Of a stretch of DNA of 37,112 nucleotides, positions 1-37,112 are shown piece after piece. The notes below the pieces were generated by a model. It saw only the letters and a list, made by a program, of their open reading frames with translations, did not search any database and was not told where the DNA came from. A program made the translations under genes and the position numbers. Source of the stretch: Bacteroidales bacterium (GTDB taxonomy: Bacteria > Bacteroidota > Bacteroidia > Bacteroidales > JAIPAP01); contig JAIPAP010000035.1 of NCBI GenBank assembly GCA_021740045.1, positions 1 through 37,112 on the forward strand, given 5' to 3'. How positions within the stretch are numbered: the first letter of the stretch is position 1; every line of letters starts with the position of its first letter.

Positions 1-48
1 AGAAGAAATGATCTCAGGTTATATAGGAGGCATTTATATAATCCCCTT

Positions 49-127
49 TTCCCGGCAGATACCAACTTCCTGAAAATTAATATCCCATTAATACAAAACC
101 GTTAACTAAAAAAACACCTGCCGGGAA
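49..127. repeat. Imperfect long inverted repeat in the gene-free left end
   Basis: A perfect 10-bp inverted repeat (TTCCCGGCAG at 49-58, CTGCCGGGAA at 118-127) sits inside a longer, rearranged similarity. The left flank reads CCCCTTTTCCCGGCAGATACC, split here as CCCC at 43-46 through ATACC near 63. The right side carries GGTATC at 139-144 followed by GGGAAGAGGGG at 145-155, on the opposite strand sense. It could be a degenerate insertion-element end or a folded RNA. No open reading frame or transposase is associated with it. Confidence 0.35.
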
Positions 128-195
128 ATTCGCTGATAGGTATCGGGAAGAGGGGCGAAGTTTGAGAGGAAATTTGTAGACAGACACTAATTAAC

Positions 196-269
196 GCTGT
201 CAAGTCTTTAGACATTGACAGCTTAGTAGTATGACAGACTTGTCAGCGTGCGAAGCTCCTGACAACGTC
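196..269. repeat. Double hairpin built from repeated TGTCAAGTCT-like units
   Basis: Four related units alternate in orientation: GCTGTCAAGTCT at 196-207, AGACATTGACAGC at 210-222, GACTTGTCAG at 237-246 and CTGACAACGTC at 259-269. The first two pair with each other with one bulged base. The last two also pair with one bulge, around a loop containing GTGCGAAGC. The arrangement resembles a REP/BIME-type intergenic element rather than a simple terminator, because there is no T-run. Together with the repeat at 49-127 it is the only structure seen in the gene-free stretch 1-359. Confidence 0.45.
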
Positions 270-359
270 AAACTAATATAGATGACAAAATTTACTTAAC
301 TAACCGACATTGAATTAAGAATGTTGAATTACTACGAGCTGCCAGTTAAGATCTACGGG

Positions 360-629
360 TTACTTTATCCGAAACTCCTGGTAGTCCTGAACGGGGCTTT
401 CCTGTATGTTGGCATGATCTATTCGGGCGGGGGGTGGCCCTTGTTTGGCCCATTCCACAAATTGATTCAAATTTTCTTCTTCACCTTCGGCTTCAATGGT
501 TACCGTACCATCAACGTTATTCTTCACAAACCCTGTTATGCCATATTGACGCGCAACTTGCATGGTTGAGTAGCGAAAGCCCACATTTTGAACACGTCCA
601 CTTAAATGAATCAATTTATTTTTCTTCAT
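360..629 (-). CDS. acyP: Acylphosphatase
   Basis: Small cytoplasmic enzyme of 89 residues that hydrolyses acyl phosphates such as acetyl phosphate or 1,3-bisphosphoglycerate. The two family signatures are visible: SGRVQNVGFR near the N-terminus, whose arginine binds the phosphate, and GFVKNNVDGTV, whose asparagine orients the nucleophilic water. The full length and the ending EFRIK fit the family. An upstream in-frame ATG at 660-662 would add 11 residues. The start at 629 is preferred because MKKNK leads straight into the first beta strand and AGGAAG lies just upstream. It sits 40 bp downstream of the unknown gene at 670-1239 and is probably co-transcribed with it. Identification is firm; the physiological substrate is unknown. 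Confidence 0.93.
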   Translation of the reverse strand: MKKNKLIHLSGRVQNVGFRYSTMQVARQYGITGFVKNNVDGTVTIEAEGEEENLNQFVEWAKQGPPPARIDHANIQESPVQDYQEFRIK

Positions 630-669
630 ATTCTTCCTTTTATCTATAGTCTTGACAAACACTATGCCT

Positions 670-1239
670 TTAAGCTGTCAATCGTTTGGTCATCAGGCTT
701 TCCACTTTATCACATAGTTGATTGGGTGAATAGCACCGCCAGTTCAGCTCATTGAATTTTCCACCCAAGGCAATGTAGTAATCAATATTCGCACTTTCGA
801 ATTCCCGCCTCACATGTTCGCGGAAGTTAATGCCCGCTATCCATCCGTCTTCCACATCATCGAACCATTCCTGGTAATAAGAATCATCATCCGAATGAAA
901 ATTCAACACATTTTCACCCACCAAAATAAATTTATTGATGCCATGATCTTCAAGATGCTCTACTATATTGCGCTTCAGATACATGATATCGTTATACAAG
1001 CAATCATTCCATTCCCCAATCATTTCTATGACGGCGAATCCCCGGTCATAATTACAAAACAGAATTTTTATATAAAGAGTAGCTGAACCCATTGAATCCC
1101 ATTGGGGATGGATTAGATGATCATAAACGCTATGGGTGAATTCAAATTCACTGTACTCACGGCCAAAGAAAGGTGAAAATTCATCTTCTTCGGCGTTATA
1201 TAAATGCCTCCATGCGAAATATGGCTCTATCGTATGCAT
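670..1239 (-). CDS. Conserved hypothetical protein (189 aa), acidic and aromatic-rich
   Basis: I do not recognise a named domain. The 189-residue product has no signal peptide or membrane segment, is rich in Asp, Glu, Tyr and Trp, and is probably cytoplasmic. It begins MHTIEPYFAWRHLYNAEEDE and contains an acidic patch HSDDDSYYQEWFDDVEDGW near residues 115-133. Composition and codon use look like the neighbours, so it is probably a resident gene. It is first in an apparent two-gene minus-strand unit with acylphosphatase, 40 bp apart. A reasonable promoter match lies at 1266-1296, about 27 bp upstream of the start codon. Function unknown. Confidence 0.75.
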   Translation of the reverse strand: MHTIEPYFAWRHLYNAEEDEFSPFFGREYSEFEFTHSVYDHLIHPQWDSMGSATLYIKILFCNYDRGFAVIEMIGEWNDCLYNDIMYLKRNIVEHLEDHGINKFILVGENVLNFHSDDDSYYQEWFDDVEDGWIAGINFREHVRREFESANIDYYIALGGKFNELNWRCYSPNQLCDKVESLMTKRLTA

Positions 1240-1265
1240 AAGCTGAGGGCTTCCATTTATAGTTT

Positions 1266-1296
1266 CGAATATAGTTTTCTTTTACCAGTGTTGCAA
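1266..1296 (-). promoter_or_regulatory. Candidate Bacteroidota promoter for the 1239-670 / acyP unit
   Basis: Read on the minus strand, TTG (complement of CAA at 1294-1296) is followed by 20 nt and TATATTCG (complement of 1266-1273). This is one mismatch from the Bacteroidota -7 consensus TAnnTTTG. Transcription would start near 1259, leaving a leader of about 20 nt. This is a pattern match only. Confidence 0.35.
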
Positions 1297-1485
1297 GTAT
1301 GAATGCAAAAAAAACGAATTATATTGTTCGTTCTGTATGACTTTTTTACAGGCCTTATGTTATATTGTACCATTATCATTTCACCAGGAACCTCACCTAG
1401 AGATTACCTTCGTTTAGAATTGAACTTCAAATTACAGCAAAGTGTTTATATGCATGCTTATAATACTCATTAAAAGCAGGAATGA

Positions 1486-2475
1486 ATGATGAAAGCAATA
1501 CTGATCAGGGAGTTTGGCGATGCAGGCCAACTATATATAGGTGATGCCAAAAAGCCTGTTGTTGGTCCAGGCCAGCTTCTGGTTAAAATTTATGCAGCGG
1601 GCATCAACCGTGCCGACACCTTTCAACGCCAGGGAAAGTACCCGCCACCAGCAGGAGCCAGCGAAATATTAGGACTTGAGATGGCCGGAATTGTGGAAGA
1701 TACCGGCCCTGAAACTTCGCGTTTTCAAAAAGGTGACCATGTTTTTGGATTGATTCCCGGCGGGGGTTATGCCCAATATGCGGCAATTCATGAAGAGATG
1801 GCCATGCCGGTTCCCGAAAACATGTCGATGACCCATGCAGCGGCTATTCCTGAGGCATTTCTCACCGCCTTTCAAGCCCTGAGATGGCACGGGAATATTC
1901 AGGTTGAGGAAGATGTGCTGATACACGCCGGGGGAAGTGGTGTGGGCACCGCAGCCATTCAACTGGCGCAAGCCATAGGGGCCAAAAGCATCGTTACAGC
2001 TTCGGCACCCAAGCATGAAGTTTGCCTTAAACTGGGCACCAAAAAGGCCATTGATTATAAAAATGAAGACTTTAAAACGGCTGTTCTGGAATATACCGAT
2101 CAAAAGGGTGTGGATTTGATCATTGATTTTATCGGTGGCCCTTACTTTAAAGATAATATCGACTGCCTGAACCGGGATGGACGACTGGTAATACTGGCCA
2201 CACTCGGAGGTGGAAACGTAGAAAACTTTGATGTAAGAAAAATGCTGGTTAACCGGCTCAATATCATTGGCTCAACCCTTCGCTCCCGGTCCATCGATTA
2301 TCAAATAGCATTAACCCATGAATTCCGGGAATTTGCCCTGCAGCGTTTTACAAATAGCAACCTTAAACCGGTGGTGGATAAAATCTTTAACTGGGAAGAT
2401 GTGAAAGATGCCCATGAGTATATGGAAGCTAATAAGAACACCGGAAAAATTATTTTGGAGGTAAAGCATTTATGA
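1486..2475 (+). CDS. NAD(P)H quinone oxidoreductase (zinc-free MDR superfamily, PIG3/zeta-crystallin type)
   Basis: Cytoplasmic medium-chain dehydrogenase/reductase of 329 residues, predicted to reduce quinones or other enones with NAD(P)H. The N-terminal GroES-like domain carries GINRADTFQRQGKYPPP (about 39-55) and GLEMAGIVEDTG (63-74). The Rossmann domain has AGGSGVGTAAIQLA at 148-161 in place of the alcohol-dehydrogenase glycine motif. The zinc ligands of classical alcohol dehydrogenases are not apparent, as expected for this branch. Two adjacent ATGs exist (1486 and 1489); starting at the second gives the usual MKAILI. AGCAGG lies just upstream. It is divergent from the 1239-670 gene and is followed after 81 bp by the TIGR02757 gene on the same strand. 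The exact substrate cannot be read. Confidence 0.88.
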   Translation: MMKAILIREFGDAGQLYIGDAKKPVVGPGQLLVKIYAAGINRADTFQRQGKYPPPAGASEILGLEMAGIVEDTGPETSRFQKGDHVFGLIPGGGYAQYAAIHEEMAMPVPENMSMTHAAAIPEAFLTAFQALRWHGNIQVEEDVLIHAGGSGVGTAAIQLAQAIGAKSIVTASAPKHEVCLKLGTKKAIDYKNEDFKTAVLEYTDQKGVDLIIDFIGGPYFKDNIDCLNRDGRLVILATLGGGNVENFDVRKMLVNRLNIIGSTLRSRSIDYQIALTHEFREFALQRFTNSNLKPVVDKIFNWEDVKDAHEYMEANKNTGKIILEVKHL

Positions 2476-2556
2476 CCAACCTGCAAATCATCCCGGCTTT
2501 CAGGGGATTGGTAAAAGAAGAAAACATCGGAGAATTCCCGGCAAAGCTGGAGGAGA

Positions 2557-3327
2557 ATGACAAGTAAGGAGTTGAAGGATTTTCTGGATGAAAAAACCGA
2601 ATATTATAATCATCCTGATTTTATTGAACTGGACCCGGTTTCCATTCCCCACCGGTATACACGGAAAGAAGATATAGAAATTTCCGGTTTTTTGTCGGCA
2701 ACCATTGCCTGGGGACAACGTAAAACCATTGTGAAAAATGCCATGCAGTTGATGCATCTGATGGACGATGCCCCGTTTGAATTCATTACCAATTTTGGTG
2801 AAAGCGAGCTGGAAAGGTTTTCCGGTTTTGTTCATCGTACCTTTAATAGTGATGATTGCCGGTTTTTCCTGCAATCGCTTCAAAACATTTATCGCCATCA
2901 TAACGGACTGGAATACGCTTTTGCTTATGGATTGAGCGGAGAGAAAAAAGGTATGGCCGATGCTATAAATGGTTTCAGAAAGTTGTTTTTTCATATGCAT
3001 CATCAACAACGTACCGAAAAGCATGTATCCAATCCCTCGGCGAATGCTGCGGCCAAAAGACTGAATATGTTCCTTCGCTGGATGGTGAGGAAAGACAGAA
3101 AAGGCGTGGACTTCGGCATATGGAATTCCATCACACCCGCTCAGTTGTCGCTGCCATTGGATGTTCATACGGGGACGGTAGCCCGGAAACTAGGCCTGCT
3201 CACAAGAAAACAAAACGACTGGAAAGCCGTTGAAGAAGTCACATCACGTTTACGCAACTTTGATGTAAACGATCCGGCAAAATACGATTTTGCATTATTT
3301 GGTTTAGGGATTATTGAAAAATTCTGA
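2557..3327 (+). CDS. TIGR02757 (DUF2400) family protein
   Basis: Conserved 256-residue cytoplasmic protein of unknown function that matches the TIGR02757/DUF2400 family known from Bacteroidota and a few other phyla. Family-like segments are SGFLSATIAWGQRKTIVKNA near residues 44-63, RRHLNMFLRWMVRKD-like sequence around 166-176 (here KRLNMFLRWMVRKD), LPLDVHTGTVARKLGL near 206-221, and a C-terminal DPAKYDFALFGLGI. The HTG and KYDFALFGLG segments resemble helix-hairpin-helix glycosylase folds, so a DNA or nucleotide role is conceivable but not shown. The ATG at 2557 directly follows GGAGGAG, and a stop codon at 2512 excludes an earlier start. The next gene starts 2 bp after its stop, so the two are translationally linked. 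Confidence 0.85.
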   Translation: MTSKELKDFLDEKTEYYNHPDFIELDPVSIPHRYTRKEDIEISGFLSATIAWGQRKTIVKNAMQLMHLMDDAPFEFITNFGESELERFSGFVHRTFNSDDCRFFLQSLQNIYRHHNGLEYAFAYGLSGEKKGMADAINGFRKLFFHMHHQQRTEKHVSNPSANAAAKRLNMFLRWMVRKDRKGVDFGIWNSITPAQLSLPLDVHTGTVARKLGLLTRKQNDWKAVEEVTSRLRNFDVNDPAKYDFALFGLGIIEKF

Positions 3328-3329
3328 TC

Positions 3330-3671
3330 ATGGAAAAAGAAGCAGATGAAATAAAGGAAATAAAACAAATTATCGACAGTAAACCGGCGGTAATGCTTTA
3401 TTTTTATAATGACCATTGCGCTCCATGCATAAGCCTTCGCCCGAAAGTAAAGGAAATGATTAGGGAAGATTTTGAGAAAATGCATTTGCTTTTCATCAAC
3501 TCCGAAAACCATCCTGAGATCACTTCACACTATGGCGTTTATGCCTATCCCACCCTGGTCATTTTTTTTGATGGCAGGGAATTCAAACGCGAAAGTAAAT
3601 ACGTTTCCATTGCCCAGCTTGCCAATGAAATCAGCCGTCCTTATGGACTCCTTTTTGGAGAGGATGAATAA
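3330..3671 (+). CDS. Thioredoxin-like protein with CAPC active site
   Basis: A 113-residue thioredoxin-fold protein without signal peptide, so presumably cytoplasmic. The redox motif is C30-A-P-C33, and the cis-proline loop is YAYPTLVIFF with Pro74. Thioredoxins normally have WCGPC; here the tryptophan is His and the intervening pair is Ala-Pro, so redox potential and partner choice may differ. The start codon lies 2 bp after the stop of the TIGR02757 gene, implying translational coupling, and the pair is probably an operon. The partner relationship with TIGR02757 is inferred from position only. Confidence 0.88.
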   Translation: MEKEADEIKEIKQIIDSKPAVMLYFYNDHCAPCISLRPKVKEMIREDFEKMHLLFINSENHPEITSHYGVYAYPTLVIFFDGREFKRESKYVSIAQLANEISRPYGLLFGEDE

Positions 3672-3798
3672 TATACTTACTTTTTGCTTTAAAGAAAATC
3701 AAGTGTATTCATAGGCGATGAATTATGTTAAAACGCAATGCTTGGTAGCAATAGGTCTATGCTAATAACATGCTTTTCGAAGCCAAAAACGCCTTTGA

Positions 3799-5109
3799 TC
3801 ATTTCACCAGATGCACACTTACCCGTTTGCCATTTCTGTAGGCAACAACAAAGGCATCATACACCCCTTTTTCATGGAGCACCTTAGCATAGGTATTAGC
3901 CACGGTATACCGTTCGAAAGTTCCGGCTACATAGCGGTAAAGGTCACCGTTGTAATATTCGGTAATGTTCTTTCTAATGTTGAATTTATTGGCCAGGGCT
4001 TGCTTCGAAATCCTTTTGCGGGCGGCAAATATTTGTACATGGAAAGTTACATCGTCATAACCCGTATCGGTTGAAACTGGAGACGTGCGTTTTATGGTGA
4101 TCTCTTCCATGGGTTCATCCTCCATTGCAAGCGATTTGGCGGTATCACCTCCCCTTTCGCCCGAAATGGTGAAAGACCCTTCATATTCCGGTGTAAGAAA
4201 CTGTTGCCGTTCTTGAGCGGTCGTATCCATGGGCGCTTCGGTTGCAGCTTTTTCCTTGGGTTTATAATAACCCTCCACATCTGGATAATCAATAAGCATA
4301 GGTTGACCATCTGATGGTCTCGATCTTCCCATGCTTCGAAGACCTGCAAAACTGTATGAAATGCCTACCGAAGTATAGGTAAACATATCATTGAGTCCCC
4401 CTCCTTCATAGGCATCCAAAATATCGGAGTTCACTATGTGGAATGAATGCTCCAGGTGCAGGCTCCACCGTTTATCCAGTTTATAGTCCAATCCCATGCC
4501 CAATGGAAAAACAATTTCGGAGGTCCGTTGCCCCAGGCCTCCTGCCTGCCCGGTTCCGGTCAATTCCTGGCCGGTTGAGGTTTCGAATAGGGTGGTACGC
4601 CAGTTTGCAAAACCCAAGCCTGCCGTGCCATACCACGATAATTTCCGGTTTCGCCGGCTACCCCAAAACGCATAGCTTAAATCGAACTTTCCGTTAAGGT
4701 TAAGCTCAAATAAATCTGCATCGAAATTCAGGTCAATGGCATTTGCGGTATCACTACCATAGCGGTTAAATTCATCAGGGCCTGAGCTAACTATATTGGT
4801 ATTGAGAAGCTGTCCCCTCAACGTGAATAATGGGGTGAACTTGCGTGATACAATCAGGCTATAGGCAAATGGAGATTCACCTCCCAGCTTACCAAAAAAT
4901 CCCTGGTCGGCCAGATTTCCGTGAAATTGTGAAAATCCGAAATTCAGTTGTATCGACCAGTTATTGATCTCGCTATGTCCTCGTCCCTGACGGGCATAAT
5001 CAAGCATAATATTGCCCGATTCCGGATCATCTGATTGGGCATAACCCGAAGTACAGGCTATTATCAATAGCAGGATAAATAAGTATGGTCGTGTATGTTT
5101 ATTTCGCAT
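3799..5109 (-). CDS. Outer-membrane beta-barrel protein with C-terminal SPOR-like domain
   Basis: A 436-residue exported protein. Residues 1-25 form a signal peptide ending SGYAQ; an internal IIAC could be read as a lipobox, but a barrel makes signal peptidase I more likely. Residues about 50-255 alternate aromatic and polar residues in strand-like blocks (WSIQLNFGFSQFHGNL, FAYSLIVSRKFTPLFTLRGQ, LSWYGTAGLGFANWRTTLF) and end in SVGISYSFAGL, typical of an outer-membrane barrel. A linker of about 110 residues, rich in Pro, Glu and Thr, follows. The last 80 residues (FHVQIFAARKRI, LYRYVAGTFERYTVANTYA) look like a SPOR-type peptidoglycan-binding fold. The gene follows the TPR gene by 13 bp. This suggests a barrel tethered to the cell wall; the exact role is unknown. 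Confidence 0.72.
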   Translation of the reverse strand: MRNKHTRPYLFILLLIIACTSGYAQSDDPESGNIMLDYARQGRGHSEINNWSIQLNFGFSQFHGNLADQGFFGKLGGESPFAYSLIVSRKFTPLFTLRGQLLNTNIVSSGPDEFNRYGSDTANAIDLNFDADLFELNLNGKFDLSYAFWGSRRNRKLSWYGTAGLGFANWRTTLFETSTGQELTGTGQAGGLGQRTSEIVFPLGMGLDYKLDKRWSLHLEHSFHIVNSDILDAYEGGGLNDMFTYTSVGISYSFAGLRSMGRSRPSDGQPMLIDYPDVEGYYKPKEKAATEAPMDTTAQERQQFLTPEYEGSFTISGERGGDTAKSLAMEDEPMEEITIKRTSPVSTDTGYDDVTFHVQIFAARKRISKQALANKFNIRKNITEYYNGDLYRYVAGTFERYTVANTYAKVLHEKGVYDAFVVAYRNGKRVSVHLVK

Positions 5110-5122
5110 TTGTATTAATCAT

Positions 5123-6292
5123 TTATTCACAATACTGCCTAACGGCATCATATGCTTGCTCTACACCGTACTGAAATGCCCGGTGCCAATCTTCACATGC
5201 ACTATTGTAGTTACCCATCTTATACTTTGTTACAGCCCGGTTATAATAAGAAATAGCCCAAGCCTTTTGGTATTTCTTATCTTTAGGTTTTAATGAAATC
5301 GCTTTATTGAAATCTCCCAAGGCCTCATCGTATTTCTCGAGCTTGTGCTTGGCACAAGCCCGGTAAGCATATACCAAAAAATAGTTGTTATTGGGGTCCA
5401 TTCGTATGGCCTTATTCAAGTCAGATAGAGCCCCGTTGAAATCACCTGCATTATATTCCAATACGGCAAGGTCGAAAAACTCGTTAAAAGAAGCTGCTTG
5501 ATTCTCCTTGATTTGTTCCAGCACCGTTAATGCCCAAATGAAAGACTTGAATTTGTAAAAGGATACTTCATAATAAGCCTGAGAAAACATTTTTACAGCA
5601 GAAGGGGCTCGAATAAGATTCTGATAAATGTACTTATTGGAGTATGTTCTGATAAGCCTGAAGCGAATGAATTTATCTCCGCCTACCTTTATGGGAAAAA
5701 CACCAAACACAATGTTTGCCGAACCGGTAACCCGCGGACTTAGTGCACGCTCAACACTAGTAGCAATTTCGTTTTTGATGTTTACATCTTCATTTTTATA
5801 ATCAAGAATATGACCACTTGCAAGAGCATCAATACTAACCGAATAGGGGGTACCAAACTCCACATTACGCGGAAGAATTTTTCTAAGGTTGGTTGCCGGA
5901 AATACATAGAAATCGAGTGCATCACGTTCGGAAAAACCTTCCTGTATCTTAGGAAATTCATATTCGGCAACCTTATACTTTATAATCAGGGCCGCATAAT
6001 GCTTATCTTCAATTAGCACCTCCCTTATTTCATATGATTCAAAATTTTCCCGGCCAAGCTTTCTGTCAGCTACATTTTCAGGGTCAACACTGGGAATTTT
6101 GTTTTTGGCATCTATCCAAATGCCGTCATCAGGAAGTGCATACCCTCTAGCTTTTTCGATAGTAGATTGCACATCGCTCACTAAAGGTAAACCGCTAACC
6201 ACAGGCCGCTCAAGATCTTGTGCTTGAATTGACCGGCTTGCCAAAAGCAGTATGAAAAATAGAAAAATGATGTTGATAGCTATACCCCGCAT
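5123..6292 (-). CDS. Secreted TPR-repeat protein
   Basis: A 389-residue protein with an N-terminal signal peptide (about residues 1-24, ending SIQAQ), so probably periplasmic or at the outer membrane. The central part has no domain I recognise. From about residue 270 there are three or four tetratricopeptide repeats, with clear units AVLEYNAGDFNGALSDLNKA, a second at KLEKYDEALGDFNKAISLKP and a third at NRAVTKYKMGNYNSACEDW. TPRs usually mediate protein-protein contacts. It is first in a two-gene unit with the barrel/SPOR protein 13 bp downstream, so the two may form an envelope complex; that is inference from position. A TAnnTTTG-type -7 element lies about 85 bp upstream. Confidence 0.75.
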   Translation of the reverse strand: MRGIAINIIFLFFILLLASRSIQAQDLERPVVSGLPLVSDVQSTIEKARGYALPDDGIWIDAKNKIPSVDPENVADRKLGRENFESYEIREVLIEDKHYAALIIKYKVAEYEFPKIQEGFSERDALDFYVFPATNLRKILPRNVEFGTPYSVSIDALASGHILDYKNEDVNIKNEIATSVERALSPRVTGSANIVFGVFPIKVGGDKFIRFRLIRTYSNKYIYQNLIRAPSAVKMFSQAYYEVSFYKFKSFIWALTVLEQIKENQAASFNEFFDLAVLEYNAGDFNGALSDLNKAIRMDPNNNYFLVYAYRACAKHKLEKYDEALGDFNKAISLKPKDKKYQKAWAISYYNRAVTKYKMGNYNSACEDWHRAFQYGVEQAYDAVRQYCE

Positions 6293-6604
6293 ATTGTCAT
6301 TATATATTCCCTGTCTCTTGCGAGATCATTATACGCAAAAACAGAGTTTTCAGTTTAATGTTTGCTGAATTTATAGCAAATATAAACATTATCGTATTTG
6401 TAATCTCAGCCATCCCTATTATTTACTAATTTTGGCCAATTTACTAAATGTTTTAACCCCAAGCAACCATAGATTTTCAACAACACCCCAAATAACTATC
6501 ATTAAAGGGCTATATGAAAAATATCGATGTCAATTGTTAATTACTTTTTGAAAGCAACCTTTTAGGGATATTATTGGTCTATTATAAAACTGTATCTTTA
6601 TAAG
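6293..6604. promoter_or_regulatory. Divergent intergenic region with an inverted repeat over a -7 element
   Basis: This 312-bp AT-rich spacer separates the divergent TPR gene and lipoprotein gene. It holds a perfect 6-bp inverted repeat, TTTGCT at 6361-6366 and AGCAAA at 6375-6380. The repeat overlaps a perfect minus-strand -7 match, TATATTTG (complement of 6377-6384), though no good -33 TTG is seen at the expected distance. On the plus strand TATCTTTA at 6593-6600 is close to the -7 consensus but would start transcription almost at the lipoprotein ATG. No small gene or RNA was recognised. Confidence 0.3.
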
Positions 6605-7099
6605 ATGAGATTTCTATCTGTAATATTTGTTTTATTAGTAGCTCTAACAGGATGCCAAAAAGATGATGAATCAAGCTTGGCCGATTCTATAGGAGGTGAA
6701 CGCATTCATGCCGATTATCTTGATTTTGGAAAATGCTTTTATGCCTCAAGCAACTACGATTCGGTTGTTATCCAAAATGAGTCAGCCTATAAAGCCTTAG
6801 AAGATTCTCTCAGGGCTAATAATTCTAAAGATTGCTCCGATGCTTCTCTCCCTAACGTGAACTTTAATGATTATACGCTCATCGGTAAATGGACCGGGGC
6901 ATCAGGGTGTTCGGCCGAATATGAACGGGAGGTTATTAAAGATAATACTAAAAATATTTACCTATATAAAATCACCGTAAAATCATACGGCCTTTGCCAA
7001 ATGCTTATCTCAAACATGAACTGGGCGCTTATTCCCAAGGTGCCACCGGGCTGGAAAGTTGAATTTGAAGTGAATTACGAGTTTTCTGGTGATAAATAA
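6605..7099 (+). CDS. Small hypothetical lipoprotein
   Basis: A 164-residue protein with a type II signal peptide: MRFLSVIFVLLVALTGC, lipobox LTGC with Cys17 as the lipidated residue. The mature part begins QKDDESS, a short acidic linker as is common in surface-exposed Bacteroidota lipoproteins. Four or more further cysteines (CFYASS, DCSD, SGCSAEYE, GLCQM) could form disulfides, consistent with an envelope location. No known domain was recognised. It stands alone between a divergent gene and the DUF2779 gene 134 bp downstream. Function unknown. Confidence 0.75.
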   Translation: MRFLSVIFVLLVALTGCQKDDESSLADSIGGERIHADYLDFGKCFYASSNYDSVVIQNESAYKALEDSLRANNSKDCSDASLPNVNFNDYTLIGKWTGASGCSAEYEREVIKDNTKNIYLYKITVKSYGLCQMLISNMNWALIPKVPPGWKVEFEVNYEFSGDK

Positions 7100-7233
7100 A
7101 TGGGACCTACTTCGATCATCATCAGCTTTAAATCGGTAACGTGCTTTCTAAAAACTGATCCTTTTCCTCAATAAACTTAACGCAACCACTCAAGTCATCT
7201 CCTTTTGCTAATTTTGTTTGAAAATAGCTTTGT

Positions 7234-8709
7234 ATGGAACGACATATACTTTCCAAATCGACTTTTATGCGCGGGGTGCAATGCCTGAAGGCCCTTTATC
7301 TTCATAAAAAACGCCCTTTTCTGCGCGACAAGCTAAGCCAGGAGCAAAAAGCCAAGTTCAGCCGCGGCATAAACGTGGGGGTAATTGCCAGGGATCTTTT
7401 TCCCGGGGGAATAGATGTCAGCCCCAAAACACCTTTCCAGTACCCTCAATCAGTAGCCAAAACCAACGAAGAGATCAACGCCGGCCAACCCATCATTTAT
7501 GAAGCAGCTTTTCAATACAATAAGGTGTTGGTAGCCCTGGATATTCTGGTATATGCCGATGGTAAATGGCAAGGTTATGAAGTGAAAAGCTCGCTTAAAG
7601 TATCATCTACCTATATTATGGATGCTTCTCTGCAGTATTATGTAATTACCAATGCAGGCATTCCTCTTGAGAATATCCATGTCATCCATTTGAACCCTGA
7701 TTATGTACTGGATGATCAACTGGATGTGAACCGGTTTTTTGTGACCCGGAACGTAACCGAAGAGGCCTTACAGAACCAAAGCTTCATTGAAGAAAAAATC
7801 AATGAAGAACTTACCATTACCAAATACAAGCACTCTCCCAAGATCGATATCGGCCTTCAATGCCACGACCCATACCCCTGTGATTTTATAAGCCATTGCT
7901 GGAAACATGTGCCCGCCGAATCAATATTCAACCTTGAGGCTTTTACCCGTGAAGAACTTTTCGACATGTATAATAGTGGCATTATTTACATAAGCGATAT
8001 ACCCACTAAAAATATAGATACACCACTTAAAAGATTACAGGTACAGGCACATCTTGAACAAAAAGAATACTTTGATTCGGATGGTATAAAAGATTTCCTG
8101 GGCAGGATAAAATATCCGGTGACTCTTGGAAAAATGCTGGTTATGAAGTCAGCGGTTCCTCAATACAAGGGGACCCGTCCATATGAAGCTATCCCTTTTT
8201 ATTTTCAGGGCCATGAGTTAACCAGAGAGGGAAATATTACCAGAACGACAGAACATTACTCACAAACTGGTGAAACTCCCGATGACTTTGCAGTAAGGCT
8301 TCTTAACGAATTGGACAAAGCCGGCACCATTCTCTTTTACAATATGAGTGATGAATTACAAGCCCTGCAATTCATCAAACGGCAATATCCTCAATTATCA
8401 ACAACCGTAAATGACATTATGGTCAAATGCATGGACCTGAAACACCTATTGGACCAACTTCTCTTTTATAACCCTACCTTAGGGTCTAAACCTGCTTATG
8501 AGGAATTGTCGGAGTTCTTTGGATTGAACGAAGAATATCATAACCTGGCCATACAAAGTGATATTATGGCAGGGGTGGGCTATACAGGACTTTTTAATGA
8601 AACTGATAATGAAAAGCATCATGAGTTTTACGAAAACATATATAGCTACAGCCAATTTTCGGTTCAACTACTGAAGCTTTTTCTAAATTATCTTCAAAGC
8701 AAGGAATAA
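7234..8709 (+). CDS. DUF2779 protein: Cas4-like PD-(D/E)XK nuclease with Fe-S cysteines and a degenerate second domain
   Basis: A 491-residue cytoplasmic protein. The N-terminal half looks like a RecB/Cas4-type nuclease: Cys17 in MRGVQCLKALYL, acidic residues at E90 and D103, the E116-V-K118 active-site motif, and a C-terminal triad C210, C216, C222 in QCHDPYPCDFISHC. Together with Cys17 these would hold a 4Fe-4S cluster. The C-terminal half aligns by eye with DUF2779 (for example YKGTRPYEAIPFYFQ at 311-325 and NPTLGSKPAYEELSE). Where family members, as I recall them, carry LDFET, this protein has TLGKML at 297-302, so the DEDD-like exonuclease carboxylates appear lost. It stands alone, with no cas or repair operon beside it. 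TAATTTTG at 7209-7216 is a possible -7 element. Biological role unknown. Confidence 0.78.
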   Translation: MERHILSKSTFMRGVQCLKALYLHKKRPFLRDKLSQEQKAKFSRGINVGVIARDLFPGGIDVSPKTPFQYPQSVAKTNEEINAGQPIIYEAAFQYNKVLVALDILVYADGKWQGYEVKSSLKVSSTYIMDASLQYYVITNAGIPLENIHVIHLNPDYVLDDQLDVNRFFVTRNVTEEALQNQSFIEEKINEELTITKYKHSPKIDIGLQCHDPYPCDFISHCWKHVPAESIFNLEAFTREELFDMYNSGIIYISDIPTKNIDTPLKRLQVQAHLEQKEYFDSDGIKDFLGRIKYPVTLGKMLVMKSAVPQYKGTRPYEAIPFYFQGHELTREGNITRTTEHYSQTGETPDDFAVRLLNELDKAGTILFYNMSDELQALQFIKRQYPQLSTTVNDIMVKCMDLKHLLDQLLFYNPTLGSKPAYEELSEFFGLNEEYHNLAIQSDIMAGVGYTGLFNETDNEKHHEFYENIYSYSQFSVQLLKLFLNYLQSKE

Positions 8710-9003
8710 TAATCGTATGGAATGTGCACATTTCATGGGCTTTATAAGAGATTATATAAAACCCGAAGCTGCTGGGTACACTTATAAAACAATATCTCAT
8801 TGCGAATAAGTTCTTTCTTTATACTTCAGGTAATTTAAAACCATTTCAAAAAACATCTTTAACATAACATTTGCTAAATTGTATATAACTTATTTTCAGT
8901 ATTTTGCTAATTTTTCTTTACCATCAATTCACACATAGATAATTCTTTCATCCATGCAAACCTAATTTATTACTAAATTTACCACACTGAATTCAAATTC
9001 CGG

Positions 9004-10794
9004 ATGATGCCTGGACATAAAGACCCGCACAGCTATTCCAATCCTCATGAGGTAGTCATACGTGATTCGACCCTGGAGATGGAAGTCAACTTTTTTACCC
9101 GTACCATTGAGGGAAAAGTCACTCATACTATTGAAAACCTAAGTGGAGCTAACCGTTTGGTGCTTGATATACGCGATCTTACCATTTATCGTATCACCCT
9201 TGATGATGGTGAGGAAACGGCTTTTGCCATTGGCCCACATAATAAATACCTCGGCAACCCATTGGCCATTGAAATAACCGGGCAAACGCGTAGCGTAACC
9301 ATTTTTTTCCTTAGCAACCCCCGATCATCAGCTATTCAGTGGCTTGAACCTACGCAAACCGCCGGCAAAAGGCATCCATTTCTATTCACTCAATCACAAG
9401 CCATCCTGGCGCGCACATGGATTCCTTGCCAGGATACCCCTTCGGTGCGTTTCACCTTTTCGGCAAAAGTTAAAGTTCCTCCGGGCCTCCTGGCCTTAAT
9501 GAGTGCTGATAATCCAACGGAAAAAAATAAAAACGGTGAATATGAATTCAAGATGAACCAACCTATACCTTCTTACTTACTGGCATTGGCGGTTGGCGAT
9601 CTTGAATACCAATCCCTGGGAGAAAAAACAGGCGTATATGCCGAATCACCAATGCTTAAGAAAGCATCCTCTGAATTTGCTGAAGTCCAGGAGATGATGA
9701 GAGTAGCCGAATCAATCTACGGAAAATATCTTTGGGGCCGTTTTGACGTGCTCGTACTTCCACCCAGCTTTCCTTTCGGTGGAATGGAAAATCCAAGGTT
9801 AACGTTTGCCACTCCCACCATTATTGCAGGTGATCAGTCGTTGGTTCATGTTGTGGCCCACGAACTGGCTCATTCATGGTCGGGGAATCTGGTTACCAAT
9901 GCCACATGGAATGATTTCTGGCTTAACGAAGGATTTACCGTTTACTTCGAGCGCCGGATCATGGAAGCCCTTAATGGAAAATTGTATGCCGAAATGCTGG
10001 CCGAGCTGGGCTACCAAGACCTTAAAGCTACCCTTAAAGAATTTGGTAATACCCATGAAGATACTGCCTTAAAAATCAATCTAAAAGGCCGTAATCCCGA
10101 TGACGGGATGACACTGATCCCTTATGAAAAAGGTTATTTCTTCTTGCTTGCCCTGGAACAAGCAGTGGGCAGAAAAGATTGGGATCAGTTCCTCAATGAT
10201 TATTTTGGTGAATACGCCTTCCGATCGCTCGATACTGAAGAATTTCTACGCTATTTCGAATCTTATTTTTCCGAAGATCTGCCACTGATCAAACACAGGG
10301 TACCACTTAATCAATGGATATATGACCCGGGGTTGCCAAAATCAGCGCCTCCCATTAACTCTAAACGTTTCAGGCAGGTGGAAAAAGTTATTAAACAATG
10401 GAAGAATGGATTAGACCCGCAACATTTAAACATTAGCGAATGGAGCACTCACGAATGGTTGCATTTTATAAGGAATTTACCCTCGTCTTTGACTCCACAG
10501 GAAATGACCAACCTAGACGAGGCTTTTCATTTTAGTAAATCCAAAAACTCCGAGATTCTTTTTGCATGGTTGCTTCATGCCGCCAACAATCAATACCAGC
10601 CCGCCGAGCCTATTATGGATAAATTCCTTACTTCGGTAGGCCGTCGAAAATATGTGCTTCCCATCTATAAGGCACTTTCACAAACCAACGAAGGTTTCCA
10701 AAAAGCCAAATCCATCTACCGTCGTGCCCGGCCCAATTACCACTCCATCACCGCTTCCAGCCTCGACCGGTTGCTGGGGTTGAATGGGGGGTAA
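9004..10794 (+). CDS. M1 family zinc aminopeptidase, leukotriene A4 hydrolase-like
   Basis: A 596-residue metallopeptidase that removes N-terminal amino acids from peptides. Key elements are all present: exopeptidase motif GGMEN at 259-263, zinc motif H286-E-L-A-H290, third zinc ligand E309 in NEGFTVYFE with the standard 18-residue spacing, and Tyr374 in LIPYEKG as the transition-state tyrosine. The C-terminal 150 residues are helical, as in the LTA4H armadillo-like domain. The ATG at 9004 gives no signal peptide, and an in-frame stop at 8974 rules out a longer form. The enzyme is therefore predicted cytoplasmic, whereas many Bacteroidota relatives are exported. It is followed by a convergent restriction-modification cassette after 69 bp. 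True LTA4 hydrolase activity is not implied. Confidence 0.92.
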   Translation: MMPGHKDPHSYSNPHEVVIRDSTLEMEVNFFTRTIEGKVTHTIENLSGANRLVLDIRDLTIYRITLDDGEETAFAIGPHNKYLGNPLAIEITGQTRSVTIFFLSNPRSSAIQWLEPTQTAGKRHPFLFTQSQAILARTWIPCQDTPSVRFTFSAKVKVPPGLLALMSADNPTEKNKNGEYEFKMNQPIPSYLLALAVGDLEYQSLGEKTGVYAESPMLKKASSEFAEVQEMMRVAESIYGKYLWGRFDVLVLPPSFPFGGMENPRLTFATPTIIAGDQSLVHVVAHELAHSWSGNLVTNATWNDFWLNEGFTVYFERRIMEALNGKLYAEMLAELGYQDLKATLKEFGNTHEDTALKINLKGRNPDDGMTLIPYEKGYFFLLALEQAVGRKDWDQFLNDYFGEYAFRSLDTEEFLRYFESYFSEDLPLIKHRVPLNQWIYDPGLPKSAPPINSKRFRQVEKVIKQWKNGLDPQHLNISEWSTHEWLHFIRNLPSSLTPQEMTNLDEAFHFSKSKNSEILFAWLLHAANNQYQPAEPIMDKFLTSVGRRKYVLPIYKALSQTNEGFQKAKSIYRRARPNYHSITASSLDRLLGLNGG

Positions 10795-10863
10795 AGTAAT
10801 TAAAATCTGCTTTTAATATAAGGTTATGATAGGGTTTCCAATGGTTTATATTCATGTATTGAA

Positions 10864-11736
10864 TCAAGTGGGTTTTGGTGGTGCATATGATTCAAGAAAC
10901 TTCTTTGCTTGCTTTTTCGATTTAAAGGCTCCTTTGATAGAATCTCCATTACTATAATTGATGGTAATTTCATAACGGAGCAGCTTTAGTTTCTCTCTAT
11001 TTTTGTAGTTCAGAATAAAATTGATAGCCTCATCTATGTTTTCCAAAACATGAGACTTGCCATGTAATGGTAAAATACCTATTGATTTAATATGCCGTGC
11101 CAATGATTTCTGCAAAGCAGAGAAAAATGAACTGAGATTACGTTCATTCAACTTAAGAAGATAAGTTCCCAGTTGATCTCTTTGTTGGTCATCCAGTTCG
11201 GACCATTCAACTATTTTTCTTTGGAAATCCTTTTCAGTAGTGTTTTCCTCTGAACTGGAATCGATTCCAAATTTCTCAAAAGCTCTGTTAATCATCTCAT
11301 ATGGAAAGTATAGGATATTAAATCCTAATGAGTCTAATTGATTAAGCGCTCCTTGTGTAAAATTTCCGGCCAGCATCACTCCAATAAAGGGAGCATAATT
11401 ACTGTGTGTGGAAACCAATGGCATTATTGCACCCTGAATTTCCTGAGCCTTATTTCGTGAATGTTTTGTGTACCTTCTCCATGCACTTTCAATAAATGCT
11501 ACAGGTGTGCCTATCTCATTTTCTGTACCGCCACGTTCAAGTACAAAATCCAAATCGTGCTTATTGCCTTTAGCATCCATCCAGGTAACCTTTTTACCTG
11601 TCCTTGCAGATCGCATTCCTTGATAATCCAGGTAAAGATTATGTTTGTCGGCAAATTTCCTTAATTCATTGAGAAAGACAGATTCTAAAAAATCTCCAAT
11701 AATCTGTCCCCACTTATGAGAATTTGATTGAGCCAT
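10864..11736 (-). CDS. Putative type II restriction endonuclease
   Basis: A 290-residue cytoplasmic protein paired with a DNA methyltransferase that ends 2 bp before its start codon. Residues 60-100 carry a nuclease-like core: HDLDFVLE with D61 and D63, a glycine-rich turn, then PVAFIESAWRRYTKHSRNK with E83, R87, R88 and K91. The spacing fits a PD-(D/E)XK fold, but the usual E-x-K appears as E-S-A, so the lysine is missing or has moved, perhaps to K91 or K96. The C-terminal half is charged and contains FSALQKSLARH and a basic tail. The endonuclease role is inferred from the linked methyltransferase plus this motif; the recognition site cannot be read. The gene is AT-rich compared with its neighbours, as expected for a mobile cassette. 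Confidence 0.68.
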   Translation of the reverse strand: MAQSNSHKWGQIIGDFLESVFLNELRKFADKHNLYLDYQGMRSARTGKKVTWMDAKGNKHDLDFVLERGGTENEIGTPVAFIESAWRRYTKHSRNKAQEIQGAIMPLVSTHSNYAPFIGVMLAGNFTQGALNQLDSLGFNILYFPYEMINRAFEKFGIDSSSEENTTEKDFQRKIVEWSELDDQQRDQLGTYLLKLNERNLSSFFSALQKSLARHIKSIGILPLHGKSHVLENIDEAINFILNYKNREKLKLLRYEITINYSNGDSIKGAFKSKKQAKKFLESYAPPKPT

Positions 11737-11738
11737 AT

Positions 11739-13034
11739 CTATCCATTAATCCAAAGACGACCTTCCTTTAGCGGAACCCTATGCTTTCTGTTTTTCCATT
11801 TCACGTTTCGATCCCTCGTTTTTTCAAAATTATATGATTCAAAACCAGCTGCCACTGCTAGCCTACCAAGCCAATCGTCAACGGGGACATACACACCATA
11901 GGGAGCAGAATCACCAACCACGAAGCAAACTGTTGAGTTTTCTGTTGTAACCCGCCTTAATTCTTTAAATACTTTTGCTAAATCGTGAAAATAAGCTAAT
12001 ATCATTAAATGGTAGTTTTTTTTGCCACCCCTGCTTAACCTGGTTTCCGAAAGCTCATTGAATATTTTTGTCAATTCCGAAATTATTGGATATAGTAATT
12101 CCGATTGAAGTAATGCTTGTGCATTATCCTTAATGCTTATTGCATGCTGTGTGCAAGCGATTACAAGATTTTTCCTGACCTTATCCTGCAGTTCTCCCCA
12201 ACCTTCAATATCGCCCCAAAAAGTCATTTCTAATCTCGTGGCATCAGCATAATCATAATTATTAGCATAGGGAGGAGATGTAACAACAAGGTCAGCCCAT
12301 TTTTCAGGGACAGAACTAATATTTCTGGCATCTTCTAAAAAGATTCTCGATTCAGTAACATTTGAATAGCGCTGTTGCATCAAATACATATCATAAGCCA
12401 TTTCTTCAATCTTCATCTCAAATGCATGATATGGATCCAATATCTTACCCTTCGTTTTATTAGGCAATACATATTGCCATTGGGCAGTACCTACTGAGGA
12501 GGTGCTACGTAAAATAGAAGTTATTATAAGCCAATTAAGTGCTTGATATGGATCACCCTGATTCAACTCAAGCCACGCTGTTTTGAGCGACTCTAGCTTT
12601 TTAGCAGATTCATCTGTGAAGCATTTTTTGATTAAAACAGGATACTCTTGCTTAGAAACTTGAATTTTTTTTGCGAGAGTAAGTACTTCTCTTGCTTTCT
12701 TTCTAAAATCCTTATGATCTACCTTCCAATTTAGTTTTGCTTTGGCAATTCGATATATATATGGATGAGATTCAACACCTATGGATTCAACACCTGAAAA
12801 TTCTGACACAAGCGGTACTGTCCCCGAACCAGCAAAAGGATCAAATACCCGTTTAGCATTTTTTTCCTTTATCACACTATTCACCCATCCTGCTGAAAAC
12901 CCCGCTGTAAAACGAAACCATCTGTGAATGGGCAGTTTCATGTTATCTGCAAAGGTAGAAGATATATCCCTCTTTTTCTTTATTTCTCCTGTTTCAAACA
13001 GTTTTAATTGATCGCCTGCCATATGATTCTTCAT
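11739..13034 (-). CDS. DNA methyltransferase (amino-methyltransferase, N4-cytosine or N6-adenine)
   Basis: A 431-residue DNA methylase, the protective half of a restriction-modification pair. Motif I is DPFAGSGT at 65-72 (SAM binding) and motif IV is TSPPY at 252-256 (catalytic). TSPPY is more typical of N4-cytosine enzymes, but N6-adenine cannot be excluded. The order I before IV, with about 180 residues between them, differs from the common beta class. Two starts are possible: ATG at 13034 or ATG at 13022 (MAGDQLKLFETG). A perfect -7 match TAATTTTG (complement of 13039-13046) lies so close that it would favour the later start or a leaderless message. The endonuclease follows after 2 bp and is probably translationally coupled. 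Confidence 0.88.
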   Translation of the reverse strand: MKNHMAGDQLKLFETGEIKKKRDISSTFADNMKLPIHRWFRFTAGFSAGWVNSVIKEKNAKRVFDPFAGSGTVPLVSEFSGVESIGVESHPYIYRIAKAKLNWKVDHKDFRKKAREVLTLAKKIQVSKQEYPVLIKKCFTDESAKKLESLKTAWLELNQGDPYQALNWLIITSILRSTSSVGTAQWQYVLPNKTKGKILDPYHAFEMKIEEMAYDMYLMQQRYSNVTESRIFLEDARNISSVPEKWADLVVTSPPYANNYDYADATRLEMTFWGDIEGWGELQDKVRKNLVIACTQHAISIKDNAQALLQSELLYPIISELTKIFNELSETRLSRGGKKNYHLMILAYFHDLAKVFKELRRVTTENSTVCFVVGDSAPYGVYVPVDDWLGRLAVAAGFESYNFEKTRDRNVKWKNRKHRVPLKEGRLWING

Positions 13035-13062
13035 TCTACAAAATTAAGGTTAAAAATAACAC

Positions 13063-13094
13063 AAAAAAAACCTGCCGGGGTAAGCAGGTTTTTT
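13063..13094. terminator. Bidirectional intrinsic terminator upstream of the restriction-modification cassette
   Basis: The stem AACCTGC (13069-13075) pairs with GCAGGTT (13084-13090) around CGGGGTAA, flanked by an A-run on the left (13063-13070) and a T-run on the right (13089-13094). The hairpin can therefore terminate on either strand. No obvious gene ends into it from either side: the methyltransferase starts to its left and hydE starts far to its right. It may insulate the cassette, or be left over from a lost minus-strand gene. Confidence 0.75.
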
Positions 13095-13540
13095 GAAGCG
13101 ATATGATGATTTGAGGGAGGAGGGAGGGGTATATCCCTGTTCGTTTAACCACATCCTAAAAATTATCTCCAACGTTTCTGATGCAAATATTTCATTAATA
13201 AACACACCATGCAATAGAGAATGAATAAGCGTTAAGACATAATTAATAAACGCACCGTTTTTAAAAAAAAGCGTATCCATTTTAAGAAAATCCGAATGGC
13301 TATTTATCCCCTTTTCTTATAATTCATTGACAAATTTAGAATGATATTTATAAAATTTAACTCCATCTATCTAAATAATTAAATAGGATAACCTTTTGAT
13401 AATAAATCACATTCAAAGGGTAAAACACTAACGCCATCAATAGGTTTTCTATCGGTAACTGCCGACAGGATAAAAGTTTAGTTTTGCATCCTGTTGATAA
13501 ACGTAGACAAAAATGAGGGATAATTCGTTATACTGATCGA
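13095..13540. other. Gene-poor spacer between the restriction-modification cassette and hydE
   Basis: This 446-bp AT-rich stretch has no convincing gene. A minus-strand frame of 76 codons (13280-13050) runs through the terminator and is probably not real, though it could be a decayed gene. A 15-bp direct repeat, ATTAATAAACACACC at 13194-13208 and ATTAATAAACGCACC at 13242-13256, differs at one position. TAGTTTTG at 13479-13486 matches the -7 consensus and could serve hydE with a leader of about 48 nt; no -33 TTG is seen at the right distance. Confidence 0.4.
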
Positions 13541-14650
13541 ATGGAAAACAATATTAAACAAATACTGGAAAAAGACAGGCTGAATAAAGAAGACCTCATC
13601 ACCCTGCTTGGAACCAATGAGGAAAGGGCCAAGCTCATATATGCAAGAGCTGCGGAAGTAAAACAGCAGATGGTGGGTAACAAAGTATATTTCCGCGGAT
13701 TGGTTGAATATTCCAACATCTGCACAAAGAATTGTTATTATTGCGGGGTTCGTTCAGGAAATAAAAAAGTAAACCGGTATACCCTGCATGAAGAAGAGGT
13801 GCTTGCTGCCGCCCGCTTTGCCTATGCCCATAACTATGCCTCCATGGTCATACAGTCTGGGGAGCTGAGCAGTCCGGCTTTTGTAAAACGAATCGGAAAA
13901 TTGCTAACCAAAATAAAAAAAATTTCCAACGGTGAGTTGGGCATTACCCTTTCGATGGGCGAACAAACCGAAGAAACCTACCGGTATTGGCGAGAATGCG
14001 GGGCGCACCGCTACTTGTTGCGTATCGAAGCTTCTTCACCAGAGTTATACCGGAAACTGCACCCCAATGATAAAATTCATAATTATGAGCAGCGGATTGA
14101 AGCCTTGCATTTACTGAAGAAAACTGGATACCAGGTTGGAACCGGGGTCATGATCGGGTTGCCATTCCAGCGCTTGGAACATCTAGCCGATGACCTGATC
14201 TTTTTCCGTGATCTGGATATTGATATGGCAGGGATGGGGCCTTACATCGAACACGAGGACACGCCTCTGTATCAATACAAAGATCAATTGATATCGAAGC
14301 GTGAGCGTTTTACCTTGAGCATGAAAATGGTAGCCCTGTTGCGCATTATTATGAATGACATCAATATCGCCGCAACCACGGCCATGCAAACCCTCGATCC
14401 GGTTGGCAGGGAAAAAGCCATTAAGGTGGGAGCCAATGTGATTATGCCCAATTTAACACCGGTTTCCTATCGTCAGAATTATCTGCTATACGAAGATAAA
14501 CCCTGCATTGATGAGGAAGCCTCCGATTGTATCGAATGCCTCGATAACCGGATCAGAATGTATGGTGGTGAAGTTGGTTATGGCGAATGGGGCGATTCGA
14601 AGCATTATTATAAGCGCACGGGCAAAACCGAAGTGAATCAAAAGGAATGA
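13541..14650 (+). CDS. hydE: [FeFe] hydrogenase H-cluster maturation radical SAM enzyme HydE
   Basis: Radical SAM protein of 369 residues that, with HydF and HydG, builds the organometallic H-cluster of [FeFe] hydrogenase. The radical SAM cluster motif is C61-T-K-N-C65-Y-Y-C68 in EYSNICTKNCYYCGVRSG. The second, accessory cluster motif CX7CX2C found in HydE is present as C322, C330, C333. Other family-like stretches are GLPFQRLEHLADDL and MGPYIEHEDTPLY. No hydrogenase, hydF or hydG is in the window, so the gene is separated from its partners here. Related radical SAM enzymes (HmdB, PylB) are alternatives, but the accessory cluster favours HydE. rlmD follows after 53 bp on the same strand. Confidence 0.9.
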   Translation: MENNIKQILEKDRLNKEDLITLLGTNEERAKLIYARAAEVKQQMVGNKVYFRGLVEYSNICTKNCYYCGVRSGNKKVNRYTLHEEEVLAAARFAYAHNYASMVIQSGELSSPAFVKRIGKLLTKIKKISNGELGITLSMGEQTEETYRYWRECGAHRYLLRIEASSPELYRKLHPNDKIHNYEQRIEALHLLKKTGYQVGTGVMIGLPFQRLEHLADDLIFFRDLDIDMAGMGPYIEHEDTPLYQYKDQLISKRERFTLSMKMVALLRIIMNDINIAATTAMQTLDPVGREKAIKVGANVIMPNLTPVSYRQNYLLYEDKPCIDEEASDCIECLDNRIRMYGGEVGYGEWGDSKHYYKRTGKTEVNQKE

Positions 14651-14703
14651 TTAATTGGGTTATAGACAAATAGCTGGTATATCCAATAACAGAAAATGGG
14701 CTT

Positions 14704-16107
14704 ATGAGTAGACGTAAGAACAATTTACCCTTTATCGAAAACCTCGAAATTATCGATGCCGGCTCGGAGGGGAAAGCCGTGGGGCGATACAACGACCGTG
14801 TAGTGTTTGTTCCTTTTGTGGTTCCCGGCGATGTGGTTGATGTGCAGGTATATAAAAAAAAGAAAACCTATTACCAGGGGAAGGCCGTTAGGATTAAAAA
14901 GAAATCCGGTTTACGCGTGGAACCCTTCTGTAAACATTTCGGGACCTGTGGAGGCTGTAAATGGCAAAACCTGGATTACCGGGATCAGTTACGGTTTAAA
15001 CAAAAACAGGTGGAAGATAATTTTAAGCGGATTGGAAAATTCGAAATGCCAGCCCTTAACTCCATTATTCCGTCCAAACACACCCGCTATTACCGGAATA
15101 AGATGGAGTTTACCTTTTCGAACCACCGCTGGCTTACCGAAGAGGAGAAAAACGGGCAGCCTAAGGATATGAACGCCCTGGGATTATTCATTCCGGGTTT
15201 TTATGATCGGGTACTCGATCTGGAGGAATGTTATTTACAAGGCCATCCTTCCAATGCCATCAGGCTGGAAGCCCGGAATTATGCTAAGGAGAATGCCCTG
15301 TCGTTCTATGATGTCCGTGAGTGGCAAGGATTTTTGAGGAACCTGGTCATACGGACTGCATCAAACGGCGAGGTTATGGTAATTCTGGTGGTAAACTATT
15401 ACGATGAAGCTTCCATAACTGGCATGCTTAATCACCTGGCCGGTAAATTTCCGGAAATCACTTCGTTGTTGTACATGATCAACAACAAAAAGAACGATGA
15501 TCTTTCCGATCTTGAAGCTCATACTTTTAAAGGCAATCCGTATATTTTTGAAGAAATGGAAGGGCTGAAGTTCAAAATAGGGCCCCTCTCCTTTTTTCAA
15601 ACCAACCTGGAACAAGCGCATGAATTGTACAAAGTTGCCCGTGATTTTGCAGGCCTTACCGGGGATGAAGTGGTTTATGACCTATACACAGGCACCGGTA
15701 CCATAGCCAACTATTTAGCCAGTCAAGCCGAAAAAGTGGTGGGTATAGAGTACATCGAACCGGCTATTGAGGATGCCCGTGAAAATTCATCCATTAACGG
15801 TATCGATAATACCCGTTTTTATGCCGGTGATATTGTGAAGCTGCTTTCGCCGGAATTCACTGCTAAAAAAGGTAAGCCCAATGTGGTTATTACCGATCCG
15901 CCACGGGCAGGCATGCATAAAAATGTAATCAAACAGATCCTGGCGATGGCGCCACAACGGGTTGTGTATGTGAGCTGTAATCCGGCCACCCAAGCCCGCG
16001 ATATTACCTTAATGAATGAAGATTATGCGGTAAAGCGGATACAGCCAGTGGATATGTTCCCTCATACCCAGCATGTTGAAAATGTCACGCTGCTGGAAAG
16101 GCGTTAA
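14704..16107 (+). CDS. rlmD: 23S rRNA (uracil-5-)-methyltransferase, RlmD/RumA family
   Basis: A 467-residue SAM-dependent RNA methyltransferase. It begins with a TRAM RNA-binding domain (about 10-65). A 4Fe-4S site follows: C76, C82 and C85 in PFCKHFGTCGGCKWQNL, with C176 in LEECYLQG as the likely fourth ligand. The Rossmann domain has DLYTGTGTIANYLA for SAM, DPPRAGMHK, and the catalytic nucleophile C425 in VVYVSCNPATQARD. Length and architecture fit RlmD; RlmC-like or tRNA U54 specificity cannot be excluded from sequence alone. Its stop codon directly abuts the stop of the convergent aroK (TAATTA at 16105-16110), so neither gene has a private terminator. Confidence 0.9.
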   Translation: MSRRKNNLPFIENLEIIDAGSEGKAVGRYNDRVVFVPFVVPGDVVDVQVYKKKKTYYQGKAVRIKKKSGLRVEPFCKHFGTCGGCKWQNLDYRDQLRFKQKQVEDNFKRIGKFEMPALNSIIPSKHTRYYRNKMEFTFSNHRWLTEEEKNGQPKDMNALGLFIPGFYDRVLDLEECYLQGHPSNAIRLEARNYAKENALSFYDVREWQGFLRNLVIRTASNGEVMVILVVNYYDEASITGMLNHLAGKFPEITSLLYMINNKKNDDLSDLEAHTFKGNPYIFEEMEGLKFKIGPLSFFQTNLEQAHELYKVARDFAGLTGDEVVYDLYTGTGTIANYLASQAEKVVGIEYIEPAIEDARENSSINGIDNTRFYAGDIVKLLSPEFTAKKGKPNVVITDPPRAGMHKNVIKQILAMAPQRVVYVSCNPATQARDITLMNEDYAVKRIQPVDMFPHTQHVENVTLLERR

Positions 16108-16629
16108 TTATTTCTTACCGGTTTTTTCATAATGATTTACTATTTCCACCAAAGTGCGGGTATTAATGTGGGCCGCATCCACTTCTATGTGAGCCTGCTC
16201 ATAAAAGGGCCTGCGCTCTTCAAGCTTTACTTCAATGAATTGATAAAGATCATGCGTATTTTCTTTATTGATAAGAGGCCTTTGCCGGCGCGAATGCTTT
16301 AAGCGCTCGAAAAGTTCGCCGGCTTCCATTTTAAGGTAGATAACCGTTCCGTATTGTTTTAAAAGCTTCATATGATTATAAAAACAAGGTGTACCACCTC
16401 CTGTTGACAACACCATGTTTCCCATTTCAATATGGGATAAAAGCACCTCATGCTCCAGTTCCCTGAACTTTTGCTCCCCAAAGCGGGTGAAAAAGTTTGG
16501 AATGCTCATTTGAAAACGGTTTTCAAACAGGACATCCGTATCCAGGAAGTCGTAACCGAGCTTATGAGCCAGCTTTCGACCCACCGAAGACTTTCCGCTA
16601 CCCATAAATCCTACAATAAATATTCGCAT
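16108..16629 (-). CDS. aroK: Shikimate kinase
   Basis: A 173-residue cytoplasmic kinase that phosphorylates shikimate at O3 in aromatic amino acid biosynthesis. The P-loop is GFMGSGKS at 7-14, D32 lies in DFLDTD, the substrate-binding loop is STGGGTPC, and the lid carries RRQRPLI. Length is typical. It stands alone on the minus strand, convergent with rlmD (stop codons touching) and divergent from recQ, whose start lies 94 bp away. The two genes share a short promoter region in which I saw no strong consensus element. Confidence 0.95.
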   Translation of the reverse strand: MRIFIVGFMGSGKSSVGRKLAHKLGYDFLDTDVLFENRFQMSIPNFFTRFGEQKFRELEHEVLLSHIEMGNMVLSTGGGTPCFYNHMKLLKQYGTVIYLKMEAGELFERLKHSRRQRPLINKENTHDLYQFIEVKLEERRPFYEQAHIEVDAAHINTRTLVEIVNHYEKTGKK

Positions 16630-16723
16630 ACCGGATTAGCTGATTTCAAAAGGTAAAATTAAAAAATCATCATGAATACCAATAACCGGATTATTTCGTA
16701 TATTCGTTCAAAACCGCTTACTA

Positions 16724-18628
16724 TTGGATATTAAGGAAATACTGATAAAATATTGGGGCTACTCTGTTTTTCGCCCAAGGCAGGAAGATATCATACAATC
16801 AGTTCTTGAAGGTAATGACACACTTGCCCTGTTACCCACCGGAGGCGGAAAATCACTGTGCTATCAAATTCCCGGTCTGGCCCGTGAAGGCATATGCCTG
16901 GTTATAACTCCATTAATTGCTTTAATGAAAGACCAGGTGGAAAATCTCCGTAAAAAAGGCATTCCGGCCATGGCACTGCATTCGGGCATGAAACGCCATG
17001 AAATAGAAGTGGTTATTGATAATGCCATTTATGGGGCTTATAAATTCCTTTATATCTCTCCTGAGCGTCTTCAAACCGAAAAGATGCAGGAAAGCATCAG
17101 GCATATGCAGGTGAACCTCCTTGCCGTTGATGAAGCGCATTGCATATCGCAGTGGGGCTATGACTTCAGGCCACCCTACCTTGAAATCGCCAATATCAGG
17201 CCTTTGATCAACGCACCTGTGCTGGCGCTAACCGCAACTGCAACCCGGGAGGTAATCACAGATATTCAGGAAAGACTATTATTCGCTAAGGAAAATCTAA
17301 TCCGGAAAAGTTTCGAGCGAAAAAACCTGACTTATGTGGTTTTTAAGGAAGAAGGCAAATTGAAACGCCTTACCAAGATCGCCGGGAATCTGAAAGGAAG
17401 TGGAATTGTTTATGTCCGCAACCGGAGAAAGACCCGGGAAATTGCCGAGTACCTTGCGAAGAACAGGTTTGGGGCAGGTTACTATCATGCCGGAATGAGT
17501 GCCCGCGATCGCGACCGTAAACAGGATGAATGGATCCGCGATAAGTTCAGGATCATGGTGGCCACTAATGCATTCGGAATGGGTATCGACAAGCCCGATG
17601 TACGCTTTGTTGTACACATGGACCTGCCCAATAGCCTGGAGGCATACTTCCAGGAAGCCGGAAGAGCAGGCAGAGATGAAAAACAAGCTTATGGCGTTAT
17701 GCTTTATGATGATGCTGATGTGATCGATGCCCGTCATATGCTGCAAATATCTTATCCGGAATTACCGGAGATCAGAAAAATATACAACGCCCTGGGGAAT
17801 TACCTGCAACTTGCCGTGGGTAGCGGAAAAGACCAGCATTTCGAGTTCGACTTAAACGACTTTAGTACCCAGTACAAGCTTAAACCCTTAATTGTGTTTA
17901 ACGCCCTGAAGTTACTTGAAAAAGAAGGTTATATCATGCTTACCGAAGCTTTGCGCCAACCCTCAAGAATACATTTCGAACTCAAAAAAGAGGACCTGTA
18001 CCGCTTCCAGGTGGAAAATTTAAAATACGACAGTTTTATTAAACTACTATTACGCTCCTACAGTGGCTTGTTCAATGAATTTGTAAAGATCAGTGAACAG
18101 GAAATAGCGCATCGCGCCGATACGGATACCAAAAATGTATTTAAGCTTCTTAAAACCCTTGAACGCTATGGGGTACTCACCTATATTCCGCAAACCGAGA
18201 AACCCCAATTAATTTTTATTACTAACCGGCTGGACGAACGGGATATACAGTTTTCCCATAAAAATTACCGTGACCGGAAAAAAGATGCTGAAAAGCGGCT
18301 CGAATCAGTCATCAACTACGTGAGCAGTCAATCGAAATGCCGCAGCCAACAATTGCTCGAATACTTCGGCGAAACCAACGTTATGCGATGCGGAAAATGC
18401 GATGTTTGCATAAAACGTAACCGCATGGAGCTTTCAGAACTGGACTTTGATCAGATCCTGGAACAACTGAAACCGCTATTGCAGTCGGGAGCTTATACCT
18501 TAGACGAGTTGGTAAAAAAAGTACGTTTTTCAAATGAAGATAAAATACTCAAAGTCTTTAACTGGCTCTTCGACAATGAACACATCAGGCAGGATGAACG
18601 TTTCCGGTATACCTGGTGGAAAAAATAG
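16724..18628 (+). CDS. recQ: ATP-dependent DNA helicase, RecQ family (TTG start)
   Basis: A 634-residue superfamily 2 helicase for recombination and fork repair. Walker A is TGGGKS at 39-44, the DEAH-type box is DEAHC at 136-140, and motif VI is QEAGRAGRDEKQA. The zinc module has C539, C556, C559, C562 with the CX16CX2CX2C spacing of E. coli RecQ. In E. coli that module follows the helicase core directly near residue 380; here about 160 residues with winged-helix-like segments intervene. There is no clear HRDC domain. The start codon is TTG: the upstream frame reaches a stop at 16673 with no ATG, and the next methionine is inside the helicase core. The glycosylase gene follows after 57 bp. 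Confidence 0.92.
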   Translation: MDIKEILIKYWGYSVFRPRQEDIIQSVLEGNDTLALLPTGGGKSLCYQIPGLAREGICLVITPLIALMKDQVENLRKKGIPAMALHSGMKRHEIEVVIDNAIYGAYKFLYISPERLQTEKMQESIRHMQVNLLAVDEAHCISQWGYDFRPPYLEIANIRPLINAPVLALTATATREVITDIQERLLFAKENLIRKSFERKNLTYVVFKEEGKLKRLTKIAGNLKGSGIVYVRNRRKTREIAEYLAKNRFGAGYYHAGMSARDRDRKQDEWIRDKFRIMVATNAFGMGIDKPDVRFVVHMDLPNSLEAYFQEAGRAGRDEKQAYGVMLYDDADVIDARHMLQISYPELPEIRKIYNALGNYLQLAVGSGKDQHFEFDLNDFSTQYKLKPLIVFNALKLLEKEGYIMLTEALRQPSRIHFELKKEDLYRFQVENLKYDSFIKLLLRSYSGLFNEFVKISEQEIAHRADTDTKNVFKLLKTLERYGVLTYIPQTEKPQLIFITNRLDERDIQFSHKNYRDRKKDAEKRLESVINYVSSQSKCRSQQLLEYFGETNVMRCGKCDVCIKRNRMELSELDFDQILEQLKPLLQSGAYTLDELVKKVRFSNEDKILKVFNWLFDNEHIRQDERFRYTWWKK

Positions 18629-18685
18629 GCTACTTTATCCCACCATTGAATTGATTATTTTCGCAACCTTGATTAACAGAGCTAC

Positions 18686-19285
18686 ATGATACTGGACAAA
18701 TCATTTTACATACGAGCCGATGTGGTAGCTATTTCGAAGGAATTGCTCGGGAAATACCTCTATACTTCTTTCGATGGCCATATTACCGGGGGCATTATTA
18801 CCGAGACCGAAGCCTACGCGGGACCGGATGACCGTGCTTCCCATGCATACGGTAACCGCCGTACCAAGCGCACTGAAATTATGTTCCGGGAAGGCGGCAT
18901 TGCTTATGTCTACCTTTGTTACGGTATACATTCGCTTTTCAACATAGTAACCAACAAGGCCGAAATCCCGCATGCCATCCTGATCCGTGGATTACAACCA
19001 ACCGATGGACTGGCAACCATGTTAAAACGGGCCGGGAAAAATAAAGTAAACAAAAACCTGGCGAATGGGCCGGGGAAAGTGACCAAAATACTGGGCATCC
19101 ATTATACGCATACCGGCTTACCCATAAGCAGGAGCTCCGCTCAAGATTACGGGCTAAAAATATGGCTGGAAGATAAAGGATTGATGATCAATCAAAACAC
19201 CATTACTGAAACAAAACGGGTAGGGGTTGATTATGCCGGTGTTGACGCCAAACTCCCCTATCGCTTTATCATTCCGTGGCAATAA
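18686..19285 (+). CDS. mpg: DNA-3-methyladenine glycosylase (AAG/MPG family)
   Basis: A 199-residue base-excision repair enzyme that removes alkylated purines and hypoxanthine. The family signature runs from IITETEAYAGPDDRASHAYG, with Glu42 of TEAY as the catalytic general base, through MFREGGIAYVYLCYGIHSLF, which includes the intercalating tyrosine region. NGPGKVTKILGI and the C-terminal VGVDYAG are also typical. It follows recQ by 57 bp on the same strand, so the two repair genes may be co-expressed. It is convergent with HU, with the HU terminator between them. Confidence 0.95.
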   Translation: MILDKSFYIRADVVAISKELLGKYLYTSFDGHITGGIITETEAYAGPDDRASHAYGNRRTKRTEIMFREGGIAYVYLCYGIHSLFNIVTNKAEIPHAILIRGLQPTDGLATMLKRAGKNKVNKNLANGPGKVTKILGIHYTHTGLPISRSSAQDYGLKIWLEDKGLMINQNTITETKRVGVDYAGVDAKLPYRFIIPWQ

Positions 19286-19318
19286 AAAAAAAGAGGCTGA
19301 CTCTTTAGAATCAGCCTC
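19284..19318 (-). terminator. Intrinsic terminator of the HU gene
   Basis: On the minus strand, GAGGCTGA (complement of 19311-19318) pairs with TCAGCCTC (complement of 19293-19300), with an inner TCT/AGA extension, and is followed by nine T (complement of 19284-19292). It lies 25 bp after the HU stop codon. The plus strand lacks a T-run, so it serves HU rather than the glycosylase. Confidence 0.9.
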
Positions 19319-19342
19319 AGCTTTGGTTAAACGTAAAGTTTT

Positions 19343-19615
19343 TTACTTAACCGCGTCTGATAACTCAGCGCCTGGCTTAAATTTAGCCACCTTCTTAGCT
19401 GGAATCTGGATTTCTTTACCAGTTTGGGGGTTTCTACCTTTACGTGAAGCCCGCTTAGCCACTGAGAAAGTGCCAAATCCTACCAGTGCAACGCGATCAC
19501 CTTTTTTCAAAGCTTTGGTTGTGTTTTGGATGAAAGAATCCAATGCACGCTTGGCATCGGCTTTTGTCAATCCACTGTCTGAAGACATTGCTTCAATTAA
19601 TTCTGCTTTGTTCAT
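19343..19615 (-). CDS. hup: HU family DNA-binding protein
   Basis: A 90-residue histone-like protein that bends and compacts DNA as a dimer. The sequence is canonical: MNKAELIEAMSSDSGLTKAD, then VGFGTFSVAKRASRKGRNPQ and TGKEIQIPAKKVAKFKPG, which form the beta-arm with its proline tip. It is monocistronic, with the best promoter match of the window upstream and a strong intrinsic terminator downstream, as expected for an abundantly expressed gene. Confidence 0.97.
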   Translation of the reverse strand: MNKAELIEAMSSDSGLTKADAKRALDSFIQNTTKALKKGDRVALVGFGTFSVAKRASRKGRNPQTGKEIQIPAKKVAKFKPGAELSDAVK

Positions 19616-19670
19616 GTTTCTTGGTTTTTAATTAACAAATCAAATTTGTTGATATATTGGGTATCTAGTG

Positions 19671-19700
19671 CAAATATAACCTATTTTCGGGGAAATGCAA
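19671..19700 (-). promoter_or_regulatory. Bacteroidota-type promoter of hup
   Basis: On the minus strand, TTG (complement of 19698-19700) is separated by exactly 19 nt from TATATTTG (complement of 19671-19678), a perfect TAnnTTTG -7 element. Transcription would begin near 19664, giving a leader of about 50 nt before the ATG at 19615. Gene identity and position support it. Confidence 0.7.
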
Positions 19701-19714
19701 GGGGTAACTTCCAA

Positions 19715-19775
19715 AAGGCCTGAATTTGTTAATAAAACAAGGCCTTTGTTAATAACTTTAGCCGCTACAGCGGCT
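19715..19775 (-). terminator. Hairpin after fmt with adjacent direct repeat
   Basis: A GC-rich perfect hairpin (AGCCGC at 19760-19765, GCGGCT at 19770-19775, loop TACA) lies 35 bp beyond the fmt stop codon, before the hup promoter. It has no T-run, so it is at best a weak or factor-assisted terminator. Next to it AAGGCCTGAATTTGTTAATAA (the match is AAGGCCT plus TTTGTTAATAA) is repeated in shorter form at 19739-19755. Confidence 0.4.
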
Positions 19776-19809
19776 TTGGTGAGGTCAAATTTTTTGAAAA
19801 TTTTTAAAT

Positions 19810-20769
19810 TTATTTCGCCTTCCATTCATTATTAAGTTTAAATCCTCTTAAAAAATCCTCAACAGGCATACGTCTTTTTCCACTTTGTTGTAATGAAATA
19901 ATATTTATGGCGCCGTCGGAGGTAATTATTTTTAAGTAATTCTTATTATCGGAAATTACATCACCCGCTTCAGCATCTTCGGGTTTCTGATAAATGGGGT
20001 CGGCTTGGAAAATCCTGAGGTGAACCCGGTTGCCTTCCCGATCATGCAATTCGGTAAAGGCAGCCGGATAAGGGCTTAATCCCCGGATTAAATTATAGAC
20101 ATCGCTGGTGTTTTTTCCCCAATTAATGCGACAATCTTCCTTGTAAATCTTAGGGGCTTTTTTGATCTCAATACCAGAGGGAGACATATCTTCCTGCCGT
20201 TTTAGCGTATACCTATTTTGTGCAATTGCTTCAACCGTAAGCAGCACCAACCTGCTCCCCTTTTCCATCAGCTTATCATGCAACTCACCGGCTGTTTCAT
20301 CAGGACCGATATGCACTTTATCCTGCAGGATAATCGTTCCTGTATCGATCTTGTTATCAAGGAAAAAAGTGGTTATCCCGGTTTCAGTTTCACCATTAAG
20401 AATAGCGTGATTGATGGGTGCTGCACCCCGGTATTGCGGCAACAATGAGGCATGCAGATTAAAGGTCCCCTTTTCGGGCAGGCTCCAAACAACCTCGGGC
20501 AACATTCTAAAAGCAACTACTACCTGCAAGTGGGGTTTTAAACTCCGAAGCTCGTTAACAAAGCCATTATCTTTAAGATTTTCAGGTTGTAACAAATACA
20601 ACTCTTTTTTAAGGGCATACTTTTTAACTGCCGATTGCACCGGCTTTTGGCCCCGTCCTGCCGGTTTATCAGGAGCAGTAACAACGGCAGCAATATCGTA
20701 TCCGCTTTTTACCAGGATGTCGAGCGGTGGAACTGCAAATTCAGGGGTTCCCATAAAAACAATACGCAT
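19810..20769 (-). CDS. fmt: Methionyl-tRNA formyltransferase
   Basis: A 319-residue enzyme that formylates the initiator Met-tRNA using 10-formyl-tetrahydrofolate. The catalytic triad typical of the family is visible as N104, H106 (FNLHASLLPQYRGAAPIN) and D142 (NKIDTGTI). The N-terminus MRIVFMGTPEFAVPPL and the C-terminal OB-fold-like region are standard. A perfect -7 match, TACTTTTG (complement of 20793-20800), lies 23 bp upstream of the start, so fmt can be expressed separately from the upstream 482-codon gene, whose stop is 74 bp away. The common neighbour def is not adjacent. Confidence 0.97.
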   Translation of the reverse strand: MRIVFMGTPEFAVPPLDILVKSGYDIAAVVTAPDKPAGRGQKPVQSAVKKYALKKELYLLQPENLKDNGFVNELRSLKPHLQVVVAFRMLPEVVWSLPEKGTFNLHASLLPQYRGAAPINHAILNGETETGITTFFLDNKIDTGTIILQDKVHIGPDETAGELHDKLMEKGSRLVLLTVEAIAQNRYTLKRQEDMSPSGIEIKKAPKIYKEDCRINWGKNTSDVYNLIRGLSPYPAAFTELHDREGNRVHLRIFQADPIYQKPEDAEAGDVISDNKNYLKIITSDGAINIISLQQSGKRRMPVEDFLRGFKLNNEWKAK

Positions 20770-20792
20770 AGCTTCTTCATTTTTTATTGTTG

Positions 20793-20800
20793 CAAAAGTA
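20793..20800 (-). promoter_or_regulatory. Candidate -7 element for fmt
   Basis: CAAAAGTA on the plus strand is TACTTTTG on the minus strand, a perfect TAnnTTTG, about 23 bp before the fmt start codon. No TTG is found at the matching -33 distance, so it may be a weak promoter or chance. Confidence 0.3.
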
Positions 20801-20843
20801 AGCCAAACAAATCACCTGCCATTATTGGGCCGCATAAGTTCTA

Positions 20844-22292
20844 TTATTCATAACACTCGTCCCGGTTGCGTTCAATCAATTCACCATCCCCCTTATAACC
20901 AAATATTCTATTGGCTTTGATGAATTTTTCCACATAAACGGGCACTTTTCGTTCCCAACCGGGTTTTTGGTTTTCTATCATCCTACGAACTTCCCTCGAT
21001 TTGATCGGTAATACCTCTTCCTTCACATTTTCCAGGTCGAGGATTTTGCGGTTTTCCATTAAATACCGGTAAAGGTATTTGAGATCTCCGGGTAGCGGTA
21101 AATTTTTGGAAGTAATGAGTTCACCGGTATCAGGATCTTTGGTGGGGTATACATAAAGCTTCATATTTTTTACAAACAGTTTCCCGAATGCTTCGAGGAT
21201 GCCGCCGTTAAGGTGGGTATAAAACGAGCGATCAAGCACATTAAGGAAGGTGGGGATACCGATGACAATGCGCAGGTTGGTGATCTTGAACTGCGAAAAA
21301 TAGGAAACCAGCTTATAATATTCCCTGAAATTGGAAACCATCACATTTTGCCCCATGCCGTTGAGCAAATCCACGCGGTCGAGAAAATCACGCTCATCCA
21401 GTTCACCTTCTTCCAGTAAATTATTTAATGTGATTTCGCAAAGACTAAGTGTTTTTTGTTTTTTATAATCCTCATCGCGCTTAAAAACGCTGTAACTGGT
21501 TTTAAGCATATCAAACCCAACGTAGGTAATGGGGCGAAAGCTTCCGCGGAAGGCCAGCAGGTTTTTCTTATACAGCATTTCCGAGGGCTGCTGCACGTTC
21601 CCATAGCGATCGAACATGGTGGCATTGGTCATGCGGTTGCTTACCAACTGAACACTTAACAAGCGGTTATCAACATATTCCAGGTCGGGGCCGGTCATAC
21701 GTACCAGGGTGATCTCTATACGGTCGCGGGATAGGTTATCCAGCAAGGATTTTAGAAAAACATTGGGCCGGTCATGGAAGAAATAACAAGCATAGATCAG
21801 GTTTACGCCTAAAATGCCAAGGGTTTGTTGTTGAAGCAGGCCATCGTTTTCAAGCAAGTTAACATGCAATACCACCTCGTTAGGCTCTGTTTGCTGATTA
21901 ACTTGATACCGAACACCCAACCAGCCATGGCTATAATTATCCTTTTTGTAATTAAGGATAGCCACAGTATTTCCAAAGGCGAAAAACCGGCATCTTTTGG
22001 GCCGATGCTCTTCAAGAATATTGATCACCTCATCGTATTCCGTTTTCAGCATCTTGGTAAGCCGTGCTTCCGACACATAACGTCCAGTTCTGTTACGGTT
22101 ATAAAGGCGATCACTAAAAAGTTTGTCATAGGCTGAGATTGATTTGGCTACAGTCCCTGAGGCACCTCCAGCCTGAAAAAAATTACGGGCAACCTCCTGT
22201 CCACCGCCTATTTCGGCAATAGTACCATAAATGGTCGGATCAAGGTTGATCTGAAGGGCTTTTCGATTCGTGCTTAGGATCTCTCGCTCCAT
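20844..22292 (-). CDS. Conserved protein of unknown function (482 aa)
   Basis: A large soluble protein without signal peptide or membrane helices. The N-terminus, with MEREILSTNRKALQINLDPT followed by a glycine-rich AEIGGGQEVARNFFQAGGAS, is a conserved opening I have seen in proteins of this size across several phyla. Some are labelled nicotinate-nucleotide adenylyltransferase in databases. I find no HxGH nucleotidyltransferase motif here, so I do not adopt that label. The rest contains mixed alpha/beta segments (FRITNLRIVIGIPTFLNVLD-like at the middle) and a charged C-terminus. It lies upstream of fmt on the same strand, 74 bp apart, and is divergent from the metallophosphoesterase. Function unknown. 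Confidence 0.7.
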   Translation of the reverse strand: MEREILSTNRKALQINLDPTIYGTIAEIGGGQEVARNFFQAGGASGTVAKSISAYDKLFSDRLYNRNRTGRYVSEARLTKMLKTEYDEVINILEEHRPKRCRFFAFGNTVAILNYKKDNYSHGWLGVRYQVNQQTEPNEVVLHVNLLENDGLLQQQTLGILGVNLIYACYFFHDRPNVFLKSLLDNLSRDRIEITLVRMTGPDLEYVDNRLLSVQLVSNRMTNATMFDRYGNVQQPSEMLYKKNLLAFRGSFRPITYVGFDMLKTSYSVFKRDEDYKKQKTLSLCEITLNNLLEEGELDERDFLDRVDLLNGMGQNVMVSNFREYYKLVSYFSQFKITNLRIVIGIPTFLNVLDRSFYTHLNGGILEAFGKLFVKNMKLYVYPTKDPDTGELITSKNLPLPGDLKYLYRYLMENRKILDLENVKEEVLPIKSREVRRMIENQKPGWERKVPVYVEKFIKANRIFGYKGDGELIERNRDECYE

Positions 22293-22400
22293 GAGCCTGC
22301 TGATTCCTTTGTTTCATTTAACATACAATCGAAGCGGGATATTGTTTTTAAAAAGTTTTCGGCCGGTAACTTTTAATATTGGCCTAACAATGCTATCTTA

Positions 22401-23366
22401 GTGGAACATGATCAAAATAATACGATGACAAAGCTGACAACAGAAGAAAAAAAGCGGCTGATATGGGCGGTAAACCGCTCTGTGCTTGAGCTGGAAAATG
22501 TTAAGTACCGCCGCAACGGTAAGAAAAGCAAAAGCCATTGGAACACCTTTGAAGAATTGGCTCATATCTTTGCGTGGCTCTTGAAAATTATTGGATGGTA
22601 TGATAAAGGCGTTGAAAATGCGAAAAACATTGCCCTGAAAGAAATTACCCTTGAATTTAATAATTTGCCTGAAGAATTCGACAACTACCGCATCCTTCAC
22701 CTCACCGACCTGCACATCGACAGCATCCCGGGCCTGGAAGATATTATCATCGATCTTATCAAACCGCTGAAATATGACCTTTGTGTGATGTCCGGCGATT
22801 ACCGCAAAAATGTTCATGGTAGCTTTAGAACTATCTTGCAACCCATGTCCAAAATCGCTAACAATATACAAGCTACCGATGGGATTTTCGCTGTGCTGGG
22901 CAACCATGACACCTATTTTATGGACGATTACCAGAAAGAAGTGGGCATCCGGCTGTTGGTTAATGAGTCCAAAACAATAACACGTGGAAAGGAGCAAATA
23001 GTCCTTACCGGTACTGACGACCCCTATCATTATTATACCGAACAGGCCCTGCTTGCCCTGGAAGAAGAATACAAAGGATTCAAAATAGCGCTCATTCACA
23101 CACCCGAACTAGCCGATCTGGCGGATAATAACGGCTATAGCTTTTATCTTTGCGGGCATACTCATGGCGGGCAAATCTGCCTGCCCAATGGAAAACCCAT
23201 TATCACCCACCAATACGAAGGCAAAAAGTTTTACAATGGATTGTGGCACTATGGTGGAGTTACCGGCTACACCTCGCCCGGTTGCGGTGTTTCGGGGATA
23301 CCCTTGCGCTTTAATTCGCAGGGTGAAGTTACGGTATTTACGCTGAAGCGAAAGCCCTCCCAATGA
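22401..23366 (+). CDS. Metallophosphoesterase (calcineurin-like, YkuE type)
   Basis: A 321-residue hydrolase with the complete set of dimetal motifs: LTDLHID (D103, H105), SGDYR (D133), GNHD (N168 to D170), IHTPE, and the final GHTHGGQ. The residues before 85 form a helical, basic extension. It has no signal peptide, unlike many UDP-2,3-diacylglucosamine hydrolase relatives, so a cytoplasmic or membrane-associated phosphodiesterase is most likely. Substrate unknown. ATGs at 22401 and 22425 (MTKLTTEEKK) are both possible starts. It is divergent from the 482-residue unknown gene. Confidence 0.88.
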   Translation: MEHDQNNTMTKLTTEEKKRLIWAVNRSVLELENVKYRRNGKKSKSHWNTFEELAHIFAWLLKIIGWYDKGVENAKNIALKEITLEFNNLPEEFDNYRILHLTDLHIDSIPGLEDIIIDLIKPLKYDLCVMSGDYRKNVHGSFRTILQPMSKIANNIQATDGIFAVLGNHDTYFMDDYQKEVGIRLLVNESKTITRGKEQIVLTGTDDPYHYYTEQALLALEEEYKGFKIALIHTPELADLADNNGYSFYLCGHTHGGQICLPNGKPIITHQYEGKKFYNGLWHYGGVTGYTSPGCGVSGIPLRFNSQGEVTVFTLKRKPSQ

Positions 23367-23471
23367 GAAAACATAGGACGTTGCCCTATGCTGAGATGTG
23401 TGAGCCATTCAGGCTCTATATTGCCGCAAATTTATTCCCACGGCATGATCAGGTTCTAAAAAACTAGCGGA

Positions 23472-23525
23472 ATCAACACATCCCCACATTAACAAATCCT
23501 CACATTAACACATCAACACATCCCC
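23472..23525. repeat. Nested short direct repeats (ACACATC/CACATTAACA units)
   Basis: The unit ATCAACACATCCCC occurs at 23472-23485 and again at 23512-23525. Between them CACATTAACA occurs twice (23485-23494 and 23501-23510). The block is strand-asymmetric, with almost no G, and lies in the 275-bp spacer between the phosphoesterase and the membrane protein. It looks like a small array that can expand by slippage. Confidence 0.5.
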
Positions 23526-23608
23526 CGAAAGCTACGAGCTACCACCTGCGAACTACCGGCTAACTCATTTTTCTATCGCTTCCCTACCCTCATCTGCCTC
23601 CTTTTCCC

Positions 23609-23616
23609 TACTTTTG
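23609..23616 (+). promoter_or_regulatory. Candidate -7 element for the membrane protein gene
   Basis: TACTTTTG is a perfect TAnnTTTG match, 25 bp before the ATG at 23642, giving a short leader. No -33 TTG was found at the right distance. Confidence 0.3.
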
Positions 23617-23641
23617 CCGCATCAAAAAAACCGGCTCAACC

Positions 23642-24418
23642 ATGAAGAAAGCAGACATCATCTTTTTCACAGGCTTTATCTTACTGTTTCTACCCTTTTT
23701 CGCATCCAGTGGGGTTTACGCCTTTTATCACCATTTAAACGCTGACCACCCCTACCTGATGAGCTTTATTAAATTTGCTATTTTGGCTACCATTGGCGAG
23801 ATGATCGCCCACCGCATCAAAACGGGCTTGTACTATGCCAAAGGCTTTGGCTTTATTCCCCGTGCGCTGATTTGGGGTATCATGGGCATTATGATCAAAA
23901 TGGCCTTTGTGATCTTTGCCGCCGGCGCCCCGGTAATGCTGGCTACTATGGGTGTTGAATACCCCACCGCCGTGCCTGCGGAAATTTTGGACCAAAGCAT
24001 TGCCGAGTCGCGTTCATGGTTGCATTTCCTTTCGGCTTTTGCTGTAAGCACTACGTTAAACCTCTTTTTCGCCCCGGTTTTTATGACCTTCCATAAAATT
24101 ACCGATACCCATATTTTGACCGGGAAGGGAAAACTCAACAAATTTTTCACCATTATTCCCTTTGGTGATATTATGGCCAATTTGAACTGGTCGGTGATGT
24201 GGAACTTTGTGTTTAAAAAGACCATTATCCTGTTCTGGATACCGGCCCAAACCATCACCTTTATGTTACCGCCCGAACACCGCATTTTGTTCGCCGCGTT
24301 GTTGAGCATTGTCCTGGGTGTCTTCCTGGCCGTTGCCAGTCTTAAGAGCCGGCCGGAGGAAACAAAACAAGCGGCAAAAACCGAGGAGCTGGAAATGGCT
24401 GATGTGACTGCGGAATAA
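23642..24418 (+). CDS. Integral membrane protein, possibly Mpv17/PMP22-like
   Basis: A 258-residue inner-membrane protein with about five or six hydrophobic segments, starting at the N-terminus (FFTGFILLFLPFFASSGVYAF), then ALIWGIMGIMIKMAFVIFAA, a long hydrophobic part around FLSAFAVSTTLNLFFAPVF, and FAALLSIVLGVFLAVASL near the end. The segment FKKTIILFWIPAQTITFMLP resembles the family motif of eukaryotic Mpv17/PMP22 proteins (W..P.Q..NF..VP), so a distant relationship is possible. The last 25 residues are an acidic, soluble tail. It stands alone on the plus strand. Immediately after its stop lies a remnant of T9SS sorting-domain sequence unrelated to it. Function unknown. Confidence 0.65.
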   Translation: MKKADIIFFTGFILLFLPFFASSGVYAFYHHLNADHPYLMSFIKFAILATIGEMIAHRIKTGLYYAKGFGFIPRALIWGIMGIMIKMAFVIFAAGAPVMLATMGVEYPTAVPAEILDQSIAESRSWLHFLSAFAVSTTLNLFFAPVFMTFHKITDTHILTGKGKLNKFFTIIPFGDIMANLNWSVMWNFVFKKTIILFWIPAQTITFMLPPEHRILFAALLSIVLGVFLAVASLKSRPEETKQAAKTEELEMADVTAE

Positions 24419-24421
24419 GAA

Positions 24422-24471
24422 GCAAACTCCTGCAAAACCGCCCCAATCCATGCTCAATTGTCCTTTTTTAA
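24422..24471 (+). pseudogene. Remnant of the start of a T9SS sorting domain
   Basis: Starting 4 bp after the membrane protein stop, the sequence reads in the plus frame from 24424 as KLLQNRPNPCSIVLF then stop. The first nine residues, KLLQNRPNP, match the start of the sorting domain of the C25 gene (codons from 36851), and the DNA matches at all but about four of 35 positions. No start codon or upstream secreted gene belongs to it. It is a scrap of a formerly larger T9SS cargo gene. Confidence 0.7.
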
Positions 24472-24472
24472 A

Positions 24473-24544
24473 CCATATAAGACACGTAAGGTCATATAAG
24501 GGATTTTTGTAACCTTCTTATGTGTTCTTATATGCCTTATGTGG
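24473..24544. repeat. Long imperfect inverted repeat made of CATATAAG-like units
   Basis: The arm at 24473-24500 and the arm at 24517-24544 are reverse complements at about 20 of 28 positions, around a 16-nt spacer. Each arm contains two or three units of the type CATATAAG/CACGTAAG. It could form a long hairpin that ends transcription of the membrane protein gene, or be an intergenic repeat element. The rest of the 452-bp spacer (24419-24870) shows only the sorting-domain scrap and a small hairpin, CCC-TGTCAA-GGG, at 24628-24639. Confidence 0.55.
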
Positions 24545-24870
24545 TTCTATTTTTAGGGGCTTTAAGAAGCAGGTAAGTAAAAACCAGCAACAATCCACTT
24601 AAAACGAACGCCAACATATTTTTCTATCCCTGTCAAGGGATGATCAGGCACGAGCCGTCATTACAACCGTACTTGATTAAAGTCCATATAAATAACATGT
24701 GTCTTTTAAAATATTAGGTATTATCCGAAATTAGTTTTACCTTGGTTAGAAATTTGGAAAAAACCGTAAGGCTAATATTCAATTGATGTTATTTTACCTA
24801 AGCCTGCTACTTATTGCTCGTACCGCTAAGCCTTGCGAACAAGTATAAAATTAACCATAAAAACATACCA

Positions 24871-26100
24871 ATGAAAACCTTTGCAGTAATTTTGTTAACA
24901 TTGGTTGTGAGCTTTCCGTTTAGCCTAAAAGCCCAGCAACCCGCAGCCGTTCAAAACCTCCAACTGGAAGAAGGCTACCAGCTTGTCTCCACCTATGTTG
25001 ACCCCGATAACCCTGACCTTCTGGAGCTGCTCGAAGAACTGCTCTTTGACGGCAGCCTGGAATTTGTGAGGAATTCCGAGGGCGAGATGTTTCACAAGGT
25101 AGGTTGGGAATGGGTTAACAACATTGGCGACTGGCAAACCAATGAAGGTTACCTTTTTTATATGAATGACCCGGCAACGATAACCATACAAGGGGAACTA
25201 TATGACCCCGGTACTCCCCTAAGCTTAGGTGAGGGCTTTCAGTTTGCCGCCTATTATTACACCGAACCCATGGATGCCCTTGAAACCAGTGCAGAAATAC
25301 TGGATAACCTGGTCTTTATCCGCAATTCCGATGGCAATATGCTGCAAAAAATTGGCCCCAATTGGGTGAACAACATAGGCGATTTCCAATATGGACAAGG
25401 TTATTTGGTAAAAATGAATGCAAGTGATGAATTGGTATACATGGATGACACCACCTTCAATTGCCCCTCCACTTTCATCGATCCCCGTGACGGGCAGGAA
25501 TACGAAGCGGTGATGATAGGTGAGCAGTGCTGGATGGCGGAGAATTTGAATGCAGGAACAATGATATATGGACCGCAACAGGATAATGGAATAATTGAAA
25601 AGTATTGCTATAGTAATGATTCTACTTTTTGTGATGATTATGGCGGGCTTTATCAATGGGACGAAATGATGCAATACGTTGTTGAACCTGGTGTAGTTGG
25701 AATATGTCCGGGTAATGGCGGATGGCACATCCCAATTGATGATGAATGGAAGATCCTTGAAGGTTCAGTTGATAGCCTGTATGGTGTAGGTGATCCGATT
25801 TGGGATACATTTGGCTGGCGGGGATTTGATGCTGGAAAGAATCTTAAATCTACCTCCGGTTGGGATTCGGGATCAGGAACAGACTTGTATGGATTTACAC
25901 TTTTACCCTCAGGCTACAAGCTTGAAGGAGGATTTTTTATAGACGTTCATAATGGAACTTGTCTATGGACTTCAAATGAAGATGGCCCTTATACATCATG
26001 GATGAGGCACTTTACTTCCACTAAAGACATCATTGCACGTTATAATTGGTCAAAGGAAGCTAGCTTTCCTGTAAGATGTATGAAATATGAAGGTATTTGA
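24871..26100 (+). CDS. Secreted FISUMP-domain protein with two copies of a roughly 75-residue module
   Basis: A 409-residue exported protein with a signal peptide (residues 1-22, ending SLKAQ). A TTG at 24814 would add 19 residues before the signal, so ATG 24871 is chosen. Residues 31-108 and 117-190 are two copies of a module with the core FVRNSEGEM, WVNNIGDWQ and EGYLFYM. Residues about 202-409 form a FISUMP domain (Fibrobacter succinogenes major paralogous domain), with IGEQCWMAENLN, WHIPIDDEWKILEG, and the closing FPVRCMKYE. FISUMP domains are typical of surface or secreted proteins, function unknown. No T9SS sorting domain is present. The FG-GAP gene starts 29 bp downstream and shares the module. 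Confidence 0.82.
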   Translation: MKTFAVILLTLVVSFPFSLKAQQPAAVQNLQLEEGYQLVSTYVDPDNPDLLELLEELLFDGSLEFVRNSEGEMFHKVGWEWVNNIGDWQTNEGYLFYMNDPATITIQGELYDPGTPLSLGEGFQFAAYYYTEPMDALETSAEILDNLVFIRNSDGNMLQKIGPNWVNNIGDFQYGQGYLVKMNASDELVYMDDTTFNCPSTFIDPRDGQEYEAVMIGEQCWMAENLNAGTMIYGPQQDNGIIEKYCYSNDSTFCDDYGGLYQWDEMMQYVVEPGVVGICPGNGGWHIPIDDEWKILEGSVDSLYGVGDPIWDTFGWRGFDAGKNLKSTSGWDSGSGTDLYGFTLLPSGYKLEGGFFIDVHNGTCLWTSNEDGPYTSWMRHFTSTKDIIARYNWSKEASFPVRCMKYEGI

Positions 26101-26129
26101 TTAATGTTCAGATAAATAAAAGCTATTAT

Positions 26130-27761
26130 ATGAAATTGAAAAGCAAAATTCTTTTTATAGTGTTATTATCTTCGTTCGTGTTAATAGCTAGTAAAAAATT
26201 ATATAGGAGTGAGTATTTTTTATCCATCCATGCTAATTCAATGAGAATCACCGATATAGAATTGGATGGAGATAATGATATTGTAATTGAACATGGTACA
26301 CTATTTAAAGACAAGTTTTATACCTCCGAAAATGTGGCCATAACAATTGTTGAAAATACAGGATATGGGGATTTTATAATTAAGAATGAAAAAACCTTTG
26401 ATCATCTAACTATTGGAATTCTAACAATGCCTGTAAATAGCGATAATTACAATGATATAATTACCACACATAATTCAAAAATAAGAGTATATTTTAATGA
26501 TGGAGAAGGTAACTTCAATGAATATGAACATTTCGATCTAAATAATGAAGCACGAATGACGGATATAGCCAATGGAGATATAAATGGCGATGGATTACAA
26601 GATATAGTGATTATTTCTCAAGACGATCAGATTTGGGGTATTTTATATAATGATGGAAACGGAGGATTTACAGAACCAGAATATTATCAACTAGGAACAC
26701 CCCTAACTGGTGTGGCATGTGGAGATATAAATGGTGATGGAAGGGATGATATTGTTGTGGGGGGATTTTATACCAATGTTTTTTTTAGTTATGAAAGTGG
26801 TTTTGAATGGCAGGAGTATGCTTTTATGTTTCGAGAATTCTATATAATGGACTTTGATAATGACGGAGATAATGATATTATATGCCAAAGATGGTTCTTA
26901 ACCCAAAGATTAGGTATATTTGAAAACAAAGGGGGGCAGAATCTAGAAATTCATTATTATCAATTTGAAGAATTTAGTGGTCAATTGAGTTGCTCTGATT
27001 TGAATGGAGATTCCCTACCCGAATTAATATTCTCTTCTGATCCTATTCGTATCTATAGAAATTTAGGATCGTATGAACTATCTGAACCAATTGAGTTTGA
27101 AATCGAGACCCATGGTGGTGGTCCTTCAATATATGGTGGGGATATGGAAGGAAATGGATACAACGATTTAGTTGTGTTAATAGATAAGTTAGAAATAATT
27201 CCTAATTTATATATATATTTTCATGATGGGATGTATGACTTTTTTGAATACCCTACCATAAAAATTCAGAATTATTTATCACTTCCTGGATACCATTTTC
27301 ATTCAAGCAGAATACTTCCCTTTGATCCCAATATGACTTCAATCCTCGATACCATAATGAATGGCGAATTGGGTTTTGTACGAAACTCCCAGGGAGAAAT
27401 GCTCCAAAAAGTTGGCGATGAATGGGTCAACGGGATCGGTGACTGGCAAACTACCGAAGGTTACCTGTTCTACTTGAATGACACCGCCAATTTCGATATA
27501 GTGGGCACCTACATCGATCCCCAAACGCCTATAGCCCTGGAAGAAGGCTATCAATTCATCAGCTTCCTTCCCGGCCAGCCCATGAATGCCATGCAGGCTT
27601 TTTATGAAGTTTTATACAGCCTCGAATTTGTAAGAAACAGCGAGGGAGAAATGCTTATGCTCATCGGCAATGAATGGGTTAACAATATAGGCGACATGCA
27701 GCCAAAAGAAGGTTACCTTGTGAAAATGTATACCGGGGATACGCTGGTGTACCCGGATTAG
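26130..27761 (+). CDS. FG-GAP/VCBS propeller fused to two copies of the same module
   Basis: A 543-residue exported protein with a signal peptide beginning MKLKSKILFIVLLSSFVLIA. A TTG at 26097 overlapping the previous stop would be a poor start; ATG 26130 is preferred. Residues about 30-370 hold six or seven FG-GAP-type repeats with calcium-loop motifs (DIELDGDNDIV, GDINGDGLQDIV, GDINGDGRDDIV, DFDNDGDNDII, DLNGDSLPELI), forming a beta-propeller. From about residue 383 the sequence changes to two module copies (GFVRNSQGEMLQKVG, EFVRNSEGEMLMLIG) like those of the gene before it, and it ends there without a T9SS domain. The DNA becomes GC-richer near 27.28 kb, where the change occurs, which supports a fusion. 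Confidence 0.82.
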   Translation: MKLKSKILFIVLLSSFVLIASKKLYRSEYFLSIHANSMRITDIELDGDNDIVIEHGTLFKDKFYTSENVAITIVENTGYGDFIIKNEKTFDHLTIGILTMPVNSDNYNDIITTHNSKIRVYFNDGEGNFNEYEHFDLNNEARMTDIANGDINGDGLQDIVIISQDDQIWGILYNDGNGGFTEPEYYQLGTPLTGVACGDINGDGRDDIVVGGFYTNVFFSYESGFEWQEYAFMFREFYIMDFDNDGDNDIICQRWFLTQRLGIFENKGGQNLEIHYYQFEEFSGQLSCSDLNGDSLPELIFSSDPIRIYRNLGSYELSEPIEFEIETHGGGPSIYGGDMEGNGYNDLVVLIDKLEIIPNLYIYFHDGMYDFFEYPTIKIQNYLSLPGYHFHSSRILPFDPNMTSILDTIMNGELGFVRNSQGEMLQKVGDEWVNGIGDWQTTEGYLFYLNDTANFDIVGTYIDPQTPIALEEGYQFISFLPGQPMNAMQAFYEVLYSLEFVRNSEGEMLMLIGNEWVNNIGDMQPKEGYLVKMYTGDTLVYPD

Positions 27762-27975
27762 GGGGAATGGATTGAAGAATATAAAGAGCTAATAAATAAA
27801 CAAAAGCCCGGCAGATGATTAAAATTCTTTGCTTCTGAAAACAACATAACAAAATGGAAGTGCTATTTGGTATAGCAATTCATATTTTTCTTTGCTGTTT
27901 AAATAGTAGCTTTAATGATTCTCCTTGTCAATTTACTTATATCGGGTATAGCCTCCAAATTCACAAACTGCATTT

Positions 27976-29610
27976 CTAATCGGTATCATCTTTTATACAC
28001 CTTACGGAATAGCCATATTCTCTGTCAATAGGATATCTTGTTATACCATCAAGAAAATTAAAGATTTCTCGGTACCAAGGTTGGCTTGAAGGATTAAAGT
28101 AAGAGGATGTCCAGAAACCAGCTTGCATTCCCTCGCCCCCTGAATTTCCGCCTAATGAGATAAGGCCGGTAGATAATGCCTTGAATTCATATAGATCATC
28201 ACCATTGTATCCATCACCCCAGCTATATGTAGCTTTTAAATGATAACCAGCATCAAAGCCCCGGTCTCCAAGATCATTCCAAATCCAATGACCTACGCCA
28301 TATTGGCTATCCACAGTCCCTTCAAGTACCTTCCATTCATGATCAGTAGGTACATGCCAGCCCTGGGGACATACCCCTTGGGTAGCGGTATCCAGTGTAT
28401 ATTGCACAACCTCATCCCATTGATAAAAGGCACCCGTCTCATCACATTTGTTTTCAAGGTTATTATAACAATACTTCTCTACAGTATCGTTATCGGTCAT
28501 AGGAACTCCACCATCTATACGGGTGCCGTAGTTCAGGTTTTCGGCCATCCAGCATTGTTCACCGATTTGAACTGTTGCATAAACCTTCTCATTTCTGAGA
28601 TCATACAATGAGTCACCACACTGCCATGAAGGGGAAGTAGTAAAAGACCATAAAGGTCCTGTTGTTATATTGCCCGTTTGATCATGTGCATCAACTTTCC
28701 AATAATACGTTTTCTCACTGGTTAAAGTATCCGGTTGAAATACAGTATCAGGTATACCGGCTGCAACTTGCTGCGGAGGTTGCACAGTATCCAGATAAAC
28801 ATCATAAACCAATGAATTCTCCTCCGGGTCGGCACAGCTCCAATGAAGAGTGGTTTCCGGATCCACATTTTGCGCGTTATGCTCAGGGAACGGGTTATAA
28901 GGAGGTTCCGGCGGCTCATTATTGGAGAGAATGCAAGTGTATGTTTTATCTTCATGCGGTTCATCAAACAGGATGGTGTCGTTATAGCCGGTGGCAAAAG
29001 CCTGCATCATAAGAGAGTCACCAGGCCTGAAATGAAATGCGCTATCCGACAACCCATGTTTTGCTGTGGAATTTACCCGTGAAATTAACCCGGTGTATTG
29101 GATCTTTGCCTTTTGACCTCCTTGTTTTGTAAGGTTAATCAGCTTCTTGGTATGCTTTTTATAGCCGTTACTAACTGTTAGAAGCAATGTTGTATAATTG
29201 CCTGACATGATCTTAAACTGATGTATACCTGCCGGGTGCTTTGTTTTGTAATGTGCTAACCGGTTTCCATTCATAGCGGATATGGTTAACACCAACCAGT
29301 TTTTATTTGGAGCATATACGGTTATAGTAGTTGAACCGCTGAATGGATTGGGACTAATTGTCATGATGTCAATCCTGTTAGCGTACTCATTCTCATTGAC
29401 CCCAACGGGATATTCAAGAAGTAGTTCCGGGGATGCACCATAAACGGTGGTATCGCATTCTTTATGTATGTTTACCACATACACACTGTCGAGGGCAAGG
29501 TAATTGCCATTGCCGGCTTGTTCTCCTTCAAACGTAAGAACGATTTGTGCGGTTTGGGAGAATAGCGTTGCGGGCAATAGTACGAAAAATAATAAATACA
29601 TGGATTTCAT
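27976..29610 (-). CDS. Secreted protein with internal sorting-like domain, Fn3-like domain and FISUMP domain
   Basis: A 544-residue exported protein whose signal peptide starts MKSMYLLFFVLLPATLFSQ. ATG 29610 is chosen because the ATG at 29658 would place 16 polar residues before the signal. Residues 83-160 (MTISPNPFSGSTTITVY) resemble a T9SS type A sorting domain, but in an internal position where it cannot act as a C-terminal signal. Residues 235-326 (NEPPEPPYNPFPEHNAQN, YYWKVDAHD) look fibronectin type III-like. Residues 331-544 form a FISUMP domain (IGEQCWMAENLN, GWHVPTDHEWKVLEG, YSVRCIKDD). It is convergent with the FG-GAP fusion gene, with no strong terminator seen in the 214-bp spacer. 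Confidence 0.82.
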   Translation of the reverse strand: MKSMYLLFFVLLPATLFSQTAQIVLTFEGEQAGNGNYLALDSVYVVNIHKECDTTVYGASPELLLEYPVGVNENEYANRIDIMTISPNPFSGSTTITVYAPNKNWLVLTISAMNGNRLAHYKTKHPAGIHQFKIMSGNYTTLLLTVSNGYKKHTKKLINLTKQGGQKAKIQYTGLISRVNSTAKHGLSDSAFHFRPGDSLMMQAFATGYNDTILFDEPHEDKTYTCILSNNEPPEPPYNPFPEHNAQNVDPETTLHWSCADPEENSLVYDVYLDTVQPPQQVAAGIPDTVFQPDTLTSEKTYYWKVDAHDQTGNITTGPLWSFTTSPSWQCGDSLYDLRNEKVYATVQIGEQCWMAENLNYGTRIDGGVPMTDNDTVEKYCYNNLENKCDETGAFYQWDEVVQYTLDTATQGVCPQGWHVPTDHEWKVLEGTVDSQYGVGHWIWNDLGDRGFDAGYHLKATYSWGDGYNGDDLYEFKALSTGLISLGGNSGGEGMQAGFWTSSYFNPSSQPWYREIFNFLDGITRYPIDREYGYSVRCIKDDTD

Positions 29611-29639
29611 AATAATGCTGTATTGGTTTTTGATGGAAT

Positions 29640-29677
29640 AAAAATAGTTGATGAGCAAGAAAAAAGCAACTATTTTT
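29640..29677. repeat. Perfect 11-bp inverted repeat upstream of the FISUMP gene
   Basis: AAAAATAGTTG at 29640-29650 and CAACTATTTTT at 29667-29677 are exact reverse complements around a 16-nt A-rich loop. The repeat sits 30 to 67 bp upstream of the minus-strand start codon at 29610. It could be a leader hairpin, a regulator site, or a terminator for antisense transcription. Confidence 0.55.
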
Positions 29678-30039
29678 GTTAAATAATATATGCCATTGTA
29701 TCAAAAGAGTATAGTAAAGTTATAAATGATTTTGTTTATTTCAAAGTATGGAAAACTTTGGTATAAAGCTAAAGCATAAAATATGGGAAGCTTGGAGCAT
29801 CAATTATTGAAGGGGCAGTATTATTTAAACAGCTTATAAATTGGAAATTTTAGCAAATTTAACTTAAACTTTTCACTAATTTTGAGATGTATTAATAGGT
29901 ATAATTTACATTTGCTTTATTGAGCTCGCTTAACTAACATCATCACTATTCGACGTCAACGGATCATTTTTAAAGTAATTAATTGAATAATAAGGGAATA
30001 GCTGTTTTGTTGATACAGGATTAAAAAACTTCTACCATA
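29678..30039. other. AT-rich spacer without recognised gene
   Basis: This 362-bp AT-rich stretch between divergent secreted-protein genes holds no coding sequence or RNA I can support. It contains AGCAAATTTAA near 29853, a pattern also found in other spacers of the window, and no confident promoter. Confidence 0.5.
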
Positions 30040-31473
30040 ATGAGAAAAATACTTTTAATATTAGCCGGCCTGTTAATGTTATCGTTTTATGCGGATACAA
30101 GAAGTGAGTATAGTATTGCTATAAAAGCAAAGTCTGTATGTCTTAATGACATTGACAGTGATGGTGGAAATGAAATAATTGTGGGACACGGATCAGGTTC
30201 ATCTGACAATACGGCCATTACCATCATGGATAATCTAAACAATAGCGGTATATTCGAAATTGAAAACACCTATGATTATATTGGTAGAGGAATTAATGTT
30301 TTTGCTATAAGGGTAAATGATGATGAGCATTCTGATTTGATTAATATTTATGAAAACGATGATACCAAAAATATAAGAGTCCATTATAATGATGGTAACG
30401 GGAATTTCAGCGAGTATTCCGATTACAGTTTGAATACATCATCAACCATTTTTAATATTGATCACGGTGATATTAATGGAGATGGGCATGAAGATATTGT
30501 TTACTTTTCCCATGTTGATTTTTTTTGGGCTATATGCTATAATGACGGTAATGGAGGTTTTGAAAGCCCAATCGTATATTCTGACCTTTATCCGGCATTC
30601 GATATAACTTGTGGAGATATGGATGGGAATGGCCGGGATGATATTATTATAGGTGGTGCAGCTGTTGCTATTTACTATAGTTACGACACCGGCTTCGTTA
30701 AACACCAGTATGAACATACAGAGCATTCGCTTGAAATTATCGATTTTGACCTGGATGGTGATAATGATCTGGTAAGTGCAACTTGGCTGGGTGGATTTGA
30801 AATGGAAATAGCCGAGAACATCAATAATGAACCGGGAAACTTTAACATTCATTACTACCAACCTTCAGGATTATACACTAATACATTTATTACCTCTGAT
30901 TTTAATAATGATTCATTACCAGATTTATTATTTACTCCATCAAAAGGTCCTTTAAAACTCATTTACAATAAAGATTCATTTAATATCACTGAAGCACAAA
31001 CAGTTAACATCCCAACCTATTGGGAGGATGCCAGGAAATCAGCTTCAGCAGATATGGACGGTAATGGATATAATGATATTGTAACTGTTAGGTACTTCCA
31101 TACATTTTTACCTTCTAATCTCAATATTAAATTCAATGACGGAGAAGGTAGTTTTGTGAATGATCCAATAACCAGTACAAACCAAACTTTATCCCAATAT
31201 AAAAATGAATTTAAGTGTTATCCCAACCCATTTAAAGATGATTTAACAATAGAATTCAAATTAAAGCATCATGCAGATGTGGAAATTTCTGTTTATTCTA
31301 TTCAGGGAAAATTAATTAAAACAATAATCAGAAGTAAGAAGAAAGGAGGTAAACATACCCTAAAATGGCGCGGGCTTGATAAGGCCGCAAAACCATGCAA
31401 GCCCGGCGCCTATATCGTCTACCTGAAGGTAAACGGAATAATCCACCAATCGGTTAAATTAATCAAATATTAA
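30040..31473 (+). CDS. FG-GAP/VCBS propeller protein with T9SS type A sorting domain
   Basis: A 477-residue exported protein with signal peptide MRKILLILAGLLMLSFYA. Residues about 30-375 contain FG-GAP-type repeats (GDINGDGHEDIV, GDMDGNGRDDII, DFDLDGDNDLV, DFNNDSLPDLL, DMDGNGYNDIV), colinear with the FG-GAP part of the 26130-27761 gene, so the two are paralogues. The last 85 residues (YPNPFKDDLTIEFKLKHHA, IQGKLIKTIIRSKK, GAYIVYLKVNG, KLIKY) are a type A T9SS sorting domain, predicting export through the outer membrane and surface attachment or release. It keeps the sorting domain that the paralogue has replaced. Confidence 0.85.
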   Translation: MRKILLILAGLLMLSFYADTRSEYSIAIKAKSVCLNDIDSDGGNEIIVGHGSGSSDNTAITIMDNLNNSGIFEIENTYDYIGRGINVFAIRVNDDEHSDLINIYENDDTKNIRVHYNDGNGNFSEYSDYSLNTSSTIFNIDHGDINGDGHEDIVYFSHVDFFWAICYNDGNGGFESPIVYSDLYPAFDITCGDMDGNGRDDIIIGGAAVAIYYSYDTGFVKHQYEHTEHSLEIIDFDLDGDNDLVSATWLGGFEMEIAENINNEPGNFNIHYYQPSGLYTNTFITSDFNNDSLPDLLFTPSKGPLKLIYNKDSFNITEAQTVNIPTYWEDARKSASADMDGNGYNDIVTVRYFHTFLPSNLNIKFNDGEGSFVNDPITSTNQTLSQYKNEFKCYPNPFKDDLTIEFKLKHHADVEISVYSIQGKLIKTIIRSKKKGGKHTLKWRGLDKAAKPCKPGAYIVYLKVNGIIHQSVKLIKY

Positions 31474-31522
31474 CTTTTTGTCAATATTTATTCAAATACA
31501 ATCTTCCCTACTAAAGTATTAA

Positions 31523-31657
31523 ACCAACAGCTACATGTCCAAAGGAAAACACAGCCTGAACATCAGCGCTGATGACCTGGCTTCCGGTGTTTACTACTAC
31601 ACCCTCGAAATCAATGGTAAAAAAGCCGGTGTGAAAAAGATGGTGGTGGTGAGGTAG
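31523..31657 (+). pseudogene. Orphan fragment matching the 3' end of the C25 gene's sorting domain
   Basis: The plus frame from 31526 reads NSYMSKGKHSLNISADDL, then continues through ASGVYYYTLEINGKKAG to MVVVR and a TAG at 31655. It matches the last 43 codons of the C25 gene (36977-37108) with about 12 differences in 132 nt, mostly silent. It begins abruptly 50 bp after the FG-GAP gene stop, and nothing upstream is homologous. It is a duplicated or stranded sorting-domain end, followed by a strong hairpin at 31699-31731. Confidence 0.85.
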
Positions 31658-31698
31658 CCTTGGCTAATGTATAACTTACTATGATTGAAACAAATTTG

Positions 31699-31731
31699 AT
31701 CCAGCAACCTCCTTGGTGGAAGTTGCTGGAT
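31699..31731 (+). terminator. Strong hairpin downstream of the orphan sorting-domain fragment
   Basis: ATCCAGCAAC (31699-31708) pairs with GTTGCTGGAT (31722-31731), and the loop can add a further CC/GG stem (CCTCC with GGTGG). The following TATTCTTACC has only a weak T-tract. It is probably the terminator of the gene that once ended in the sorting-domain fragment, now possibly used by the FG-GAP gene. Confidence 0.6.
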
Positions 31732-32040
31732 ATTCTTACCTTATCGCTAGCGTACATACCAACTATTTATCCGCCGTATGTAAGGAGCCAGATAATTTTT
31801 CTAATATAATTTAAAATCATTAAAAATATTTATTCCTGTATAAAATTTTTGATAAAATGTATTACCTTTACAATAACGCTACAAATAGAAAAGGCCATGA
31901 CTAAACTCACTACCACTTGTTTAGCAAGCCTTTGATCGGTATATGAAAAAACAGCTCCCATGCAAATAATTGGCAATTAATATTAATGATAACCTATGTT
32001 GACAAACAATAGAAAGCATATAAACTAAAAAATTAATCCC
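31732..32040. other. AT-rich leader region of the Asp-box/C25 operon
   Basis: This 309-bp AT-rich stretch has no coding sequence I can support. The promoter of the downstream two-gene unit is presumably here, but no clean TTG/TAnnTTTG pair was identified. Confidence 0.4.
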
Positions 32041-33255
32041 ATGAGAAAACTCATCTTAACCCTCATTTTATTTTGCATTATAAGCCATGCTGCACAAGCC
32101 CAAATCACAAGAGGTGCCGAACCTGGTGAAATCTACGTATCCAATGGCTGGTATGGTGATAATCAACAAGGATTAGTTTATTTTATTATCCTCCGATCTA
32201 CCAACCATGGAGAAAGCTTTTCAATTCAGCATGAAAATACGGATCCACCTCCACCAGGGGAGATGAAGATTGTAAAAGTACTGGGCGATGCTGCGCCGGG
32301 TGTATTGTATAACTGGGGTGATTACGAACTTTGGGGCAGTTATGATTACGGAACAAGTTGGAACTATAGAGAAAATTCTCCTGGACAATATTTAAGCGGA
32401 CAAATTGCCGGTAAAATATACCGGATAAATGGAGCGGAGTTGTCAGAAAGTGATGATTTCGGTAACACATTTTCTGTTAAAACAGACCCAATAAACTGTC
32501 CGATCCGGGAATTAGGTTATTACGAAGGGGAATTCTACGGTATAAATGGCAATATTGGCGAAGGACTGTATTTAGATCATACTTTTGATTATGGTGAAAC
32601 GTTCACAGAAATACCCATTGATAGCAGCGTAGCATTCTGGCAAATCTCAGGAAAATACCCGGAAATCTCCCGGGGAACTCAACCCGGAGAATTATACCTG
32701 GTATCCTGGTGGCCACAAGCCCATTACAAAATCTTCCATAGCACCGATTCAGGTTACACCTGGACTCAGCAGTATAAATCTGAATATATTAATTTGTATA
32801 TCTGGGGTGTGCAATACACAGCAGGAAGAGAACCCGGTTCTTTCTATGTAAAAAGAATAAGATTTGATTCGACAGTGACACATTCGATGATATATATTGA
32901 TTATAGCAGTGATTATGGCAAAACATTTACCACCTACTTTCACGAGTTGGATTCAACTTATGTTTCAGCACCGGAGAGCGTAATACAAAATACACCGGTT
33001 TCCGCCTACCCCAATCCATTTTCCCATAAAACCACCATATCATTCCAACTGCCCAGGAATTGTGATGATCCTCTGCTAAATATCTACAATATTCAGGGAA
33101 AGCTAATCAGGCGATTTAACATTAAAGATAAAACCTCACAAACCTGGAAAGGTTGCGACAATGAAGGAAAACCCCTACCCAATGGTATTTATCTGTATAA
33201 TGTCCAATATGATCAAATTCATACCCCAACCAATAAACTATTATTAACCAATTAA
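32041..33255 (+). CDS. Secreted Asp-box (BNR-type) propeller protein with T9SS sorting domain
   Basis: A 404-residue exported protein with a signal peptide ending AAQAQ. At least six Asp-box-like motifs of the form S-x-D-x-G-x-T-F/W are spread through it (STNHGESF, SYDYGTSW, SDDFGNTF, TFDYGETF, STDSGYTW, SSDYGKTF), predicting a beta-propeller like those in sialidases and VPS10/sortilin proteins. The phrases RGAEPGEIYV, RGTQPGELYL and GREPGSFYV mark further repeats. No sialidase catalytic arginines or FRIP motif are apparent, so binding rather than catalysis is likely. The last 80 residues (SAYPNPFSHKTTISF, IQGKLIRRF, NGIYLYNVQ) are a T9SS type A sorting domain. The C25 gene starts 13 bp after it. 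Confidence 0.83.
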   Translation: MRKLILTLILFCIISHAAQAQITRGAEPGEIYVSNGWYGDNQQGLVYFIILRSTNHGESFSIQHENTDPPPPGEMKIVKVLGDAAPGVLYNWGDYELWGSYDYGTSWNYRENSPGQYLSGQIAGKIYRINGAELSESDDFGNTFSVKTDPINCPIRELGYYEGEFYGINGNIGEGLYLDHTFDYGETFTEIPIDSSVAFWQISGKYPEISRGTQPGELYLVSWWPQAHYKIFHSTDSGYTWTQQYKSEYINLYIWGVQYTAGREPGSFYVKRIRFDSTVTHSMIYIDYSSDYGKTFTTYFHELDSTYVSAPESVIQNTPVSAYPNPFSHKTTISFQLPRNCDDPLLNIYNIQGKLIRRFNIKDKTSQTWKGCDNEGKPLPNGIYLYNVQYDQIHTPTNKLLLTN

Positions 33256-33268
33256 AATTTAATTAATT

Positions 33269-36200
33269 ATGAAAAAAACAATTGCCAGTTTAATGGTATG
33301 CTGCTTTTTCAGCAGTATGGCTTTAGCCCAAACATGGGTTGACTTCACCGTATCCGAGCAGGAATCCCCCATTTTTAACGTAATTCAATCCACCAATCAA
33401 GCAGTTGAATTTGATGTGGAAGTTTGCGGAATGTACAAACGAGATCTTACCGAAGATAGTGTTATCTATCAACGGATCAACATGCCGGGAGCAGAGAAAT
33501 CCCGTGAAACAGGAGAACCTGAACTGCCAATCATCAGGAAATTAATTGCTATTCCCGAATGTGACAGCATTATATTTAGTGCCAGTATCACCGGGGACAC
33601 AAGCTTTTCAAATTACACTGTTTATCCGGCACCGGATTATAATGAGGTGCAAACTCCCGATAGTGCCGTATATGTGGAAGAGGTCTTTGCCAAAGACGAT
33701 TCGGTATATTCATTGAATACGTATATGCCCGGAGTGAATGCAGAAATTGTTTCCACCGGGTATCTCCGGGGACAAAAATATGCCGAGGTGGAATTGTACC
33801 CCCTACAATTCAATCCGGTTACAGGTCAGTTAAATGTAAATATAAACTACGAGGTTTCGCTGCAATTTGTAAATTCTACCTCTGATGTGAATGAAAACAC
33901 CGGAATCTTTAACAACGTAGCCGCCAATACCATGCTCAACTATACCTCCAGCGGTATTTCAGCCCTTATAAACGATAATGTCCAGGGTAATGGAACTGTA
34001 CGATGGATTACACTTACTGACCCCTCCGAGGCTTATAACATAGAGGCCGATTACCTGATTATTTGTGCCGATCCGTTTTTCGAGCCCAATAATCCCGGCT
34101 CGGAAGTATTACGCATAGCCAATCACAGGGCATGTTACAACGGTTTTGATGTAGCCATTTTAAATGCTGATAATGTAATTTCTGATGAACTAGGATTTTA
34201 TTATGAAGGATATCCTAATCCCGAATATAAGAAAGAACAACGTATCCGAACATGTATAAAATACATTTACGAAGGGGCAAATGCATCGAATACTTATGAT
34301 GACCGGCTCGCCTATGTTTTGTTAGTGGGGGATTCGGAATATCAAACAAACCTCGGTATGCCATCATCATATGATCCAAATCCCGGAGATTCATGGAACA
34401 ATGATCCATATCCCTCTGACTACTATTTTAGCTGTTTAACAAGTATTAATGGTAATTACGATGATGTTGGAGAATTATTCATAGGCCGGTTTTGTGTGGA
34501 TAATAACCTTCAAAATGGCCTTACCGAACTTCACAATATCATCGATAAAACCATATTTTATGAAACAGAACGGACCTTTGATGGATGGCGGAAAGAGGCA
34601 GGAGTACTTGTTTATGAATTAGGTAGTAGCGGTTACCACAACCTCTATCTTGACTATTGGGAGGAAGTAGCTTCATCCGGTTTTACAGTCCATAAAATAA
34701 ATGATGAATTTCCAAACGCTATTCAAAATACTTATGATGTTCTTAATGATGGAACTTCTTTATTTACATACATGGGTCATGGAGGAAAATATGGCTGGTA
34801 TCTGGATGATGGCACAATACATATATCTGATTTTGAAAACAATTTAACCAATAATCACAAGTCCCCTGTTGTTAATGCATTTGCTTGTATGACAGGTTGG
34901 CTTGATGGTAATTCAGATTGTGTTGCAGAAGCATTGACTACCTATTCCGATAATAAAGGATTCACAGGATATTTAGGATCTGGCAGAACAACGTTTCTAA
35001 ATTATGCAGGTGACGAACCAATAAATAATCCCCCTGAATATTTTCAAGAGTTAATACCTTACGGTATTTTTGAGGCAGAAGCTTATATTGCCGGGGAATA
35101 TATTTTGTTTGCCAAAGCAAACGTGTCAGGTCATAATAATGTATTTGCATTTAATTATTTTGGTGATCCCGCACTCAACGTTATGGCTGAGGGCTACCAA
35201 ATTACCCAGGATGTAGAATTACCCGCCTCCGTTGAAATTTCCAAGGAAATTACAATTACCAACGGAGCTACAGTGACAATTCCGAACAATGGCGTGTTTA
35301 ACCTGAAAGAAGATGGAAAACTGATGATAGATCAGGGTGCGACCCTTGTTATTGAGGATGGTGCTGATTTTTACGGAAATACTGATAATAAAATAACTGT
35401 GAATGGTACCATTCAGATAGGCAGTAACGTAAAATTCTCCCGTCTTGGGGATAGTGGTTATTTTGATGGATTATATCTTATGAACACTACAGCTACAACC
35501 ACATTCACAAATTCAACATTTGAATACACCCGCCTGCATCATTATGGTGACAGCCTTTCCTTTGACAACACGGATCTTACGGATTGTTATACCATCAATT
35601 CCTATAATGGGTCCCTTAACGTAACTTATAGTTATTTTGAGGATTCAAGGCTGTACGCTGAAATTGACGATGCCCCTACAGACAGAGTAGCTACCATACG
35701 TGACAATAATTTTATCAGTTCCTATTCCGATACCATTAATGGAATTGATGTAAATGATTATGATGATTATTTCATTGAAAATAATACTGTTAATGGGTAT
35801 TACAACGGGATTCAGGTTGTTAATGCTGGTGGAGGCACAGCGGGAACTCAAAAGTTGGCAGGTAATGATATAACTAATTGTGCTAACTACGGAATCATGG
35901 TTTATAGCTCAACGGTTGACGTTACCTTGAACAAAGTATATTCAAACGAATATGGTGTGAGATTTAACAACAGGAGCAGTGTGGATTTTTATGGTAATAA
36001 ATTTGCCGGTTCACCGTCGGAAACCCAGTACATTTATGATAATGGACGATATGAGATTTATGCTTCCCGGTATAGTTTCCCAAGAAAGTTTGCTTATAAC
36101 GTGATCATAGACGAAGACAATCAGGGTAATCCAAATGATCCACTTGTTTATTTTAATGTAGGTTCTGGTATTACACCCTCAACCAGGGATGTGGAACATA

Positions 36201-37108
36201 ACTGCTGGGGTAATAATTTCGATTTCTGGGAAGATTTTTATCCCCAGGATTCAAGTCTATGGGATTATCAACCTACCTGGTGCCCTCCAGGAGTAAAAAA
36301 TCAAAGTACCGAACAATCATTATTCGCAGAAGCGCTCAGCTTATTTGAGCAAAGCAATTACACCCAGGCAAAAACCAAGTTCCTCCAGGTGGTGAGTGAA
36401 TACCCTACTACCTTATATGCCCAGGAAGCCTTGAAAGAACTCTTCCGTTTGGAGCAATTTGTGGGCGATGATTACACAAGCCTTAAACAGTACTACACCA
36501 CCAATGAAACCATACAGGGCGATACTACACTGCAACGTGTAGGCGACTTCCTGGCTAACAAGTGTGATGTGGAACTGGAAAACTGGCAACCGGCCATAGC
36601 TTGGTACGAATACCACATCCAATACCCGGAATCTTTTGAAGACAGTGTGTTTGCCATCATCGATCTTGGCTATCTTTACTTGTTAATGGAAAACGGCGGC
36701 GAGAAATCCTATACGGGCAATTTGCAACAACATGTTCCATACTCCAAAGACCAGTTCTTTGCAAAGCGCGATTACCTGCTGTCACTTCTGCCGGGTGAGA
36801 AACAAGGCGAAGAACCCGGCCTGGAGAATATGGAAGGATTGCAGGCCGGCAAGCTCCTGCAAAACCGCCCCAACCCATTCTCCAATAAAACTACCATTTA
36901 CTTTAAGCTGGAAAAACCGGCGACAGTTGCCGTTAAGGTATTCAACAACATGGGCATCCTAAAATACAACTTCACCAACAGCTACATGCCCAAAGGAAAA
37001 CACCGCCTGGAAATCAGCGCAGATGACCTGGCTTCCGGGGTTTACTATTACACCCTCGAAATCAATGGTAAGAAGGCCGGTGTAAAGAAGATGGTGGTGG
37101 TGAAGTAG
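33269..37108 (+). CDS. C25 (gingipain-type) peptidase-like protein with beta-helix, helical-repeat and T9SS domains
   Basis: A 1279-residue exported protein. Residues 1-21 are a signal peptide (ending ALAQ) and about 22-240 a C25-type propeptide region. The peptidase-like domain follows, with YMGHGGKYGW containing His504 and NSDCVAEAL containing Cys551, which correspond to the catalytic His and Cys of gingipains. Residues about 660-990 form a right-handed beta-helix-like region rich in Asn and Gly (FIENNTVNGYYNGIQVV). Residues about 1020-1180 are helical, TPR-like (EALSLFEQSNYTQAKTKFLQ). The end from about 1195 (KLLQNRPNPFSNKTTIYF to KKMVVVK) is a T9SS type A sorting domain. The stop lies 4 bp before the window end. 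The gene follows the Asp-box gene by 13 bp. Proteolytic activity is predicted, not shown. Confidence 0.88.
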   Translation: MKKTIASLMVCCFFSSMALAQTWVDFTVSEQESPIFNVIQSTNQAVEFDVEVCGMYKRDLTEDSVIYQRINMPGAEKSRETGEPELPIIRKLIAIPECDSIIFSASITGDTSFSNYTVYPAPDYNEVQTPDSAVYVEEVFAKDDSVYSLNTYMPGVNAEIVSTGYLRGQKYAEVELYPLQFNPVTGQLNVNINYEVSLQFVNSTSDVNENTGIFNNVAANTMLNYTSSGISALINDNVQGNGTVRWITLTDPSEAYNIEADYLIICADPFFEPNNPGSEVLRIANHRACYNGFDVAILNADNVISDELGFYYEGYPNPEYKKEQRIRTCIKYIYEGANASNTYDDRLAYVLLVGDSEYQTNLGMPSSYDPNPGDSWNNDPYPSDYYFSCLTSINGNYDDVGELFIGRFCVDNNLQNGLTELHNIIDKTIFYETERTFDGWRKEAGVLVYELGSSGYHNLYLDYWEEVASSGFTVHKINDEFPNAIQNTYDVLNDGTSLFTYMGHGGKYGWYLDDGTIHISDFENNLTNNHKSPVVNAFACMTGWLDGNSDCVAEALTTYSDNKGFTGYLGSGRTTFLNYAGDEPINNPPEYFQELIPYGIFEAEAYIAGEYILFAKANVSGHNNVFAFNYFGDPALNVMAEGYQITQDVELPASVEISKEITITNGATVTIPNNGVFNLKEDGKLMIDQGATLVIEDGADFYGNTDNKITVNGTIQIGSNVKFSRLGDSGYFDGLYLMNTTATTTFTNSTFEYTRLHHYGDSLSFDNTDLTDCYTINSYNGSLNVTYSYFEDSRLYAEIDDAPTDRVATIRDNNFISSYSDTINGIDVNDYDDYFIENNTVNGYYNGIQVVNAGGGTAGTQKLAGNDITNCANYGIMVYSSTVDVTLNKVYSNEYGVRFNNRSSVDFYGNKFAGSPSETQYIYDNGRYEIYASRYSFPRKFAYNVIIDEDNQGNPNDPLVYFNVGSGITPSTRDVEHNCWGNNFDFWEDFYPQDSSLWDYQPTWCPPGVKNQSTEQSLFAEALSLFEQSNYTQAKTKFLQVVSEYPTTLYAQEALKELFRLEQFVGDDYTSLKQYYTTNETIQGDTTLQRVGDFLANKCDVELENWQPAIAWYEYHIQYPESFEDSVFAIIDLGYLYLLMENGGEKSYTGNLQQHVPYSKDQFFAKRDYLLSLLPGEKQGEEPGLENMEGLQAGKLLQNRPNPFSNKTTIYFKLEKPATVAVKVFNNMGILKYNFTNSYMPKGKHRLEISADDLASGVYYYTLEINGKKAGVKKMVVVK

Positions 37109-37112
37109 AGAG

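What the first reader, a model, noticed from the sequence alone, without database searches (positions are those of the whole stretch)
24422..31657. Two sorting-domain scars, in order and same strand, bracket a 7-kb block of secreted-protein genes
The scrap at 24422-24471 matches the beginning (KLLQNRPNP) and the fragment at 31523-31657 matches the end (NSYMSKGKH to VVVR) of the same T9SS sorting domain as in the C25 gene. Both are on the plus strand in the right order, with the middle of about 95 nt missing. One reading is that a single ancestral T9SS gene was split by insertion or assembly of the FISUMP/FG-GAP block. The other is two independent recombination events at a repeated sorting-domain sequence. 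Either would mean that sorting-domain DNA serves as a homology site for shuffling cargo genes.
Basis: partly seen in the sequence, partly recalled or inferred. Interest (0 to 1): 0.7.

Follow-up and report, generated by a model that had tools for sequence, protein, structure and literature searches.

The report
Remnants of two lost secreted-protein genes
Two scraps of the tag that sends proteins out through the type IX secretion machine are most likely the leftovers of two separate, decayed copies of a protease-like gene, not one gene cut in half, in a genome where pieces of such genes are sometimes copied from one gene to another.

Summary
Both scraps are real: 24422-24455 matches the start of the C25 gene's sorting domain (CTD; 31 of 34 nt, E 5.9e-7 in this genome), 31523-31657 its end (91%, 135 nt). 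The split-gene reading is not supported. The left scrap runs directly into a palindrome (24446-24563) found at two other places here, both downstream of this CTD's stop codon; it has its own 3' flank. The right scrap is followed by a hairpin like the terminators behind the CTD on contig C146 and behind a homologous gene in order-level relative G097. In G097, genes with this C-terminal region stand next to FISUMP genes at two loci, once upstream (where the left scrap lies), once downstream. Best reading: the cluster once held at least three such genes; two decayed, the C25 gene survives. The wider idea, that sorting-domain DNA is exchanged between cargo genes, is partly supported: near-identical CTDs on divergent bodies occur in the C92 array, in C70/C95, and once in G027; but two pre-CTD segments here show the same pattern. 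No close relative was available for an empty-site test. Published analogue: KLIKK proteases.

The parts
23642..24418 (+). Mpv17/PMP22-like membrane protein gene, intact-looking left neighbour; its stop codon is 3 nt before the left scrap
   Evidence: ORF; Pfam PF04117 23.9 bits, below its cut-off 27
24422..24455 (+). Left scrap: start of the sorting domain (KLLQNRPNP), 31 of 34 nt as in C25 gene 36849-36882
   Evidence: comparison with 150 CTDs
24446..24563 (+). Palindromic 3'-flank element; matches C146rc 340-444 and C87rc 201-307, both downstream of the CTD stop; overlaps the scrap at a short shared CCAT-type stretch
24871..26100 (+). FISUMP gene (ORF listed from TTG 24814; ATG at 24871 read from the sequence); homologues stand beside tail genes in G097
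26097..27761 (+). FG-GAP protein gene, GC 35%, no CTD model matched
27976..29658 (-). FISUMP gene on the opposite strand; sorting-like domain internal (residues 101-174)
30040..31473 (+). FG-GAP protein gene with its own, different sorting domain
31523..31657 (+). Right scrap: last 45 codons of the sorting domain including stop, 91% identical to 36974-37108; a TAA lies directly upstream in frame
31699..31731 (.). Hairpin behind the right scrap, in a stretch similar to the terminators behind the CTD on C146 and in G097 L416 (the pattern scan itself calls a terminator on the minus strand only)
32041..33255 (+). Secreted protein gene with a sorting domain of its own (BNR repeat match below cut-off)
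33269..37108 (+). Peptidase C25 gene carrying the reference sorting domain (36851-37105)
36974..37112 (+). Repeat at the contig edge; 36980-37112 identical to the edges of C146 and C87, so at least two genomic copies; the inferred repeat start 36974 is also where the right scrap's match begins

Best explanation
The two scraps are remnants of two different former copies of a T9SS cargo gene whose C-terminal part (tail plus sorting domain) is that of the C25 gene at 33269. These copies belonged to a cluster with FISUMP genes, an arrangement still present in relative G097. The left copy stood upstream of the FISUMP gene at 24871 and lost its body and most of its sorting domain; the deletion end lies in a short shared sequence (CCAT-type) and joins the first 25-34 nt of the domain to the copy's own downstream palindrome. 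The right copy kept the last 45 codons and its terminator. The genes between arrived or moved separately. Shown: the matches, the flanks, at least two further copies of the domain end, the G097 arrangement. Inferred: the order of events, the deletions, that the left copy was a full gene, and that copies stayed alike through duplication or gene conversion.
For: The left scrap is joined to the palindrome, which blastn with 24410-24500 and a pattern scan found at three places: here, C146 and C87. The right scrap's flank aligns with the terminator stretches of C146 and of G097 L416 (0 of 500 dinucleotide shuffles reached either score). In G097, tail genes with 57-60% aa identity lie beside FISUMP homologues at two loci: in C183 the tail gene and, 27 nt later, FISUMP, FISUMP; in C161 FISUMP, FISUMP, then the tail gene. 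Right scrap versus C25: 12 base changes in 11 codons, 7 of them synonymous, as if it diverged mostly while still coding. Edges of the block share only 9-10 nt and its GC is uneven.
Against: No relative with the ancestral locus was found. G097 is of another family, the shared order is limited to tail gene and FISUMP genes, and its tail genes have a different head. The palindrome lies at different offsets behind the CTD in C146 and C87, so it could be mobile and have inserted into the left scrap. C87's flank does not show the terminator (180 of 500 shuffles reach the score). The right scrap's flank lacks the 75-nt stretch that C146 and C87 share after the stop. A first test of the right scrap's longer flank against C146 with plain shuffles was borderline (score 73, 300 shuffles mean 50, maximum 74). 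Nucleotide self-comparison of the window showed no trace of a lost gene body beside either scrap.
Confidence: 0.7

Rival explanations
1. One ancestral T9SS gene was split in its sorting domain by insertion or assembly of the 7-kb block.
For: Same strand, right order, complementary parts of the same domain.
Against: The left scrap already carries a downstream palindrome of its own; 91 nt are missing; edges share only 9-10 nt and the genes between differ in strand and GC; no trace of a gene body left of the scrap in the nucleotide self-comparison.
Confidence: 0.07
2. The scraps are products of sorting-domain exchange: pieces of CTD DNA copied by gene conversion or illegitimate recombination into these places, without full genes ever having stood there.
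For: Near-identical CTD patches on divergent bodies in this genome (C92 b/c/d: 24-28 of 27-30 4-fold sites equal in the CTD against 2-6 of 9-14 in the 67 codons before; C70/C95: 31 of 32 against 8 of 22) and in G027 C15/C22 (26 of 27 against 6 of 11). An inferred second incoming copy of the contig-edge repeat starts at the same base as the right scrap.
Against: The right scrap has terminator-like DNA of the family behind it, the left has the family's distal flank, both lie in intergenic DNA, and G097 has real tail genes next to FISUMP genes.
Confidence: 0.17
3. Chance or convergent similarity of conserved sorting-domain motifs.
For: The start motif of the domain is conserved; another CTD (C147) shares 86% over 29 nt with C25.
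Against: E 5.9e-7 and about 5e-49; the best of the other 149 CTDs compared shares 17 of 25 bases.
Confidence: 0.02

Closest known systems
KLIKK proteases of Tannerella forsythia (PMC4404884, abstract and passages read)
   Same: [quoted passage not shown] the authors suggest that existing protease genes were fused to common end sequences.
   Different: There the genes are whole and the passages I saw describe the likeness of the domain without a DNA-level test; here the scraps are broken remnants and synonymous sites of other genes were compared.
Gingipain/HagA module rearrangement in Porphyromonas gingivalis (PMC5266723, passages read)
   Same: C25 proteases with a CTD, and modules recombined between surface protein genes; gene conversion is discussed.
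   Different: The passages concern adhesin modules and alleles between strains; here the C-terminal tail and sorting domain within one genome.
Gene decay leaving partial-gene remnants after duplication (general knowledge, no call)
   Same: Short coding pieces in intergenic DNA with flanks of the former gene.
   Different: Only that two remnants of one family bracket a cluster of other secreted-protein genes.

Membership tests
T9SS type A sorting domain (TIGR04183/PF18962), for the scraps | Full domain of about 72 residues at a protein's C-terminus | tested here: not met
   The scraps hold 34 nt and 45 codons; neither is among the 150 scored hits (150 of 185 candidates scored). The C25 gene's own domain is over the TIGR04183 cut-off (26.3 against 23 bits) and just under Pfam's (26.6 against 27).
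Remnant of a gene of the C25-tail family | Piece of the family's 3' end together with the family's own downstream DNA | tested here: met
   Left: palindrome as behind the CTD on C146 and C87. Right: terminator-like stretch as on C146 and in G097 L416, not as on C87.
Remnant of a gene of the C25-tail family | Intact orthologue at the same position in a close relative | not testable with these tools
   No same-genus or same-family genome was offered; best named matches to the left neighbour are 63% identical or less.
Gene split by an inserted unit | Two halves that join without loss, with boundary repeats or an insertion unit between | tested here: not met
   91 nt missing, palindrome at the left junction, edges share only 9-10 nt.
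Gene conversion of sorting-domain DNA | Abrupt rise of synonymous identity confined to the domain between otherwise divergent genes | tested here: inconclusive
   Met for other genes: C92 b/c/d, C70/C95, G027 C15/C22; not met in the C5 array; pre-CTD segments of C60 and C105 show the same outside the domain. For the two scraps it cannot be decided.

The most novel reading that the evidence does not exclude
In T9SS bacteria the 3' end of cargo genes (sorting domain, sometimes with tail and terminator) is a recurrent recombination tract by which secretion tags are copied between cargo genes and heads are exchanged, as in the tail found here with a C25 head and in G097 with a C13-like head; the two scraps are failed or decayed products.
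Probability: 0.3. Interest if true: 0.6.

Novelty: new member of a known kind. Interest (0 to 1): 0.35.

Why it matters
It turns a suspected split gene into a readable history of a secreted-protein cluster, and it shows with synonymous sites that sorting-domain DNA has been copied between otherwise divergent cargo genes in this genome and once in another. If general, this would help explain how different proteins in one bacterium come to carry matching secretion tags, and it warns that a shared tag says little about kinship of the cargo. Such repeats also break assemblies: the window itself ends inside one.

Tried and rejected
Empty-site test. The left neighbour protein was sought in 59 order-level relatives plus the own genome (matches in 23 of 60, own included); 18 of those loci were read at up to 20 kb, and 80 loci from genome contigs (best 80 of 239). 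Besides the neighbour itself, other window genes gave hits in 2 of 18 and 7 of 80 loci, single genes at 21-43% identity. Two of these nine (L114, L157) are hits to the C25 gene's own N-terminal and peptidase part (24-26%) within about 10 kb of the neighbour; I did not follow them. None shows the FISUMP/FG-GAP block.

Whether the C25 gene continues into C146 or C87 cannot be told from the contigs. Rfam at gathering thresholds: 0 hits in the window. Plasmid and phage collections: no match. C29's contig edge near a CTD as a further shared CTD: only weak short matches. Short CTD ORFs in G007 as orphan cassettes: 8 looked like small or fragmentary genes, dropped. C25:304 and C10:568 pattern hits as further palindromes: read as another repeat, and blastn found no likeness to the three copies. 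A PDB search with the G097 head gave nothing useful.

CTD-specificity control, pairs with 85% or more over at least 100 nt. Own genome: CTD 4 pairs (three from one array) among 150 genes, segment just upstream 2 pairs among 149, next segment 0 among 147, DNA after the gene 3 pairs among 145. G027: 2 among 85, 0 among 83, 0 among 82, 0 among 81. G007: 0 among 29 in each. Exclusivity to the CTD was therefore rejected. Pairs not counted as exchange: G027 C88/C9 (CTD 93%, but bodies equally alike and at contig ends); G027 C14/C15, C83/C85 and C47 (69-85% over the CTD; C47 86% over 112 nt only); G007 C73 (80%, 14 of 27 4-fold sites).

Papers: eight searches and passages of five papers. In what these showed me I saw no account of gene conversion of T9SS sorting domains; the library is open-licence and lacks most subscription journals.
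Full report
What is there. The relatives listed were of the same order only, and the best named matches to the left neighbour protein were Bacteroidales and related MAGs at up to 63% identity. The reference gene at 33269-37108 has a C25 propeptide, a C25 peptidase domain and a sorting domain. The right scrap (31523-31657) is 91.1% identical over 135 nt to the last 45 codons of that domain; the left (24422-24455) matches its first 34 nt at 31 positions. In a comparison of a 25-nt piece of the left scrap with 150 CTDs of the genome, C25 shares 23 bases and the next best 17, so chance likeness of motifs is a poor explanation.

More copies. The last 133 nt of the window are identical to the edges of contigs C146 and C87. 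These two share 139 identical nt at their edges and 95.6% over 204 nt, running 75 nt past the stop codon, then diverge. Among 46 contig ends compared, the start of C37 shares exactly 139 nt with C148 too, so 139 looks like the assembler's overlap; one other overlap, 68 nt between C4 and C19, does not fit, and C6 shares a similar length shifted by one base. If 139 is right, the repeat begins at 36974, the base at which the right scrap's match begins, and a second copy not in this bin enters the repeat there. This is inference.

Left scrap. From 24446 the sequence matches C146 (340-444 from its edge; 87.6% over 105 nt) and C87 (201-307; 86.0% over 107 nt). It is a palindrome (fold z-score -3.4). 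blastn with 24410-24500 and a pattern scan with up to 3 mismatches found it at these three places; two further weak pattern hits (C25, C10) belong to another repeat. In C146 and C87 it lies downstream of the CTD stop. Domain start and flank overlap in a CCAT-type stretch, which fits a deletion between short like sequences. So the left scrap has a right end of its own; it need not be the missing half of the piece at 31523. An insertion of a mobile palindrome remains possible, since its offset behind the CTD differs between C146 and C87.

Right scrap. It has an in-frame TAA directly upstream and ends with the family's stop. Of 12 base changes to C25, 7 are synonymous and 5, in four codons, are not. 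If about a quarter of random changes were synonymous, 7 or more of 12 would be expected about once in 70 cases (my arithmetic, not a call). Behind it a hairpin at 31699-31731 lies in a stretch that aligns with the terminator stretches behind C146 and behind a homologous gene in G097: 0 of 500 dinucleotide shuffles reached the score in either case. An earlier, cruder test against C146 alone was borderline, and C87's flank shows no likeness to the G097 terminator (180 of 500 shuffles).

The relative. Of 119 genomes searched with the CTD DNA (own included), the own genome and one other, G097 of another family of the order, matched. G097 has two genes that match C25 residues 654-1266 at 57-60% over 611-616 aligned residues. 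Their heads are not C25. Pfam finds nothing in the whole proteins; the first 653 residues of one give a weak C13 (legumain-type) match, E 8e-4, 19.4 bits against a cut-off of 22.8; I also recognise C13-like His and Cys motifs, from memory. At C183 the tail gene is followed after 27 nt by two FISUMP genes; at C161 two FISUMP genes precede the tail gene. These FISUMP genes are 56-63% identical to the window gene at 24814. The left scrap lies upstream of that FISUMP gene, the right scrap and the C25 gene downstream of it, so both are positions where G097 has real genes. At 4-fold sites the CTD of the C161 copy agrees with C25 at 16 of 30, somewhat above the 22 of 83 in the first 510 columns of the tail; the C183 copy does not (5 of 18 against 22 of 86).

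The block. Its genes differ in strand and in GC (34-35% for the FG-GAP genes, 42-44% for the FISUMP genes), and the edges share only 9-10 nt. Nothing found marks it as one inserted unit.

Is sorting-domain DNA exchanged? The genome has at least 150 CTDs (150 of 185 candidates scored, all 150 over the family cut-off), and all 150 were compared. Near-identical CTD DNA on divergent bodies was found in the C92 tandem array (genes b, c, d) and between C70 and C95. For C92 b/c, 4-fold sites agree at 28 of 30 in the CTD and 2 of 9 in the 67 codons before. For C70/C95 it is 31 of 32 against 8 of 22; here the pre-CTD stretch is still 72% alike in protein, and the patch runs from just before the CTD to just past the terminator. 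The C5 array shows no such jump. In G027 (85 of 113 listed CTDs read) C15/C22 shows it (26 of 27 against 6 of 11). In G007 (29 read) one tandem pair has an 80% CTD on bodies 17-19% alike, but only 14 of 27 4-fold sites are equal. Control: the segment just upstream of the CTD also gives two pairs of 85% or more (C60, C105), whose CTDs differ. Patchwise copying between secreted-protein genes is thus supported; a special role of the sorting domain is not proven.

Conclusion. Most likely two remnants of separate genes of one family, in a cluster whose pattern survives in G097. Ordinary gene decay explains the scraps; exchange of sorting-domain DNA is a plausible background process with a published analogue in the KLIKK proteases (PMC4404884, abstract and passages).

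Noticed in passing
L213 (G000:C92:34000-43500), genes at 2213-3667, 3692-5137, 5161-6591: Tandem secreted genes whose bodies are 23-57% alike in protein but whose CTDs are 86-94% alike in DNA; the patch starts at the PNP motif and for b/c ends shortly after the stop.
   Followed up: yes
G000:C70:21948-22160 (L289) and G000:C95:12298-12510 (L296): Two genes on different contigs share CTD plus terminator at about 95%, ending abruptly just past the T-run.
   Followed up: yes
G000:C60:93657/95609 and G000:C105:21556/26439: Secreted genes of one contig share a 190-199 nt pre-CTD segment at 92-93% although their CTDs differ: patch copying outside the sorting domain.
   Followed up: partly
window 188-300: A 113-nt interspersed repeat with at least 13 other near full-length copies at 90-96% in the genome; window 135-193 belongs to a second, shorter repeat family.
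   Followed up: no
L417 6877-10182 and L416 6478-9769 (G097): Tail of the C25 gene joined to a C13-like head; the L416 copy is split into two overlapping ORFs, perhaps a frameshift.
   Followed up: partly
L114 and L157: Two distant relatives have a C25-type hit (24-26%) within about 10 kb of the left neighbour's homologue.
   Followed up: no
27976-29658 (-): FISUMP protein with a sorting-like domain in the middle (residues 101-174, 23.4 bits against a cut-off of 23) instead of at the end.
   Followed up: no
G000:C103:39984, C156:39992, C31:4614 (downstream of CTDs): The DNA after three CTD genes on different contigs shares a repeat of 113-219 nt at 90-95%.
   Followed up: no
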